NCBI RefSeq assembly: GCF_009017255.1
Contig: NZ_WBZB01000002.1
Span: forward strand, 1-64,000
DNA from: Alkaliphilus serpentinus
GTDB lineage: Bacteria; Bacillota; Clostridia; Peptostreptococcales; Natronincolaceae
Reading direction: 5' to 3'
DNA: 64,000 nt
This document shows, one piece after another, positions 1 to 64,000 of the stretch. A model generated the notes under the pieces. It saw nothing but the letters and a program-made list of their open reading frames with translations. It had not been told where the DNA came from and ran no database searches. Position 1 is the first letter of the stretch; the number at the start of each line of letters is the position of its first letter. The position numbers and the translations under genes were made by a program.

Positions 1-37
1 TTGCTTCTGCAAATTTCCTCCTCAATTCAACATTTAT

Positions 38-207
38 AAGAACAAAAGCATTTCATGCATTAATTTTCTATGGTTAAATGCTTTTATTTTCCAGAGAACC
101 CATGCGTTCTCTAGGACGCTTCCCTGTACTCTCCTTATTTTTATAAGGGGGAGGGGCCCCTTAAAATTCACCATTTAATAGGGGTAAAGAAATATTTCCT
201 ATTAAAT
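38..207. repeat. Multi-hairpin dispersed repeat, copy 1
   Basis: This non-coding stretch lies just past the dnaE stop codon and is repeated, with about 75 extra bases, at 29714-29949. It is a chain of inverted repeats: AAAAGCATTT with AAATGCTTTT, AGAGAAC with GTTCTCT, CCTTATTTTTATAAGG, and ATTTAATAGG with CCTATTAAAT. Arms and loops are shared with copy 2, for example the segment around CCCATGCGTT. No coding frame is visible. It could be a MITE-like element or a structured RNA; its function is unknown. Bases 1-37 belong to the second repeat family (AATTCAACATTTA type). Confidence 0.75.
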
Positions 208-238
208 AAATATAGCACATTTCTTATTTGAAATCCAG

Positions 239-3200
239 TTAATCTATAATAACACATTCTCTTCCGAAGGTCTCCTTCAGTCTGGTAATTAAATCCTCCT
301 CCAGCTTAACCCACAGGTCTCTATGGGCCCTCATGGTTTTATTCTGGCTTTCTAAATAGATGTATATGGGTACACTTCCATGATATTGTCTTAACAAAGG
401 TTTTGTACCTTCAAGTAGTGCCAGTTCTCTAGCTCCCTTTATAATAAGCTTTACCCCTTTAGCCTGCCCCTTAACAAGGGGCTTTATTTTATTGGAAAGA
501 ATTTTGGGAACTTCCTCTTCCTTAAAGTTTAATCCTCCCTCAACAATAATGGAGGAATCCACTTCTAAATACCTTTGAAACCTTGTATAGGTTTTGGGGA
601 AAACAATACACTCAATTGTACCATACAAATCCTCTAAAGTAATGAAGGCCATTGTTTGTCCGTTTTTAGTAGTCTTTAAGCTCCTATCTATGATAAGGCC
701 TCCAACCCTTACAGTATCTCCGTCCTTATAATTATACGCCGTTGGATCCTCTGCCATTTCCAGAAGCTGACTACTGGATAAATCAGTTTCCAGCTTTAGC
801 TCCTTCTCCAACTCTGATAAGGGGTGTCCGCTAATGTATAGCCCTATTACCTCTTTTTCCATGCTCAGCTTCATTTTATCGTTAAATTCCTTAATATTGG
901 GTAGAAGGTCCTCCTTAAAGGATATCGTCTCATCTTCAAGGACATCGAATAATGCAATTTGTCCTTTAATATTTCTTTTCTTATCATTGGAGACTCCCTC
1001 TAGTACTCCTTCATATATGGCCAACAGTTGAGCTCGGAAGGCCCCTAAGCAATCGAAGGCCCCACACTTAATCAGACTCTCCACAGCCCTTTTGTTCATA
1101 TCCTTAGAATCTACCTTTTGACAGAAATCATAAAAGCTGATAAAGACTCCTTTTTCATCCCTAGCCCTGGCTATGGCATCAATAATAGATAATCCAACGT
1201 TTTTAACAGCAGCCAATCCAAAGCGGATTTTACCATCCTCTACAGTAAATTTGCTATAGCTTTTATTAATATCTGGCTTCAATACCTCTATTCCCATCCT
1301 TCTACAATCCTGAATGTAATGGGCCACCTTAGAGGTATTCCCCATAACGCTGGTCATTAGGGCAGCCATAAATTCTACCGGATAATATACCTTTAAATAT
1401 CCAGTTTGGTAAGCCAATACAGCATAGGCAGCGGCATGGGATTTATTAAAGGCATAGTTGGCAAAGTCAATCATCTCATCATAAATCTCATTGGCAATTT
1501 TCTCTGGAACTCCATTTCGAAGGCATCCAGGAATTTCAACATTTCCATCCTCATCAATTTTTCCATAGATGAAATGCTTTCTTTCTTCCTCCATAACCTC
1601 CATTTTTTTCTTGCTCATGGCCCGACGTACAAGGTCGCTTCTTCCATAGCTGTAGCCAGCTAAATCTCTAACCACCTGCATAACCTGTTCTTGATAAACC
1701 ATACAGCCATAGGTAACATTTAAGATTGGTTCTAAAAGCTTATGCTTGTATCGAATCTCAGAAGGATTATTCTTGCACCGAATGTAGGTTGGAATTGAAT
1801 CCATAGGACCTGGCCTAAACAAGGAAATACCCGCAACAACATCCTCAAAGGAGGTGGGTTTTAGTTCCTTCATAAATTGAATCATCCCTGCACTCTCTAG
1901 CTGAAACAAGCCAAGGGTATCCCCTTTACTGATTAGCTCGTAGACCTTTTCATCCTCATAGCAGCTATTGGAAAAATCAATTTTAACTCCATGATTGGCC
2001 TCTATTAAATCTAAGGCATCCTTAATGACAGTAAGGGTTCTAAGACCCAAAAAGTCCATCTTTAATAGACCCAGCTCTTCTAGGGTTCCCATGGGAAATT
2101 GAGTGGTTACGCTGTTATCATGCATATATAGAGGCACATAACGGTCTAGTATATCCTTAGAAATTACTACACCAGCAGCATGGGTTGAAGCATGTCTCGG
2201 CATTCCCTCCAGCTTTTGGGCCATATCCAGTAAATATCTTGCCCCCTCATCATCCTCTGCCATTTGTCTAAGTTGCGGATTCACCTCTAAAGCCTTTTCT
2301 ATGGTCATCCCGATGGCAAAGGGGATTTGCTTAGCGATTTGATCTACTTCGTTATAGGGCATATTAATAACCCTTCCAACATCTCTTATGGCGGCCCTTG
2401 CTGCCATGGTTCCAAAGGTGATGATTTGTGCCACCCTGTCTTCGCCATATTTCCTTTTTACATATTCTATAACTTCCTCCCGACGTTCGTAGCAGAAGTC
2501 AATATCTATATCCGGCATTGAAATCCTTTCTGGATTCAAGAACCTTTCAAATATCAGGGAGTATTTTATTGGATCAATGTCGGTAATCCCAAGGACATAG
2601 GCTACAATACTTCCTGCGGCACTTCCTCTTCCCGGTCCTACTGGGATATCATGATCCTTTGCATACTTAATAAAGTCCCAAACAATAAGGAAGTATTCAG
2701 TATAACCCATTTTTTCAATAACACCCAACTCATATTCCAAGCGTTCCACAAGCTCAGGGGTGGTTTCTCCATAGCGTTGTTTAAGTCCTTCATAACAAAG
2801 CTTCCGTAGGTATTCCTCCACCCTTCCTTCATTTGGATTGGTATATTGGGGCAAATGAATGGTATTAAAATCGAAGTCTACATTGCATCTCTCTGCTATT
2901 AATACAGTATTACTAATAGCCTCTGGTGCATATGGAAACAGGCCCTCCATTTCCTCCGTTGATTTAAGATAAAACTCATCATTAGGAAATTTTAATCGTT
3001 CTTGGTCCTCCAAAATTTTTCCCGTTTGAATACATAGTAAAATATCATGGGCCTCAGAGTCGTCTCTGTTGATATAATGACTATCATTGGTGGCCACAAG
3101 GGGTATACCGGTTTCTCGACTTAGCTTAACCAAATGATTGTTAATCTGTTTTTGCTCCTTTAATCCATGATCCTGAATTTCTAAGAAGAAATTGTTTTTT

Positions 3201-3700
3201 CCAAATAGCTTTTGTAGACTTAGGGCTTGCTCCTTAGCTTTATCATACAAACCCTTAAGCAGCAGCTGTTGGATATCTCCGGCCAAACAGCCACTTAGGC
3301 ATATCAACCCTTTACTATATTCCTTTAATACATCATAGTCTATTCTAGGTTTATAATAAAAGCCCTTTGTATAGCCAATGGAAACCAGTCTAATTAAATT
3401 CTGATAACCCTCATGATTCTCTGCCAACAATACCAAATGCCCCATGTTTTTATCCAACACAGGGTCTCTATCCATTAAGCTCCTTTGAGCAGTATATACC
3501 TCGCAGCCAATTATAGGCTTTATCCCTTTTTTCTTAGCCATTTTATAAAAGTCCACAACACCGAACATTGAGCCATGATCGGTTATGGCAATGGACTTCA
3601 TTCCAAGACCCTTTACATGATCCATCATTTTATGGATTGTTGTAAAGCCATCCAAAAGACTATATTCGGTATGGACGTGCAAATGAACGAAGTCACCCAT
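239..3700 (-). CDS. dnaE: DNA polymerase III alpha subunit (DnaE type)
   Basis: Replicative polymerase catalytic subunit of 1153 aa, a normal full length for DnaE. An N-terminal PHP domain opens with HLHVHTEYSLLDG. The palm carries the catalytic PDIDIDF near residue 395, followed by the finger/thumb region. A tandem helix-hairpin-helix region precedes a C-terminal OB fold near residue 1000 (VRVGGLII). It lacks the inserted exonuclease domain of PolC, so it is the DnaE1 type. It stands downstream of mocA, behind a plausible sigma-A promoter at 3737-3765. In many Clostridia dnaE follows whiA; here about 14 kb of metabolic genes separate the two. Confidence 0.97.
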   Translation of the reverse strand: MGDFVHLHVHTEYSLLDGFTTIHKMMDHVKGLGMKSIAITDHGSMFGVVDFYKMAKKKGIKPIIGCEVYTAQRSLMDRDPVLDKNMGHLVLLAENHEGYQNLIRLVSIGYTKGFYYKPRIDYDVLKEYSKGLICLSGCLAGDIQQLLLKGLYDKAKEQALSLQKLFGKNNFFLEIQDHGLKEQKQINNHLVKLSRETGIPLVATNDSHYINRDDSEAHDILLCIQTGKILEDQERLKFPNDEFYLKSTEEMEGLFPYAPEAISNTVLIAERCNVDFDFNTIHLPQYTNPNEGRVEEYLRKLCYEGLKQRYGETTPELVERLEYELGVIEKMGYTEYFLIVWDFIKYAKDHDIPVGPGRGSAAGSIVAYVLGITDIDPIKYSLIFERFLNPERISMPDIDIDFCYERREEVIEYVKRKYGEDRVAQIITFGTMAARAAIRDVGRVINMPYNEVDQIAKQIPFAIGMTIEKALEVNPQLRQMAEDDEGARYLLDMAQKLEGMPRHASTHAAGVVISKDILDRYVPLYMHDNSVTTQFPMGTLEELGLLKMDFLGLRTLTVIKDALDLIEANHGVKIDFSNSCYEDEKVYELISKGDTLGLFQLESAGMIQFMKELKPTSFEDVVAGISLFRPGPMDSIPTYIRCKNNPSEIRYKHKLLEPILNVTYGCMVYQEQVMQVVRDLAGYSYGRSDLVRRAMSKKKMEVMEEERKHFIYGKIDEDGNVEIPGCLRNGVPEKIANEIYDEMIDFANYAFNKSHAAAYAVLAYQTGYLKVYYPVEFMAALMTSVMGNTSKVAHYIQDCRRMGIEVLKPDINKSYSKFTVEDGKIRFGLAAVKNVGLSIIDAIARARDEKGVFISFYDFCQKVDSKDMNKRAVESLIKCGAFDCLGAFRAQLLAIYEGVLEGVSNDKKRNIKGQIALFDVLEDETISFKEDLLPNIKEFNDKMKLSMEKEVIGLYISGHPLSELEKELKLETDLSSSQLLEMAEDPTAYNYKDGDTVRVGGLIIDRSLKTTKNGQTMAFITLEDLYGTIECIVFPKTYTRFQRYLEVDSSIIVEGGLNFKEEEVPKILSNKIKPLVKGQAKGVKLIIKGARELALLEGTKPLLRQYHGSVPIYIYLESQNKTMRAHRDLWVKLEEDLITRLKETFGRECVIID

Positions 3701-3736
3701 TTTTTCACCTCATTTTTTACTCTAACTATAGCTTCT

Positions 3737-3765
3737 ATGATAAAGCTTAATATCCTTTTTTACAA
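3737..3765 (-). promoter_or_regulatory. Predicted sigma-A promoter of dnaE
   Basis: Read on the minus strand: TTGTAA, a 17-base spacer, then TATCAT, about 40 bases before the dnaE start. A short hairpin (AGCTT...AAGCT) overlaps the -10 side. The call rests on sequence match only. Confidence 0.5.
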
Positions 3766-3775
3766 TCCATTAATC

Positions 3776-4354
3776 CTACAACAACTTTGTTATTTTCTCG
3801 TAGGCCTCCTTGGTATCCACATCCATACCTAGATATTCTGCCTCTATTGGCAGAAAACCTACATCATCCTCTAAAGCCTCAATCAATCCTCTTCCTCCCG
3901 TATCCCCTTGAATTTCCAGTAAGCTTTCCTTTAAGGAGGCTGAGAACAAGGAAGGATTCCCCCGTCTACTGCCGTAGGTAGGGACAATAATGGATTTATC
4001 GCTGCTTTTAAACTCCTCTATAATTCTATTAATTACCCAACTCTCAACTAAAGGCTGGTCACCCACCATAAAAAGATATCCCTCTGCTTCCTTACTGGAA
4101 TTTCGTATGCCTAGCTTCATGGAGGTGCTTTGACCTAAGTGAGAATTTTCATTGACAATTGCTTTGATGGCATATCGATCAGCAATTTTTTTCACCTCAT
4201 GGTTTCGATAAATAAGGATGATTTCATCTAAAGATGAGGCTATGGCTGCCTTAATAACCCTTTCTATGGTGGGCACCCCACCAACAAGCTTTAAAAGCTT
4301 GTCTTCCTTAAACCTTCTGGAAAAGCCTGCCGCCATAATAATTCCACTGATCAT
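3776..4354 (-). CDS. Molybdenum cofactor nucleotidyltransferase-like protein (MocA family)
   Basis: MobA-like NTP transferase of about 192 aa. The N-terminal GIIMAAGFSRRF is the nucleotide-binding loop, and VGDQPLV holds the metal-binding Asp. The family transfers CMP or GMP to molybdopterin, and MocA members serve molybdenum hydroxylases. The start chosen at 4354 (ATGATC) overlaps the yqeC stop as ATGA and has GGAGGAG six bases upstream; an upstream in-frame ATG at 4369 is less likely. Pairing with yqeC points to the selenium-dependent molybdenum hydroxylase maturation pathway. The hydroxylase itself is not in this window. Confidence 0.85.
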   Translation of the reverse strand: MISGIIMAAGFSRRFKEDKLLKLVGGVPTIERVIKAAIASSLDEIILIYRNHEVKKIADRYAIKAIVNENSHLGQSTSMKLGIRNSSKEAEGYLFMVGDQPLVESWVINRIIEEFKSSDKSIIVPTYGSRRGNPSLFSASLKESLLEIQGDTGGRGLIEALEDDVGFLPIEAEYLGMDVDTKEAYEKITKLL

Positions 4355-5115
4355 CGATAACTCCTCCATAGCTTAATTGGATTCATGTCCTCCATTGCTG
4401 CTACAATAATAGTATCTAAACTATTATGTGAATCCTCCAATAGCTTAACCATTCCCTTTCCCAAAACTTCGTTGGTGTGACTCAGCTTATTAAACAAAAG
4501 TACTCTTTTACAATTATTTGGTGTATCCTTAAACAGCCCATTCTTATGAAGAACAAGGTTTTTCACCATTACTGGTGTAATCTCATCTTCAGGCCTTCCT
4601 CCAGTAATAAAACAAAATTCCTCTACCCTATGAACTGAGGTTTGGTTGATTCTAGTATATAGAGCATCTAATCCAATCACCCCAATATTGATGGTTGTTA
4701 AAGGATGAAGCATCGGTTCATGGGAAGCAGGGGCCTTAATAGGTCTGCCCTTTGAACCATCTGCCTCAATTAGTATTACATCAAATATTTCTGCAGCAAT
4801 GATTTCTTCTAGGATATTAAAGGAAATGCCCAGTAGCTTCCCTTCTTTGTTAATTTCTTTACCGATTAAAGTTATTTCACCTTTTCCAATGTCCTTTAAA
4901 GGCTGTGGCATTCCTTCAGGGGCTAAAAAAAACCGATCAAAGGCATCTTCAGATGGAAAGTAAATTGCCGTGGTGGTGGTGACTAGAACCTTAAAGCCCT
5001 CATCCTTCATTTGCTGGGCCAGCCTAAAGATGGTTGTAGTCTTTCCTCCACCTCCCACAAGGGAGATGACTTCTCTTTTGTTTTTAGTTATTCCAAAGGC
5101 TTCAAGTAGTTTCAT
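4351..5115 (-). CDS. yqeC: Selenium-dependent hydroxylase accessory protein YqeC
   Basis: P-loop protein of 254 aa. The Walker A GGGGKTTT lies at residues 21-28, with TTTTAIYFP and an IEADGSKGRPIKAPASHEP segment typical of YqeC. The family is found with selenium-dependent molybdenum hydroxylases (xanthine dehydrogenase type), where it is thought to act in maturation; the exact reaction is not established. It is translationally coupled to the following mocA-like gene. It fits the Sec/Mo-dependent formate dehydrogenase elsewhere in this window. Confidence 0.88.
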   Translation of the reverse strand: MKLLEAFGITKNKREVISLVGGGGKTTTIFRLAQQMKDEGFKVLVTTTTAIYFPSEDAFDRFFLAPEGMPQPLKDIGKGEITLIGKEINKEGKLLGISFNILEEIIAAEIFDVILIEADGSKGRPIKAPASHEPMLHPLTTINIGVIGLDALYTRINQTSVHRVEEFCFITGGRPEDEITPVMVKNLVLHKNGLFKDTPNNCKRVLLFNKLSHTNEVLGKGMVKLLEDSHNSLDTIIVAAMEDMNPIKLWRSYR

Positions 5116-5130
5116 GAGATCACCCTTCTA

Positions 5131-5343
5131 ATGAAATGTTGAATGACGAATGTTGAATGTTGAATTATTGATGCTTCGATGTATCGAAGCTAAAAATATT
5201 TAAAAATATATTATAATCAAAATGGTTTAAAAGAGTTCTAACTCATATAGTTTGCTTTCATTTTATTTATAGTTAATCAAATGGAATTTGCAGAAAGCAA
5301 ATTCTACATCAATTCACCATTTAACATTAAACATTTAACATTA
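5131..5343. repeat. Inverted-repeat element of the TTGAATGTT / AACATTCAA family
   Basis: This 314-base gene-free gap is bounded by an AATGTTGAATGTTGAATT block near 5147-5166 and its inverse (AATTCACCATTTAACATT...) at 5310-5343, giving terminal inverted repeats about 35-40 bases long. A small GCTTCG...CGAAGC hairpin lies at 5173-5190, and GAATTTGC...GCAAATTC at 5284-5304. Related blocks recur at 28234, 45752, 54050 and 63632. No ORF is visible inside. It looks like a small non-autonomous palindromic element. Confidence 0.6.
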
Positions 5344-5399
5344 TTTTTATATATTTTTTCTCTCTTTCATTATACCTCTTCTATACCAGATTTTTAAGA

Positions 5400-5431
5400 G
5401 AAAAAAAGAAAAGTCTCCAACTTGAGACTTT
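5400..5431 (-). terminator. Intrinsic terminator after the PrcB-like gene
   Basis: On the minus strand, AAGTCTC-loop-GAGACTT is followed by a T-rich run. The upstream arm overlaps the stop codon of the gene. Confidence 0.75.
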
Positions 5432-5729
5432 ACTCATTTTTAAGGATAATTCTATATCTAGTGGGGGCTTCAGTGAGGGTTCCCTCCCAGCTGTCCTTTG
5501 GATAAGTAATAACCTGACGGCAGATGGCATCAGCTGCAGGATAAATTTTACTGTAGATTATGCTGATTTCATCCCCCTTTACTTCAACCTTTTTTATTTT
5601 TATTTTATATCCGGAGGTAGGTTTTTCACCCCAATGCAAAACAAGCTTCACTTTATTACCCTCAGTTGTGATAACTTCATAGGTTACATCATCCTGACGT
5701 TTTTTAAAATCTATAGATACCCGCCTCAT
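5430..5729 (-). CDS. PrcB C-terminal-domain-like small protein
   Basis: 99 aa with no signal peptide or membrane segment. The core GEKPTSGYKIKIKKVEV followed by QVITYPKDSW resembles the PrcB C-terminal domain, named from a protease-complex subunit of Treponema. Here it forms the whole protein rather than a C-terminal module. It lies downstream of the SARP-like regulator with an 80-base gap and ends in its own terminator. The biochemical role is unknown, and the family assignment rests on the GxKPTxGY pattern. Confidence 0.6.
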   Translation of the reverse strand: MRRVSIDFKKRQDDVTYEVITTEGNKVKLVLHWGEKPTSGYKIKIKKVEVKGDEISIIYSKIYPAADAICRQVITYPKDSWEGTLTEAPTRYRIILKNE

Positions 5730-5812
5730 ACTTAACCTCCTTTATCCACCTTCATAAAATATATATTAAGGAGTTGCTCTATTTATTATCATTTTAGCCT
5801 AAAGCTTTTTAG

Positions 5813-8800
5813 TTATTGCAAGGCCTTATCATTTTTCTTTAATACCGCTAGGATTTCTGCTTCATAGCAGCCCTTAATCTGACTCAAATAATGTATTCCT
5901 TTGTCACAGTATTCCTTGAGGGGTAACTCCAATGCCTTGCTGAAGACCTTGTTTAGCTTGCTGCTATTTTCCATGTTGGCCTTGATTTCCGCCTTTACCC
6001 TATAAACCAAACCCTTCTCATAGGGATTTTTCATTCTTTCACTACATTCCTCAGCTTTTTTTAGCCTTTCAAGGGCTTTTTTATATTGCCCCTCTTTTAT
6101 ATTCAATATAGTCATGTAGCCCTCGGCTATGGATCGTCCCCAATGGAGGTCGAACTGCTGATAGAGTTTTAATGCATTGTTGAAGTATGTCTTGGCTCTT
6201 TCGTAATCCCCCATATCAAAGGCTGCCTGTCCTGCATTGGTATTAAAGATTGTTAAACCACCAGTAACCTTTTTTTCAGCACAAATTGCCATTGCTCTAT
6301 CATAATACTTTAGGGCACTGGAAAACTTCATATTATATCTTCTTATTTCCCCTAAATAATTATAAACGGCTGCTACATTGAGAATGTATTTATCATCATA
6401 TTTGCTAATATCCTCAAATAAATGGATGGCCTGCTGTAAAATTTCCTCTGCCTCTACGTATTCAAGGGCCATTATTTTACTTAAACCCTTTAACCGTAGC
6501 AATATTGCTGTTTCTGTTCTACTGTTAATTTCATCGGCTAACTTCAAGGCCTTTTCAATATATTCCTCCATTATACCTGTAGCATGGGTTTGAATACCAT
6601 AATAAATCAGCTGCCTATAGCCCTTCAAAATGTATTCCTGATCACCAATGTCTTCTGCAAATCCAATCATATCCATAATGTTCTTGATACCCTTTTCATA
6701 ATCCCCTTGCCTAATAAGGTATCTACCCTGCATATGTTGGAAGGCAATTTTTAGGCTTAAATATTCTTTTCTATCAAGATCCGTATCTTGAATCTGATTA
6801 AAGGATTCTTCTATTACTTTAATGGATTTTAATGCCTCATCAGAGGTTAAATACCAACTTTTTTCCTTTATTTTATAATTCTCACTAATAACAGGAAATA
6901 ATTCATGACTATAATCCAAATAGGCATTTAGATTTTTTATTTGGTACTTAAGGGATAGGCTTAGATTTCCACTACTGCTAAAATGATATATTAGCCTTGA
7001 GTAGCTGAGAATATCACTTTTATCTCCCTTCAACTGTTTCTCTAATATCTGACCAATTCGGTTATGCAAGAATTTTCTCCTTGCAGGAGATAGCTGGTTA
7101 TAGATAAACTCCCTCAGCTTTTGATGGGTGAATTGGTAGGCAATTTTATCTGATTCAGATGTTTCCGATATCAAGTATTTGTTTTCCAACTCCTCCATAG
7201 CCTCCAGAAGCTCCATTTCATCGATTCCCAACAGATCTTTTATAATATCCATGGAGGCCTTATCAAAGAATAAGGATATGATATCTAAAAGCCTTTTGCC
7301 CAATTGAGAAATATTTAGAAATCTGCTCTTTATGATATCCTGAAGCTTTGAGGACATTTCACTAAAGTTTCGATTTTCCCTTAGGGCGTTTAAATACTCC
7401 ACGATGAAGAAGGTGTTACCCTCTGTTTCAGTAAATATTTTATCAATTAAATCCCTAGAAAAGCTTCTATTGGGAAGGGCTGCCTGCATGAATTCCTCTA
7501 CTTGCTTTGCTGTAAACCTTTCTAATTTTATCTCTTCCAAAAGATTATACTTGTTAAGGAGGGTGATAAAACTATCGGTTCGGATGTCATACTCATTTCT
7601 ACTGATACCCACCAGAAGTATTCTATTTTCCTTATCCTGATGAAGAAGATGCTTTAATAGGGCAATGCTTCGATTGTCCATCCATTGTATATCATCAAAA
7701 ATCAGAAGAATTTTTCTGTTTTGACATAGCTTCCCAATTAAGCCTGAAATGGCATCCTCCACCAGCTTAAATTGCATATAATCCAGTTCTTCCACCAGAT
7801 TTTCCTTGATGTTATCCTGATCAATTGCAAAAACGGGAAATACATAGCTTATAATATTGCTCCATATAATTGGAATTTCTATGCTTTCTTCCTTGATAAT
7901 TTCTTTAATTCTTGCAAAAATAGGGTTCCATGGCTTTAGAACATAATCCTCCTCTGCCTGATAGCAGTTGGACTGAAAAACAAATAAATCCTTATGGTTT
8001 ATTAAGGTTAGAAATTTTTCCTTTAAATTGGTCTTTCCTATCCCAGCTTCTCCGGTAATAATAACGGATTTATGGCCCTTGCCCTGTGAAAAATGATTAA
8101 AATTATCCATTAATAGCTTTAACTCCATTTCTCTGCCAAAGAAAAAGCCTTCGGAGGTGGAACTATTATTGGTCTTTTTGATGTTTCTGGCATCTATCAA
8201 CTTCTCTAAGATCTTTTTACTGTCGCCATCGGGCTTTATTCCCATTTCTTTTTCCAGAATCTTTTCTAATCGATTATAAATTTCTATTCCTTTGTTATAT
8301 GCACCCTCTTCCATATATTGATTCATCAATATTCGATAAGGCCTTTCATCAAAGGGATCAATGGTCATAATCAGTTTGCAATATTGTTCTACTATTTCAT
8401 AGCCTTTAATCTGGCTCTCTTTATTAATTTCGTTGTAAAGTAAAGCTATATACAGATCTTTGTATAGCTCTCTCGTTGTATACATCCATTCTTCAAAGGC
8501 CTCTCCCTCTTTAAGGCTAAAGCCCTGTAAAAAGTCTCCAGTATAAGCTTTGATAGAGTGACTATTATGAAGTAAAAAGGTATCTATATCTGCCTCTATA
8601 TGGATATCAGGATTCAGCATTACAACGGACTTTTGAGGAGATATGATAATATCTAAATTAAAGGCCTTTCGAATTTTATACATAGTATTCCTTAGATTTT
8701 TCTTTCCAACATCCTCAGGAACATCTGCCCAGAGTAAATTAACCAATTCATCCCTGGTTGCTTCCCTTTTATTACACACTAAATAGAAAAATAAAGCCTC

Positions 8801-8884
8801 AGCCTTACGAAAAGGAAATAATACCTTATGATTATCCATTATTACTGTTGGTGTATTAAAGAGCTTTACTTGTATTATCTTCAC
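5813..8884 (-). CDS. SARP/BTAD-type transcriptional regulator with AAA ATPase and TPR domains
   Basis: Large regulator of 1023 aa. Residues 1-100 form an OmpR-like winged helix (FPFRKAEALFFYLVCNKREA), and about 100-245 a bacterial transcriptional activator domain. An AAA/STAND ATPase follows, with Walker A GEAGIGKT near 278 and Walker B KILLIFDDIQWMD. From about residue 690 the protein is TPR-like helical repeats (for example NYLGEIRRYNMKFSSALKYYDRAM). This AfsR/MalT-like layout suggests ligand- or partner-controlled activation. Candidate targets are its neighbours glnA and the PrcB-like gene, but nothing in the sequence proves it. A 12-bp imperfect hairpin lies in its leader near 8985-9055. 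Confidence 0.85.
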   Translation of the reverse strand: MKIIQVKLFNTPTVIMDNHKVLFPFRKAEALFFYLVCNKREATRDELVNLLWADVPEDVGKKNLRNTMYKIRKAFNLDIIISPQKSVVMLNPDIHIEADIDTFLLHNSHSIKAYTGDFLQGFSLKEGEAFEEWMYTTRELYKDLYIALLYNEINKESQIKGYEIVEQYCKLIMTIDPFDERPYRILMNQYMEEGAYNKGIEIYNRLEKILEKEMGIKPDGDSKKILEKLIDARNIKKTNNSSTSEGFFFGREMELKLLMDNFNHFSQGKGHKSVIITGEAGIGKTNLKEKFLTLINHKDLFVFQSNCYQAEEDYVLKPWNPIFARIKEIIKEESIEIPIIWSNIISYVFPVFAIDQDNIKENLVEELDYMQFKLVEDAISGLIGKLCQNRKILLIFDDIQWMDNRSIALLKHLLHQDKENRILLVGISRNEYDIRTDSFITLLNKYNLLEEIKLERFTAKQVEEFMQAALPNRSFSRDLIDKIFTETEGNTFFIVEYLNALRENRNFSEMSSKLQDIIKSRFLNISQLGKRLLDIISLFFDKASMDIIKDLLGIDEMELLEAMEELENKYLISETSESDKIAYQFTHQKLREFIYNQLSPARRKFLHNRIGQILEKQLKGDKSDILSYSRLIYHFSSSGNLSLSLKYQIKNLNAYLDYSHELFPVISENYKIKEKSWYLTSDEALKSIKVIEESFNQIQDTDLDRKEYLSLKIAFQHMQGRYLIRQGDYEKGIKNIMDMIGFAEDIGDQEYILKGYRQLIYYGIQTHATGIMEEYIEKALKLADEINSRTETAILLRLKGLSKIMALEYVEAEEILQQAIHLFEDISKYDDKYILNVAAVYNYLGEIRRYNMKFSSALKYYDRAMAICAEKKVTGGLTIFNTNAGQAAFDMGDYERAKTYFNNALKLYQQFDLHWGRSIAEGYMTILNIKEGQYKKALERLKKAEECSERMKNPYEKGLVYRVKAEIKANMENSSKLNKVFSKALELPLKEYCDKGIHYLSQIKGCYEAEILAVLKKNDKALQ

Positions 8885-9083
8885 CTACTCCACCCTTTCC
8901 GTGGCCAATTCTGAAAAATATGTAAAAATATCGAAATCCAATTTGAACAATATAGTACAAAGATAAAAAGAAATTTGTATTAGAATATGGAGGTAATTCC
9001 TTAACCTTAATATATATATTCTTGATTTTTTCAGGAAGTCCTCCAAGTATTATTTAACACCTATACCTTACCTATAATAACAT

Positions 9084-9114
9084 AAAAAACGACAAGGATT
9101 TTACCCTGTCGTTT
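9084..9114 (-). terminator. Intrinsic terminator of glnA
   Basis: Minus-strand stem AAACGACAGGG / CCTTGTCGTTT followed by TTTTTT, right after the glnA stop. Confidence 0.85.
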
Positions 9115-9119
9115 ATATT

Positions 9120-10457
9120 TTAATATAAGCTTAAATATTTTTCTAGCTCCCATTGATGAATTTCTTCATTATACTCTCGCCATTCCTGTTTTTTGACCTT
9201 AAGATATGTATTAAACACATGGTCTCCTAAGGTTTTTCGTACCAATTGGCTCTTTTCCATTTCATCTAGAGCTTCATTTAAAGAGGCCGGAAATCTCTTA
9301 ATACCCTTTTTCTTTCTGGTTTCTTCATCCATCTCATAGGCACAACCATCATAATAGGGGGGGGGAGATATTTTATTATTGATTCCATCTAAACCAGCTG
9401 CTAATATCACCGCTAATGCCAAATAATGATTGGCAGTAGGATCAGGATTCCTTAACTCCACCCGAGTTGCCACGCCCCTTGAGCCTGGAATTCTTATCAA
9501 AGGAGTTCTATTACAAATTCCCCAAGCTACATCCGTTGGTGCCTCATAGCCAGGAACAAATCGTTTATAAGAGTTTACTGAGGCATTGGTAATTGCCGCC
9601 AGCTCCCTGCCATGCTCAATTAAGCCACCTATAAAATAATAGGCCTCTTGGCTTAATCCCAATTCATCCTCTTCATCATAGAAGGCATTTTTGCCATCCT
9701 TAAAGAGGGATTGGTTTATATGCATACAGGTTCCATTTGCCCCTCTAAAGGGCTTTGGCATAAAGGTGGCATGGAGGCCATGCTGCTTAGCTATAGTTTT
9801 AACAGCCAATTTAAAGGTTGTTATTTTATCGGCAGTGGCAAGGGCTTCATCATATTTAAAATCAATTTCATGCTGTCCTGGGGCAGCCTCATGATGGGAT
9901 GCCTCAATTTCAAAACCCATTTTCTCAAGAAGTAAGCAGATATCTCTTCTTGCATCCTCTCCTAAATCCGTGGGGGCTGCATCAAAATATCCTGCATCAT
10001 CATGGATTTTGGTGATGGGATTTCCCTTTTCATCCCTTTCAAAAAGGAAAAATTCCACCTCTGGGCCAACATAATAATCATAGCCCTGCTCCTTTAATTC
10101 ACCTAAAACCTTCTTTAATATATTCCGTGGTCCACCGGTAAAGGGGGTGCCATCAATATTACATACATCACAAATGAGTCTAGCTGAGTTTCCATGGCTT
10201 CCTGTTCTCCATGGGAATATTTGAAAGGTTGAAGGATCAGGTTTTAACAACATATCTGATTCTTCCACCCGTTTATAGCCATCGATTGACGAGCCATCAA
10301 ACATGATTTGGCCCTTTAGGGCTGTTTCCAACTGACTGGTTGTGATAGCAAGATTTTTTAGCTTACCAAATATATCTGTAAATTGTAGATTTATAAAGCG
10401 CACATTGTCTGCTTCAGCCCGACCAATTACTTCGTCACTACTTAAAGCTTTCACCAA
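9120..10457 (-). CDS. glnA: Glutamine synthetase, type I (GSI-alpha)
   Basis: Converts glutamate, ammonia and ATP to glutamine as a cytosolic dodecamer. At 445 aa it has the length of the Gram-positive alpha form, without the 25-residue insertion and adenylylation loop of the beta form. Visible signatures are FDGSSIDGY near residue 53, EVEFFLF, HHEAAPGQHEIDF near 190, and the RNPDPTANHY nucleotide-site segment. The frame begins at a TTG (10457) with GGAG seven bases upstream; the GTG at 10454 is the alternative, and no ATG is suitable. It forms a single-gene unit closed by a strong terminator. The role is ammonia assimilation next to a histidine-fermentation operon. Confidence 0.96.
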   Translation of the reverse strand: MVKALSSDEVIGRAEADNVRFINLQFTDIFGKLKNLAITTSQLETALKGQIMFDGSSIDGYKRVEESDMLLKPDPSTFQIFPWRTGSHGNSARLICDVCNIDGTPFTGGPRNILKKVLGELKEQGYDYYVGPEVEFFLFERDEKGNPITKIHDDAGYFDAAPTDLGEDARRDICLLLEKMGFEIEASHHEAAPGQHEIDFKYDEALATADKITTFKLAVKTIAKQHGLHATFMPKPFRGANGTCMHINQSLFKDGKNAFYDEEDELGLSQEAYYFIGGLIEHGRELAAITNASVNSYKRFVPGYEAPTDVAWGICNRTPLIRIPGSRGVATRVELRNPDPTANHYLALAVILAAGLDGINNKISPPPYYDGCAYEMDEETRKKKGIKRFPASLNEALDEMEKSQLVRKTLGDHVFNTYLKVKKQEWREYNEEIHQWELEKYLSLY

Positions 10458-10634
10458 AAATCAACTCCAATATTTTTTTACCTGTACAGGAGATTTTCTT
10501 AGTGTGATCACTCTATTAAATTTATCATAGATTGGGATTTTCTACAAACTACCCTAGTAAGCCTCTGACAAGGTAATCAATCCTTAATTGCTGTCTGGCC
10601 GACATAGCTTTATATTCTATAAAATACTTCTCCT

Positions 10635-10757
10635 TTAATCTGATATGATATCTATTACTCTGTTAAAGTCTTGTTTATAGGTGATTCTCTCTATAATCAA
10701 TTGATATTCCTCTTTATCACCTTTTTTTCCTCTTTTGATTAGTAATTGATTATCCAC
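10635..10757 (-). CDS. Possible small protein (40 aa), sigma-factor-N-terminus-like
   Basis: A GTG-initiated frame reads MDNQLLIKRGKKGDKEEYQL..., with AGGTG five bases before the GTG, and stops at TAA. LLIKRGKKGDKEEYQLII resembles the first helix of ECF sigma factors (LIKxAKKGDxEAFxxLI), but the rest of a sigma factor is absent. It could be a genuine small protein or the 5' remnant of a decayed sigma gene. It sits alone in the 469-base gap between fchA and glnA. Confidence 0.35.
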   Translation of the reverse strand: MDNQLLIKRGKKGDKEEYQLIIERITYKQDFNRVIDIISD

Positions 10758-10829
10758 CCTAACACCTCACTTCTATATATAAGAGTATACCACTAACCAA
10801 AAGGTTCATTAAATTATTTAAAATGGCAT

Positions 10830-10897
10830 AAAAAAAATGGTAGACTCATTAACCCCTGAGAGATAGACCCCAGCCTTTAATGCTCCACCATTTTATA
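10830..10897 (-). terminator. Intrinsic terminator of the fhs-hut-fchA operon
   Basis: Minus-strand hairpin with outer arms AAAATGGT / ACCATTTT and an inner CATTAA / TTAATG, ending in eight Ts. It lies 30 bases beyond the fchA stop. Confidence 0.8.
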
Positions 10898-10926
10898 ATA
10901 TATTCTTAAATTTTAACCTGTTATGA

Positions 10927-11544
10927 TTATAATACTACCTTAGATAAAATTCTACCTTCAACCTCAGTGGCCTTATCTTCTAATTCCTTAACCTTTGCAG
11001 TAGTCTCACTTACAAAGGCCTCATCCTTTATGGATGTAAGATTGATTTTCGTATTGAAAAGAGCTGACAATACTGCTGTTCTTGCCATCATTGCAGCTAC
11101 AGCACCATCGGTAACCGCATTCTGATTACCCTTTACTACTACAGTTTCAATAATTCCCATCATATCAAAGGCAGTTTGAGCAACCTCCAATGGTACTAAA
11201 GCAGCTTTTTTAGTTGCTTCTTGAATGGCCTCTTTACGCTTTTCAATTTCTTCTTCAGTTTCCTTTGGAAGCTTAAAGGCTGCCATAACTTCATTGAAGG
11301 AATCTGCATCTTTATCAATATCAGCTAAAAGCTTCTCTCTAAGCTTTGAGGCCTCTGCTGCTATTCCCTTCATTTCTTCTTCAACCTCAACGTACTTTTT
11401 CTTTCCTACAGTTAAGTTTGCAACCATTTCAGTAAGGGCGGCAGCTGTTGCTGCAGACATTGCTGCAATACTTCCTCCACCTGGTACAGGATTACTAGAT
11501 GCAGTTTCTTGTAAAAATTCATTAAGCTTCATGCTTGCTAACAT
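10927..11544 (-). CDS. fchA: Methenyltetrahydrofolate cyclohydrolase / formimidoyl-THF cyclodeaminase family (FchA)
   Basis: 205-aa helical protein of the FTCD_C family. It removes ammonia from 5-formimino-THF, giving 5,10-methenyl-THF, and members can hydrolyse methenyl-THF to 10-formyl-THF. The hallmark PVPGGGSIAAMSAATAAAL lies near residues 20-38, with a second conserved VKGNQNAVTDGAVA segment. It is the last gene of the operon, overlapping hutI by seven bases. It follows ftcD as a separate polypeptide, unlike the fused animal enzyme. Cyclodeaminase is the main role expected from this context. Confidence 0.9.
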   Translation of the reverse strand: MLASMKLNEFLQETASSNPVPGGGSIAAMSAATAAALTEMVANLTVGKKKYVEVEEEMKGIAAEASKLREKLLADIDKDADSFNEVMAAFKLPKETEEEIEKRKEAIQEATKKAALVPLEVAQTAFDMMGIIETVVVKGNQNAVTDGAVAAMMARTAVLSALFNTKINLTSIKDEAFVSETTAKVKELEDKATEVEGRILSKVVL

Positions 11545-12815
11545 AATAAATCTCCTCTCTTCTCTTTATCGTAAACTAGTTTTCCGTTTTTGATCACCTT
11601 TTCAACGGTACTTACTCCAATGTGATAGGGAATAAAGTGATAGGAAGGGAATTCTAATATCACAATATCTCCCCTTTTACCTTCGTCTATACTACCAATG
11701 GTATCAGCCATATCTAAGGCTGCTGCACCATTTATCGTAAAGGCCGTTATGGCTTCTTCAGTAGTCATTTTCATATATAAGGTAGCTAAGGCAATTATTA
11801 AGGGAATAGATTCAGTAAAGCAGCTACCGGGGTTTAAATCAGTGGCCAAGGCTACGGCGGAGCCATTATCAATCATTTCTCTTCCCCTTGCAAAGTTCTC
11901 CTTAAGACTAAAGGCCGTACCTGGTAAAAGAGTTGCTATTACTCCCCTTTCCGCCATTGCTTTTAAGCCCTCATCCGATGCCTGCAATAGGTGATCTGCA
12001 GATACAGCACCCAGTTCAGCAGCCAGCTCAGCACCACCTAACTGAACAATTTCATCAGCATGAAGCTTTAGCTTAAAACCCATTTCCTTGGCCCTAGTAA
12101 GTAATCTTCTAGATTGCTCTACTGAAAAAACTTTTTTCTCACAGAATATATCACAGAATTCTGCAAGGTTACCTTCGGCAACGATGGGAAGAACCTCATT
12201 TATCATATAATCAATAAATTCATCCTCTTTGCCTTTATATTCTACTGGTACTGCATGGGCTCCAAGGAAGGTTTTAACCACATCAATGGGATGCTTTTTA
12301 TTGACCTCATCCATAGCCTCCAATTGCTTCAATTCCGTTTCTAGGTCTAACCCATAGCCGCTTTTCCCCTCTACTGTAGTTACTCCAAAGGTTAACATCG
12401 AATCTAGTCTCTTTAGTCCTGTCTTTACTAGCTCCTCCTTCGATGCTTCCTTTGTCATCCTTACGGAGCTTAGAATTCCTCCACCACGCTCCATAATTTC
12501 CATATAATTGGCACCCTTTAAGCGCCAAGAAAACTCCTCTGCTCGATATCCTCCAAATATTAAGTGGGTATGGGAGTCTACAAAGCCTGGCAATACAGCC
12601 TTACCCTTTGCATCTACCACTTGATAGTCTCCCTCATGATATTTTGCTAGAATATCTGCTGTTTTTCCAACGGCTTTTATAATCCCATCCTCAATTACAA
12701 CTGCCCCATCCTCAATAACATGTAACTGGGACATCTCTTTACCAAACTTGGCCTTCCTGCCGCTACAGGTAACCAATTCATTGGCATTCTTTATTAATAG
12801 CCCCTTCATCTTCAT
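11538..12815 (-). CDS. hutI: Imidazolonepropionase
   Basis: Third step of histidine degradation: hydrolyses 4-imidazolone-5-propionate to N-formimino-L-glutamate in the cytosol. About 425 aa of the amidohydrolase fold. Metal ligands are visible in FVDSHTHLIFGG (near residue 80), KLHADEIVQ and SADHLL. GTG 12818, ATG 12815 and ATG 12809 are all possible starts; the ATG at 12809 has GGAG at the best spacing, while 12815 is coupled to the ftcD stop. It overlaps fchA at its 3' end, so the three genes are tightly coupled. Confidence 0.95.
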   Translation of the reverse strand: MKMKGLLIKNANELVTCSGRKAKFGKEMSQLHVIEDGAVVIEDGIIKAVGKTADILAKYHEGDYQVVDAKGKAVLPGFVDSHTHLIFGGYRAEEFSWRLKGANYMEIMERGGGILSSVRMTKEASKEELVKTGLKRLDSMLTFGVTTVEGKSGYGLDLETELKQLEAMDEVNKKHPIDVVKTFLGAHAVPVEYKGKEDEFIDYMINEVLPIVAEGNLAEFCDIFCEKKVFSVEQSRRLLTRAKEMGFKLKLHADEIVQLGGAELAAELGAVSADHLLQASDEGLKAMAERGVIATLLPGTAFSLKENFARGREMIDNGSAVALATDLNPGSCFTESIPLIIALATLYMKMTTEEAITAFTINGAAALDMADTIGSIDEGKRGDIVILEFPSYHFIPYHIGVSTVEKVIKNGKLVYDKEKRGDLLC

Positions 12816-13711
12816 CACTCCATTATTCTGGTTTCAAGTACCTGCTCCATTGAGAAATTCTCTACACCAAGATAGTAGACTGCTGTATCCACTAAGGCTT
12901 CCATAGGCAATAGTCCTATAATCTCGCTACCCACTACATTCACACCGTATCTTTTAGCTTCTATTTTAATTAATTCAAAGGCTCTATAAAGGGCGGTTTT
13001 TGTATAATCTGTCATGTTCATTGACACCTGCATCATACCTCGCTCCTTCAAGTCTATACCAATTGCCTTACAATATCGAAGACCTCCACCTAAGAATCGA
13101 ACATTTCTAGCTATTTGGTTGGCAACCTCAAAATTGGTTGTATCTAGGTTTACATTAAAGGCCACCAAAGGCATTCTTGCACCAACGGCTGTTACACCTG
13201 CAGTTTCATGGATTTTGTCTGGTCCAAAGTCGGGCTTCCACTCAGGCTGGCCTATTTTTTCAGCCATACCCTCAAATTCGCCCTTTCTGATTTTTGCTAA
13301 ATTTTCTCTTTCTGGATGGGTTGCAGCCTTTTCATATAGGAATATCGGTAGGTTATATCGCTTAGCTGCCTCCTGGGCAACCTCCTTTGATAGCTGAATT
13401 GCCTCCGTCATACTGACATTCTTTATGGGTATAAAGGGCACTACGTCCACCGCCCCCATCCTTGGATGCTGTCCTGTATGATTTCGCATGTCTATTGCTT
13501 CAATGGCCATACCCATTGCTTCTAGGATCGCTTCCTTTAATGGCTCCGGTTCTCCTACTACAGTTACCACCACACGATTATGGTCTTCATCTCTGCTATA
13601 GTCCAGAAGCTTAACACCATTTTTCCCCCTAAAGGGATGAATAATTCTCTCTATTTTGTCTAAGTCTCTTCCTTCACTGAAGTTCGGTACACACTGCACA
13701 ATCTTATGCAT
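12815..13711 (-). CDS. ftcD: Glutamate formimidoyltransferase
   Basis: Moves the formimino group from formiminoglutamate to tetrahydrofolate, releasing glutamate. 298 aa, matching the stand-alone formiminotransferase domain. The N-terminal CVPNFSEGR, the DYSRDEDHNRVVVT strand pair and the NHTGQHPRMGAVDVVPF folate/catalytic loop are typical. It lies 105 bases after hutU, with a hairpin in the gap, and is translationally coupled to hutI. It shows the organism uses the tetrahydrofolate route rather than HutG or HutF. Confidence 0.96.
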   Translation of the reverse strand: MHKIVQCVPNFSEGRDLDKIERIIHPFRGKNGVKLLDYSRDEDHNRVVVTVVGEPEPLKEAILEAMGMAIEAIDMRNHTGQHPRMGAVDVVPFIPIKNVSMTEAIQLSKEVAQEAAKRYNLPIFLYEKAATHPERENLAKIRKGEFEGMAEKIGQPEWKPDFGPDKIHETAGVTAVGARMPLVAFNVNLDTTNFEVANQIARNVRFLGGGLRYCKAIGIDLKERGMMQVSMNMTDYTKTALYRAFELIKIEAKRYGVNVVGSEIIGLLPMEALVDTAVYYLGVENFSMEQVLETRIME

Positions 13712-13770
13712 TTTTTCAACCTCCCCAATAGATTTTTCAGGAATACTTAATGATCCATAGCCTCAATGAA

Positions 13771-13794
13771 GCAGGAAAACGTTTATTTTCCTGC
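13771..13794 (-). promoter_or_regulatory. Intercistronic hairpin between hutU and ftcD
   Basis: GCAGGAAAA-CGTTTA-TTTTCCTGC, a nine-base-pair perfect stem. No T-run follows, so an mRNA-processing or 3'-stabilising hairpin is more likely than a terminator. Confidence 0.5.
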
Positions 13795-13816
13795 CCCAAA
13801 GAGTTATTTAATATGT

Positions 13817-15841
13817 TTATTTCTTAAATGCTTTTTCAACTAGAGATTTCACCAATTGATCCTTTGGTATATAGGGTAAAGTGATATGTCCGTTATTTTG
13901 TGTCTTGTTAAATTCAATACTGGTGGTAATGGAGTTTTCGTTTCTAGCCCAAGCCCTTCTTGCAACTCCACCCATTACATCCCATGGCATTGCAGAGCTT
14001 AAGATTCTATCAACTCTTTCACTTCCATCCAGAACCATTCCGAAGCCACCATTAATAGATTTACCAATACCTACTCCACCACCGTTATGGAGGGCTATTA
14101 AACTCATTCCCCTTGCAGCATTTCCAGCAAAGCACTGGGTAGCCATTTCTGCCATAACATTACTTCCATCTTTTATATTAGCGGTTTCTCTAAAGGGTGA
14201 ATCCGTTCCACTTACATCATGGTGATCTCTACCCAGCATAATCGGTCCTACTTCACCATTTCTAACCATTTCATTGAACTTTAGAGCGATTCTGGTTCTA
14301 CCCTCTGCGTCCTGATAAAGGATTCTTGCTTGAGTTCCTACTACAAGTTGGTTTTCTTCTGCATCTCTAATCCAAACATAATTATCTCTATCCTGTCCAC
14401 GTCTATTGGGATCAATGCAATCCATTGCAGCCTTATCTGTTTTTACCAAATCCTCATGATTACCGCTTAAGCATACCCATCGGAAGGGTCCATAGCCATA
14501 ATCAAAAAGCTCAGGTCCCATAATATCTTCGACATAGGAAGGGAAAATAAATCCATCCTTTTCATCTACACCATTTTTGGATATTTCCTTTACTCCAGCG
14601 TCATATATTGCCTTCATAAAGGCATTACCATAGTCAAAGAAATAGGTTCCTCTATTAACCAGCTCTTTAATTAAATAAAAGTGCTTTGCCAAGGATTCAT
14701 CAACCATTTTAATGAATCCATCTCTATCTGACTTAAGCATTTTTGTCCTTTCTTCAAAGGTGATTCCTTGAGGACAATAGCCACCCTCATATACTGCATG
14801 ACAGGAGGTTTGGTCAGATAATAAGTCAATACTTATGTGATTATCTACTGCATATTGCAGTAAATCTATAATGTTACCATGATAAGCAATGGAGATGGGC
14901 TCCTTCTTCTCCTTATATTCCAATGCCAGCTTAAATACTTCCCTTAAGTCAGCTGAAACCATTTGAACCCAGCCCTGCTGATGTCTTGTTTCAATTCTTG
15001 ATGGATCTACCTCAGCAATGATACCAATACCATTGGCGATTTCTATTGCCTTTGGTTGAGCTCCACTCATTCCTCCTAAGCCTGAGGAGACAAATATCTT
15101 TCCCTTTAGGTCTTCATCTTGTCCTAAGCCCAGCTTTTTTCGTCCGGCATTCAGGAGGGTATTAAAGGTACCATGAACAATTCCTTGGGGTCCAATATAC
15201 ATCCAACCTCCTGCTGTCATTTGTCCATAGCTGGCAACTCCCATCTGCTCAGCAATATCCCAATCCTTGATGTTATCAAACATTCCAATCATTAAGGCAT
15301 TGGTTATAATAACCCTTGGGCTAATAGGGGATGACTTAAATAATCCCAATGGATGTCCTGACATAACCACTAAGGTTTCTTCAGTGGTTAAGTTTTCTAG
15401 ATATTTCTTAATCAATTGATATTGCATCCAATTTTGACATACCTTCCCGGTCTCCCCATAGGTTATCAGCTCATATGGGTATAGGGCAACATCAAAATCT
15501 AGATTGTTGTCAATCATTACCTGGAAGGCTTTACCTTCCAGGCATTTTCCTTTATATTCATGGATTGACTTAGCCTTTATGTTACCATGGGGTCGAAATC
15601 GATAGCCATAAATTCTTCCAAGAGTGGTTAGCTCCTCCATAAACTCTGGAGCTAAGGTCTCATGAAGTTCCTCAGGGATATACCTTAAAGCATTTTTTAA
15701 AGCAATCTCCGTCTGCTGTGGAGATAGCTTAAATCCCCTATCAGGAGCCCTTCTAATACCCTCTACAAATGGAGGCATTTCTGGAAGTTGATTGTCTAGC
15801 TTAATGGTCATAGCCTCACTAATGACGGTGTTATTAATCAT
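13817..15841 (-). CDS. hutU: Urocanate hydratase (long form)
   Basis: NAD-dependent conversion of urocanate to imidazolonepropionate. About 674 aa, close to the ~676-aa long form and longer than the ~550-aa Bacillus enzyme. Recognisable blocks are the glycine-rich SSGLGGMSGAQPKA (near residue 255), SDQTSCHAVYEGGYCPQG and GYGPFRWVCLSG. The ATG at 15841 has GGGGAGAGG upstream; the frame opens earlier at a TTG that lies within that ribosome-binding region. It lies 27 bases after fhs. No histidine ammonia-lyase (hutH) is present in the window, so urocanate must be made by an enzyme encoded elsewhere or imported. Confidence 0.95.
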   Translation of the reverse strand: MINNTVISEAMTIKLDNQLPEMPPFVEGIRRAPDRGFKLSPQQTEIALKNALRYIPEELHETLAPEFMEELTTLGRIYGYRFRPHGNIKAKSIHEYKGKCLEGKAFQVMIDNNLDFDVALYPYELITYGETGKVCQNWMQYQLIKKYLENLTTEETLVVMSGHPLGLFKSSPISPRVIITNALMIGMFDNIKDWDIAEQMGVASYGQMTAGGWMYIGPQGIVHGTFNTLLNAGRKKLGLGQDEDLKGKIFVSSGLGGMSGAQPKAIEIANGIGIIAEVDPSRIETRHQQGWVQMVSADLREVFKLALEYKEKKEPISIAYHGNIIDLLQYAVDNHISIDLLSDQTSCHAVYEGGYCPQGITFEERTKMLKSDRDGFIKMVDESLAKHFYLIKELVNRGTYFFDYGNAFMKAIYDAGVKEISKNGVDEKDGFIFPSYVEDIMGPELFDYGYGPFRWVCLSGNHEDLVKTDKAAMDCIDPNRRGQDRDNYVWIRDAEENQLVVGTQARILYQDAEGRTRIALKFNEMVRNGEVGPIMLGRDHHDVSGTDSPFRETANIKDGSNVMAEMATQCFAGNAARGMSLIALHNGGGVGIGKSINGGFGMVLDGSERVDRILSSAMPWDVMGGVARRAWARNENSITTSIEFNKTQNNGHITLPYIPKDQLVKSLVEKAFKK

Positions 15842-15868
15842 ACACCTCTCCCCTTTCAATAAAGCATC

Positions 15869-17548
15869 TTAGAATAAACCAGAAATCTTTCCTTCCTTAT
15901 CAACATCCATATTCTCAGCAGCAGGCACCTTAGGTAATCCAGGCATTGTCATTACTTCTCCGGTTAAGCACACGATAAACCCTGCTCCTGCCGATACTCT
16001 TACTTCTCTAACTGTAATTCTAAAGCCCTTTGGTGCACCCAATAATGCTGGGTTATCTGATAAAGAATATTGAGTTTTCGCCATACAGATTGGCATTTTA
16101 TCTAGGCCAAGCTCTTCAAGCTTCTTAATTTCCTTCTTAGCCTTTGGTGTAAAGTCCACTCCATCTCCGCCGTAGATTTCCTTAACGATTCTTTCTACCT
16201 TAGCAGGGATAGATTCTTCTGAAGCATACAATGTCTTAAAGTTGGATTCACCCGCTTCAACCATTTTAACAAGTTCTTCAGCCATTTCTCTTCCGCCTTC
16301 TCCACCATTAGCCCAAACTTCATTAAGGGCAACGTTGATTCCTGCCTCCTGACAAAGGGAAATTAATTGCTCTACCTCAGCCTCTGTATCAGCTACGAAT
16401 TTATTAACAGCAACTAATGCTTTTAAACCGAACTTTCTTATATTTTCAACCTGCTTTTGTAGGTTAACAAAGCCGGCCTTTAAAGCCTCAAGATTTTCTT
16501 GACCAAGATCAGCCTTGGCAACACCCCCATGCATTTTTAATGCTCTGATAGTAGCAACGATTACAACAGCTGAAGGCTTAAGGTTACCATATCTACACTT
16601 GATATCTAGGAATTTTTCAGCTCCTAGATCAGCTCCGAAGCCTGCCTCTGTTACTAAGTAATCTCCAAGCTTTAATCCAAGCTTAGTAGCCATGATACTG
16701 TTACAACCATGGGCAATATTGGCAAAAGGCCCACCATGGATTAATGCAGGAGTATTTTCAAGGGTTTGAACCAAATTAGGCTTTATTGCATCCTTAAGAA
16801 GCATTGCCATAGCTCCGTGAACGTTTAATTCTGCTGCAGTAACCGCCTTACCCTCATAGTTATAAGCTACAATCATCTTTCCAAGTCTTTCTCTTAAGTC
16901 CATTAGGTCATTAGATAGACATAAAACAGCCATAACCTCAGAAGCAACGGAAATCATAAATCCATCTTGTCTTGTATAGCCATTGGATTTTCCACCTAAA
17001 CCTACGATTACTTCACGTAGGGCTCTATCATTCATATCTAGTACACGCTTCCAAACGATTTGATTGAAATCAATACCTAACTTATTTCCCTGGTGGATAT
17101 GGTTATCTATAGCTGCTGATAATAAGTTATTTGCTGAAGTAATGGCATGGAAGTCTCCAGTGAAGTGAAGGTTAATATCCTCCATTGGAACTACCTGTGC
17201 ATAACCACCACCTGCTGCTCCACCCTTTACACCAAATACTGGCCCTAAAGATGGTTCCCTTAAGGCGATAACGGTTTTCTTACCGATTTTGTTTAGGGCT
17301 TGTCCAAGACCAACGGTGGTTGTTGATTTTCCTTCACCAGCTGGAGTTGGGTTGATGGCAGTAACTAGAATTAGCTTTCCATCTGGCTTATCCTTTAAAC
17401 GGTCAAAAATTTCTGGATTGATTTTAGCTTTATACTTTCCGTACAACTCTAATTCATCCTCTAAAATTCCCCATTCCTTAGCTACATTAGCAATGGGCTT
17501 CATGGTTGCCTGTTGTGCAATTTCGATATCACTTAGATACTTTGACAT
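15869..17548 (-). CDS. fhs: Formate--tetrahydrofolate ligase
   Basis: 559-aa cytosolic enzyme interconverting formate, ATP and THF with 10-formyl-THF. The P-loop [10 protein letters not shown] lies at residues 67-76, followed by [14 protein letters not shown] and GPFANIAHG. It is the first gene of the histidine operon and has its own leader hairpin. Run in reverse it recovers ATP from the C1 unit released from formiminoglutamate. The formate would then be a substrate for the dehydrogenase at 30-32.7 kb. Acetogenic use is not supported here, because no other Wood-Ljungdahl genes are present. Confidence 0.97.
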
Positions 17549-17600
17549 ATGTAGTTCATCCTTTCTTTATTTAAATATTTTTATAAACCTATTTCTATTT

Positions 17601-17637
17601 GGTAGTCTACATAAAATTTATGATTTTATGCCCTACC
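17601..17637 (-). promoter_or_regulatory. Leader hairpin of the fhs-hut operon
   Basis: A minus-strand hairpin GGTAG..CATAAAAT / ATTTTATG..CTACC lies between a TATAAT-like -10 box at 17650-17655 and the fhs start. No T-run follows, so control at RNA level or mRNA protection is possible but unproven. Confidence 0.4.
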
Positions 17638-17690
17638 ACTACATTTTTTATTATATCAATCCACCGTCACCATATCGTCTACAGGATAGA

Positions 17691-17726
17691 ATTTATTGCG
17701 AATTTTTTTAAAAATTCGCAATAAAT
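17691..17726. repeat. Perfect 17-bp inverted repeat upstream of fhs
   Basis: Arms ATTTATTGCGAATTTTT and its exact complement are separated by only two bases, just beyond the whiA terminator and upstream of the fhs -10 box. It could be an operator, a second terminator-like stem for whiA, or a cruciform-forming element. Confidence 0.6.
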
Positions 17727-17728
17727 AT

Positions 17729-17757
17729 AAAAAAACAGGAGAGGATCCTGTTTTTTT
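17729..17757. terminator. Bidirectional intrinsic terminator after whiA
   Basis: AAAAAAACAGGA / TCCTGTTTTTTT: a strong stem with T-runs on both strands, two bases from the whiA stop. Confidence 0.85.
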
Positions 17758-17758
17758 G

Positions 17759-18715
17759 TTATTTATGTCTTATTCTATCTGCAAATTCGTCTATTTTCCT
17801 TAGCCTATGGTTTACCCCCGATTTTCCAATGGGAGGATTAAGCATTTGTCCCAGTTCCTTTAGGCTGGCATCTTGATTTTTCAATCTCAATTCAGCGATC
17901 TCCCTTAAATTTTCTGGAAGCTTATTAAGCCCTACCTGATCCTTAATCATCTCAATATTTTCTATTTGTCTCATAGAAGCATTTACGGTTTTACTTAAGT
18001 TTGCTGTCTCACAATTGACGATTCTATTAATATCATTTCTCATCTGCTTCATAATTCTTACATTTTCCAAATTCAGAAGGGCTGTATGGGCACCAATGAT
18101 ATTTAATAGGTCCACCACTTGATCCCCCTCCTTTAAATAGACTACAAAACTACCCTTCCTTGGGATAATCTTTGCAGTGAGCTGAAATTCTTCCATAACC
18201 CTTTTCAAAACCTCACTATGCTCTTTACTATTGGTGACAAACTCTAAATGATAGGTTTTTTCCGGATCACAAACTGATCCACCTCCTAGGAAGGCTCCCC
18301 TAAGATAAGCTCTTTTGCAACAATTATTCTTTATGATGGATGGAGGAATCTCATAGGTTATATCAAAGGAATCTTCAAATTTTTTTAAAATCCCTACCTT
18401 TTCAAGAATTAAATCTCCACCCATTTGATGGGTAATGACAATTAGATAATTGTTATTTTTTTTAAGTCTTGGATTTCTTCTCACCATCACCTCTGTGTGG
18501 ATAGAAAAAACCTCTTTTATAAGTTTAAAAATCTTTCTAGCAATGGCTGGATTTTCTGTTGTGATATTTAAATTCAATTTTTGACTTCCCGCCAATTGAA
18601 GGGTTCCGCTCATCCTTATAAGAGCCGCCAGTTCTGCTAATTGACAGCATTTGTTATCGTCAAGGATTCTAGCTAATTCTCCTTTAGTTTTTGATGAAAA
18701 AGACATTTTCTTCAC
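17759..18715 (-). CDS. whiA: DNA-binding protein WhiA
   Basis: 318-aa sporulation/cell-division regulator combining a LAGLIDADG-like N-terminal fold (residues ~15-200, AYLRGAFLGGGSV) with a C-terminal helix-turn-helix (ELGQMLNPPIGKSGVNHRLRKI). It binds DNA but no nuclease activity is expected. In most Clostridia it directly follows rapZ and glmR; here tnaA, a Nudix gene and a DUF1540 gene lie between. It has a terminator at its 3' end. Confidence 0.96.
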   Translation of the reverse strand: MKKMSFSSKTKGELARILDDNKCCQLAELAALIRMSGTLQLAGSQKLNLNITTENPAIARKIFKLIKEVFSIHTEVMVRRNPRLKKNNNYLIVITHQMGGDLILEKVGILKKFEDSFDITYEIPPSIIKNNCCKRAYLRGAFLGGGSVCDPEKTYHLEFVTNSKEHSEVLKRVMEEFQLTAKIIPRKGSFVVYLKEGDQVVDLLNIIGAHTALLNLENVRIMKQMRNDINRIVNCETANLSKTVNASMRQIENIEMIKDQVGLNKLPENLREIAELRLKNQDASLKELGQMLNPPIGKSGVNHRLRKIDEFADRIRHK

Positions 18716-18838
18716 TACCTTTTTATGAATATTGATTTATTTTTCCCATATTGGACCATAAAAATTTTGAAATTATAAATCCTTTCCTTTTAGCCAATAA
18801 TAAATTTGAAGGATATTAAAAAAATGGAGGTGTGTTTT

Positions 18839-19003
18839 ATGAATCAGCAGCATCCATCTATGGAAGTTATGTGTCATGTCCACAACTGTAAGTTTAATGA
18901 GAATGACTATTGCTTTGCTCCTAAACTAGAAGTAAATCCTCTACAGGGCAGCGGAGCATCTAATTCAAAAGAAGCCCTTTGTACAACCTTCCAGCCCCGC
19001 TAA
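18839..19003 (+). CDS. DUF1540 small cysteine protein
   Basis: 54-aa protein starting MNQQHPSMEV, with GGAGG eight bases before this ATG; an upstream in-frame ATG lacks a ribosome site. Four cysteines (MCHVHNCKFN, YCFAP, CTTF) match the DUF1540 pattern, and metal binding is likely but unproven. It is divergent from whiA and convergent with the Nudix gene, sharing a hairpin terminator with it. It is one of only three plus-strand genes in the window. Confidence 0.85.
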   Translation: MNQQHPSMEVMCHVHNCKFNENDYCFAPKLEVNPLQGSGASNSKEALCTTFQPR

Positions 19004-19010
19004 ACCCTAA

Positions 19011-19040
19011 TAAGACCTCACTTCTCTGGTGAGGTCTTTG
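19011..19040. terminator. Shared hairpin between convergent DUF1540 and Nudix genes
   Basis: AAGACCTCAC-loop-GTGAGGTCTT with modest T content on both sides. It overlaps the Nudix stop codon. Confidence 0.55.
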
Positions 19041-19467
19041 TATATTCTTCAATGGCTTTTTTAATAATATCCTTTTCATCAGTATATTTGGCTAGGTCTA
19101 CCACTCGATTAATATGTATGAATTTTGCCTCAATAAAGCCCTCTTCTTTTTGGGGTGTACAATTGATACTTCTTGATTGCATCAGAAACCAATGAACGGT
19201 TTTACTTATTTTATCATTATCCTCCCAGCTATTCTTATAGGTGTAGTGGATTTTTCCAAGGTACTGTATTACCTCTACCTTAACACCAGCCTCTTCAAGG
19301 ACCTCTCTTATAGCTGTTTGCTCATAATCCTCATCAATTTCTACCTTCCCTTTTGGTAGAACCCAATCTCCATTATATTTTTTTAGCATTAAAATGGCAT
19401 TGCCAAAAATCACTACTCCACCTGAACTAACTTCTTCCCGCACCTTCTCCACTCCTTTGTCTTTCAT
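19018..19467 (-). CDS. Nudix hydrolase
   Basis: 149-aa MutT-fold hydrolase. A complete Nudix box (GX5EX7REUXEEXGU) lies at about residues 40-62, from GKVEIDEDYE to REVLEEAGV. The preceding WVLPKGKVE resembles the diadenosine-polyphosphate/ADP-ribose type members, but the substrate cannot be read from the sequence. It lies between tnaA and whiA with no clear functional tie to either. Confidence 0.88.
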   Translation of the reverse strand: MKDKGVEKVREEVSSGGVVIFGNAILMLKKYNGDWVLPKGKVEIDEDYEQTAIREVLEEAGVKVEVIQYLGKIHYTYKNSWEDNDKISKTVHWFLMQSRSINCTPQKEEGFIEAKFIHINRVVDLAKYTDEKDIIKKAIEEYTKTSPEK

Positions 19468-19570
19468 CTTCCAGTGCTTCTGCTTTTATGTAATTTTATC
19501 AAGTCTTATTTAAGTATATAATTAAATTATCATATTACTTAGATGATTTCAACATGATATATATAAAGGG

Positions 19571-19597
19571 AAAGCCATGGGTCTTCCCATGGCTTAG
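19571..19597 (-). terminator. Hairpin terminator of tnaA
   Basis: AAGCCATGGG-loop-CCCATGGCTT followed by TTCCCTTTATAT on the minus strand. The stem is strong but the T-run is interrupted. Confidence 0.65.
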
Positions 19598-19604
19598 AAA
19601 TTGA

Positions 19605-20987
19605 TTATTCAACTGGCTTAAGCTTTGCTGTAAAATGTCTTAATACCTCAGGCTCATATGTAAATTCAAAGCCCTTTAAGGTATCTCTTCTTTTCCAAAT
19701 TTCAATTAATGCATCAGCAACTACATCCATATGTCTATCAGTGTAAACTCGTCTTGGAATAGTTAATCTTAATAGTTCCATAGGAGATTCTAAATGTTCT
19801 CCTGTCTCAGGGTCTCTTCCTAATAAGAAGGATCCAATTTCAACTGCCCTTACGCCAGCTTCTTTATATAGCTCAACACATACAGCTTGGGCAGGGAACT
19901 GATAATAAGGGATATGGGGACAAAATTTCTTACAATCAACAAAAACCGCATGTCCTCCTACTGGTCTTTGAATAGGTATACCTGCATCAATTAATCTTTG
20001 ACCAAGGTATTCTATCTGACCAATTCTATTTTCTAAGTAATCCTCTTCCACTACTTCCCTTAAGCCCCTTGCCAAGGCCTCCATATCTCTACCGGATAAT
20101 CCACCATAGGTTGGGAAGCCTTCTATTGGAACAACCATTGATCGAACCATTGTATATAGCTCTTCATCATCCTTAATAGCAACCATACCGCCCATATTTA
20201 CGATACCATCTTTTTTGGCACTCATAGTTAACCCATCACCATAGCTAAACATTTCTAAAATAATCTCAGCTACAGTTTTATTTTCATAGCCCTTTTCTCT
20301 TTGCTTAATAAAATAGGCATTTTCAGCAAATCTAGCTGCATCAAAGAAGACCCTTAAACCATAACGATCTCCAATTTCTTTAACTCCCTTGATATTCTCC
20401 ATTGAAACAGGCTGCCCACCAGCACTGTTACAGGTTACAGTAACTAAAATAAAGGAGCAATTCTCAACACCCTTTTCCTTAATAAAGGCCTCAAGCTTTT
20501 CTAAATCAAAGTTTCCTTTAAAGGGATGCTCGGTTTCTGTATCGTATGCATCCTCTATAACAAAATTAACAGCTCTACCACCCTTTAGCTCTATGTGTGC
20601 TTTAGTAGTGTCAAAATGCATATTTCCTAGAACATAGTGGCCCTTTTGTTTGATCAAAAGGGGGAATAGTACATTTTCGGCGCCTCTTCCTTGATGGGTT
20701 GGAACAAAATATTTGTAACCAATAATATCATTTACACTCTTCTCTAGGTTATAAAAGTTTCTGCTGCCTGCATAGGATTCATCACCCATCATGATGCCTG
20801 CCCACTGCCAATCGCTCATGGCTCCTGTTCCACTATCGGTTAAAAGGTCAATATAGATATCCTCTGCCCTTAATGCAAATTGATTATAGCCAACTTCCTT
20901 TATTCTAGTTTCCCTTTCTTCCCTAGGGATTAGCTTTATTGGCTCAACCATTTTAATTTTATAGGGCTCTGCCTTTCTGTCGTACAT
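19605..20987 (-). CDS. tnaA: Tryptophanase
   Basis: 460-aa PLP-dependent beta-lyase splitting tryptophan to indole, pyruvate and ammonia. The PLP lysine is in MSAKKDG near residue 257. The sister enzyme tyrosine phenol-lyase is similar, but three sites read as tryptophanase: [12 protein letters not shown] where the lyase has MERG (no phenol-binding Arg), FDTT where it has TTT, and LRHFTAKL with the His that the lyase replaces by Phe. No tnaC-like leader or tnaB permease is seen. It is a monocistronic unit between glmR and the Nudix gene. Confidence 0.88.
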
Positions 20988-21137
20988 ATTTCATCCTCCT
21001 ATCATTTGATTTATTAAAATTTTTTACTACTTAAAATTTTTTGTCATTTTATGAATTCTACAATTATTCTAAAATTCCTTCTAAAAATTTTGAATTTAAT
21101 AAAACTATAATAGTATTACCTATTACCTGTATTCTTG

Positions 21138-22397
21138 CTACCCCTTTACCAGCCTTACGATAATCTTTGATAGCTTAATAGCATCATGTCTGACATAATC
21201 CTTCTTAATCTCGATTAAATTATCTTGAATAATATCAATATCCTTCGATTTTAATGAATTTCCATCTTCTTCTGAGAAACCAATTAGCTTAGCTCCTTCC
21301 AAAAGGTATTTTTCCCTTACCTCCTTAGGTATATCCCCAGTGTTAACAATTACATAATCTAAGCTAAGGCCACTACAATGATTATATAAGGCCTCTACAT
21401 GCTTATAGGCCCCATATCCGTCGGTTTCGCCAGGCTGTGTCATAACGTTGGGAATATAAACCTTTATGGCTTCTGTATTTAAAAGGCTGTTTCTTATATT
21501 CTTAATTAGTAGATTAGGTATTATACTGGTGTATAGGCTTCCTGGACCAAGAACCACTATATCTGCATTCAGGATTGCTTCAACAGCATCTCCAACGGCT
21601 TCTGATTCCTTTGGCTTAATAAACACCCTTTCAATAGGACTCTTGTCCTCTAGACTCTTATAGGGGATATTGGATTCTCCCTTTATGATCCTTCCATTTT
21701 CCAGTTTTGCATAAAGGGTTACATTTTCTAAGGTTACTGGTAAAACCTGGCCCCTTACAGCTAAAACCTCACTCATGCTTTTTACTGCATCTTCAAAATT
21801 GTTACTTATACCATTCATAGAGGCTATAAACAGATTTCCAAAGCTTTGACCCTTCAAAGACCCTTCCTCAAATCTATATTGTAGCAGTTTCTCCATTGTG
21901 GGCTCCATCTCAGCAAGGGCCAGTATACAGTTTCTGATGTCCCCTGGCGGAAGCATTCCTAAATCCTCTCTAAGCTTCCCAGAGCCGCCACCATCATCGG
22001 CCACTGTTACAATAGCAGTAATATTAGAAGTGAATAGCTTAAGTCCACGTAGCAAAACAGATAATCCCGTTCCTCCTCCAATTACCACTACCTTTGGCCC
22101 TCTTGCCCTCAGCTTTATGTCGTGGACAAGATTGGGTTTCAGGGGCGTACCCCTCCCCTGAATTGAGATGCTTGTAGAAAATATGTTCATTATAGATGCC
22201 ATAACCTTATAAAAACCAAAAATAGTAAGGGTTACACCTGCAACTCCAACCAACAGAGCAGTACCATTGGTAAAAGACCACTTGAAATCCCTCATTAAAA
22301 CAGTAAAGGACAAGGCCATTAGGATTATTCCCGAAAAGCCAACTAGAGCCCATCTTTTTACTTGTAACCCTGGTCTCATCCACTGAATCCACTTCAT
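21138..22397 (-). CDS. glmR: Gluconeogenesis factor GlmR (YvcK/CofD-like)
   Basis: 419 aa. Two N-terminal membrane helices (about residues 14-32 and 40-62) precede the CofD-like domain, which begins VVVIGGGTGLSVLLRGL near residue 95 and binds UDP-sugars in Bacillus. The family is needed for growth on gluconeogenic substrates and stimulates GlmS. The membrane anchor is a common variant in Clostridia. It overlaps rapZ by one base in the murB-rapZ-glmR operon. Confidence 0.94.
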   Translation of the reverse strand: MKWIQWMRPGLQVKRWALVGFSGIILMALSFTVLMRDFKWSFTNGTALLVGVAGVTLTIFGFYKVMASIMNIFSTSISIQGRGTPLKPNLVHDIKLRARGPKVVVIGGGTGLSVLLRGLKLFTSNITAIVTVADDGGGSGKLREDLGMLPPGDIRNCILALAEMEPTMEKLLQYRFEEGSLKGQSFGNLFIASMNGISNNFEDAVKSMSEVLAVRGQVLPVTLENVTLYAKLENGRIIKGESNIPYKSLEDKSPIERVFIKPKESEAVGDAVEAILNADIVVLGPGSLYTSIIPNLLIKNIRNSLLNTEAIKVYIPNVMTQPGETDGYGAYKHVEALYNHCSGLSLDYVIVNTGDIPKEVREKYLLEGAKLIGFSEEDGNSLKSKDIDIIQDNLIEIKKDYVRHDAIKLSKIIVRLVKG

Positions 22398-23272
22398 TAT
22401 TGTTTTTTCCTTTCCTTACCAATAAATGCGTCCCTATGATTTAAAATAACCCTATAGCCCTTGGCCTTAAGCTGTTGATGCATTAGGTGACTGATGGTTA
22501 CCGATCGATGCCTACCTCCAGTGCAGCCTATGGCCAAAACCAGCTGGTTTTTACCTTCCTTTATATAATGGGGAATTAAGAAGTCCATCAGATCAAAAAG
22601 CTTGTTAACAAAGGTGACGCTTACCGGTGAATTCATTACATAATCTCTAATAACCTCATCATCTCCAGTAAAATCCCTAAGCTCTTCATCGTAATAAGGA
22701 TTCGGCAAAAACCTCACATCAAAAACAAGGTCAGAATCTATGGGGATGCCATGCTTAAAGCCGAAGGATACTATAGAAATCATTAAATTATTAGAGTCAT
22801 TGCCCTCAATATAAATGCTTTTTAGCTCCTCCTTTAGCTGAGAAGGTATTAATCGAGTGGTGTCGATGATGTTATTGGCCATTTTCTTTAAGTCCTTTAG
22901 CATTTCCCTTTCCTTCTCTATTCCCTCACTAATGGAGGCTTCCGGAGAAAGGGGGTGACTTCTTCTGGTTTCTTTAAAACGTTTTACTAAGACTTCATCA
23001 CTGGCATCCAAAAATAGTACCTCAAACTGATGACCCAAATCCTGTAAATCCTTAAGACTTTTGGAGAGGTCATTAAAAAAGAGGCCTCCTCTAATATCTA
23101 TCACCAGAGCAATTTTCTCAATTTTTCCCTGGGTTTGATTACATAGTTCCATAAACTTAGGGATTAATATTGGTGGTAGATTATCTACACAGTAAAAGCC
23201 AAAATCCTCCATATGTTTAACAGCTTGGCTTTTGCCGGCACCAGATAAACCTGAAATGATTACTGCCTTCAT
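22397..23272 (-). CDS. rapZ: RNase adapter / nucleotide-binding protein RapZ (YvcJ)
   Basis: P-loop protein of about 291 aa: [10 protein letters not shown] near residue 8, and a C-terminal [18 protein letters not shown] segment typical of RapZ. The family binds small RNAs or metabolites in cell-wall precursor control. The ATG at 23272 is preferred over the TTG just before it. It lies directly between murB and glmR, the canonical order. Confidence 0.94.
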
Positions 23273-23301
23273 CAAAACACCTTCTTCCTATGGTCATTAA
23301 A

Positions 23302-24216
23302 TTACTCCTCACCTATTAGCTTTATCTCTGTTTCAAGGTCAACTCCAAAGTTATTCTTAACTGTTTTTTGAATGTGCTTAACTAAATCCATAACATCCTT
23401 AGCTGTTGCATTACCTACATTGACTATAAACCCACAATGAAGCTCTGAAACCTGGGCCCCGCCAATACGGAAGCCTCTAAGATTGCTATCTTGAATTAGC
23501 TTTCCTGCAAAATACCCCTCAGGTCTTTTAAATACACTGCCTGCACTTGGCAAATGGAGGGGCTGCTTTGTGGTTCTTTGAAAATTTAAATCATCTACCT
23601 TTTCTTTAATAAGACTATATTCCTTCTCCTGAAGCTCCATCTCCACCTCCAGTACAATATAGCCTTCCTTCTGAATAATGCTGGTTCTATAGCCCATTCC
23701 CATCTCTTCAATTGATAGGTCAATAACATTGCCCTTTTTATCAAGGGCCCTTACAAGTTTAACAACATCCTTCATTTCACCGCCATAGGCTCCTGCATTC
23801 ATGGTTACAGCACCACCTAAGGTTCCCGGTATGCCACTGGCAAATTCCAAACCACTTAGGCTGGCCTTTAAGGCATGCTTCGATAGGGTAGATAAAAGAA
23901 TCCCCCCTTGGGCCATTATTTTATTACCTTCAAGGGTAATTTGATTAAAATTTTCGGCTATCTTTATTACAACACGTCTTAAACCCTTGTCGCTAATTAA
24001 AAGATTCGAACCATTACCCATTACAAAATACTCAATATCCTCTTCGTTACATATATGTATAATACCTTGGATTTCATCAATGGTTTTCGGTAGTAATAAG
24101 AAATCTGCAGGTCCCCCAATCTTAAAGGAGGTATGATTTTTCATTGGTTCATCCTGTAGAACATTCTCTTCCTTTATGACTTCTATAAATTGCTTTCTCA
24201 GCTGGGCTTTATTCAT
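23302..24216 (-). CDS. murB: UDP-N-acetylenolpyruvoylglucosamine reductase
   Basis: Reduces UDP-GlcNAc-enolpyruvate to UDP-MurNAc using FAD and NADPH. 304 aa of the shorter type II form. FAD-binding FVMGNGSNLLISD and GIPGTLGGAVTMNAGAYGGE are visible, as are the catalytic-serine segment LPSAGSVFKRPEG and the end segment VSELHCGFIVNVGNATAKDV. It is the first gene of an operon with rapZ and glmR, behind a near-consensus promoter at 24277-24305. Confidence 0.97.
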   Translation of the reverse strand: MNKAQLRKQFIEVIKEENVLQDEPMKNHTSFKIGGPADFLLLPKTIDEIQGIIHICNEEDIEYFVMGNGSNLLISDKGLRRVVIKIAENFNQITLEGNKIMAQGGILLSTLSKHALKASLSGLEFASGIPGTLGGAVTMNAGAYGGEMKDVVKLVRALDKKGNVIDLSIEEMGMGYRTSIIQKEGYIVLEVEMELQEKEYSLIKEKVDDLNFQRTTKQPLHLPSAGSVFKRPEGYFAGKLIQDSNLRGFRIGGAQVSELHCGFIVNVGNATAKDVMDLVKHIQKTVKNNFGVDLETEIKLIGEE

Positions 24217-24276
24217 GTATATTCACTCCTATTATTAAGTGGTTGCAATCTATTATATCCATTTCGATTTATTTCA

Positions 24277-24305
24277 AGTATATACTTTTTTAGAATAAGG
24301 GTCAA
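24277..24305 (-). promoter_or_regulatory. Promoter of murB-rapZ-glmR
   Basis: TTGACC, exactly 17 bases, then TATACT on the minus strand, about 60 bases before murB. This is one of the best sigma-A matches in the window. Confidence 0.75.
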
Positions 24306-24315
24306 TTCCATGTAG

Positions 24316-25671
24316 TTAATTCCTCATTTTAAGGTTTATTAGGGCTTTTATATTATCTTCAGCATCCTTTAGGAGTTGAGGCACATTCTTCTTCCCTAGA
24401 AGCCCCTGATGAATTTCCTTTTGCAAGGCGGCGTCAATGTCCTTCCAATAGGGATGGGGTGGAATAATAATGGTGTTTTCCAAGGATGTATAAAGCATGG
24501 ACATCATAGGATCTCCCATATAGATATTTCCTACAGAACTCTTCACAGGAAAAACCCCTAATCTATACAGTTGCTGCTGGTGGTCATCCTCAACTAAATG
24601 CTTTAAAAAGGCAACACACATTTTTAATTTCTCTTCCTCCTCTTGATGGCTAATTCCATAAGACCCAAAGGTGTTGCTCATTGATACAGGTTTGCCTAAA
24701 GCTCCGGTGGGAAATAATGCAACTCCATAACTAAATCCATTACCGCTGTTTCTAAGATTTTCAAGGACGTTTAAAGCCCAGGTCCCCGATGGAATTACAG
24801 CTACTCTTTGATCCTTATAAAAGGACTCCCACACTTGATTGGAGGTATTCTCTCCGAAGGCTGGATGGGTTACATGATATTGATACTTTAAATCCATCAC
24901 CTTATTTAGGCCACTGATGGCTAAGTCTCCGTTAAACACATATGCTAGTTCTTCATTAATTACAGTAGCCCCATCACTTAAAAAAATCCCCCATAAATTA
25001 TAATAGCCTGGACTTACAAAGCTATTGAAACCATAATAGTCTATTTGATCCCCACCCTTACTATCGAAGGTTAGTAGCTGAAGCTTTTCAACAAATTCCT
25101 CATAGGTCCAAATACCCTCTTTGGGTGGCTCTACACCCCGTTGCTGAAAGATGTCTAAATTTAATAGAAGGCCATAGGTATTCATCATCCATGGCATAGC
25201 CAAAATCTTTCCGTTATAGGTAACTGCCCTAATGGCCTCTTGTCTAAAGCTCCTTATTTCATCTACCGTCATATATTGATCTAAGGCTTCCAGCTTGCCA
25301 CTGGCAATAATAGTGTAATCGCTTCCCACAGGTAGTATATCTGGAGGATTCCCAAGCTTTAAGGCTGTCTCCAGCTGCACAGGCCCCTTCTCCCAATCAA
25401 TAGGGGTTAAATCTATATATACTCCGGGATATTTTCTTTCAAAGCTATTAATTTTCTCCCTTATCCATCTATACTGAGTACCCGTTAAGCGATCTAATCT
25501 GGGATAATCCCAAAGGGATATGATGCCCCTCCAGTAGGTTTCTTCTTGAGATTCATTGAAATCCACCTCAAGGGGCCTATTTCGGAAAAAGTAAAAGGGA
25601 CCTAGAATAATAAAAATAAATAACAAGATAAACAATAAAAATTTAATTTGAAGCTTTCTTAATGAATTCAT
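24316..25671 (-). CDS. Membrane-anchored extracellular solute-binding protein (family 1)
   Basis: 451 aa. An N-terminal hydrophobic segment (residues ~10-28, LLFILLFIFIILGPFYFF) has no lipobox cysteine, so it is more likely an uncleaved anchor than a lipoprotein signal. The rest is a type 1 sugar-type binding fold (DILPVGSDYTIIASGKLEALD; VAVIPSGTWALNVLENL; SNTFGSYGIS). No ABC permease or ATPase gene adjoins, so it may be an orphan receptor or work with a distant transporter. The ligand is unknown, although the family is carbohydrate-biased. Confidence 0.8.
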   Translation of the reverse strand: MNSLRKLQIKFLLFILLFIFIILGPFYFFRNRPLEVDFNESQEETYWRGIISLWDYPRLDRLTGTQYRWIREKINSFERKYPGVYIDLTPIDWEKGPVQLETALKLGNPPDILPVGSDYTIIASGKLEALDQYMTVDEIRSFRQEAIRAVTYNGKILAMPWMMNTYGLLLNLDIFQQRGVEPPKEGIWTYEEFVEKLQLLTFDSKGGDQIDYYGFNSFVSPGYYNLWGIFLSDGATVINEELAYVFNGDLAISGLNKVMDLKYQYHVTHPAFGENTSNQVWESFYKDQRVAVIPSGTWALNVLENLRNSGNGFSYGVALFPTGALGKPVSMSNTFGSYGISHQEEEEKLKMCVAFLKHLVEDDHQQQLYRLGVFPVKSSVGNIYMGDPMMSMLYTSLENTIIIPPHPYWKDIDAALQKEIHQGLLGKKNVPQLLKDAEDNIKALINLKMRN

Positions 25672-25745
25672 ATATACCCCTCCCCTTAAATTTTATTCCC
25701 TAAGGAATACTGATATACTAAGGGGACAGAAAAACAGGATTTTTT

Positions 25746-25781
25746 TCCAAAAACTAAAGCCAATCTATGATAGATTAGCTT
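25746..25781 (-). terminator. Terminator of the moaA-MOSC operon
   Basis: Minus-strand AAGCTAATCTA / TAGATTGGCTT followed by TAGTTTTTGG. The 5' arm overlaps the stop codon of the MOSC gene. Confidence 0.7.
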
Positions 25782-26194
25782 CTACTTCTGATTATCCCTT
25801 CATCTCCAACACAAACGCTACCCTCATGAAGGATTCTTCCAAAGGCTATCTCATCCCTGAGACTACATGGGTCACCCTTCTTTAATAAAGGACAATCTCT
25901 ATGACAATCTTTGCCAGACTCCTCTACTAGAAAGACTGCATCTCCTACATGAATTTGTACATTTTTTTTGATATTGCCCGGGAAATCGACATCTAATACA
26001 AAGTTTCCTACAAATTTATTATGACAAAATCCTCTTTCAGTACTGTTTTCAATGGTATTATAGCCCCTTACTGATATAAAACTCACCTGTCTAGGTTTAC
26101 TATCATCAAAGGTTCTAGGATTTACATGTATTTCATTAAGGGGGATGAATTTTTTATCTGTGTCCTTAATAAATATATAAGTGATTCTTCCCAT
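25775..26194 (-). CDS. MOSC-domain protein
   Basis: About 139 aa. The C-terminal pattern VGDAVFLVEESGKDCHRDCPLLKKGDPC...GRILHEGSVCVGDEG matches small MOSC (MoCo sulfurase C-terminal) proteins, whose conserved Cys is thought to carry sulfur or bind Moco. The ATG at 26194 lies one base after the moaA stop with GGGGG upstream; a longer frame from 26236 would overlap moaA by 41 bases and is less likely. Position after moaA, under the same riboswitch, supports a molybdenum cofactor role. Confidence 0.78.
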   Translation of the reverse strand: MGRITYIFIKDTDKKFIPLNEIHVNPRTFDDSKPRQVSFISVRGYNTIENSTERGFCHNKFVGNFVLDVDFPGNIKKNVQIHVGDAVFLVEESGKDCHRDCPLLKKGDPCSLRDEIAFGRILHEGSVCVGDEGIIRSRS

Positions 26195-26195
26195 C

Positions 26196-27164
26196 TTATC
26201 CCCCAATTTCCGACATGTTCCTTTTGCTAATCTCATGCCTATTTGAATATAAAAAGTGTCTTTCAGGTTTTTGCATGATTGAATTCTTAAGGACCTCAGC
26301 TATCTCCTGAGGATTGTTTCTAACAACCTGCATAATATCTATTTCATGGTTACTGTGGAGACAGGGCTTCAGCCTTCCATCACTGGTAAGTCTAATTCTA
26401 TTACAGCTTCCACAAAAGTGACTACTGATGGGGTTGATAAAACCAACTCTTCCCTTTCCTTCTGGCAACCGATAATATTCAGCTGGACCTGAAGTCTTTT
26501 CATGGATGGGTATTAATTCTCCAATAGATTTCTTCACCTCATGGTTGGATATAAATCTCTCTGTAGCCCATTGGCTTGCCTCTCCTACCGGCATCAATTC
26601 TATGAATCTTACATCGATTTCGTCCTTCAAGGTTAATTGAGCAAAATCTACTACTTCATCATCATTAAAGCCTCCAATGATAACGGTGTTAAGCTTAATA
26701 GGGGTCATCCCTAAATTTATTGCCTCTTGAATACCATCTAATACCTTATATAGATCCCCACCCCTAGTTATCTCCTTAAACCTATTGGGTTTTAAAGAAT
26801 CAATACTAATGTTTACTCGTTTTAAGCCCGCCCTTTTTAAATCCTTGGCCATATCCTTTAGGAATATTCCATTGGTTGTTAAAGCGATATCGTCAACTCC
26901 ATCAATGGCAGCTACTCCATCTATTAGCTGAAGGATATCCCTTCTCACCAATGGCTCTCCACCAGTTATTCTAATTTTATTAATCCCTAGCTTTGCTCCT
27001 GCTTCAACTATTGATATGATTTCTTCAAAGGTGAGGATTTCCTTATGGAGCTTTTTATTACGAATGCCTTCCTCTGGCATGCAATATTGACATCTTAAAT
27101 TACATAGGTCTGTTATAGATATCCTCATATAATTTATTCTTCTTGAATATATATCCTTCATCAT
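26196..27164 (-). CDS. moaA: GTP 3',8-cyclase (molybdenum cofactor biosynthesis protein A)
   Basis: Radical-SAM enzyme making the first intermediate of molybdopterin from GTP. 322 aa. The N-terminal cluster motif CNLRCQYC, GGEPLVRRDI, the C-terminal second cluster motif (HFCGSCNRIRLTSDGRLKPC) and the terminal Gly-Gly are all present. Its leader at 27193-27345 is a Moco riboswitch with a terminator, so end-product control is expected. It is cotranscribed with the MOSC gene and lies next to fdhD. Confidence 0.97.
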   Translation of the reverse strand: MMKDIYSRRINYMRISITDLCNLRCQYCMPEEGIRNKKLHKEILTFEEIISIVEAGAKLGINKIRITGGEPLVRRDILQLIDGVAAIDGVDDIALTTNGIFLKDMAKDLKRAGLKRVNISIDSLKPNRFKEITRGGDLYKVLDGIQEAINLGMTPIKLNTVIIGGFNDDEVVDFAQLTLKDEIDVRFIELMPVGEASQWATERFISNHEVKKSIGELIPIHEKTSGPAEYYRLPEGKGRVGFINPISSHFCGSCNRIRLTSDGRLKPCLHSNHEIDIMQVVRNNPQEIAEVLKNSIMQKPERHFLYSNRHEISKRNMSEIGG

Positions 27165-27192
27165 CCTTCACCCCTTCATCCTTATACAAGAT

Positions 27193-27225
27193 CCAATATA
27201 AAAGCCAGTCCTTGAAAGGACTGGC
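27193..27225 (-). terminator. Riboswitch expression-platform terminator upstream of moaA
   Basis: Minus-strand GCCAGTCC-TTTCAA-GGACTGGC followed by TTTTATATT lies between the Moco aptamer and the moaA ribosome site. It is a classic transcription-attenuation platform. Confidence 0.85.
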
Positions 27226-27227
27226 GA

Positions 27228-27345
27228 ATTCATCAATTCCAGCTAATTTCCTTTCCAATAGAGGGAGGCAAAAGAATTTCTTCTTTAACCCGTCGGCCAT
27301 TCTTCATAGATGGTGGTCCTTAGAAGGTAAGGCTCGGAAATTTGT
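27228..27345 (-). promoter_or_regulatory. Molybdenum cofactor (Moco RNA motif) riboswitch
   Basis: Conserved blocks occur in order on the minus strand: CCGAGCC, TTACCT, GGACCACC, GGCCGACGGG, and GCCTCCCTCTATTGGAAAGG. The last block nearly matches the E. coli moaA leader. A stem AAAGAA-GAAA-TTCTTT occupies the P3 position, whose presence is usually read as molybdenum rather than tungsten cofactor sensing. The element sits directly before a terminator and moaA. A TATAAT box at 27382-27387 could start the transcript. A 66-aa ORF overlapping this region is not credible. Confidence 0.88.
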
Positions 27346-27399
27346 TATTTTTATAATAATTATTTTTTAACAGTTTTTCTTATTATAGCATTTTTATGC

Positions 27400-28182
27400 T
27401 TAAAATGATACTCTATTTAAGTCATGATATATATTCATTTTCTTACCTCTAGCGAAACCTATTAGAGTAACCCCCAATTCCTTAGCTATACTATAGGTCA
27501 ATTCAGTAGGGGCTGACCTTGAAATTACAACTGGTATTTCCCTCTTGCTGGTTTTTATTATCATCTCAGAGGATATTCTACCGCTGGTAATCAGTAGCTT
27601 ATCTCCCAAGTTTATTTCTTTAAGGATAGCTTCTCCGATTATTTTATCTAGAGCGTTGTGTCTTCCAACATCCTCATGGAATAAAATAATGTTTTTATCG
27701 TCACATAAGCAGCAACTATGAACTCCTCCAGTATTTCTAAAGAGGGTTGACATTTGATTAAATCTACCCACAAGACTGTATAGTTCCTCTAAGGCAATAC
27801 TTACATTCCCTTTAATTTTTTGGGTACCCAATGAATCAAGAACATTGTAGAAAATGGTTCCCTTACCACAGCCGGTTGTAACCGTTCTTTTTCCATAGAG
27901 CTTTTCAGTTATAGCTGAAACTTCTCTTATATTAATATATCCATGTCCTTTTTCTTCATCAATTCGAATATCTATTACATCCTCAATGGATTTTATGAAA
28001 CCCTCTGAGGCTAAAAAGCCTATTAATAGGTAGTCAAGGCCTTTGGGGGTGCAAAGAAGGGTAATAAACTCATTACCGTTTACAAATATGGTAAATGGGT
28101 ACTCTATAACTAGAATATCATCTACCTCATTAACAGTATCTTCAAAGACTTTATGAATTTTAATGGTTTTTACTTCATCCAT
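27400..28182 (-). CDS. fdhD: Formate dehydrogenase accessory sulfurtransferase FdhD
   Basis: Sulfurates the bis-MGD cofactor for insertion into formate dehydrogenase. 260 aa. Family blocks seen: LLIGFLASEGFI, VTTGCGKGTIF, GGVHSCCLCDD (Cys-rich loop), EDVGRHNALDKIIGEA and SGRISSEMI. GGAG lies eight bases before the ATG. It is adjacent to the Moco operon and within 5 kb of its likely client fdhA. Confidence 0.96.
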   Translation of the reverse strand: MDEVKTIKIHKVFEDTVNEVDDILVIEYPFTIFVNGNEFITLLCTPKGLDYLLIGFLASEGFIKSIEDVIDIRIDEEKGHGYINIREVSAITEKLYGKRTVTTGCGKGTIFYNVLDSLGTQKIKGNVSIALEELYSLVGRFNQMSTLFRNTGGVHSCCLCDDKNIILFHEDVGRHNALDKIIGEAILKEINLGDKLLITSGRISSEMIIKTSKREIPVVISRSAPTELTYSIAKELGVTLIGFARGKKMNIYHDLNRVSF

Positions 28183-28233
28183 ATCATCAGCTCCAATGCT
28201 TTACATATATTTATATTATAACATTAGATGAAA

Positions 28234-28321
28234 TTACAATTAATAATTAATAATTAGTAATTTATAATTGGAAATTTGCTAGGCAAATTCTTCATCAATT
28301 CAACATTTAACATTCAACATT
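28234..28321. repeat. Copy of the AATTTGC-hairpin / TTCAACATT repeat
   Basis: ATTAATAATTAGTAATT blocks, a small GGAAATTTGC...GCAAATTC hairpin, then TTCATCAATTCAACATTTAA and a second TTCAACATT. The same order occurs at 5283-5343 and 54050-54218. It lies between divergent fdhD and the ferritin-like gene. Confidence 0.6.
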
Positions 28322-28356
28322 AGATTATATTTTTTATGTCGAAAGGAGTAGTTAAA

Positions 28357-28851
28357 ATGCAAAAATACATAAACATCCTTAAGTATGCCATGGAAATGGA
28401 AAAGCAGGGTCATCATTTTTACAAAACAAATGCTGAAAGATTCTCTTCTGCTACTGCAAAGGAGCTATTTGAAAGACTTGCCGAAGTTGAATTGGATCAT
28501 TATCACTTTTTAGAGGAACAGTTGAATTATTATATAAAGTTTAATCAGCTACAGGATTATAGTTTAGATAGCAACCGTGAAGCAGATCTATTTGATAAAA
28601 GATTTGAAGCTGAGAATATTGAGCAGAGCCTTCACGATTCCTTAACCCCAGACTTAACCATTTTAAGAATGGCCTATCTTATTGAAAGGGATTATGCTGA
28701 ATTCTATAAAAAACAATCTGAGGAAGCAGAGGATAAAAATATCGTAAAGCTTTTTAAAACTCTAGCAACCTGGGAGGAAGGTCACCAGGAGCTTTTCAAA
28801 GCTGAATATGATCGTCGGATGGAGGAGTACATTAATGGACAGTGGGGATAG
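28357..28851 (+). CDS. Ferritin-like (rubrerythrin-type) diiron protein
   Basis: 164-aa four-helix protein. Candidate iron ligands sit in EMEKQGHHFYK, EVELDHYHFLEEQ, LIERDYAEFYKKQ and WEEGHQELFKAEYD, the ExxH-type pairs of the rubrerythrin fold. The C-terminal rubredoxin domain of classic rubrerythrin is missing. The ATG at 28357 is chosen because AAAGGAG precedes it by eight bases. Likely cytosolic peroxide or iron handling in an anaerobe; substrate not provable. Confidence 0.8.
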   Translation: MQKYINILKYAMEMEKQGHHFYKTNAERFSSATAKELFERLAEVELDHYHFLEEQLNYYIKFNQLQDYSLDSNREADLFDKRFEAENIEQSLHDSLTPDLTILRMAYLIERDYAEFYKKQSEEAEDKNIVKLFKTLATWEEGHQELFKAEYDRRMEEYINGQWG

Positions 28852-28878
28852 GGGAGAGAGTCCAATGGCATTTATTAA

Positions 28879-29592
28879 CTATACAGGTAGTAATGTTATT
28901 AGATACCCCCCTGCTACTAAGCTGGCAAAATTGGCTAATACGACATAGGCAAAAACTCTTTGTGGATGATGCTCCTTGACATAAGCCTTAAAGGCAAACC
29001 CTTCCACGATAAATACCCATAGTTCTCCAAAAAAGAGAGAAAATATAAGGTAGCTTTCCCAAGGATAGGAACCATTAAGCCAGATATTTAGTCCTCCTTG
29101 GGTAATGAGATTAATTACAATAAAGGCTAACCAAGACCTTTTATTTCTAAAACCCAGTAAAAAGAATATGAGGCCTTCAATTACAAGGGTTACCATCACC
29201 CTTAGAGAAACAAGTTTAATAGTCCTTGGTAAGGATTTTCCCTCTGTTAAAGATCGATCCTTTAAATTAAGGGTAAATACGTTATTGTAGGTTTTAAGAG
29301 AGTTATCTATTTCTATCTGAAAGCTGGTGTTACCTGAAACTACCTTGATATTATAATTCTTGGTATTCTTCAAATCTTCTAGATAAAAAGCATAGTAACT
29401 TTCTTTCATTTTCTTTGTTTTTCGTCCCTCTACAAAACTACCATTTTCCTCTATGCTTATTACCAAATCTACAGGCGGATTAGGAACAATAATAACGATG
29501 GATGGCGGTTCTGCAGCATTGCCATAGACTTCATAGGAAAATGGAAAAATAAGAACTACTACAAGAAAAAATGTGAATATCCCTTTGTTCAT
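28879..29592 (-). CDS. Uncharacterised membrane protein with an exported N-terminal domain
   Basis: 237 aa. A signal peptide (residues 1-24, FFLVVVLIFPFSYEVYG) leads into a beta-rich, Pro-containing segment of about 95 residues, then four hydrophobic helices between about 128 and 237. I do not recognise the family. It is not obviously part of the adjacent fdh operon, which ends about 400 bases away and runs in the same direction. It is convergent with the ferritin-like gene. Confidence 0.7.
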   Translation of the reverse strand: MNKGIFTFFLVVVLIFPFSYEVYGNAAEPPSIVIIVPNPPVDLVISIEENGSFVEGRKTKKMKESYYAFYLEDLKNTKNYNIKVVSGNTSFQIEIDNSLKTYNNVFTLNLKDRSLTEGKSLPRTIKLVSLRVMVTLVIEGLIFFLLGFRNKRSWLAFIVINLITQGGLNIWLNGSYPWESYLIFSLFFGELWVFIVEGFAFKAYVKEHHPQRVFAYVVLANFASLVAGGYLITLLPV

Positions 29593-29713
29593 GGTTTTGA
29601 TACCCCTTCGATAGATTATATACTTGATTATACCACAATTTCACAGAAGGAACTCTATATCAAGTGAACACTGAGCATAAATAGTTAGTAGGACAGAGGA
29701 GGGTTCTTCATGT

Positions 29714-29949
29714 AAGAACAAAAGCATTTCATGCGTTAACTTTCTATGGTTAAAATGCTTTTGTTTTCCACAGAACCCATGCGTTCCCTAGGACGCTTCG
29801 TTTTCGGTCGTCTCACCGTCTCGACGCCGTTCGTAGCATAGTGTCACTTATTCGTGACACAACTCACCTCTCCTTACTTTAATAAGGGGGTTACCCCCCC
29901 CTTAAAATCCCCCATTTAATAGGAAAAAAGAGAACTTTTTCCTATTAAA
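29714..29949. repeat. Multi-hairpin dispersed repeat, copy 2
   Basis: Shares with copy 1 (38-207) the AAAAGCATTT / AAATGCTTTT, CCCATGCGTT, CCTTA..TAAGG and TTTAATAGG / CCTATTAAA hairpins, in the same order and orientation. It carries an extra block of about 75 bases (roughly 29799-29871) containing the hairpin GTGTCAC-TTATTC-GTGACAC and a GC-rich stretch. It lies downstream of the fdh operon, as copy 1 lies downstream of dnaE. This gap (29593-29999) holds no gene. Confidence 0.75.
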
Positions 29950-29951
29950 CA

Positions 29952-29994
29952 AGAAAAATGCGACAGAGAAAACTGACCGTCCCCTGTCGCATTC
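29952..29994 (-). terminator. Terminator of the nuoE-nuoF-fdhA operon
   Basis: Minus-strand AATGCGACAG / CTGTCGCATT followed by TTTTC. The loop GGGGACGGTC resembles the conserved loop of REP-like palindromes seen in Clostridia, so it may double as such an element. Confidence 0.75.
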
Positions 29995-29999
29995 TTAAC

Positions 30000-32675
30000 T
30001 TATGCTAGTTTTTCAATTTTAACTCCACATACCTTCAGTTCTGGTATTTTCGAATATTTATCTAACACAGAACCGTTGGTTAAAACATTGGCTGCACCCT
30101 CTGCCCAGTGGAAGGGAATAAAGACAACCTTCTCTGAAACAATATCAGTGATTTTGGCCTTCGTCTCGATGGCACCCCTTCTAGATGCAACCTTCACCCT
30201 TTCACCATCATTTATACCCAGCTCTTCAGCTAACTTAGGATGGATTTCTACATAGCTCTCTGGAGCCTTTTGATTTAATCCTTCGGTTTTTCCAGTCATG
30301 GTTCTCGTGTGATATTGATACAATACTCTACCAGTGGTCATAACTAAAGGATACTCCTCGTCGGAAAGCTCTCCTGATGGGGAATAGCTAACGGGCATGA
30401 ATAACCCCACACCCCTTCCACACCTTTCTTGATGAAGGATCTTTGTTCCCGGATGATCCTCCGTTGGACATGGCCACTGAATACCAACAGCATCGATTCT
30501 ATCATAGGTTATTCCAGCATATTGGGGAGTAACCATCCTGATCTCTTCAAATATTTCTGAGGGATTATTGTATTCCTTGTTGTATCCAAGCTTATTCATA
30601 AGCTCCATCAGAATTACCCAGTCTGCTTTAGCAACTCCAGGTGCATTAACGGCTTTTCTAATTTTTTGAACCCTTCTTTCAGAATTTACAAAGGTTCCAT
30701 CCTTCTCTGCAAAGGCAGCAGCAGGTAAAACCACATCAGCCAACTCTGCTGTTTCTGTTAAGAAGATGTCCTGGACCACTAGGAAGGTCTTCTTTAGGGC
30801 CTTTTCAACATGGGCAGTATCAGGATCAGATACCATTGGATTTTCTCCCATAATATACAGGACCTTGATGTCTCCGTGTTCAGCCCCATGCATAATCTCT
30901 GGAATTGTCAAACCAACCTCCTTTGATAAGTCAACTCCCCAAGCCTTTTCAAATTTTTCTACAACTTCAGCCTTTGTAACGGGCTGATATCCGGGGTATA
31001 CATTTGGTAGGGCCCCCATATCACAGGCACCCTGAACATTGTTTTGTCCCCTTAAAGGATTCACACCTGTCCCTTCTCTTCCAAGGTTCCCAGTTAATAG
31101 CGCAAGGTTAGATAAGCTCATTACATTTTCTGTTCCATTATGATGCTGAGTTATACCCATGCAGTAGACAATACTTCCCCTTTCGGCTTGGGCATAGATT
31201 CTAGCAGCCCTTCTAATATCTTCTGGATCAACCCCACAAACCTCTGCAACCTTCTCAGGAGTATAACCCTCAACCAGCTTAGCAGTTTCTTCGAAATTCT
31301 CAGTTTTTTCATTAATATATTCCTTATCTTGAAGGCCTTCTTCAATGATTACATTCATCATGGCATTTGATAGGGCAATACTGGTACCGGGCTTAATTTT
31401 CAAGAATACATCAGCGTATTTGGCCAACTCAATTTCCCGAGGATCAGCAACGATTAGTTTTGTTCCCTTTTTAAGGGCTTGTTTAATTTGGGCCCCTATA
31501 ACAGGGTGATTTTCTGTTGTATTAGATCCTGTAAGGAATATAGCATCCGCCTTCTTCACTTCACGAATACTATTTGTCATAGCTCCACTACCTAGTGTGA
31601 TTGCAAGACCTGCAACCGTTGAACTATGTCAGAGACGGGCACAGTGGTCTACATTATTGGTGCCAACCACAGCCCTCATCAGCTTTTGAAGAAGATAGTT
31701 TTCCTCTGTTGTACATCTAGCTGAGGATAAACCCGCAACTGAGTTGGGTCCTAAGGTTTCTTTAGCTTCCGCTATTTTACTTGAAATTAATTCATAGGCC
31801 TCTTCCCAGGTTCCTTCTTCTAGCTTCCCGTTTTTCCTAATTAGAGGAGCCTTCAATCTATCTGGATGACCAATAAAGTTATAGGCGAATTTCCCCTTTA
31901 CACAAAGGAGCCCTTCATTGGAGGGACCCATGGCGGGTTGAATTTCTACAATCTTGTTATCCTTAACCAATAGATCCATCTGACATCCTACACCACAATA
32001 GGAGCAGGTGGTTCTAACTGGGGAAGTCTCCCAATATCTAAACTTTTCTTTACTCTTGGGCACCAAGGCCCCTACTGGACAAACGGAAACACAGTTGCCA
32101 CAGGAAACACAGGTGGATTCTTCTAAACCCTGATTAAAGGGTGTAGCTATGTGGGTTGGGAAACCCCTTTCTGCAAAGCCTATGGCATCGGTGCATTGTA
32201 GTTGAGAACAGACATATACACATTTGCCACATAGTATACATTTATTTTGATCGCTATAATAGAAGGGGTTGCTATTATCTATTTCAAACTCCTTTTTCGC
32301 ACCACCATAGGAGCTTTCCTTTACATCATACTGAAAGCATAGGTCCTGCAAAGCACATCTTCCTGCTTGCTGACAGGTTAAACAGTCCAATGGATGGTTT
32401 GCCAACAATAAATCAAGAATTTCCTTTCGTGCTTCTACAACACCTTCGCTTTCAGTTTCAACCTCCATCCCCTCAAAGACTGGTGTGGTACAGGCAGTAG
32501 GTAGATTCCTGCCTCCTTTTACCTCAACAGTACAGATTCTACAAGATCCATGGGGTCTTAGCCTTGGATCATGACAAAAGGTTGGAATTTTAATACCAAT
32601 TTTATTTGCAGCTTCCAGTATGGTTGTATCCTTTTCAACCTTTACTTCAAAGCCATTTATTTTTACGGTAATCAT
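30000..32675 (-). CDS. fdhA: Selenocysteine formate dehydrogenase, NuoG-fused catalytic subunit
   Basis: One 891-residue gene read through the in-frame UGA at 31629-31631 (residue 349, Sec). Without readthrough it would be split into 348 and 526 aa. N-terminal NuoG-like clusters: C34/C45/C48/C62 ([2Fe-2S]), H94/C98/C101/C107, then C146-156 and C189-199 (two [4Fe-4S]). The molybdopterin oxidoreductase part starts with C224/C227/C231/C258. The active site reads NNVDHCARL-Sec-HSSTVAGLA, as in known Sec enzymes. It is the third gene after NuoE- and NuoF-like subunits, an arrangement associated with NAD/ferredoxin-linked electron-bifurcating formate dehydrogenases. It should oxidise formate or reduce CO2 in the cytosol. 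Confidence 0.95.
31599..31617 (-). promoter_or_regulatory. Bacterial SECIS element in fdhA
   Basis: Starting 11 bases after the UGA, GGTTGCA-GGTCT-TGCAATC forms a seven-pair stem (one G-U) with the GGUC apical loop recognised by SelB. Spacing and the first twelve bases match the E. coli fdhF SECIS as I remember it. Confidence 0.92.
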
Positions 32676-32717
32676 CCTTAATCCTCCTTATGAAATACTA
32701 AAGATTACGTTAAAGCC

Positions 32718-34628
32718 TTAACCCTTTTTAATGGCCTTGAAGGGACAGGCTGCCATACAAGCTCCACACTTTATACAATCAGCTTGTCTAATAACATATA
32801 CTTCTTTACCTTTAACTCCATCAATACAGTTAACGGGACACTTATTAGCACAGATTCCGCATTTCTTACATGCCTCTGGAATTACAAGGTATTGTAATAA
32901 GCCTTGACAAACTCCAGCGGGGCACTTTTTATCTTTAACATGGGCTTCGTATTCATGTCTAAAATAGTGAAGGGTAGATAATACCGGGTTAGGTGCCGTT
33001 TGCCCTAAACCACATAATGACGTATTCTTGATGGTTTTAGCTAAGGATTCCAGCTTGTTTAAGTCAGCTTCTTCTCCTTCGCCTTCAGTAATTCTCTCAA
33101 GGATTTCTAGCATCCTCTTTGTACCCTCACGACAGGGTGTACATTTACCACAGGATTCATCTACAGTAAAATCCAAGAAGAATCTAGCGATATCCACCAT
33201 GCAGTTATCTTCGTCCATTACAATCATTCCACCGGACCCCATCATAGACCCCAGGGAGATTAAGTTATCGTAATCAATGGCTGCATCAAGATGGTCTGCA
33301 GGAATACATCCACCAGAGGGGCCACCAGTTTGAACAGCCTTAAAGGCCTTACCATTGGGAATTCCTCCCCCTACTTCATATATAACCTCCCTTAGGGTTG
33401 TTCCCATTGGGATTTCCAGTAAGCCAGTATTATTAATCTTTCCTCCTAGGGCAAAAACCTTTGTTCCTTTAGATTTCTCGGTTCCGATACTTGAATACCA
33501 TTCCGCCCCATTTAAAATTATCTGAGGGATATTTGCATAGGTTTCTACGTTATTTAATAGGGTTGGCTTATCCCAAATTCCCTTATGGGCAGGGAATGGC
33601 GGTCTTGGTCTTGGCATCCCTCTTTTTCCTTCAATTGAATTAATAAGGGCCGTTTCCTCTCCACATACAAAAGCTCCTGCCCCCAATCGTATCTCCATAT
33701 CAAAATTAAAATCTGTTCCAAAAATAGATTTACCTAAAAGACCAAATTTTCTTGCATCCTCTATTGCTATTTGCAGCCGGGCTACAGCAATTGGATATTC
33801 TGCTCTAATATATACGTAACCCATATCAGCGCCTACTGCATAGCCTGCTATAGCCATGGCTTCAACAATAGCATGGGGATCCCCCTCCAACACTGAACGG
33901 TCCATAAAGGCTCCTGGATCTCCCTCATCTGCATTACAGGCTACATATTTCTGGTCCCCCTCTGCCTTAGCTGTAAACTCCCACTTTAATCCAGTAGGAA
34001 ATCCACCGCCACCCCTACCTCTAAGGCCTGATTTTTTTACTTCATCGATTGCTTCTTCTGGAGTCATTTCTGTCAATACCTTGGAAAGGGCCTTATAGCC
34101 ATCAAAGGCAATATATTCTTCTATATCCTCTGGGCTAATTAATCCACAGTTTCTTAAAGCCACCCTTTGCTGCTTTTTGTAAAAGTCCACTTCATCGATG
34201 GGCTTTACTTGATCCCCATCTATGGCTCCCTTAAATAATAGGTGGGTTACTACCTTTCCCTTTAATAGGTGCTCCTCTACTATTTCCTCTACATCCTTCT
34301 CTTTAATTCTACTATAGAAGGCTCCCTCTGGGTGGACTATTACAATGGGTCCAGCTTCACATAGTCCAAAACATCCTGTTTTTATAAGCTTAACTTCCTT
34401 TTTCAATTGGTGTTTTTCAAGCTGAATTTCCATTTTATTGATAATTTTTTGGCATCCTGAGGAAGTACATCCTGTTCCTCCACATACCAACACATCCTTA
34501 GGTTTTCCATCTGTTAACCCCTCACCGGAGGCTTCAGCTTCTACATTTGCATCCTCTACATTCCTTCTCAAATTCACCTTTTCCAGGGATTTTTGACGAA
34601 TTCTATCAAGATCTTGAATAGACTTCAT
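32718..34628 (-). CDS. NuoF-like flavoprotein subunit of the formate dehydrogenase complex
   Basis: 636 aa. Residues 1-21 copy the start of the separate 126-aa subunit in the hydrogenase operon; a linker to about residue 46 follows. Next come a thioredoxin-like [2Fe-2S] domain (VLVCGGTGCTSSGC; GCFGLC), the FMN/NADH core (GLRGRGGGGFPTGLKWEF; GAGAFVCGEETALINSIEG), the SLBB region and a [4Fe-4S] motif (SCGKCTPCREGT). It ends in a 2[4Fe-4S] ferredoxin (CKKCGICANKCPVNC; CIKCGACMAACPF). It should exchange electrons with NAD(H) and ferredoxin. Closely similar to the HydB-like subunit at 41762-43549. Confidence 0.95.
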   Translation of the reverse strand: MKSIQDLDRIRQKSLEKVNLRRNVEDANVEAEASGEGLTDGKPKDVLVCGGTGCTSSGCQKIINKMEIQLEKHQLKKEVKLIKTGCFGLCEAGPIVIVHPEGAFYSRIKEKDVEEIVEEHLLKGKVVTHLLFKGAIDGDQVKPIDEVDFYKKQQRVALRNCGLISPEDIEEYIAFDGYKALSKVLTEMTPEEAIDEVKKSGLRGRGGGGFPTGLKWEFTAKAEGDQKYVACNADEGDPGAFMDRSVLEGDPHAIVEAMAIAGYAVGADMGYVYIRAEYPIAVARLQIAIEDARKFGLLGKSIFGTDFNFDMEIRLGAGAFVCGEETALINSIEGKRGMPRPRPPFPAHKGIWDKPTLLNNVETYANIPQIILNGAEWYSSIGTEKSKGTKVFALGGKINNTGLLEIPMGTTLREVIYEVGGGIPNGKAFKAVQTGGPSGGCIPADHLDAAIDYDNLISLGSMMGSGGMIVMDEDNCMVDIARFFLDFTVDESCGKCTPCREGTKRMLEILERITEGEGEEADLNKLESLAKTIKNTSLCGLGQTAPNPVLSTLHYFRHEYEAHVKDKKCPAGVCQGLLQYLVIPEACKKCGICANKCPVNCIDGVKGKEVYVIRQADCIKCGACMAACPFKAIKKG

Positions 34629-34646
34629 ATCTATCCTTCCCTCCTT

Positions 34647-35120
34647 TTAATATTTCTCAATGATTGCGGGTATATCTTTAAGCTCTAATCGTCCGTATAC
34701 ATCTTCATTAACAGTTATAACAGGTGCCAAGCCACAAGCACCTATACATCTTGTAGCCTCTAATGTAAATTTTCCATCCTCCGAGGTTTTGCCAACCTTG
34801 GTATTGGTTAATTGGCTAATTTTATCCAATATTGGTTGGGCTCCCCTCACATAACAGGCTGTACCCATGCATACTCCAATAACAAACTCCCCCCTAGGCT
34901 CTAGGGTAAATTGTGAATAGAAGGTTACTACACCATAGATTTCACTTATAGGGATTTTTAGCGACTCTGATATCACTTTTTGAACCTCAAGGGGTATACA
35001 TCCAAAAATCCTCTGAGCTTCATGAAGTACAGGCATAAGGGCTCCCTTAGTTTCTTTGTTGGCAGCAATCACTTCATCAAGTCTGCTAAAGTTCTCTTCA
35101 GTAAACAAATTCTTAGCCAT
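34647..35120 (-). CDS. NuoE-like [2Fe-2S] subunit of the formate dehydrogenase complex
   Basis: 157-aa thioredoxin-like subunit. Cluster ligands: CMGTAC in the middle and CIGACGLAP near the end. First gene of the fdh operon, 18 bases before the NuoF-like gene. The last ~69 residues differ by a single residue from the hydrogenase paralog (43948-44421), while the first half is more divergent. At DNA level many third positions differ, so the duplication is not very recent. Confidence 0.95.
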   Translation of the reverse strand: MAKNLFTEENFSRLDEVIAANKETKGALMPVLHEAQRIFGCIPLEVQKVISESLKIPISEIYGVVTFYSQFTLEPRGEFVIGVCMGTACYVRGAQPILDKISQLTNTKVGKTSEDGKFTLEATRCIGACGLAPVITVNEDVYGRLELKDIPAIIEKY

Positions 35121-35171
35121 AAAACTCCTCCTTGCTTTATATCAATTTCAAACTTATCCTAGTAAAATGAA

Positions 35172-35200
35172 TTGATACAATAATCTCATTATTCTATCAA
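35172..35200 (-). promoter_or_regulatory. Inverted repeat at the predicted 5' end of the fdh mRNA
   Basis: TTGATAGAATAAT-GAG-ATTATTGTATCAA (minus strand) pairs 12 of 13 positions. It begins about six bases after a TATAAT -10 box, so the transcript would open with this hairpin. It could be an operator or a 5' stabiliser. Confidence 0.45.
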
Positions 35201-35205
35201 CAATC

Positions 35206-35240
35206 ATTATATCATTTAATAGCGACGTTAAATTTATAAC
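35206..35240 (-). promoter_or_regulatory. fdh operon promoter with Rex-like palindrome
   Basis: A TATAAT box (35206-35211) is preceded by GTTAAATTTATAAC at 35227-35240, covering the -35 area. The clostridial Rex site is TTGTTAANNNNTTAACAA; this matches the GTTAA/TTAAC core with one change. The flanking bases (AC...CA) equal those of the hydrogenase-operon site. Confidence 0.45.
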
Positions 35241-35256
35241 CATTTTGTGTAATAAT

Positions 35257-35282
35257 TAAAAAATCCATAAGATATCTTATGG
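35257..35282 (-). terminator. Terminator-like palindrome in the fdh leader region
   Basis: CCATAAGATATCTTATGG is a perfect 18-base palindrome followed on the minus strand by ATTTTTTAATT. It lies upstream of the predicted fdh promoter and well past the hydF terminator. It may end a small unannotated transcript from about 35290-35480. Confidence 0.5.
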
Positions 35283-35360
35283 AAGTGTCTTTCAGTCTTT
35301 AATGATTCTTTTGTTTTCAGCACTTTTGAAGGATTTTCTTCTTTTCTTGTTTATCAGATT

Positions 35361-35400
35361 AAATTCCTTTTAGTAGTTTTCCCTCCATTAAAAGGAATTT
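35361..35400 (-). ncRNA. Possible structured small transcript in the hydF-fdh gap
   Basis: AAATTCCTTTTA and its exact complement form a 12-bp stem with a 16-base loop containing GGAGGG. A perfect palindrome TGATAAATATTTATCA lies just upstream (35445-35460), and the 35257-35282 terminator downstream. No ORF is credible. It may be a small RNA or a leader; no known RNA family is recognised. Confidence 0.3.
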
Positions 35401-35541
35401 TCTTTAAATAAAAGGGATAAAATAATCATATTTTTCAGAATCTTTGATAAATATTTATCATTAATCGAGATTTCTAATTTGAAATTGTAAAAACACTACA
35501 AATAAACAATCTTCTTATTTACTGTTGAGAATCTTTTTCAT

Positions 35542-35584
35542 AAAAAAACCCCAAATGTAGTGATGTTTTCCTACCTTTGGGATT
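35542..35584 (-). terminator. Terminator of the hydGEF genes
   Basis: Minus-strand AATCCCAAAGGTAG / CTACATTTGGGGTT followed by TTTTTT, about 50 bases after hydF. Confidence 0.8.
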
Positions 35585-35631
35585 TACTAAATCCTATTTA
35601 GCATTTATATTTAAATATCTAATCTGTCTTA

Positions 35632-36825
35632 TCAACCTTTTTTTAAAAAAGGTGCAATTGTTCTGTCAAGGATACCATTTACATAGGATATCAACACTCC
35701 ATAGTTGACTATAGGTACACCAGCTCTTTCTGCCACCCCAATTCTATAAAGCATCTCTTTGCGATTTTGCATACAGGACCCACAATGGACCACAAGGTCA
35801 AAGCCCTCTAGGTTGTCTGGAAAGGCAGTTCCTTGAACCCATTGGAAATCTAATTTCTTTCCACTAATCTGTTCCAACCATTTGGGAATCTTTACGGTAC
35901 CTATATCCTCATCCTGCCTATGATGGCTGCATCCCTCTGCAATGAGAACCTTAGCTCCATCTCGTAATTTTCTTATTCCATTGGTGCCCTCCACCAAGGT
36001 TTTTAGATCTCCCTTATGGTTGGCATAAATAATTGAGAAGGAGGTTAGGGGGATATCCTTTGGCAACTTTTCATTTACCTCTTTAAAGGCTTGGGAATCG
36101 GTTATAACCAATTTAGGCCCATTCTTCAGATGACTCAAGGTTTCCTCCAACTGAGTTTCCTTACAAACCGTCATAACGGCATCGGCATCTAATATGGCCC
36201 TGATCACCTGCACCTGAGGCAATATCATTCTGCCCTTCGGTGCAGAAGAATCTATTGGGGTTACCAAGACAATCATATCTCCTTTTTCAACTAAGGTATC
36301 CAATAAGGGTTTTTCTGCCGTAGAAGGAGCAACATCAATTATGAGCCTCTTTAGCTCCTCAATACCCTCTTTATATTTTGCACTGAGGCTGATTGTTGGC
36401 AACCCTGCATAATGGATTTCTTTATCGTTCGTGTTTACTAAATCAATTTTATTTACAGCAATAATCGTAGGAATTTTTCTTTCCTTCATAATGGCTATAA
36501 GCTCTTCTTCGAAGTTGCCTATTGCTATTTGAGGATCCGTAACAATGATGGCCACATCAGTTTTGTTAAGAACTTCCTTGGTTTTCTGTATTCTGAGGTT
36601 ACCCACAATCCCTTCATCATCTATGCCAGCTGTATCGATGATCAGCACAGGACCAATTGGCAATATCTCCATGGCCTTATAAACAGGGTCCGTAGTGGTG
36701 CCTGCCACCTCTGATACCAAGGCAATATCTTGATTGGTCAAGGCATTAATCAGGCTAGATTTTCCTGCATTTCTTCTGCCAAATATAGCAATGTGCAATC
36801 TATTTCCTCTAGGGGTCTGGTTCAT
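35632..36825 (-). CDS. hydF: [FeFe]-hydrogenase maturation GTPase HydF
   Basis: 397 aa. N-terminal TrmE/Era-like GTPase with Walker A GRRNAGKSSLINAL (about residues 16-29), DTAGIDD and NKID. The C-terminal scaffold domain holds the Fe-S ligands in EGCSHHRQ (CxHH) and HCGSCMQNR (CxxC). It carries the [2Fe] subcluster precursor to apo-HydA. It shares one base with the upstream hydE stop and closes the hyd operon. Confidence 0.96.
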   Translation of the reverse strand: MNQTPRGNRLHIAIFGRRNAGKSSLINALTNQDIALVSEVAGTTTDPVYKAMEILPIGPVLIIDTAGIDDEGIVGNLRIQKTKEVLNKTDVAIIVTDPQIAIGNFEEELIAIMKERKIPTIIAVNKIDLVNTNDKEIHYAGLPTISLSAKYKEGIEELKRLIIDVAPSTAEKPLLDTLVEKGDMIVLVTPIDSSAPKGRMILPQVQVIRAILDADAVMTVCKETQLEETLSHLKNGPKLVITDSQAFKEVNEKLPKDIPLTSFSIIYANHKGDLKTLVEGTNGIRKLRDGAKVLIAEGCSHHRQDEDIGTVKIPKWLEQISGKKLDFQWVQGTAFPDNLEGFDLVVHCGSCMQNRKEMLYRIGVAERAGVPIVNYGVLISYVNGILDRTIAPFLKKG

Positions 36826-38132
36826 TATATCCCCTCCTTACTGGTAACTTTTAAATACTTGGGTAGCCTTCTATTGGCCCCTTTAACTGCATCTATGGCT
36901 GATTGGATATCAATCATGTTTTTGTTTTTATATAGTTGATAGCTTTTTTTATATTTATCAGGAGTTGAAATTAGCATAATGGTGTTGGCACCAACCTCCA
37001 GGGCCTTCCTCTGACCATCAGCATCAATTGAAGCCAAGGCTGTGGTTGCTGGTAGAAATACATTCTTACATACAATTCTAGTTACTGCTATGGCCTTTAA
37101 GGTCATCTCCACGCTGCCAGTTGGTAAATTTTCATAGGGTGTACCCGGCGCAGGAATGAAGGGTCCAATACCAATCATATGAATACCCATATCTCTATAA
37201 TAAACAATATCATCGGCTATATCCTCAACGGTTTGCCCAGGTAGACCAATCATATTGCCAGAACCATTAACATAACCCAATTCCTTAAGCCATTTAGCAC
37301 ATTGTAGTCTTTGGTCAAAATCATTATCTGGATGGATTCTTTCAAAAACCTCTTGATTGGTGGTTTCAATTTTCAATAGAAAATTATTAGCTCCCGCTTC
37401 TCTAAACTTCAGGTAATCTTCCCGACTACGTTCACCGATACTGAGGGTAATCCCCATTTTCGTTTCTTTTTTAATCCTTCTGAGGATGCTACAGATTTTT
37501 TCTGTGGTGTAGTAATCATCTTCTCCCGACTGTAGTATTACCGTCTTTATCCCTAGACTTAAAATATCCTTAACTGCCTCCAATATCTCATCCTCCTCCA
37601 TACGATAGCGGTGGGGAAGATCACAGCCCTTTCTAATACCACAGTAATTACAGCTCTTTTTACAGTAGTTAGAAAACTCAATAGCCGCTCTAATCTCTAC
37701 TATATCTCCAACAATTTCCCTTCTAAGTCGGTCGGCAACCCCATAGAGAGTTTCAATTTCCTTCTTGGATTCAGTCTTAAGAAGAAGAAGGATATCCTCT
37801 TTGGTAAGGTCCATTCCCAACTCTATCTTATTCATAACTACTTGGAAGGCTGTTGAGATATTTTGATTTTTTAAAGCCTCCATTAACCCTGTTAGTTTTC
37901 TGGTTTCATATGGATGTATTGAAAATTTAATATTGGTATTCTCTAAAGATTCCTCTGCACTTTTCTTGTCTATTTCTTCTAAAAGAATAGAGGTACTACA
38001 AATGGATCCATATTGACTGGGGGTTGGAACAAGGTCAACAACTAGACCCCTTTCCCTCAGTATAGTATCTGCCTTCAGCATGTGATTGGTAGAACTGCAT
38101 ACAATTATAATTCTTTTAATTTGGGTAGTCAT
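36825..38132 (-). CDS. hydE: [FeFe]-hydrogenase maturase HydE with an N-terminal DUF3343 domain
   Basis: 435 aa against about 350 for usual HydE. The extra ~85 N-terminal residues (IIIVCSSTNHMLKADTILRE ... LVPTPSQYGSICSTS) resemble DUF3343, a putative Se/S-carrier-like domain, with cysteines at 12 and 45. The radical-SAM part carries C157/C161/C164 (CKKSCNYC) and the HydE-type GSGNMIGLPGQTVEDIADDI segment. HydE works on the HydG-derived Fe(CO)2(CN)-cysteine species. The fusion suggests sulfur delivery or partner binding, which is inference. Lies between hydG and hydF. Confidence 0.93.
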   Translation of the reverse strand: MTTQIKRIIIVCSSTNHMLKADTILRERGLVVDLVPTPSQYGSICSTSILLEEIDKKSAEESLENTNIKFSIHPYETRKLTGLMEALKNQNISTAFQVVMNKIELGMDLTKEDILLLLKTESKKEIETLYGVADRLRREIVGDIVEIRAAIEFSNYCKKSCNYCGIRKGCDLPHRYRMEEDEILEAVKDILSLGIKTVILQSGEDDYYTTEKICSILRRIKKETKMGITLSIGERSREDYLKFREAGANNFLLKIETTNQEVFERIHPDNDFDQRLQCAKWLKELGYVNGSGNMIGLPGQTVEDIADDIVYYRDMGIHMIGIGPFIPAPGTPYENLPTGSVEMTLKAIAVTRIVCKNVFLPATTALASIDADGQRKALEVGANTIMLISTPDKYKKSYQLYKNKNMIDIQSAIDAVKGANRRLPKYLKVTSKEGI

Positions 38133-38153
38133 CGATGGCCTCCTTAACCTTGT

Positions 38154-39527
38154 TTAGAAGAAAAGATCCCGCTTACCTTTTTCTGTTTCCTTTAGCTTTT
38201 CTTTTGTTAACTCTTTAATATTTTCATTTTCAATCTCTTCAAGGGACTTTTCTATCAGTTGGTCTCCTATTTCTTTTAATTCTTCATCTCCAAAGTCCAG
38301 TAAATGCTCCTTAAGGGTTAGAATGGCATTAGATTGACAGAATTCATGGATTTCTGCTTCCTTTGCTAAGCCCATAAAGACCTCTCCAGTTCTTTTAGCC
38401 CGATAGCAGGCAGTACAGAAGCTGGGTAAATGTCCTTGATTACAGATTACTTTAAGAACCTCCTTTAAGCTTCTTTCGTCGCTGGTTTCAAACTGTTCGG
38501 CATCATGGTCCTCATTGTGATAACCTCCAGGATTGGTCTTAGACCCCGCTGATGCCTGAGAAACCCCTAGGTCAAAGAGCTCATCCCTTAGTTTACTAGG
38601 TTCCCTAGTTGATAATATAATTCCAGTGTAGGGTAGGGTTAATCTGTATACGGCTATGATTTTTTTGAAGTTCTCATCGGTTACTTCATAGGGAGTTTCC
38701 TTAATGGCAGCGTCAATGGCTGGTCTTAGTCTGGGAACGGAAACTGTATGGGGACCAACATTAAGGGTTTCATCCATATACTGGGCATGCATAAGGGTTG
38801 CCAAAACATCAAAGCGATAATCGTATAACCCTAGTAAAACCCCAATTCCTAAATCATCTATTCCTGCTTCAAAAGCCCTGTTAATGGCCAATAATCGATA
38901 GTCATAATCCTTTTTTAAACCTGAGGGATGCATTTGTCGATAGGTGTCCCGATGATAGGTTTCTTGAAATATTTGATAGGTTCCTATTCCCGCCCCCTTC
39001 AAGGTACGGAAATCCTCCACTGACATAGGTGCAGCATTTACATTAATTCTTCTTATGTCTGTATGATCATATACTGCCTTTAGGCTTTCAACAATATGGG
39101 TAATGGTGGTGTATCTTGGATCTTCACCACAGACCATTAGAATTCTTTTATGACCCTGTTCCTCTATTGTTTTAGCCTCTTCCACTACCTCATCTATATT
39201 TAATGTCTTTCTATGAAGATGCTTGTTGTCTACTCTAAATCCGCAATACAAACAGTTATTTATACAATGATTACTGGTATATAGAGGTGCAAAAACTACG
39301 ATCCTTTTACCATAGATGGTATTTTTAACTTCCCTAGCAGCATGGTACAAATCCTCCATCAAATCTAGATCCTCCAACTGAAGCAATGCCGCAGCCTCCT
39401 CTAGGCTTAGTCCTTTACCCCTTCTGCCTTTATTAATAATTTCAATAATCTCTGCTCTTTTAAAGTTTTTGCCTTGATGAAGAAGTTTTTCAATTTTCAC
39501 TTCATTTATTATTTTTAAAGTATCCAT
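38154..39527 (-). CDS. hydG: [FeFe]-hydrogenase maturase HydG (tyrosine lyase)
   Basis: 457-aa radical-SAM enzyme that splits tyrosine to give CO and cyanide bound to iron. SAM cluster C88/C92/C95 (CINNCLYC). A C-terminal auxiliary-cluster motif CTACYRAKRTGEVF...FC (CX2CX22C) is present and intact, which separates it from the ThiH homologue. GPHTVSVPRLRPA is conserved. It lies between the regulator-like small gene and hydE. Confidence 0.96.
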   Translation of the reverse strand: MDTLKIINEVKIEKLLHQGKNFKRAEIIEIINKGRRGKGLSLEEAAALLQLEDLDLMEDLYHAAREVKNTIYGKRIVVFAPLYTSNHCINNCLYCGFRVDNKHLHRKTLNIDEVVEEAKTIEEQGHKRILMVCGEDPRYTTITHIVESLKAVYDHTDIRRINVNAAPMSVEDFRTLKGAGIGTYQIFQETYHRDTYRQMHPSGLKKDYDYRLLAINRAFEAGIDDLGIGVLLGLYDYRFDVLATLMHAQYMDETLNVGPHTVSVPRLRPAIDAAIKETPYEVTDENFKKIIAVYRLTLPYTGIILSTREPSKLRDELFDLGVSQASAGSKTNPGGYHNEDHDAEQFETSDERSLKEVLKVICNQGHLPSFCTACYRAKRTGEVFMGLAKEAEIHEFCQSNAILTLKEHLLDFGDEELKEIGDQLIEKSLEEIENENIKELTKEKLKETEKGKRDLFF

Positions 39528-39548
39528 TTTTTTACCTCCTTTATATTA

Positions 39549-39794
39549 CTACTTTTTAGTTAATACACTTTTTACTGTAACTCCCGATAATCTTCCCAGT
39601 TTGCCAGTAAGACCTCCAATTTCATCGGTGGTACCATCAATTAAAACCGATATGATGGATACCCCCTTTTCTTTGTAGGGAACCCCCATCCTTCCGATGA
39701 TGATATCTCCATATTTACTTAACAAATCATTAACCTCATGTATATTACTCTTTTCTTCAACTATGATGGCCACAACACCTATACGCTTTTCCAT
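39549..39794 (-). CDS. TM1266-type iron-only hydrogenase system regulator
   Basis: 81-aa ferredoxin-like (ACT/NikR-C-like) small protein starting MEKRIGVVAIIVEE. GGGGAG precedes this ATG by nine bases; the longer frame from 39890 runs through a terminator hairpin and is not credible. The family is linked to FeFe-hydrogenase operons and called a putative regulator; its ligand is unknown. Confidence 0.82.
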   Translation of the reverse strand: MEKRIGVVAIIVEEKSNIHEVNDLLSKYGDIIIGRMGVPYKEKGVSIISVLIDGTTDEIGGLTGKLGRLSGVTVKSVLTKK

Positions 39795-39833
39795 TCCATT
39801 ACACTCCCCTTGTTGAATAATCCTTTGGTAAGA

Positions 39834-39867
39834 AGTAAAAGGAGCCCTCAAAAAGTAGGAGGGCTCC
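39834..39867 (-). terminator. Internal terminator between hydA and the maturase genes
   Basis: Minus-strand GGAGCCCTC-loop-GAGGGCTCC followed by TTTTACTTCTT. It would lower expression of the maturases relative to the structural subunits. Confidence 0.75.
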
Positions 39868-39996
39868 AATATTTCACTAATCCTTCTCACCTTTTGCTCA
39901 GTTATACTTCACAATCAGTTACCTATATTCAGTTCTTTAAATCCTTTCCTCTTGATGAATCCTAATCCATCCTTCAGAAAATCTTATATCTCTTAA

Positions 39997-41736
39997 TTAG
40001 TATTTATCTCTAACTGTATAATGGGTGTGAAGAAGCTTATGGGCAAGATGACTGTTGGGCTTTAATAGGAAGTTTTCATATAACTCCAGCACAGCTTTAT
40101 TCTTGTGGGATTTACGTTCCTTCATGGTTTGATCCTCTTCATATAAAGCCTTTGCCCGTTCCACCCTTAGGTCAATGTCTATTTTATCCTTAGCAGCTAC
40201 ATGGGGTTGACCTCCCCCCGTTACACAACCACCGCTGCAGCCCATTACTTCGATGAAATCATATTCCTTTTCACCTGACTTAATCATGTCTAATAGTCTA
40301 CTGGCATTGGCAGTACCATGGGCAATGGCTATTTTAATAGTCTTCCCACCAAGAACCAGTTCAGCCTCTCTAATTCCTTCTGTTCCTCTTATTTCTGTAT
40401 AGTCAATTTTAGCAAGCTCTTTATCCTCTAGAATATCTGCCACTGTCCTTAATGCCGCCTCCATAACTCCTCCTGTGGCACCAAAAATCACTCCTGCTCC
40501 AGCATAGCCACTAAGCTCGTGGTCAAACCGCTCATCCGGAAGCTTATGAAAGTCTATCCTAGCTTGCTTAATCATCTTAGCCATTTCTCTAGTGGTTATA
40601 ACGGCATCTACATCCCTTAACCCATCAACAGCCAATTCTGGTCTGGCAGCTTCATTCTTCTTAGAGGTACATGGCATCACTGATACAACAAAAATCTTTT
40701 TAGGGTCAATTTTTTGTCTTTCAGCATAATAGGATTTAATTAATGCGCCATTCATTTGTTGAGGAGATTTACAAGTCGATAGATTTGGTAAAAATTCAGG
40801 ATAATTAAACTCACAGAATCTTACCCAACCAGGAGAACAAGAGGTGATCATAGGAAGAACCCCATTGTTCTGAATTCTATCAAGCATTTCATGGCCTTCC
40901 TCCATTATGGTTACATCGGCTGCAAAGTTTGTATCAAACACCTTATGGAAGCCTAAACGTTTAAGGGCTGCCACCATCTTGCCGGTTACCCTTGTACCTA
41001 TGGGTAATCCCATTTCTTCGCCAAGGGCTGCTCTAACTGCAGGGGCCGTTTGTACAACCACATGGGTATCTGGGTTTTCCAAGGCATCCCATACCCTGTC
41101 AATGTCTTCCTTTTCCTTTAAGGCTGCCACTGGACAGGCTACAACACACTGTCCACAGAATATACAGGCTGTATCCCCCATTGATTTATTAAAGGCAGGG
41201 GCGACTTCAGTATTAAAGCCTCTATTGGTAAATTCAAGAATTCCAATTTTTTGCACATTTTTACAGGTGCTAACGCATCTTCCACATAGTATGCACTTAC
41301 TGTTGTCCCTTACGATTGATGGTGATAAATCATCAATCACTGGCTGAGTTTTTTCACCTTCAAAAGGGATAGCATCTATATTTAATTCCTCTGTTAGCTT
41401 CTGTAGCTCACAGTTTCTATTTCTTGAACAGGTTAAGCATTCTCTATTATGGTTTGATAAGATTAATTGAAGGGTGGACTTTCTAACATCCCTTAGTTTT
41501 TTAGTATTTGTTTTTACAGACATCCCTTCAGCAACAGGTAGAACACAGGATGCTTGAATATTTCTATAGCCCTCTACCTCCACCATACACACTCTACAGG
41601 CACCAACTTCATTGATTCCCTTCAGAAAACATAGGGAAGGTATTTCAACGCCTACCTTTCTAGCTGCTTCCAGGACAGTAAAATTACTTGGTACTTCTAC
41701 TTTTATACCATCAATGGTCAAGGATACTTTTTCCAT
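39997..41736 (-). CDS. hydA: [FeFe]-hydrogenase catalytic subunit HydA
   Basis: 579 aa. N-terminal [2Fe-2S] ferredoxin (CFLKGINEVGACRVC), an NHNRECLTCSRNRNC cluster, two [4Fe-4S] motifs (CILCGRCVSTC; CIFCGQCVVAC). H-cluster motifs L1 TSCSPGWVRFCE, L2 MPCTSKKNEAARPE and L3 EVMGCSGGCVTGGGQP are all intact. The C-terminal small-subunit-like tail ends HTHYTVRDKY. With the NuoE/NuoF-like subunits it should form a cytosolic NAD/ferredoxin-linked bifurcating hydrogenase, which is inferred from subunit composition. Confidence 0.97.
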   Translation of the reverse strand: MEKVSLTIDGIKVEVPSNFTVLEAARKVGVEIPSLCFLKGINEVGACRVCMVEVEGYRNIQASCVLPVAEGMSVKTNTKKLRDVRKSTLQLILSNHNRECLTCSRNRNCELQKLTEELNIDAIPFEGEKTQPVIDDLSPSIVRDNSKCILCGRCVSTCKNVQKIGILEFTNRGFNTEVAPAFNKSMGDTACIFCGQCVVACPVAALKEKEDIDRVWDALENPDTHVVVQTAPAVRAALGEEMGLPIGTRVTGKMVAALKRLGFHKVFDTNFAADVTIMEEGHEMLDRIQNNGVLPMITSCSPGWVRFCEFNYPEFLPNLSTCKSPQQMNGALIKSYYAERQKIDPKKIFVVSVMPCTSKKNEAARPELAVDGLRDVDAVITTREMAKMIKQARIDFHKLPDERFDHELSGYAGAGVIFGATGGVMEAALRTVADILEDKELAKIDYTEIRGTEGIREAELVLGGKTIKIAIAHGTANASRLLDMIKSGEKEYDFIEVMGCSGGCVTGGGQPHVAAKDKIDIDLRVERAKALYEEDQTMKERKSHKNKAVLELYENFLLKPNSHLAHKLLHTHYTVRDKY

Positions 41737-41761
41737 TAGTGTTTACTCCTTTCGATATAGA

Positions 41762-43549
41762 CTATATTACAATCGCCTTGAATGGACATTTATCTAGGCA
41801 AGCTCCACACTTAATACACTTTGCTTCATCAATTCTATGGAGTTCCTTCTTCTCTCCGATGATGGCATCAACTGGACAAGCTTTTTTACATAATGTACAT
41901 CCTTTACATGCATCCGTAATTGTGTAGGATAATAAAGCTTGACATACTCCAGCAGGACATTTCTTGTCTATGATATGGGCTTCATATTCATGCTTAAAAT
42001 AGTGTAAAGTTGATAATACAGGGTTTGGAGCAGTTTGTCCCAATCCACATAGGGATGCAGACTTGATGGTATTGGCCAAGTCCTCTAGCCTTCCAATATC
42101 CTCTATTTCACCCTTACCTTCGATGATTTTGTCTAAAAGCTCCAGCATTCTCTTTGTTCCTATTCTACAGGGAGCACACTTACCACAGGATTCATCTACC
42201 GTAAAGTCTAAGAAGAATCTTGCGATATCCACCATACAGTTGTCTTCATCCATTACAATCATTCCACCGGAACCCATCATTGAACCTAAGGCAATTAGAT
42301 TATCATAGTCTATTGGAGTATCAAGGTGTGCTGCTGGGATACATCCTCCCGAGGGCCCTCCCGTTTGAACGGCTTTAAAGGCCTTTCCATTGGGGATTCC
42401 TCCGCCAACCTCATAAATTACTTCCCTTAGGGTTGTTCCCATAGGTATTTCCAATAAACCGGTATTATTGATTTTTCCGCCAAGGGCAAAAACCTTTGTA
42501 CCCTTAGACTTTTCTGTTCCGATACCTGCAAACCAGTCTGCTCCCTTTAACATAATCTGAGGGACGTTTGCATAGGTCTCTACGTTATTTAGAAGGGTTG
42601 GCTTATTCCATATTCCCTTATGGGCTGGGAATGGTGGTCTAGGTCTTGGCATTCCCCTCTTACCTTCTATTGAATTGATTAAGGCAGTTTCCTCACCACA
42701 AACAAAGGCTCCTGCTCCTAAACGGATCTCCAAGTCAAAATTAAAATCTGTTCCGAAAATGTTTTTTCCTAAAAGCCCATATTCTTTTGCTGCTTCTATG
42801 GCAATTTGAAGACGTTTAACGGCTATTGGATACTCTGCTCTAATGTATACATAACCCATATCTGCCCCAACTGCATATCCAGCTATAGCCATGGCTTCTA
42901 TGATGGCATGGGGGTCTCCCTCAAGTACAGAACGATCCATAAAAGCCCCTGGGTCTCCCTCGTCGGCATTACAAGCAACGTATTTTTGATCGCCGGTAGC
43001 CTTAGCTGTAAACTCCCACTTCAATCCGCTGGGGAAGCCTCCGCCGCCTCTACCCCTTAAACCAGATTTTTTCATAACATCAATTACTTCTTCAGGGGTC
43101 ATTTCTGTTAATACCTTTGCTAAGGCTTTGTAGCCATCAAAGGCAATGTATTCATCTATTTCCTCAGGGTTTATAACTCCACAATTTCTTAAAGCTACTC
43201 TTTGCTGCTTTTGGTAAAAGCCTACTTCATCTATCGACTTAACCTTACCCTCTTCAACAGCATCCTTAAAGAGTAAACTAGTTACAATTCTTCCCTTTAG
43301 TAGATGCTCTTCTACAATTCGTTCTACATCTTTTTCTTCAATTCTGCTGTAGAAGGCTCCCTCTGGGTATACGATTACAATTGGCCCCGCCTCACATAAT
43401 CCAAAGCATCCAGTCTTTATAACCTTTACTTCCGTCTCTAACTGGTGCTTTTTCAGCTCCGTATCCATTTTATCAATAATCTTCTGACATCCAGAAGAAG
43501 TACATCCTGTTCCTCCACACACTAACACGTGGGATCTGAATAATTCCAT
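41762..43549 (-). CDS. hydB: NuoF-like flavoprotein subunit of the bifurcating hydrogenase (HydB)
   Basis: 595 aa. Thioredoxin-like [2Fe-2S] domain at the N-terminus (CGGTGCTSSGC), NADH/FMN core (GLRGRGGGGFPSGLKW; GAGAFVCGEETALINS), [4Fe-4S] SCGKCAPCRIGT and a C-terminal 2[4Fe-4S] ferredoxin (CKGCTLCKKACPV; CIKCGACLDKCPF). Its start is coupled to the upstream stop (TAATG). The formate dehydrogenase paralog at 32718-34628 is very similar across the core. It is the likely site of NAD(H) reaction and bifurcation. Confidence 0.95.
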   Translation of the reverse strand: MELFRSHVLVCGGTGCTSSGCQKIIDKMDTELKKHQLETEVKVIKTGCFGLCEAGPIVIVYPEGAFYSRIEEKDVERIVEEHLLKGRIVTSLLFKDAVEEGKVKSIDEVGFYQKQQRVALRNCGVINPEEIDEYIAFDGYKALAKVLTEMTPEEVIDVMKKSGLRGRGGGGFPSGLKWEFTAKATGDQKYVACNADEGDPGAFMDRSVLEGDPHAIIEAMAIAGYAVGADMGYVYIRAEYPIAVKRLQIAIEAAKEYGLLGKNIFGTDFNFDLEIRLGAGAFVCGEETALINSIEGKRGMPRPRPPFPAHKGIWNKPTLLNNVETYANVPQIMLKGADWFAGIGTEKSKGTKVFALGGKINNTGLLEIPMGTTLREVIYEVGGGIPNGKAFKAVQTGGPSGGCIPAAHLDTPIDYDNLIALGSMMGSGGMIVMDEDNCMVDIARFFLDFTVDESCGKCAPCRIGTKRMLELLDKIIEGKGEIEDIGRLEDLANTIKSASLCGLGQTAPNPVLSTLHYFKHEYEAHIIDKKCPAGVCQALLSYTITDACKGCTLCKKACPVDAIIGEKKELHRIDEAKCIKCGACLDKCPFKAIVI

Positions 43550-43929
43550 TATTTAACCCCCTTATCCTCATAAGCTCCAATAGTATATTCATCCACCACT
43601 TTACCATTTACAATATGATCTGCGATGACTTTTTTAGCCTTATCTGCTGTCATTTCAACATAGGTCGTCTTTCCTTCGCCTTCCTTATAAACTTCTATGA
43701 TAGGTTCTAACCTACATACACCTATACATCCCGTTTGGGTAATAATTACATCCTCTAGATTTCGTTTTTGAGCTTCCTCTAAAAGGGCCATTAAAACAGG
43801 TCTAGCTCCTGCTGATATACCACAGGTGGCCATTCCAACCACTATTCTTGTTCCCTTTCTATCAGTCCTTAAATTAACCTTTTCGAGGGCTGCTTGCCGG
43901 ATTTTTTCCAGTTCTTGAATAGATTTCAT
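43549..43929 (-). CDS. (2Fe-2S) ferredoxin-domain thioredoxin-like subunit of the hydrogenase
   Basis: 126 aa. C36 in MATCGISAGAR and C68/C72 in TQTGCIGVC suggest a thioredoxin-like [2Fe-2S] site. Similar small genes occur between the NuoE- and NuoF-like genes of multisubunit hydrogenases. In the fdh operon this gene is missing, but its first 21 codons survive fused to the NuoF-like gene. Lies 18 bases after the NuoE-like gene. Confidence 0.85.
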   Translation of the reverse strand: MKSIQELEKIRQAALEKVNLRTDRKGTRIVVGMATCGISAGARPVLMALLEEAQKRNLEDVIITQTGCIGVCRLEPIIEVYKEGEGKTTYVEMTADKAKKVIADHIVNGKVVDEYTIGAYEDKGVK

Positions 43930-43947
43930 TTCAATACCTCCCCTATA

Positions 43948-44421
43948 CTAGTATTTTTCTATAATTCCCGGTATATCCTTTAGTTCTAGTCGTCCATATA
44001 CGTCTTCATTGACAGTTATTACAGGAGCTAATCCACAGGCCCCGATACATCTTGTTGCTTCTAAAGTAAATTTTCCATCCTCTGAGGTTTTACCTACTTT
44101 TGTATTTGTTAGCTGACTTATTTTATCCAATATGGGCTGGGCTCCCCTTACATAACAGGCTGTACCCATACAAACTCCTACTACATATTCTCCCCTTGGT
44201 TCTAGTGTAAATTGTGAATAGAAGGTAACTACTCCATAGATTTCACTTAAAGGGATCAATAATTTTTCCGCAATGATCTTTTGTACCTCCATCGGTACAC
44301 ATCCAAAAATCTTCTGGGCTTCATGTAGTATAGGCATTAAAGCTCCTTGCTTCTGTCGATTAGCTTCAATAACCTCATTAAGCCTTTGAAAATTTTCTTC
44401 TGTAAACAAATTCCTGGCCAT
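43948..44421 (-). CDS. hydC: NuoE-like [2Fe-2S] subunit of the hydrogenase (HydC)
   Basis: 157 aa, with cluster cysteines in CMGTAC and CIGACGLAP. It passes electrons within the HydABC complex. First gene of the operon, with AAAGGAGG before the ATG and a palindromic Rex-like site 25 bases upstream. Its C-terminal half is almost identical to the fdh paralog at 34647-35120. Confidence 0.95.
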   Translation of the reverse strand: MARNLFTEENFQRLNEVIEANRQKQGALMPILHEAQKIFGCVPMEVQKIIAEKLLIPLSEIYGVVTFYSQFTLEPRGEYVVGVCMGTACYVRGAQPILDKISQLTNTKVGKTSEDGKFTLEATRCIGACGLAPVITVNEDVYGRLELKDIPGIIEKY

Positions 44422-44445
44422 AATGTTCCTCCTTTAAAATGTGTG

Positions 44446-44468
44446 GTTAAAATTTTAACGTTATTATA
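44446..44468 (-). promoter_or_regulatory. Hydrogenase operon promoter with Rex-like operator
   Basis: TATAAT at 44463-44468 is followed by the perfect palindrome GTTAAAATTTTAAC (44446-44459), which has the GTTAA-N4-TTAAC core of clostridial Rex sites and would cover the transcription start. A repressor bound here would block initiation. A hairpin AGAGCAC..ATGCTCT followed by TTTTATTTT lies just upstream (about 44477-44505). Confidence 0.55.
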
Positions 44469-44642
44469 TGAAAATAAAAGAGCATCAAAACTAGAAGTGC
44501 TCTATTTTGTGTTAATCATTGTCAGAATATTTATACTATATATCTGGCTACAACATTGGAACTTCTTGCTTTCATTATATATTATATATAATATTTATAC
44601 AAGAAAAAATTTTAAAAAGTCACAACATCGTAGATGATTTGG

Positions 44643-44660
44643 TTATTAAAATATTAACAA
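44643..44660 (+). promoter_or_regulatory. Second Rex-like site upstream of the hydrogenase operon
   Basis: TTATTAAAATATTAACAA differs from TTGTTAANNNNTTAACAA at one position. It lies about 220 bases before hydC in a 367-base, very AT-rich gap with no credible gene. Confidence 0.45.
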
Positions 44661-44727
44661 TATTGTCTGATTTTTTAGAATCGTTACTAAACTTTTATCT
44701 TTTTTTATACCTACAAATTTTAAGTTA

Positions 44728-44778
44728 ATAAAAATTCTCCCCAACCATCCTTTGTATCACCAAGAATTGTTAGGGAGT
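44728..44778 (-). terminator. Terminator of hprK
   Basis: Minus-strand CTCCCTAAC ... GTTGGGGAG (nine pairs with one G-U) followed by AATTTTTATT. Confidence 0.65.
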
Positions 44779-44788
44779 CTCTTATTTA

Positions 44789-45709
44789 TTATTTATCCCT
44801 CATCAGGTTATTCATGAGTCTTTCCTCGAATTCTCTAGCAGCATGATAGCCCATGGATTTTTGGCGATGATTTCTGGCTGCCACCTCTATTAGTAGAGCG
44901 ATGTTTCTAGCTGGCTTCACCGGGATGGTAACCTCCTCCACCTTCATTCCAAGAATTTCTCTATAATTATCATCAAGACCCAATCTATCATAATCCTTAT
45001 CTTGATCCCATTCTTCCAATTGGATGATTAAGCTTATATGGGTGCTTTCCTTTATGGCACTAACACCATAAAGACTTCGTACATCCATTAGACCAATGCC
45101 CCTTACCTCCATCATATATCTTATAATTTCTGGTGCTGAACCTATCAAGAAGTCTTGACCAATTCTTTTAACCTCCACAGAATCATCAGCCACAAGTAAA
45201 TGACCTCTTTTGATGAGCTCAACTGCCGTCTCGCTTTTTCCAATACCACTCTTACCTGTTATGAAGACCCCAACCCCATAAACATCCATTAATACCCCAT
45301 GTAGGGTCACTATGGGAGCTAGTTTGATCTCTAGATAGTTTATGAGATTGCTTATAAGCTTTGTAGTATTTCTGTGGCTCCGCAATAGCTTCCTTTGATG
45401 CTTATTAGCCGCTTCCAGCATTTCATCAAAAACCTCGAGGTCTCTACTGATTATTAGGCAGGGTATTTCATAGGAAAAGAGCTTGTCTAGCCTTTCAGCC
45501 CTTAGATTGCTATCCAACTGACTAAGATACTGGTGTTCCACTTTACCGATCACTTGAATCCTCTCATATCCAAAATAATCGAAGAATCCAGTCAACTGTA
45601 TCCCCGGACGATTAATCTGCATCGTAGTGATATTGATTTGATTTGAAGGGTTATTGATTTCCTCCAGTTGCAGCTCTTCTACCATTTGTCTTACTGTAAT
45701 GGACTTCAT
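44789..45709 (-). CDS. hprK: HPr kinase/phosphorylase
   Basis: 306 aa. Phosphorylates HPr on Ser in response to glycolytic state and reverses it. Walker A GKSGIGKSETAVELI near residue 153 and the signature MMEVRGIGLMDVRSLYG are intact. The N-terminal domain is ordinary. In many Clostridia hprK follows uvrC and precedes murB; here pspC separates it from uvrC, and about 20 kb of hydrogen, formate and molybdenum genes separate it from murB. Confidence 0.96.
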   Translation of the reverse strand: MKSITVRQMVEELQLEEINNPSNQINITTMQINRPGIQLTGFFDYFGYERIQVIGKVEHQYLSQLDSNLRAERLDKLFSYEIPCLIISRDLEVFDEMLEAANKHQRKLLRSHRNTTKLISNLINYLEIKLAPIVTLHGVLMDVYGVGVFITGKSGIGKSETAVELIKRGHLLVADDSVEVKRIGQDFLIGSAPEIIRYMMEVRGIGLMDVRSLYGVSAIKESTHISLIIQLEEWDQDKDYDRLGLDDNYREILGMKVEEVTIPVKPARNIALLIEVAARNHRQKSMGYHAAREFEERLMNNLMRDK

Positions 45710-45751
45710 AATGGACCTCCTAAGTAAATAATAAATTGATTAACAAAAAGA

Positions 45752-45812
45752 CTAATGTTGAATGTTAAATGTTGAATGTTGAATTGATGTAGAAAATTGC
45801 ATGTAATTTTCA
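45752..45812. repeat. Copy of the TTGAATGTT / AACATTCAA repeat (inverse orientation)
   Basis: AATGTTGAATGTTAAATGTTG followed by a TTGAATTGATG stretch and a small AAATTGC.. hairpin. It is the reverse complement of the block at 28234-28321. The rest of the gap to pspC (45813-45974) is non-coding. Confidence 0.55.
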
Positions 45813-45931
45813 TAGTTTTTTCCTTATCAGTGCTTCTAAATCACTTGACAATTGCATTCTTAGTTATCTATAATCTATAATCTCTCAACTATAATCTGGT
45901 GCCTCATTACTCATTGTCTGACTTAATGTTA

Positions 45932-45970
45932 CAAGAAGCTATATGGAGGGTACCCCCATTATAGCTTCTT
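45932..45970 (-). terminator. Long hairpin after pspC
   Basis: AAGAAGCTATA / TATAGCTTCTT with an inner GGGTACCC. The stem is long but the T-run is poor, so it may be a weak terminator or an mRNA 3' stabiliser. Confidence 0.5.
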
Positions 45971-45974
45971 ATCA

Positions 45975-46166
45975 TTAGTATTTGGGCATAACAGCTGCTG
46001 CGATAAAGTAAGCTATTACTCCACCGATTACTGCAGTGCCGAATACAGTAACTGCTATATAGACCAATCGAACCACAGTAGAGTCAATCTCTAAATATTC
46101 AGCAATTCCACCACATACTCCAGATATTTTTTTATCCGTCTGAGATAGAGTTAATCTTTTTTTCAT
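45975..46166 (-). CDS. PspC-domain small membrane protein
   Basis: 63 aa. SQTDKKISGVCGGIAEYLEID at the N-terminus, then a hydrophobic helix (about residues 32-58), is the complete PspC domain. It is linked with envelope-stress responses in other bacteria. No pspA is nearby, so the role is uncertain. It is a single gene between uvrC and hprK. Confidence 0.88.
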   Translation of the reverse strand: MKKRLTLSQTDKKISGVCGGIAEYLEIDSTVVRLVYIAVTVFGTAVIGGVIAYFIAAAVMPKY

Positions 46167-46324
46167 CTAACCACCCTTTCATTTAACATACCACTATTCA
46201 TTAGAAACTATGTTGTAGCAAAAATTATCATTCACTATTAAGCTTAGTAGTTTATCTACCACAAACATATCACTCTTATATAAATATACGTGATTGACTA
46301 ATGATAAGTCTGATGAAATAAAAA

Positions 46325-48205
46325 TTAATCATCATTTTTGTTTAAATGCTGTTTAATTTCTTCCGCAATAGTCTGATTAATACCCTTTACCTCCATAAGC
46401 TCATGGATGGATGCTTTTTTGATATTGGCTATACTACCAAACCTATGGAACAAATCTATTTTCCTTGCTTTACCAATCCCCTTTATCTCATCTAAATCCG
46501 ACTTCAACATCTCATTCTTCCTTAGGGTTTTATGGTAGGATATCGCAAAACGATGGACCTCTTCTTGAATCTTATAGATCAATCTAAAAAGACTGCTTTG
46601 TTTGTCTAGAATAATCTCTTCTCCACAATAGGCCAAACCCCTTGTTTTATGCTTATCATCCTTAATCATGCCACAAACGGGTATCTCGACATGCAAATCC
46701 CTTAAAGCCTTTTCAACACTGGAAACCTGCCCAAAACCACCATCAACCAGTATTAGGTCTGGAAATACACTAAACTTTCCATCATTAATAGAGAGCTTCC
46801 CTTCTATAACCAGTTGGGTTTCTTCCATTCCCCTTTTAAACCTTCGCTGTATGATTTCCTCTAAGCTACCATAATCATTGGGGCCTTCTATGGTTTTTAT
46901 TTTAAACCTTCTATAATCCTTATTCTTGGGTTTACCTGACTGAAATACAATCATAGAGCCTACAGATTGCAATCCAGTAGTATTGGAAATATCATATGCC
47001 TCTATTCTATCTGGGAGATTATCTAAATCTAATAGCTCCTTCAGCTCCTCCAACAGTAGATTGTGGTCAACTGGATTTTCCAGTTTTTGTCGTTGTTCCA
47101 TGGAAATAGCTGCATTCTTCTTGACCATCTCCAACAATCTTCGCTTGTCTCCCCTTTGGGGAGCTCGAAGACTTACCTTGGTACTCCTTTTATTGCTTAA
47201 CCATTCCTCTAAAACCAACTCTTCCTCCAGTTGCTCCTCAACCAAAATCTCCTTGGGGATAAAGGAGGCATTATCATAATACTGCTTTATAAAGGCCGCT
47301 AAAACCTCTCCTCTGCCCTCTTGATGACCAATATCAATAGTGAAGTTCTCTCTATGGATGAGCTTCCCTTCCCTAATTATGAAGACCTCAATAATTGCAA
47401 CCTCTTCACCCATCTCAATAGCAATTACATCTTGATCTACATTGTTGGTTGTGATAATCTTCTGTTTTTCCAAGGTATGGTCTAGGGCCCGCAGCTGGTC
47501 TCGATAAAGGGCAGCCCCTTCATAATTTAAGGCCTTTGCAGCCTCCTTCATTTTTTCCTCTAATTTATCTTTTAGCTCATTATGCTTATTACTTAACAGC
47601 ATAATAATCTCTTCTATCATGTGGTTATATGCTTCTTTTGTAACCCCTCCAGTGCAAGGGCCAATACACTTTTTAATGTGATAATTTAAGCAAGGTCGTT
47701 CTTTTCTTGTGATCAATCTTTCAATATTTTTGCTACAGGTTCTAATTGGATATAACCGATGGATTATCTCAAGGGTTTCTTTAAAGGCTCCACCACTGGT
47801 ATAGGGGCCAAAATATCGATTACCGTCCTTCTTTATGCCTCTGGCCTTCATTACCCTAGGATAGTCCTCCGAGGTGGTTACCTTAATATAGGGGTAGCTT
47901 TTGTCGTCCCTTAATAGGACATTATATTTAGGCAAATATTTTTTAATTAGGTTACATTCTAAAATTAACGCCTCTAGCTCTGAGTCGGTAACGATATATT
48001 CAAAGTGATTGATGTTTTCAACCATTGCCTGTACCTTAGAGGGATGATTTTTAGAGGATTGAAAGTATTGGCGCACTCTATTTTTTAGAGAAATGGCTTT
48101 TCCCACATAGATTACCTTATCATCTTTATTTTTCATTAAATATACCCCAGGTGCATCGGGTAAAAGCTTTAGGTTTTGTTGTATATCAAACATCCAAAGT
48201 GCCAT
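46325..48205 (-). CDS. uvrC: Excinuclease ABC subunit C
   Basis: 626 aa. The GIY-YIG nuclease domain (PGVYLMKNKDDKVIYVGKA) makes the 3' incision. A UVR motif sits near residue 210, an RNase-H-like nuclease (EAYDISNTTGLQSVGSMIVF) makes the 5' incision, and C-terminal HhH repeats (DEIKGIGKARKIDLF) complete it. The first ATG has AGAGGAAGG just upstream. Part of the uvrB-uvrA-uvrC set, but interrupted by the PilZ gene and a 275-base gap. Confidence 0.97.
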   Translation of the reverse strand: MALWMFDIQQNLKLLPDAPGVYLMKNKDDKVIYVGKAISLKNRVRQYFQSSKNHPSKVQAMVENINHFEYIVTDSELEALILECNLIKKYLPKYNVLLRDDKSYPYIKVTTSEDYPRVMKARGIKKDGNRYFGPYTSGGAFKETLEIIHRLYPIRTCSKNIERLITRKERPCLNYHIKKCIGPCTGGVTKEAYNHMIEEIIMLLSNKHNELKDKLEEKMKEAAKALNYEGAALYRDQLRALDHTLEKQKIITTNNVDQDVIAIEMGEEVAIIEVFIIREGKLIHRENFTIDIGHQEGRGEVLAAFIKQYYDNASFIPKEILVEEQLEEELVLEEWLSNKRSTKVSLRAPQRGDKRRLLEMVKKNAAISMEQRQKLENPVDHNLLLEELKELLDLDNLPDRIEAYDISNTTGLQSVGSMIVFQSGKPKNKDYRRFKIKTIEGPNDYGSLEEIIQRRFKRGMEETQLVIEGKLSINDGKFSVFPDLILVDGGFGQVSSVEKALRDLHVEIPVCGMIKDDKHKTRGLAYCGEEIILDKQSSLFRLIYKIQEEVHRFAISYHKTLRKNEMLKSDLDEIKGIGKARKIDLFHRFGSIANIKKASIHELMEVKGINQTIAEEIKQHLNKNDD

Positions 48206-48294
48206 CCTTCCTCTTTTTAGTCAATAGCAGCTATATTTATTCTCTACCCTTTAGATGGGTACCTAATAGTTTATGGAGTAATTTGTCTCTATTA

Positions 48295-48384
48295 CTATTT
48301 TATCATATCTTTATAGATACAAGCTATCATGGTGATTATAGTTAATCCTAGGATAAAAAATAAAATATACACCCTTTTGCTCAT
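48295..48384 (-). CDS. Possible 29-aa single-helix membrane peptide
   Basis: MSKRVYILFFILGLTIITMI then ACIYKDMIK: a basic start, one hydrophobic helix, and a charged end, inside the uvrC leader. There is no good Shine-Dalgarno sequence, so it may be fortuitous. Confidence 0.2.
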   Translation of the reverse strand: MSKRVYILFFILGLTIITMIACIYKDMIK

Positions 48385-48454
48385 AACTTAAGAACTACAG
48401 TATATTAATTTTCCACATAAATCAACAACATCCTCTATATGTTACAAAAACATT

Positions 48455-48487
48455 AAAAAAGGTAGCATATACAATCTATGCTACCTT
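48455..48487 (-). terminator. Terminator of the PilZ gene
   Basis: Minus-strand AAGGTAGCATA-loop-TATGCTACCTT followed by TTTTT, overlapping the stop codon. Confidence 0.85.
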
Positions 48488-49110
48488 CGTTTATTTTTTA
48501 ATTGTTGTTTAGAGGCAAAGTTTATTAACTGCATTAAATTGCTATCGTCTAAGCCGATAAACTCACATCCCATATCCCTTGTTGCATCGGTTTGATTCTC
48601 CTCATTTCTTAAAACCTTTGCAGTCAATATCAAGGATATTCCATCCAAGTTAATTTCAAAGACTACCACCGTTCCAATGGGAAGAGAAACACTGCTGTTG
48701 ATCAATACCCCTCCTCCACTAATGTCTTTAGCAATGGCAGATATATATTTATTGGTTTCTATTTTTTGATCATTGATCCCTAATATAAAGCATTGAACTC
48801 CTATATCAATAGGTACTCTGATATATCTTCTTCTCTGAAGGACTTGCACCTTATTGTTATTAGGCATTTCAATAATCAGCATGTTTTTTTGACTACCATG
48901 GATAATGGTATCAAATATACATACCTTTTGCTCGGTAGGAAGGGTGCACTTTACTTTTCTAGGCTCTTTTTGAATATATTGGCCCGATATCTCTACAATA
49001 AATAGTTTTTTTTCAATCTTATATACCCTACCCCAAAAGGATAGGAAAGGTGGGATAACATCTATTTCTAATTTGATTCGTTCTCCCTCTTGGAGATATT
49101 TCGAAAGCAT
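48481..49110 (-). CDS. PilZ-domain (YcgR-like) c-di-GMP receptor
   Basis: About 209 aa starting MLSKYLQEGERI; GGGGGGGAT precedes this ATG by four to five bases, so the frame's earlier start is rejected. The N-terminal half is a YcgR-N-like beta domain. The PilZ domain has the c-di-GMP motif QRRRYIRVP (near residue 105) and DISGGGVLI (D/NxSxxG). YcgR relatives act on the flagellar motor. It is inserted between uvrA and uvrC with its own terminator. Confidence 0.88.
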   Translation of the reverse strand: MLSKYLQEGERIKLEIDVIPPFLSFWGRVYKIEKKLFIVEISGQYIQKEPRKVKCTLPTEQKVCIFDTIIHGSQKNMLIIEMPNNNKVQVLQRRRYIRVPIDIGVQCFILGINDQKIETNKYISAIAKDISGGGVLINSSVSLPIGTVVVFEINLDGISLILTAKVLRNEENQTDATRDMGCEFIGLDDSNLMQLINFASKQQLKNKRR

Positions 49111-49169
49111 TAGAATCCCCCCCATGAAAATAGTCTTAGAATTATTTTATCTCTATACAGAAGAAATTT

Positions 49170-52028
49170 CTATAGGATTTTATGCTCATTTAATTCAGAG
49201 ATAAGAATTCTTTTTAGGAATTGCCCAGTATAGGATTTTTTAATAGCAGCTACAGCTTCAGGTGTCCCTTCTGCCACAATCTCCCCACCATTGATGCCTC
49301 CTTCTGGGCCAAGGTCAACTATATGGTCTGCAGTTTTTATAACATCAAGATTATGCTCTATAACCAGCACTGTATTGCCTGTATCAACCAATCTTTGCAG
49401 TACATTAATCAACTTATGGACATCAGCAAAATGTAAGCCCGTCGTAGGTTCATCTAAAATATATAGGGTTTTACCAGTACTGCGCTTACTTAACTCTGTT
49501 GCCAGTTTTATTCTTTGGGCTTCTCCTCCAGATAGTTGGGTGGAGGGTTGACCTAATTTTATATATCCTAATCCTACTTCAAATAAAGTTTCTAATCTTC
49601 TTTTGATCTTTGGAATATTTTCAAAGAAATCTAAGGCCTCTTCAACATTCATATCGAGGACATCGGCAATGGTCTTGCCTTTATATTTGATTTCTAAGGT
49701 TTCCCTATTGTACCTTTTCCCCTTACATACCTCACATGGAACATATACGTCTGGCAAGAAGTGCATTTCAATTTTAATAATTCCATCTCCCGTACAGGCT
49801 TCACATCTTCCACCCTTTAGATTGAAGCTAAATCTTCCTTTTTGGTAGCCCCTCATTTTTGCCTGTGGAGTTTGGGCAAATACATCTCTAATATCATCAA
49901 ACAAGCCTGTATAGGTGGCAGGATTTGATCTAGGTGTCCTTCCAATGGGTGATTGATCAATTTCAATTACCTTATCAAGAAACTCTAATCCTTCAATTGA
50001 TTTATGGGCTCCGGCCTTAGCCTTAGCTCCATTTAGCTCATGGGCTATTTTTTTATACAAAATATCATTTATTAAAGTACTTTTTCCCGAGCCAGAAACT
50101 CCAGTAACACAAGTAAATACTCCCATAGGTAATGACACATTTATATCCTTTAGATTATTCTCCTTGGCTCCCTTAATCTTTAACCATTTTCCATTAGGTT
50201 CCCTTCTTTGCTGGGGAATTTCTATTCTCCTAGCACCACTTAAATATTGCCCTGTGATGGAGTCCTTACAATTGATGATGTCCTCTACAGTTCCTTTAGC
50301 CACCACCTGACCACCATGGATTCCAGCCAAGGGACCAATATCCACTATATAATCAGCCTCATGCATTGTATCTTCATCATGTTCAACAACAATGACAGTA
50401 TTTCCTATATCGGTTAAATGCCTTAAGGTTTTTAAAAGTCTATCATTATCCCGCTGATGTAATCCAATACTGGGCTCATCTAGAATATATAATACCCCCA
50501 CTAAACTTGATCCAATTTGTGTGGCAAGACGTATTCGTTGAGATTCTCCTCCAGAAAGGGTACCTGCACTTCTTGATAAGGTCAAATAATCCAATCCAAC
50601 ATCTACTAAGAAGCTTAAGCGTTCCTTAATCTCTTTTAGTATCTGATGGGCTATCATCCTACTTCTATCATCAAGCTTTAGCTGATTAAAGAAATCCCTT
50701 ACTTCCCTTATGGACATCTCAGTAATATGGTGAATATTTTTCTCTCCTACGGTAACAGCCAATATTACGTCCTTTAACCTGGCTCCGTTACAGCTTTGAC
50801 AGGGACTTTCACTCATAAATTCTTCTATTTTCTCCCGCATATAATCGGAATTGGTTTCTCTATGGCGTCTTTCGAGATTTGGAATAACTCCTTCAAAAGC
50901 AGCTGAAAAGGTTCTTTTACCAGAATACTTTGATTCATATTCAAAGGTGACCCTTTTTCCATTTGTTCCATAGAGGATTTCATCCACAAAATCCTTTGGC
51001 AAGTTTTTAACTGGAGTATCGATGCTGATCTTATATTCTTTGGCTAGCTGCTCCAGCATTTTAAAGTAATAGGTATCTTCCGATTGACCATTTGTTCCTG
51101 CCCATGGCAAAATTGCCCCTTGTCTGATACTCAATCTTTCATCAGGAATAACCAATTGAGGGTCTACCACCTTTTTATGACCTATACCATTACAGGTTGG
51201 ACAAGCTCCAAAGGGACTATTAAAGGAAAACATCCTTGGTGACATATCCTCTATTCCAATACCATGCTCTGGGCATGCAAATTTTGTGGAGAATTGTGTT
51301 TCTTCCCCACCTATAACATCTACTAAAACCAACCCCTCTGAAAGCTTTAATACCGTTTCAATGGAGTCAGCTAAACGTTGTTGGGAGCCTTCCTTAATGA
51401 TAATCCTATCCACCACCACTTCAATGGTGTGCTTCTTGGTTTTTGCTAATTTAATATCGTCATGGAGCTCCATCACTTCACCATCAATTCTAATCCGAAC
51501 ATAGCCTTCCTTCTTTATATCCTCCAGAAGCTTAGCATGCTCTCCCTTTTTGCCTCGTACTACTGGTGCTAAGAGCTGTAGCCTTGTCCCCTCTCCGAAA
51601 TCCATAATCTTATCCACAATCTGCTCAACAGTCATCTGGGTAATTTCCACTCCACATACTGGACAATGGGGAATTCCTACTCGAGCAAATAACAATCTTA
51701 AATAATCATAAATCTCTGTAACAGTACCCACTGTTGATCTTGGGTTCTTGCTGGTGGTCTTTTGATCGATTGATATAGCAGGTGATAATCCCTCAATATA
51801 CTCTACATCTGGTTTTTCCATTTGGCCAAGAAACTGTCTTGCATAGGCAGACAAGCTCTCAATATAACGTCTTTGACCCTCTGCATAAATGGTATCAAAG
51901 GCCAATGAGGTTTTACCAGAGCCAGAAAGCCCGGTAAAAACAACAAACTTGTCCCTTGGAATCTCTAAATCAATGTTTTTTAAATTGTGCTCCTTGGCAC
52001 CCTTAATAATAATTTTGTCCCTTACCAC
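49170..52028 (-). CDS. uvrA: Excinuclease ABC subunit A
   Basis: 952-aa DNA-damage sensor with two ABC ATPase modules: Walker [15 protein letters not shown] near residue 32 and [13 protein letters not shown] near 640. Signatures [12 protein letters not shown] and [12 protein letters not shown] are present. Zinc sites are seen as CPVCG and as CEACTGDG...CEVCKG. Starts two bases after uvrB, so the two are coupled. Confidence 0.98.
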
Positions 52029-52030
52029 TA

Positions 52031-54022
52031 TTACACCTCTTCTGCTAGTGAATTTTCCTTTATCATTCGTTTAATTTTGTCCCTAAGGTCTGCAGCCTTT
52101 TCAAATTCTAAATTCTCTGCTGCATTAAACATTTCAACCTCTAATCGTCTTATTTCGTCAATTATTTCCTGTTGATCAGCAACAGATTTGCCCTTATTTC
52201 CATAGCCTTCCTCTGTTTCTGCAACCTTTGTGATTTCAATAATATCCCGAACCTTCTTCTCGATGGATTTAGGATTTATATGATTCTCTATATTATATTG
52301 ATGCTGAATTTGTCTTCTTCTTTCGGTTTCTCCAATTGCTCTTTCCATAGAACCGGTAATTTTATCAGCATATAGGATAACCTTACCCTCAACATTCCTT
52401 GCAGCTCTTCCGATTGTCTGAATCAATGAGGTCTCTGACCGAAGGAAGCCTTCCTTGTCGGCATCCAAAATAGCTACTAAAGAAACCTCTGGGATGTCTA
52501 AGCCTTCCCGTAGTAGATTTATACCCACCAACACATCAAAAGCACCAAGCCTTAAGTCTCTAATAATCTCCATTCGTTCCATAGTATTAATATCAGAGTG
52601 AAGATATTTTACTGCTATGCCCATTTCCTTAAAATAGTTGGTTAAATCCTCTGCCATTTTCTTGGTCATGGTTGTTACTAGAACTCTTTGCTTTTTATCT
52701 GTTCTAAGCTTAATTTCTCCAATAAGGTCATCAACTTGTCCCTTGACAGGCTTCACCTCAACGATGGGATCCAATAGTCCTGTAGGTCTAATAATTTGTT
52801 CCACCACTGGTGCTTCCTTTGCCATCTCATAGGGTCCAGGTGTTGCACTAACATAAAGAATTTGATTCACCATTCCTTCAAACTCATTAAATTGTAATGG
52901 GCGATTATCAAAGGCAGAGGGTAATCTAAAGCCATAGTCAATCAGGGTTTCTTTTCTAGCACGATCACCATTATACATCCCTCTAATTTGGGGTATTGTC
53001 ACATGGGACTCATCCACGATGATCAAATAATCCTTAGGAAAGTAATCCATTAAGGTGTAGGGCCTACTACCAGCGGCCCTACCCGTTAAATGGCGGGAGT
53101 AGTTTTCGATACCTTGACAAAAACCCAACTCCCTTAACATTTCTATATCATACATGGTTCTCTGTTGTATTCTCTGGGCCTCCAAAAGCTTGTCTTTGCT
53201 TTGAAAGTATTTTACCCGCTCCACCAGCTCTTCTTCAATTGCTGAAATGGCCTTCTCAATCTTCTCATAACCTGTTGCGAAGTGGGAGGCAGGAAAAATG
53301 GATATATGGCTTCTAGTTGCCAGAATCTCTCCCGTTAATGGGTTTACCTCTGTAATAGATTCTATTTCATCCCCAAAAAAATCTATCCTAATGGCCTTTT
53401 CTGCAGCGGAGGCTGGATATATTTCAACTACATCTCCACGAACTCTAAAGGCACCTCTAACAAAGTTTATGTCATTTCTTTCATATTGTATATCTACAAG
53501 CTTTCTTAAAACCTCATCTCGATCCTTTATCATTCCTGGCCTCAAGGAGAGGGATAATCTACTATATTCCTCCGGGTCCCCTAGTCCATAGATACAGGAT
53601 ACACTGGCTACAATTATTACATCCCTTCTCTCCAACAAGGAAGATGTAGCCGAGTGACGAAGCTTATCAATTTCGTCATTAATGGAGGCATCCTTCTCAA
53701 TGTAGGTATCAGAATGAACCACATAGGCCTCTGGCTGATAATAATCATAGTAACTTACAAAGTATTCTACTGCATTATCTGGGAAGAATTCCTTAAATTC
53801 ACTACATAGCTGGGCTGCCAAGGTTTTATTATGGGCAATAACCAAGGTGGGTTTCTGTACCTTTTCTATTACATTGGCCATGGTAAAGGTTTTTCCTGAG
53901 CCAGTAACCCCCAATAGAGTTTGGTGTTTATTTTGTTTCATTATGCTTTCCGTTAGCTGAGTAATAGCCCTAGGCTGATGGCCTGTAGGCTTATAATCCG
54001 AATGAATTTTAAACTTTCCCAT
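52031..54022 (-). CDS. uvrB: Excinuclease ABC subunit B
   Basis: 663-aa helicase-like damage verifier. Walker [15 protein letters not shown] near residue 40, the beta-hairpin [11 protein letters not shown] near 93, DESHV, the [19 protein letters not shown] motif VI, and a C-terminal UVR domain ([18 protein letters not shown]) that binds UvrC. First gene of the uvrBA pair. Confidence 0.98.
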
Positions 54023-54049
54023 AAAATCACCTCAATAATTTCAGTTTAT

Positions 54050-54218
54050 AGTTAATAGTTCAGTAATGAGTAATTAGTAAAGAGTAATTAGTAATTAGTA
54101 ATTAGTAATTAAGGATAACGATTTAAGATTTAAAGATTATTATTAAATTACAGAATGGAAATTTACATAGTAAATTTCTTCAATAATTCAGCATTCAACA
54201 TTTATCATTCAACATTGT
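54050..54218. repeat. Repeat block: AGTAATT array, hairpin and TTCAACATT tail
   Basis: An array of AGTAATT/AGAGTAATTAGTAATT units, then GGAAATTTAC...GTAAATTTC, then CAGCATTCAACATTTATCATTCAACATT in two pieces. Same order as at 28234-28321. It occupies much of the 453-base gap upstream of uvrB; no gene is seen. Confidence 0.55.
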
Positions 54219-54285
54219 AATTACAAAGAACATTTGTTCGCACATTTAATTATAACCTTACCCTAGAGGATTGTCAACTTCATAT

Positions 54286-54311
54286 AAAAAAATCCCAATT
54301 GGGATTTTTTT
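54286..54311. terminator. Bidirectional terminator between ctpA and uvrB
   Basis: AAAAAAATCCCAATTGGGATTTTTTT: a perfect stem with A/T tracts on both sides. Confidence 0.85.
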
Positions 54312-54366
54312 ATAGTTTTTAATTAATAATTTTATTGTAAGAAAGATATTTAGTATATTCCTATCA

Positions 54367-54475
54367 CTTTCATTTTTAATTCTTCATTTTTCATTTTTCA
54401 TTTTTAATTCTTCATTCTTCATTTTTCACTTTTCACTTTTAATTTTTCACTTTTAACTTTTCACTTTTCACTTTG
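54367..54475. repeat. Degenerate TTTTTCA / TTTTAATTCTTCA tandem tract
   Basis: About 110 bases of short units (ATTTTTCA, CACTTTTCACTTTTAA) directly after the ctpA stop. Low-complexity and strongly strand-asymmetric (pyrimidine-rich on plus). A related purine-rich tract is at 63501-63530. Confidence 0.65.
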
Positions 54476-55693
54476 TTAATTTCCAATCTTCTCCAACATA
54501 ACCTCAATAGCTTTTTGTAGTTGGGTATCATCTTCTCCTTCAACCTCTTGACCTTCAAGATCTTCTGGTAATTTGACTTCTATGTCTGGATCAATACCAG
54601 TTCCATGGATATAGTTTCCATCGGGGGTATAGTATTGGGAAACAGTAAATTTAAAGCCAGTTCCATCAGAAAGGGGCTTAAACTGTTGAACTAAACCTTT
54701 TCCAAAGGTAGTAGTACCAATAATGGTTCCTGCTTCTCCATCCTTTACCGCTCCTGCCAAAATTTCAGAAGCACTTGCACTACCTTCATTAACCAGCAAC
54801 ACCAATGGATAATCAACTTTTTCTTTATCAGATTTCTCTACTTTTCTAACACCATGGCGATCCTCGGTATAAACGATCACCTGATCACCTAGTAGCATAT
54901 CAGCTATTTCAATACAGGTTGTTAATAACCCTCCGGGATTATTTCTTAAATCAACTATTAAGCCCTGAATGTTTTTCTCATCAAGGTCTGTTAAATGCTG
55001 TCTAAAGTCATTAGCAGTTTCCTCATCAAAGGCTGTTAATCTTATATAGCCTATATCATTTTCCAACACTTCAGATCTAACAGTTTTTAATCTAATTTCT
55101 TCTCTAGTTATATTAAGCTCTATAAACTCTTTGGCACCCTCCCTCAGTATAGATAGGGTTACTGGAGTGCCAGGCTCACCCTTCATTATATCCACTGCTT
55201 GATCTAACTTTTCTCCAAAAATATCTTGGCCATCAACTTTAATGATTTTGTCTCCAGTTTTTATTCCAGCCCTTTCACCGGGAGTATCCTCAATTGGTGA
55301 AACAACGGTAACATATCCGTCCTCCCCGGGAGTAACGATGATTCCGATTCCCCCATATGTACCTTGGGTTCTTGTGATTAAATCATTGTATTCCTTTTCA
55401 TTCATATAAACAGTATAGGGATCGTCAATGCTTTCAAACATCCCTCTTACAGCTCCTTCAATCAATTTATGCTCATCAAGCTCTTGGTAGTAATTTTCTA
55501 CAAGATAATCCTTTAAGGTAAATAGTTTTCCATACTCATCTTTAAGTCCTTTATAAAATTCATGGGTGCCCTTGGTAATAATCACCTTATTGCCTATTTG
55601 CAATGCAATTAAGTTCCCAACAGTGATATTTAGTACTGTTGTAATAATAATTAGGATTATTGCACCAATAAGAGCTTTTTTCTTGCTTATCAT
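54476..55693 (-). CDS. ctpA: S41-family carboxy-terminal processing protease
   Basis: 405 aa. An N-terminal signal anchor (residues 8-30) puts the enzyme outside the membrane. A PDZ domain (GGIGIIVTPGEDGYVTVVSPIEDTPGERAGIKTGD, split here by the usual loop) is followed by the S41 core: catalytic Ser in NEGSASASEI and Lys in TTFGKGLVQ. It lies after the M23 peptidase gene and ftsEX, a common clostridial order suggesting a role in cell-wall hydrolase control. Confidence 0.94.
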   Translation of the reverse strand: MISKKKALIGAIILIIITTVLNITVGNLIALQIGNKVIITKGTHEFYKGLKDEYGKLFTLKDYLVENYYQELDEHKLIEGAVRGMFESIDDPYTVYMNEKEYNDLITRTQGTYGGIGIIVTPGEDGYVTVVSPIEDTPGERAGIKTGDKIIKVDGQDIFGEKLDQAVDIMKGEPGTPVTLSILREGAKEFIELNITREEIRLKTVRSEVLENDIGYIRLTAFDEETANDFRQHLTDLDEKNIQGLIVDLRNNPGGLLTTCIEIADMLLGDQVIVYTEDRHGVRKVEKSDKEKVDYPLVLLVNEGSASASEILAGAVKDGEAGTIIGTTTFGKGLVQQFKPLSDGTGFKFTVSQYYTPDGNYIHGTGIDPDIEVKLPEDLEGQEVEGEDDTQLQKAIEVMLEKIGN

Positions 55694-55793
55694 CCTTATC
55701 TCCCCTTCAGCTGATGCTTAATTTGATATCTAATTATAGCTTATTAATACCCATTATAACATATACTTATTATCTAAGGAAATTTTCAAAACC

Positions 55794-55826
55794 GAAAAAT
55801 TCAGCCAGGGAGTACTCCCTGGCTGT
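55794..55826 (-). terminator. Terminator after the M23 peptidase gene
   Basis: A perfect inverted repeat CAGCCAGGGAGT / ACTCCCTGGCTG followed by AATTTTTC on the minus strand. Confidence 0.85.
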
Positions 55827-55847
55827 TAGCTTAACTATATAATCATG

Positions 55848-56996
55848 CTACTTACCCTTTACATAGGGTATTGGATCTGAGTGTTTTCCATCCTTTCTAA
55901 CCTCAAAGTGAAGATGGGGCCCTGTTGAAAAACCAGTACTTCCTGCTGCAGCAACCTTTTGACCCTTGGATACCTCATCCCCTACTGAAACAACCAGCTT
56001 AGAGTTATGGGCATAAAGGGTTATGATTCCTCCACCATGATCTATCATAATTACTTTTCCATATCCCCCCAAATTACCAGCATGTACAATTTTTCCCCTA
56101 GTGGCAGCTACTATATCCGTTCCAGTAGGGGCCGGTACATCTATACCGCTATGGAATTCTCGTCTTTTGGTAATTGGATGGGTTCTATATCCATAAGGGG
56201 AGGAGATTCTAGTGTGACCCTTTACAGGCCATTGCATTTCTCCGCCTACATATTCATTATCAGACTGAAGTTGTCTAATCATATTTTCAGATTCCTCAAT
56301 CTGCTTTTCAAAGGCTTTAGCTTGCTTTTCTAGTTCTACTTTATCGGCTGCTAATTCCTTTCTAAGTCTTTCTTGAGTACCTCTGCTGGCAATGATATCC
56401 TTATGTTTCCCTTCAGCTTCACCCTTTAATACAATTAGCTCTGCCCTTTGATTCTCTAGCTGGGCCTTTTTATCATCAATCTTATCCCTTTCGGCCTGTA
56501 GATATTTTAATAAATCTACATCATGTTTTACGATTAGCTTTACCATATCAAAATTGCTTAAAAACTCGGAAAAGTTCTTAGAGCTTAATAGTACTTCTAA
56601 ATATCCAATGTCTCCATTTTTATACATGGTATTTAATCTACTGGCAAATAAATCTTCTTTAACCTCAATATTATCTTCAGCCTCTTGAAGCTCTTCTGTT
56701 GTCACAAGGATTTTCTTTTCAGTGGTTTCAATATCTTTGTTTAATAAAGCAATCTCATATTCAGTTTTCTCTATTAGAATCTCCAAACGTTGAATTTCAG
56801 CATAAACCGACTTTTGCTTCTGCTCATTCTGTTTAATGTTCTTTTCAGCCTGTTGTAGTTGCTGATTTAGGCTATCTATTTTCTTGTTTAAATCATCAAC
56901 TTCCTTATTATTAGTGCTATTGGCAGACACCGCCAAAGAAGAGATTGTTAAAATAACCAACAGAAATATACACAGTATTTTACTTTTCCTTTTCAT
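55848..56996 (-). CDS. EnvC/CwlO-like coiled-coil M23 metallopeptidase
   Basis: 382 aa. Signal peptide (residues 1-25), then long coiled coils (about 28-245: LNKKIDSLNQQLQQAEKNIK...), then the LytM domain. Zinc and catalytic residues are complete: HSGIDVPAP (first His/Asp) and GPHLHFEVR (HxH). It follows ftsX, whose complex is known in other bacteria to activate such coiled-coil murein hydrolases or hydrolase activators. Acts in the wall at division or elongation. Confidence 0.92.
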   Translation of the reverse strand: MKRKSKILCIFLLVILTISSLAVSANSTNNKEVDDLNKKIDSLNQQLQQAEKNIKQNEQKQKSVYAEIQRLEILIEKTEYEIALLNKDIETTEKKILVTTEELQEAEDNIEVKEDLFASRLNTMYKNGDIGYLEVLLSSKNFSEFLSNFDMVKLIVKHDVDLLKYLQAERDKIDDKKAQLENQRAELIVLKGEAEGKHKDIIASRGTQERLRKELAADKVELEKQAKAFEKQIEESENMIRQLQSDNEYVGGEMQWPVKGHTRISSPYGYRTHPITKRREFHSGIDVPAPTGTDIVAATRGKIVHAGNLGGYGKVIMIDHGGGIITLYAHNSKLVVSVGDEVSKGQKVAAAGSTGFSTGPHLHFEVRKDGKHSDPIPYVKGK

Positions 56997-57019
56997 AAAG
57001 ATTATCCCCCTTTAACGAT

Positions 57020-57922
57020 TTAAACTCTTAAATGCTTTCTTAAGGAAACTATACTACCAAGAGCACCTACTCCAGCTCCTATAACAGCAAACATCATCAT
57101 AGTTCTACCCATTAATATATCTAAGGGTAATAGGTAGGCACTGAAGACTACCGTAAATTTATTGTTTATTGCATCAAAGGTATATCCATACCCATAACGT
57201 ACTACCACCAACGCAATCATTGCACCTAATAAACCTAAAATAACTCCCTCCACAATGAAGGGCCAACGTATAAACCAGTTGGTGGCTCCTACGTATTTCA
57301 TAATGTTAATCTCTTGTCTTCGGGCATTTAATGCAAGTTTTACGGTGTTGGATATGATAAACATAGCCACCAGAATCAATATTCCGATGAGGGCTAAGCC
57401 TACTGTTCTTATAAAGCCTGCAATTTTCAAAAGGTTTTCTATGATTTCCTTATAATATTTTACCTCATCAACACCCTCTAGATTTTTTAAATTTGAGACC
57501 ACTCCGTCTGCATAATCAATACCTTCCAAATTTATTACATAGGAATTGGGTAAGGGATTCTCTTCTAAAGTCTCCAGTAGATACCCCTGTTCCCCCCATC
57601 GTTCCTTCATATTCAACATAGCTTGTTCCTTTGATTCATATAGAGCTGTTTCCACACCTTTTATAGCTTCAATATTACTCCCCAGTAGACTAATTTCTTC
57701 CTCTGTAAGTTCTTCTTGTACATACACCTGTACTGTGTCAAATTGTAGCTGCGTAAGACTAGCTATGTTGTTGATGTTTAAAACCAAGATGATAATCAAA
57801 CCTAGTACAACCAGTGAAGCGGCAACAGAGGTTATTGAGGCTAAGCTCATATTCTTGTTTCTCCAAAGTCCAACAAAACCTTGCTTCATCATATATTTTA
57901 AGGTTCTAATCTTCATAGCCAT
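57020..57922 (-). CDS. ftsX: Cell division protein FtsX
   Basis: 300 aa with four membrane helices (about 22-50, 172-195, 220-245 and 270-290) and an extracellular loop of about 110 residues between helices 1 and 2. Starts at 57922 and 57916 are both possible; the second sits better behind AAAGGGGGG. It overlaps ftsE. Transmits FtsE ATPase cycles to the outside hydrolase encoded next. Confidence 0.95.
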   Translation of the reverse strand: MAMKIRTLKYMMKQGFVGLWRNKNMSLASITSVAASLVVLGLIIILVLNINNIASLTQLQFDTVQVYVQEELTEEEISLLGSNIEAIKGVETALYESKEQAMLNMKERWGEQGYLLETLEENPLPNSYVINLEGIDYADGVVSNLKNLEGVDEVKYYKEIIENLLKIAGFIRTVGLALIGILILVAMFIISNTVKLALNARRQEINIMKYVGATNWFIRWPFIVEGVILGLLGAMIALVVVRYGYGYTFDAINNKFTVVFSAYLLPLDILMGRTMMMFAVIGAGVGALGSIVSLRKHLRV

Positions 57923-58592
57923 ATGCCCCCCTTTGCTGATCCCTTACAACTCTGCCTTTTTCTAGGGCTATAACCCTTTGCTGCATAACATCAACAATAT
58001 CCTTAGCGTGGGTGGCCATTAGAATAGTGGTACCCCTTCTATTAATTTGTCTTAATACCTTCATGATTTCCCAAGCTGTTTCAGGATCTAGATTTCCTGT
58101 AGGCTCGTCGGCAATTAGTATGGAGGGATTGTTTACAATAGCTCTAGCTATTGATACCCTTTGTCTTTCTCCTCCCGAAAGCTGATGGGGGTACTGGGAT
58201 GCCTTATCACTTAAGCCCACCATCCCCAAAACCATTGGCACCTGCCTTCTGATTTCCTTAGAGGATGCTTCAATGATCTCCATTGCGAAGGCTACGTTTT
58301 CATATACGGTTTTATTGGGAAGTAATCTGAAGTCCTGAAAAACTACCCCAATATTTCTTCTTAAGTATGGAATCCTTCGTCTAGATAGGTGGGTGATATC
58401 CTCATCGCTGACTATGATCTTACCTTCTGAAGGGTCTTCTTCTTTTAATAACAGTTTTATAAAGGTTGATTTTCCGGCTCCACTGGCACCAACGAGAAAA
58501 ATAAATTCTCCCTTTTCTATTCTAAGATTAACATTAATTAAAGCATGTATCCCTTTAGAGTAATCCTTACTAACATTTCGCATCTCTATCAA
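57906..58592 (-). CDS. ftsE: Cell division ATP-binding protein FtsE
   Basis: ABC ATPase of about 228 aa: Walker A GASGAGKSTFIKLL, signature LSGGERQRVSIARAI, Walker B ILIADEPTGNLDP. A TTG start at 58592 is chosen: it gives the family-typical MIEMRNVSKDY start, the usual 228-aa length and GGAG nine bases upstream. The frame extends to an ATG at 58628 that would add 12 untypical residues. Confidence 0.94.
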   Translation of the reverse strand: MIEMRNVSKDYSKGIHALINVNLRIEKGEFIFLVGASGAGKSTFIKLLLKEEDPSEGKIIVSDEDITHLSRRRIPYLRRNIGVVFQDFRLLPNKTVYENVAFAMEIIEASSKEIRRQVPMVLGMVGLSDKASQYPHQLSGGERQRVSIARAIVNNPSILIADEPTGNLDPETAWEIMKVLRQINRRGTTILMATHAKDIVDVMQQRVIALEKGRVVRDQQRGAYGYED

Positions 58593-58713
58593 TGTCACCA
58601 TCTCCAAATCTATTTTTATATTCGACATAACCTTTGAAAATCCTCTAGAAAAATAAAATATGGTAATAAATTACTAGTTATTTATCGATATTTGTAACTT
58701 CTTTTACTTTCTT

Positions 58714-58743
58714 ATTATAACAATAGTCTATACCTGAATTCAA
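58714..58743 (-). promoter_or_regulatory. Predicted promoter of the ftsEX operon
   Basis: TTGAAT, 18 bases, TATAAT on the minus strand, in the divergent ftsE-fthC spacer. Confidence 0.6.
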
Positions 58744-58752
58744 TTGAATTGA

Positions 58753-58781
58753 TTGCCAAAATTCTGTTACAATATTATTAC
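58753..58781 (+). promoter_or_regulatory. Predicted promoter of fthC
   Basis: TTGCCA, 17 bases, TATTAC on the plus strand, 25 bases before the ATG. Confidence 0.4.
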
Positions 58782-58805
58782 AAATATTTTTATGGAGGTC
58801 TTCAC

Positions 58806-59378
58806 ATGAAAAAACAACTACGCCTAGAGACATTAAGGGCAAGAGAAGCTCTTAATAGTGAAGAGGTTCTGTTAAAAAGCTCATCTATAATCACTATCTT
58901 CAAAGAAAGCAATTTCTACAAAGAAGCTAAAAACATCATGATATATGTTTCCTTTAGAAATGAAGTAGATACCCTAGGGCTAATTGAAGAGATGATACAA
59001 GAGGGAAAAAGGGTGTTTATTCCTCTAACTGTGGATAAAACAAGGGAATTATTGGTTTCTGAAGTTCAGGATATTAAAGAGGATCTTGAAATAGGCAACT
59101 TTGGTGTACTAGAGCCTAAGAAGGAAAAGGAGAGAATTTTAGACCCTAATATTCTTGATCTGATTGTGGTTCCGGGGGTTTCCTTTGATAAACGAGGATA
59201 TAGAATAGGCTATGGAGGAGGCTACTATGACAGATTTCTAGCTAAGCATAACGATATCACCACCCTATCATTGATCTTTCAATTACAGTTAATTGATCAG
59301 GTGCCCAACGATACCTTTGATATCCCGGTGGACTACCTCATAACAGAGAAAGAACTGATTAAATGTAAAGAAGACTAG
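58806..59378 (+). CDS. fthC: 5-formyltetrahydrofolate cyclo-ligase
   Basis: 190 aa. ATP-dependent closure of 5-formyl-THF to 5,10-methenyl-THF. The motif YRIGYGGGYYDRFL near residue 135 and VPGVSFDKRG are diagnostic. The ATG at 58806 has GGAGGT six bases upstream; a longer frame from 58749 has no ribosome site. It salvages a dead-end folate and so supports the C1 flux of the fhs-hut operon, though it lies far from it. Confidence 0.94.
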   Translation: MKKQLRLETLRAREALNSEEVLLKSSSIITIFKESNFYKEAKNIMIYVSFRNEVDTLGLIEEMIQEGKRVFIPLTVDKTRELLVSEVQDIKEDLEIGNFGVLEPKKEKERILDPNILDLIVVPGVSFDKRGYRIGYGGGYYDRFLAKHNDITTLSLIFQLQLIDQVPNDTFDIPVDYLITEKELIKCKED

Positions 59379-59399
59379 AGAAAAAAGTTCAAACTTTTC

Positions 59400-59583
59400 A
59401 ACTCCTATACTCTTAAATAATGAGAAATCTGCGGAGATAAGAATAAAAGAAGGCAAAAATTGCAGAAAAGTATTTTCAATGTCTGAGCCGAAGGTGAGTT
59501 TTGAAAATACCTGTAATTTTTAACTTCATCCTGCCTTTTGCCCGAGAGCGAATTTCTCAGTTTTAAAATATAGGAGTTTTTTT
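59400..59583 (+). ncRNA. Large multi-stem palindromic element after fthC
   Basis: Outer arms AACTCCTATA / TATAGGAGTT, a middle pair GAGAAAT / ATTTCTC and an inner pair GTATTTTCAA / TTGAAAATAC nest around TGTCTGAGCCGAAGGTGAG. On the plus strand a T7 run follows, so it may act as the fthC terminator. I have a memory of similar GTCTGAGC..GCGAG palindromes in Clostridia but cannot verify it. No ORF. Confidence 0.55.
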
Positions 59584-59590
59584 GTAACTC

Positions 59591-59630
59591 AAAAGCAAAG
59601 AAGACTAGAATCTAGTCTTCTTTGCTTTTT
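59591..59630. terminator. Bidirectional terminator at the lon-like gene end
   Basis: AAGCAAAGAAGACTAGA and its complement meet with one base between, flanked by A and T tracts. On the minus strand the 5' arm is formed by the last codons and stop (SKED-TAG) of the lon-like gene. Confidence 0.85.
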
Positions 59631-62011
59631 ATATTCTCTGCCAATCGTTTTAGTTTTTGTGAAACCAGGTAGTTTATAGTGCCCTCTGGATACTCTCCAT
59701 TTTCACCACTTACCCCCGCCGGAATGCCAGTTAAAATTTCTATTCCTTCATCGACGTGACCGATTGAATAGATGTGGAATTTATGCTCCTTTACAGCATC
59801 AATAACTTCTTTCTTTAACATAAGATTTTTAACATTCTGTTTTGGAATCATAACTCCCTGTTGCCCGGTTAATCCCTTCAGCTTACATATATCGAAGAAA
59901 CCCTCAATCTTTTCGTTAACTCCTCCAATGGGTTGGATTTCCCCTTTTTGGTTAACAGACCCTGTTACAGCGATATATTGTTTAATGGGAACCTCTGCTA
60001 TGCTGGATAAAATAGCATATAATTCAGTACTTGAGGCACTATCCCCATCGATGATAGAATAATTTTGCTCAAAGCTTATACTAACCGCTAAAGATAAGGG
60101 ATTTTCTTGAGCAAACTTAGAGCCTAAATAACCACTTAGTATAAGAACTCCCTTGTGATGAATGCTACCGCTTCTTTGTATCTCTCTTTCAATACTGATG
60201 ATTCCCGACTTCCCTCTATAGGTGGAAACTGTAATTCTACTGGGTTTTCCAAAGCTATGCTCTCCTGTTCCCATAACAGCCAACCCATTAATTTGACCTA
60301 TTTTACTGCCATCTACGTCTATTAACAGATCCCCTTCTGCAATCATGTCGTTCAACTTTTCTTCGTACTTGCTGTTTCTATGAATTTTTTCCTCTATGGC
60401 CTTTTCTATGTGCTTAAGGGAAACGATTGGGTCATCGGCCATTTCTGCCCAAGCATCAGCCTCATATAGCACCTCAACAATTCTACTAAATCTTGAGCTT
60501 AGCTTCCCTTGATGGTCGGCTAACCTAGAGCTATATTCTATGATTCTGGCAACAGCGGCCTTATCAAAGTGCCTTAAGTTCTGGTTTTCACAATGATTGG
60601 TAATAAATTGCGCCATTCTATATACATTTTCGCCATCACGTTCCATCTCAATATCAAAGTCAGCCATAATCTTAAATAATTTTTTAAAATCTTCATCCAT
60701 TTCATATAAACTCCGGTATAAATATGGATCCCCAACAAGAATTACTTTAATGTCTAGTGGAATGGCCTCTGGCTTTATAGAGGTTGTCATAATATAACCC
60801 ATGGTTTTATTGAGGGATTCTATGCTTATCTCGCTATTCTTTAATGCCCTCTTTAAAGTTTCCCATGCATGGGGCTGGGTTAGAACCTCCCTAATATTTA
60901 ATATTAAGAAACCTCCATTGGCCATATGCAATGCTCCTGGTTTAATCTGCATAAAGTCTGTTTTTAAAACACCCATTTCGTTACGATACTCTACAAAACC
61001 AAGAAGATTAGCGATATTGGGATTGGTTTCATTAATGATTGGTGCATGCTTTAACTCTTTATTATCTATAAATAGATTTACTTTATAACGAGTAAAGAAC
61101 TCTTCCTTCAGCTTAACTTGGAGTAAAAGCTGCTGTTGATCAAGATTTCCACTCTCTTGGCTTCTATTAAACCAAGAAATATGCTCAACAATATCCTGCT
61201 CCAATTGGTTAATATACTCCACTATTGCATCCCTATGACCATAGCGTTTTATAAGTTTTTGAATAAAAAAGCTTATCACACCATATCCGGTTTTCTCGTC
61301 TAATTTCTTTATTCTATCGCGCATATCTTCTTCCAAAGTCTTTAACTGATTAAAGATTTCAAGGGTATCTAGATTTAGCTGATTGGATTTTTCCCGCAAT
61401 TCTTCTAATTGGTCTTGACTTAAGTTGGTATACTCCTCCTGCTTCATAGGTCTTCCTTCAATTAGAGGTATTGTAACCAAACCCTGCTCTGATTCCTTAA
61501 ATAGAAAACCATAATCTTTAGCTTTACTGTTAAGCTCTTCTATTATTCTTTGGTTGTTCTGTTGAAAATCACGAATGACCTCAGTTTTTAAGGTTTCATA
61601 TTCTGTACTCTGAAAGGATAACGAAATCTCATTTTTTAGCTTATCAATCATGCCTTCAATGTCTTTTTTAAACTGACGCCCTAGACCTGCCTCCATATTT
61701 AAAGCATTAGGCTTGTCAGGATTCTTAAAGTTATAGACATAAACCCAATCATCAGGTATGGGCATTTCTTCAGACATTTTCTCTGTTATGGAATTGGCAT
61801 AGCTACTCCTACCGGTTCCACTAATACCAGAGATATAGACATTGTAGCCCTTCTTTTTTATATTCAAACCAAAGGCTAGGGCTTCAACAGCCCTCTCTTG
61901 TCCTATTATTCCCTTTAATGGCTCCAAATCCTCTGTTGTGGTGAAGTCTAGTTCCTCAATTCTGCAAATACTACTCAATTGATCTGGTGATAATCTAAGC
62001 TTATCTATCAT
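59612..62011 (-). CDS. Lon-like ATP-dependent protease (AAA_32 / S16 family)
   Basis: About 799 aa. Walker A GISGTGRSSYANS near residue 62 has an Arg where the P-loop Lys is usual. A long helical middle region follows, then an AAA core (GALHMANGGFLILNIREVL; VILVGDP). The C-terminal Lon proteolytic domain has catalytic Ser in DGDSASSTELYAILS and Lys in NEKIEGFFDICK. It lacks the N-terminal substrate domain of LonA and has no membrane segment. ATG 62011 has AAGGGGG seven bases upstream. Role: soluble protein quality control. Confidence 0.9.
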   Translation of the reverse strand: MIDKLRLSPDQLSSICRIEELDFTTTEDLEPLKGIIGQERAVEALAFGLNIKKKGYNVYISGISGTGRSSYANSITEKMSEEMPIPDDWVYVYNFKNPDKPNALNMEAGLGRQFKKDIEGMIDKLKNEISLSFQSTEYETLKTEVIRDFQQNNQRIIEELNSKAKDYGFLFKESEQGLVTIPLIEGRPMKQEEYTNLSQDQLEELREKSNQLNLDTLEIFNQLKTLEEDMRDRIKKLDEKTGYGVISFFIQKLIKRYGHRDAIVEYINQLEQDIVEHISWFNRSQESGNLDQQQLLLQVKLKEEFFTRYKVNLFIDNKELKHAPIINETNPNIANLLGFVEYRNEMGVLKTDFMQIKPGALHMANGGFLILNIREVLTQPHAWETLKRALKNSEISIESLNKTMGYIMTTSIKPEAIPLDIKVILVGDPYLYRSLYEMDEDFKKLFKIMADFDIEMERDGENVYRMAQFITNHCENQNLRHFDKAAVARIIEYSSRLADHQGKLSSRFSRIVEVLYEADAWAEMADDPIVSLKHIEKAIEEKIHRNSKYEEKLNDMIAEGDLLIDVDGSKIGQINGLAVMGTGEHSFGKPSRITVSTYRGKSGIISIEREIQRSGSIHHKGVLILSGYLGSKFAQENPLSLAVSISFEQNYSIIDGDSASSTELYAILSSIAEVPIKQYIAVTGSVNQKGEIQPIGGVNEKIEGFFDICKLKGLTGQQGVMIPKQNVKNLMLKKEVIDAVKEHKFHIYSIGHVDEGIEILTGIPAGVSGENGEYPEGTINYLVSQKLKRLAENIKSKED

Positions 62012-62146
62012 TTTACTTCCCCCTTCCACATTTATTTCATATATACCATAATAATGGATTTTTAATAATAAAAAAATAGTATAAGTGAAATTTATATGAC
62101 AAATGAGTAGCTATTAACTAAATAGAACCTTAGTAAAACAATCAGG

Positions 62147-63343
62147 TTATCTTAATCCTGCAGCTAGCTTAATGCTATTTTGGTGACTGGAGCTTGTTTT
62201 TCCATCCACGTGCCTAGTACTATTATGGAAATGAATATCTGAATGACCATTAAAATTGTTATTGGTTATATATTGTATATCATGGGGCATTGCACTTGCT
62301 GAGGCGGCCAGTCTTCTATTATCAACCTCAATAATAATAGGTCTTACAGCCCAACTGAACTTACCTCCCCATACCGCCTTCATGATAGCTGTGTCAGCTG
62401 CAGTAAGGGGCTCTACATCGGCATGGTTTGCACCCACTGTTCTTTTCATTGTCCAGCTCTTGCCGGTATGGAAATCTATCACCTTAAAAACCTTCCCTAT
62501 CGGCACAACATATTGGGCCTCCGTCCACCAATCTAATAGCTCACCATATTGAGGTCCTGGTGTTTCCTTTATTGCAATTTTGTATACAGGGATGGTGATC
62601 TTATCTCCAATCATTAATACATGATTATCCTTGAAACCATTTAGCTTTTGTATTTCATAAAAGGGTATTCCATATTTTATAGCAATACTCCAAATATCAT
62701 CTCCCCTAACCACTGTATGGGTTATATAGGTTTTTGTGTTTTCTCCAATGGTTGATGGAGGTGTATTGGTAGAAGGTGGTATAGGACTGGTTCTATTGGG
62801 GATAGTTACCACCTGACCAACGTAAATATGATCCCCTTCCTTTAGATTGTTTACAGATAAGAAGCTGCTTAAGGAAACATTGTATTTCTGACTAATGGTC
62901 CACGGGGTATCATTTTGTCCCACTGTATATTTATTAGTATTGACCTCCTTCGATACAGTAGGGATTTTGATAACCTGCCCAGGATATATTTCTGTTCCTG
63001 CTGATAGACCATTTAAGGCCATAAGTTTGTTTAAATCCACCTTATAGGCAACACTGATTTTCCATGGGGTATCACCCTTTGCTACAGTATGATTGATTGT
63101 AGTAGAACCAGCTGAGAGCTTCACTGAATCTCCAATATTCAAATTAGGGTTGGTCTTATATTGGGGATTTAAGTTGTAAAGTTCTTGTAGGGATATGCTA
63201 TATTGCTGAGATAATTTCCATAAGGTATCGCCCTTTACCACCTGATGGTTCACAGGGGTACCAAAGGCAAATATTGATGAGTAAGTAAATACCCCTACTA
63301 CAAGGGTCGTTGCTGCTAACCATTTTTTTAAGTCGTAATTCAT
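62147..63343 (-). CDS. Secreted protein with four LysM repeats and a His-rich C-terminal domain
   Basis: 398 aa from the ATG at 63343, which has AGGAGGT upstream; the frame's 66-residue extension is repeat DNA. Signal peptide (residues 8-28), then four LysM units: VVKGDTLWKLSQQY, VAKGDTPWKISVAY, VGQNDTPWTISQKY and VVRGDDIWSIAIKY. The last ~130 residues hold GANHADVEPLTAADTAIM and GHSDIHFHNSTRHVDG...HQ, a His-rich pattern I associate with other Firmicutes wall proteins but cannot name. It binds peptidoglycan; a metal site or enzyme activity in the C-terminus is possible. Confidence 0.85.
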   Translation of the reverse strand: MNYDLKKWLAATTLVVGVFTYSSIFAFGTPVNHQVVKGDTLWKLSQQYSISLQELYNLNPQYKTNPNLNIGDSVKLSAGSTTINHTVAKGDTPWKISVAYKVDLNKLMALNGLSAGTEIYPGQVIKIPTVSKEVNTNKYTVGQNDTPWTISQKYNVSLSSFLSVNNLKEGDHIYVGQVVTIPNRTSPIPPSTNTPPSTIGENTKTYITHTVVRGDDIWSIAIKYGIPFYEIQKLNGFKDNHVLMIGDKITIPVYKIAIKETPGPQYGELLDWWTEAQYVVPIGKVFKVIDFHTGKSWTMKRTVGANHADVEPLTAADTAIMKAVWGGKFSWAVRPIIIEVDNRRLAASASAMPHDIQYITNNNFNGHSDIHFHNSTRHVDGKTSSSHQNSIKLAAGLR

Positions 63344-63500
63344 ATTTTTTACCTCCTGTAGTTTTAAATATCTATAAATAATTCTGTATAATTTTTTAAT
63401 CTCCTTGATGTAAGTTATGGTAAGGGAGGGATGGAATGGGGAGGGAGGAAAGAATATAGACAAAAGGGAATAAGGAATGGGGAATAGGTGAAGGACCAGT

Positions 63501-63730
63501 GAATAGTGAAAAATGAAAAGTGAAAATAAGTAGATGACCAAATCTCTGATTTGAGTCAGTCACTTAGCTAGGAATTTGATACAAACTTTCCTTGTCATAT
63601 TTCCGTAGTTTGTAGCAAATTAACTAGCAACCTTAATTCAACATCCACATTTAACATTCAACATTCAACTTTCAATTATCAATTCTCAATTTATCATGTT
63701 CAACTTTCAACTTTCAACTTTCAACTTTAG
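63501..63730. repeat. Repeat-rich gap: AACATTCAA blocks and a TTTCAAC tandem array
   Basis: Contains AGTGAAAAATGAAAAGTG (63506-63522 area), AATTCAACATCCACATTTAA and further AACATTCAA blocks from 63632, and about four copies of the heptamer TTTCAAC at 63700-63729. An imperfect pair TACAAACT / AGTTTGTA lies near 63580-63615. No gene is visible between 63344 and 63782. Confidence 0.6.
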
Positions 63731-63749
63731 TTTTTAATTTTCACTTAAT

Positions 63750-63782
63750 AAAAAATCCCCGACTGTATCGGGGGATTTTTTA
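63750..63782. terminator. Bidirectional terminator
   Basis: AAAAAATCCCCGA-loop-TCGGGGGATTTTTT, immediately after the stop of the edge ORF. Confidence 0.85.
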
Positions 63783-63998
63783 TTAGAACAATGGTTTTAT
63801 CTGATAGGTTACATCTTCATCAGTGATGTTTAATTCAATATAGGTGTAATCCTTTGTAGGCTGTTTTTCAGTTGTAAAGGTATTGGTTCCTAATGAAATA
63901 TATCGAACACCATCTATTAGTTTGGTTTCAATTTTCTCTCCACTGGAGAAGACAAATACACCCTTTCCTGTTTCAGCTAAATCCGTTAGAGACTTCAT
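63783..63998 (-). CDS. Unidentified protein, probably cut by the window edge
   Basis: 71 residues are visible, starting MKSLTDLAETGKGVFVFSSGEK and ending VTYQIKPLF. The ATG lies only two bases from the window end, so it may be an internal Met of a longer protein. The composition is beta-rich without a membrane segment. I do not recognise it. It ends in a strong terminator, which supports it as a real gene end. Confidence 0.5.
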   Translation of the reverse strand: MKSLTDLAETGKGVFVFSSGEKIETKLIDGVRYISLGTNTFTTEKQPTKDYTYIELNITDEDVTYQIKPLF

Positions 63999-64000
63999 AA

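What the first reader, a model, noticed from the sequence alone, without database searches (positions are those of the whole stretch)
27193..27345. Moco riboswitch with a transcription-terminator platform in front of moaA-MOSC
The leader carries the conserved blocks of the Moco RNA motif, including GCCTCCC..TTGGAAAGG, followed by a perfect hairpin plus T-run. A P3-like stem favours a molybdenum rather than tungsten reader. It couples cofactor synthesis to a Mo/W formate dehydrogenase 3 kb away.
Basis: partly seen in the sequence, partly recalled or inferred. Interest (0 to 1): 0.75.

Follow-up and report, generated by a model that had tools for sequence, protein, structure and literature searches.

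The report
Tungsten-type Moco riboswitch before moaA
This is a known kind of RNA switch that probably turns down the first gene of molybdenum/tungsten cofactor synthesis; its shape and its genome point to tungsten rather than, as first thought, molybdenum.

Summary
The leader on the minus strand before moaA-MOSC is a real Moco RNA (Rfam RF01055, 74.7 bits, threshold 36), followed by a perfect 9-bp hairpin with a T-run. The draft genome fits: three RF01055 copies, all P3-less, before moaA, moeA-moeA-MOSC and a tupABC-like operon; one TupA match, no ModA match, three aldehyde-ferredoxin-oxidoreductase-family genes. Four xanthine-dehydrogenase-family genes keep molybdenum open. Likely mechanism: an OFF switch by transcription termination. 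The terminator's 5' strand UCCUUUC can pair with the aptamer's GAAAGGA; in this and related genomes CCTTT occurs in 35 of 76 aptamer-linked terminators against 2 of 183 others in the same loci, but not clearly in a second phylum (1 of 12). FDH lies upstream, so any coupling is metabolic, not in cis. Side result: P3 predicts tungstate or molybdate transporters only loosely in that second phylum. A new member of a known kind.

The parts
27382..27390 (-). extended -10 promoter-like sequence TGCTATAAT, 30 nt upstream of the aptamer, after the fdhD stop
   Evidence: TATAAT with TG; -35 only 3 of 6. A -10-like hexamer lies within 75 nt upstream of 106 of 116 RF01055 copies against 214 of 540 control windows. 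Consensus match only; the tool's two-hexamer scan did not list it, and found fewer sites than its shuffles (11 against 15.8)
27232..27351 (-). Moco RNA aptamer (RF01055), P3-less
   Evidence: 74.7 bits, E 3.3e-16, model 1-135, P3 positions deleted
27336..27342 (-). P1 5' strand AAUUUCC
27245..27251 (-). P1 3' strand GGAAAUU
27249..27255 (-). GAAAGGA, aptamer side of the proposed antiterminator; overlaps P5, the junction AAA and P1
   Evidence: prediction
27214..27220 (-). UCCUUUC, terminator side of the proposed antiterminator
   Evidence: prediction; terminator 5' arm with the aptamer segment -9.6 kcal/mol against a shuffled mean of -4.0, 1 of 200 shuffles as good
27204..27225 (-). terminator hairpin (9 bp)
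27194..27203 (-). T-rich tract TTTTATATTG after the hairpin
26196..27164 (-). moaA (GTP 3',8-cyclase)
   Evidence: TIGR02666 387.5 bits, cut-off 284
25775..26236 (-). MOSC-domain protein (weak by profile)
   Evidence: NF011069 residues 47-146, E 3.5e-8 (32.9 bits, cut-off 457); no Pfam hit at 0.001; BLASTP E 7e-9, 24% identity, to the clear MOSC protein of the moeA operon
27400..28182 (-). fdhD, upstream of the RNA
30000..32675 (-). formate dehydrogenase alpha subunit, two ORFs in one frame through a TGA at 31629-31631 (probable selenocysteine)

Best explanation
A P3-less (Tuco-class) Moco riboswitch that lowers moaA-MOSC expression by transcription termination when the cell has enough tungsten cofactor (or, less likely, molybdenum cofactor). 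Ligand-bound aptamer holds P1 closed, so the strand GAAAGGA at its base is not free; the newly made strand UCCUUUC then folds into its own terminator hairpin and transcription stops before moaA. Without ligand, GAAAGGA can capture UCCUUUC, the terminator cannot close, and moaA is read. Shown here by computation: the aptamer, the absence of P3, the terminator, the complementarity, the set of three RNAs in the genome. Shown elsewhere: control by Moco supply of the E. coli relative (abstract of PMC2408646). Inferred: ligand identity, P1 closure on binding, the antiterminator in the cell, OFF rather than ON.
For: RF01055 full-length match. No P3 and the P3-less = Tuco proposal. Own genome: three RF01055 copies, all P3-less, before moaA-MOSC, moeA-moeA(PBP)-MOSC and a tupABC-like operon; no ModA match; one TupA match, behind an RNA; three AFOR_C genes. 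In 60 genomes (own and 59 relatives) TupA lies within 3 kb behind an RF01055 copy in 28 of 39 cases, ModA in 2 of 23. Terminator with compensatory changes. CCTTT in the terminator 5' arm and loop in 35 of 76 aptamer-linked terminators against 2 of 183 terminator-like sites elsewhere in the same loci; at least one such in 18 of 20 genera. Folding energies: with the transcript grown to 27212 the free optimum is an antiterminator-type fold at -30.4, with P1 forced -29.9, nearly equal; with the hairpin complete (27204) P1 plus terminator is -42.7 against -32.2 with the antiterminator forced.
Against: Ligand never tested. Four MoCoBD_1 (xanthine-dehydrogenase family) genes suggest molybdenum use. 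PMC13328260 (passages), citing others, takes two MoeA copies as a sign of both cofactors; two are here. AFOR_C is no proof of tungsten: the control search rings in E. coli, which that paper says is not known to use tungsten. P3 is a leaky guide: in another phylum 6 of 24 TupA-linked RNAs had P3 and 5 of 17 ModA-linked RNAs lacked it, one of each unclear. TupA (261 bits, cut-off 400), TupB (156, cut-off 320) and TupC (122, cut-off 400; its best profile is WtpC) are below NCBIfam cut-offs; so were all TupA matches in both samples. ModA absence is from a draft of 83 contigs, 99.75% complete. CCTTT did not clearly replicate in the other phylum (1 of 12, CCTT 3 of 12), and related leaders are not independent. 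40 of 116 copies had no detected terminator; 32 of 76 linked terminators do not pass 5% against shuffles, among them the own tup copy.
Confidence: 0.75

Rival explanations
1. Same switch, but the ligand in the cell is molybdenum cofactor, or both cofactors are bound.
For: Four xanthine-dehydrogenase-family genes; two MoeA genes; P3-less RNAs also precede ModA in 5 of 17 ModA-linked cases in another phylum and 2 of 23 ModA genes in the 60 genomes. Three P3-less copies have a MoCoBD (xanthine-dehydrogenase-like) gene first; the one scanned is a molybdopterin-dependent aldehyde oxidoreductase.
Against: No ModA match in the genome; tungstate-transporter-like genes under a sibling RNA; three AFOR_C genes; no P3.
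Confidence: 0.2
2. A Moco RNA acting on translation, with the hairpin an ordinary or accidental terminator.
For: E. coli moaA is described as controlled through a ribosome binding site in P1 (PMC2408646, section 5); 40 of 116 copies show no terminator.
Against: The likely moaA ribosome binding site (AAGGGGTGAAGG just before the start) lies beyond the hairpin, outside P1. The hairpin covaries in 16 moaA leaders and carries the complement of the aptamer core. A 2025 re-analysis of RNA-seq reports termination even for the E. coli Moco riboswitch (PMC12121620, passages).
Confidence: 0.05
3. Chance resemblance; not a functional riboswitch.
For: None found.
Against: E 3.3e-16, two further copies in the genome, and 16 of 116 RF01055 copies in 60 genomes have moaA as first gene, this one included.
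Confidence: 0.01

Closest known systems
Moco RNA motif / Molybdenum-Tungsten riboswitch (Rfam RF01055), P3-less 'Tuco' form of Regulski et al. 2008 (PMC2408646)
   Same: Full covariance-model match, conserved core, GAAA loop in P4, before moaA, no P3; P3-less forms and terminator platforms are both described in 2008
   Different: Nothing structural. The set moaA, moeA, tupABC-like in one genome and the GAAAGGA/UCCUUUC antiterminator are details worked out here for this clade; the word 'antiterminator' does not occur in the main text of PMC2408646
E. coli moaA Moco riboswitch
   Same: Family and target gene
   Different: E. coli has P3, its reporter is not affected by tungstate, and it is described as holding the ribosome binding site in P1 (PMC2408646, sections 5 and 11)

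Membership tests
Moco RNA (RF01055) | covariance-model score above the gathering threshold | tested here: met
   74.7 against 36 bits
Moco RNA (RF01055) | conserved core blocks (CCGAG, CUAAG, GAAA loop, GCCUCCC, UUGGAAAGG) and stems P1, P2, P4, P5 | tested here: met
   alignment (a few pairs not standard); invariant columns
Moco RNA (RF01055) | lies before cofactor synthesis, transport or user genes | tested here: met
   moaA-MOSC directly downstream
Moco RNA (RF01055) | expression responds to cofactor supply | not testable with these tools
   needs reporter or RNA 3'-end data
P3-less 'Tuco' subclass | no P3 stem between P2 and P4 | tested here: met
   model P3 positions deleted, 5-nt gap in the fold
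P3-less 'Tuco' subclass | organism carries tungsten genes | tested here: met
   TupABC-like operon (below curated cut-offs) and three AFOR_C genes; no ModA match; but four MoCoBD_1 genes
P3-less 'Tuco' subclass | binds Tuco, not Moco | not testable with these tools
   direct binding was not shown in PMC2408646, which says the cofactors are too unstable
Transcription-terminating riboswitch | intrinsic terminator between aptamer and gene, mutually exclusive with an antiterminator | tested here: inconclusive
   terminator met; antiterminator predicted but not clearly replicated in another phylum

The most novel reading that the evidence does not exclude
In this order of Clostridia the P3-less RNAs form a tungsten-cofactor regulon in which a strand of the ligand core itself (GGAAAGG) is the antiterminator, so binding and read-out are one step. 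The regulon also holds substitutes for tungsten enzymes (an aldehyde-dehydrogenase-family gene in three genomes, one of them scanned as P5C dehydrogenase; molybdopterin-dependent aldehyde oxidoreductase) and surface-anchored proteins with a sulfite-oxidase-like domain: a metal-economy switch rather than simple feedback on cofactor synthesis.
Probability: 0.3. Interest if true: 0.5.

Novelty: new member of a known kind. Interest (0 to 1): 0.22.

Why it matters
It is an ordinary, well-formed member of a known class. Its use is as a test bed: the genome has three P3-less copies on three steps of one pathway, one tungstate-transporter-like operon and no ModA match, so the question left open in 2008, whether P3-less RNAs read tungsten cofactor, could be tested by 3'-end mapping with tungstate or molybdate. 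The side result that P3 only loosely separates tungstate- from molybdate-transporter operons in another phylum is a caution for annotation by P3 alone.

Tried and rejected
Regulation of FDH by this RNA in cis: rejected by gene order. Translation control: disfavoured, see rivals. Replication of the CCTTT signal in another phylum: failed or underpowered (12 terminators among 41 loci). A -35 box: none convincing. Hit length as a stand-in for P3: length >= 130 alone gives p 0.06, so I read the folds by eye. Two copies with 3-bp hairpins (G140, G135) were set aside; four were classed against the raw helix count because the fold had mispaired P2 or P4 (G172 as without P3; G073, G158:C2 and G121:C21 as with P3). 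Merging pairs that look near-identical by eye gives p 0.015.

Rows dropped before counts; 2 of 41 TupA rows (second fragments) and 8 below-cut-off ModA rows of 31, leaving 39 and 23; 155 RNAs used, being the 150 listed rows plus 5 rows; the listing was cut ('more matches are not listed'), so adjacency counts are lower bounds; two TupA rows (a second fragment and a 25-bit row) and the below-cut-off ModA rows were left out, leaving 73 and 74. The 116 copies include two below the gathering score (G038:C27, G018:C81). In one search, five of 116 copies showed three helices and two showed one; by reading, four of the five are artefacts of where the fold was cut or of a mispaired P2, and G018:C81, G019:C1:1918827 and G006:C4:402876 have a real third hairpin: 113 of 116 without P3. 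Gene names behind the 116 copies rest on BLASTP clusters of which one or a few members were scanned.

Full report
Observation. At gathering thresholds the window has a single Rfam match: RF01055 (Moco RNA), minus strand, 27351-27232, 74.7 bits against 36, E 3.3e-16, full length. The hairpin GCCAGTCCTTTCAAGGACTGGC with TTTTATATTG is at 27225-27204; such hairpins are not rare by themselves (5 found in 25700-30000, 3.2 +/- 2.0 in shuffles). moaA starts at 27164 (TIGR02666 387.5 bits). The second gene is a weak but supported MOSC protein.

P3. In the cmscan alignment the positions of the P3 hairpin are deleted, and in the fold P2 and P4 are 5 nt apart. The other two RF01055 copies of the genome also lack it. 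In 60 genomes (own and 59 relatives) 39 had RF01055, 116 copies in all, two of them below the gathering score; by my reading of folds 113 of 116 lack P3.

Metal evidence in the genome. The three RNAs precede moaA-MOSC, two moeA genes plus MOSC, and a tupABC-like operon. ModA gave 0 matches, TupA 1 (261 bits, below the curated cut-off of 400, as were all TupA matches in both samples; TupB and TupC are below theirs too), AFOR_C 3. PF00384 gave a single match, the formate dehydrogenase of this window, with an in-frame TGA (context CARL-U-HS, TGA at 31629-31631). Against a tungsten-only reading, MoCoBD_1 gave 4 matches, there are two MoeA genes, and AFOR_C also occurs in E. coli (control). The genome is a draft (83 contigs, 99.75% complete), so absence of ModA is not final. 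Among the 60 genomes, those with the RNA mostly have TupA (32 of 39 against 1 of 21 without it) and AFOR_C (36 of 39 against 3 of 21), less so ModA (19 of 39 against 3 of 21) (not corrected for kinship). TupA genes lie within 3 kb behind an RNA in 28 of 39 cases, ModA in 2 of 23. The first gene behind the 116 copies is most often of the TupA (26), MoaA (16) or MoeA (16) cluster.

How far P3 can be trusted. In 119 genomes of another phylum (that of L049, Pelotomaculum), searches placed RNAs, ModA and TupA. Of 24 listed RNAs with TupA within 3 kb behind, 17 lack P3, 6 have it, 1 is unclear; of 17 for ModA, 5 lack it, 11 have it, 1 is unclear (Fisher p 0.011 with the unclear ones left out; 0.015 with near-identical pairs merged; 0.06 by hit length alone). 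The trend of 2008 holds but is leaky, so P3 alone does not settle the metal here.

Mechanism. 76 of 116 copies have a terminator-like hairpin between aptamer and first ORF. In 35 of 76 the 5' arm plus loop contains CCTTT, complement of the conserved AAAGG, against 2 of 183 terminator-like sites elsewhere in the same loci and a shuffled mean of 1.7; 18 of 20 genera with such a terminator have at least one. The predicted duplex is -8.5 kcal/mol on average against -4.5 for shuffled arms; 44 of 76 reach 5% one by one, 32 do not. For the window copy it is -9.6 against -4.0 (1 of 200 shuffles). The own moeA copy has -5.0 (5%), the own tup copy -8.7 (14%, not significant). Folding of growing transcripts gives a near balance at 27212 (-30.4 free, an antiterminator-type fold; -29.9 with P1) and a clear win for the terminator once complete (-42.7 against -32.2). 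So without ligand the choice would rest on timing, and ligand on P1 would favour the terminator; ViennaRNA has no ligand, tertiary or kinetic term, so this is a plausibility argument. In 16 moaA leaders, aptamer and terminator stems show a double compensatory change in 20 of 35 pairs, while the inner AGTCC of the terminator is the same in 13-15 of 16, as expected if it has a second partner. In the other phylum only 12 of 41 loci gave a terminator, with CCTTT in 1 and CCTT in 3: not replicated.

Promoter. TGCTATAAT at 27390-27382 sits 30 nt before the aptamer and after the fdhD stop. A -10-like hexamer is found before 106 of 116 copies against 214 of 540 control windows. The -35 match is poor (3 of 6), and the scan did not list this site.

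Formate dehydrogenase. FDH (35120-30000) and fdhD lie upstream of the RNA, with an opposite-strand gene between. The switch can govern FDH only through cofactor supply. FDH is the only PF00384 match of the genome, so it may be a main client beside the AFOR_C and MoCoBD_1 proteins (inference).

Literature. PMC12121620 (passages) reports termination at the E. coli Moco riboswitch. PMC5651825 and PMC6239172 (passages) report Moco RNAs in acetogens. PMC13328260 (passages) uses TupA and ModA as markers and has no 'riboswitch' in its text.

Verdict. A genuine P3-less Moco riboswitch with a terminator platform: known kind, new member. Among named genome contigs its MoaA is nearest to Alkaliphilus peptidifermentans (73% identity, where records very near the window may be left out; family Natronincolaceae).

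Noticed in passing
window 31629-31631 (-): In-frame TGA in the formate dehydrogenase alpha subunit in the context CARL-U-HS; probable selenocysteine. It is the only PF00384 match of the genome.
   Followed up: partly
window 35632-44421 (-): [FeFe] hydrogenase group A6 with NuoE/NuoF-like subunits and HydE, HydF, HydG maturases next to an FDH with its own NuoE/NuoF-like subunits.
   Followed up: no
window 28879-29592 (-): 237-aa ORF between FDH and fdhD with no NCBIfam or Pfam match at 0.001.
   Followed up: no
L149, L194, L202 (G045, G002, G008): P3-less Moco RNAs directly before an aldehyde-dehydrogenase-family gene (BLASTP cluster of 3; the L194 member, the one scanned, is TIGR01236, L-glutamate gamma-semialdehyde dehydrogenase), which as far as I recall needs no Mo or W cofactor.
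   Followed up: partly
L145, L189 (G005), L161 (G027), L196 (G039), L223 (G044): P3-less Moco RNAs, tandem in G005, before large proteins of one cluster, mostly next to an S-layer-homology protein. The two scanned (L161, L196) have a sulfite-oxidase-like (Oxidored_molyb) domain and a propeller: possibly surface-anchored Mo/W enzymes.
   Followed up: partly
L167, L207 (G005): P3-less Moco RNAs before large subtilases, one with many Kelch repeats; no evident Mo/W link.
   Followed up: no
L144, L209, L138, L204, L139, L160 (G010, G018; one genus): Two 1.6-Mb genomes with 10 and 7 Moco RNAs but no AFOR_C match; copies precede S-layer, phosphatase, Ig-like, methyltransferase and transporter genes. 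The only two ModA genes found behind an RNA in the 60 genomes are here too.
   Followed up: partly
L137, L192, L152, L215, L219, L175, L184: P3-less RNAs before FecCD / Peripla_BP_2 transporter genes, some with DUF364 (families scanned in L137, L175, L215 and L123, the rest by cluster); resembles, from memory, MolABC-type molybdate/tungstate importers.
   Followed up: partly
G005:C1:2358681/2359020, G015:C1:946101/946442, G018:C271:2077/2341; G121:C21:6509-8237: Divergent pairs of Moco RNAs back to back, and in G121 three RNAs in a row on one strand and two on the other.
   Followed up: no
L225, L226 (G019, G006): 139-nt RF01055 copies of 41.7 and 40.6 bits with a P3-like hairpin, before a ferredoxin-type gene and, in L225 as scanned, a MoCF_biosynth protein, in genomes whose other copies lack P3.
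   Followed up: partly
phylum sample, L266-L306: P3 separates TupA- from ModA-linked RNAs only loosely (17:6 against 5:11, two unclear set aside), looser than the near-perfect split reported in 2008.
   Followed up: yes
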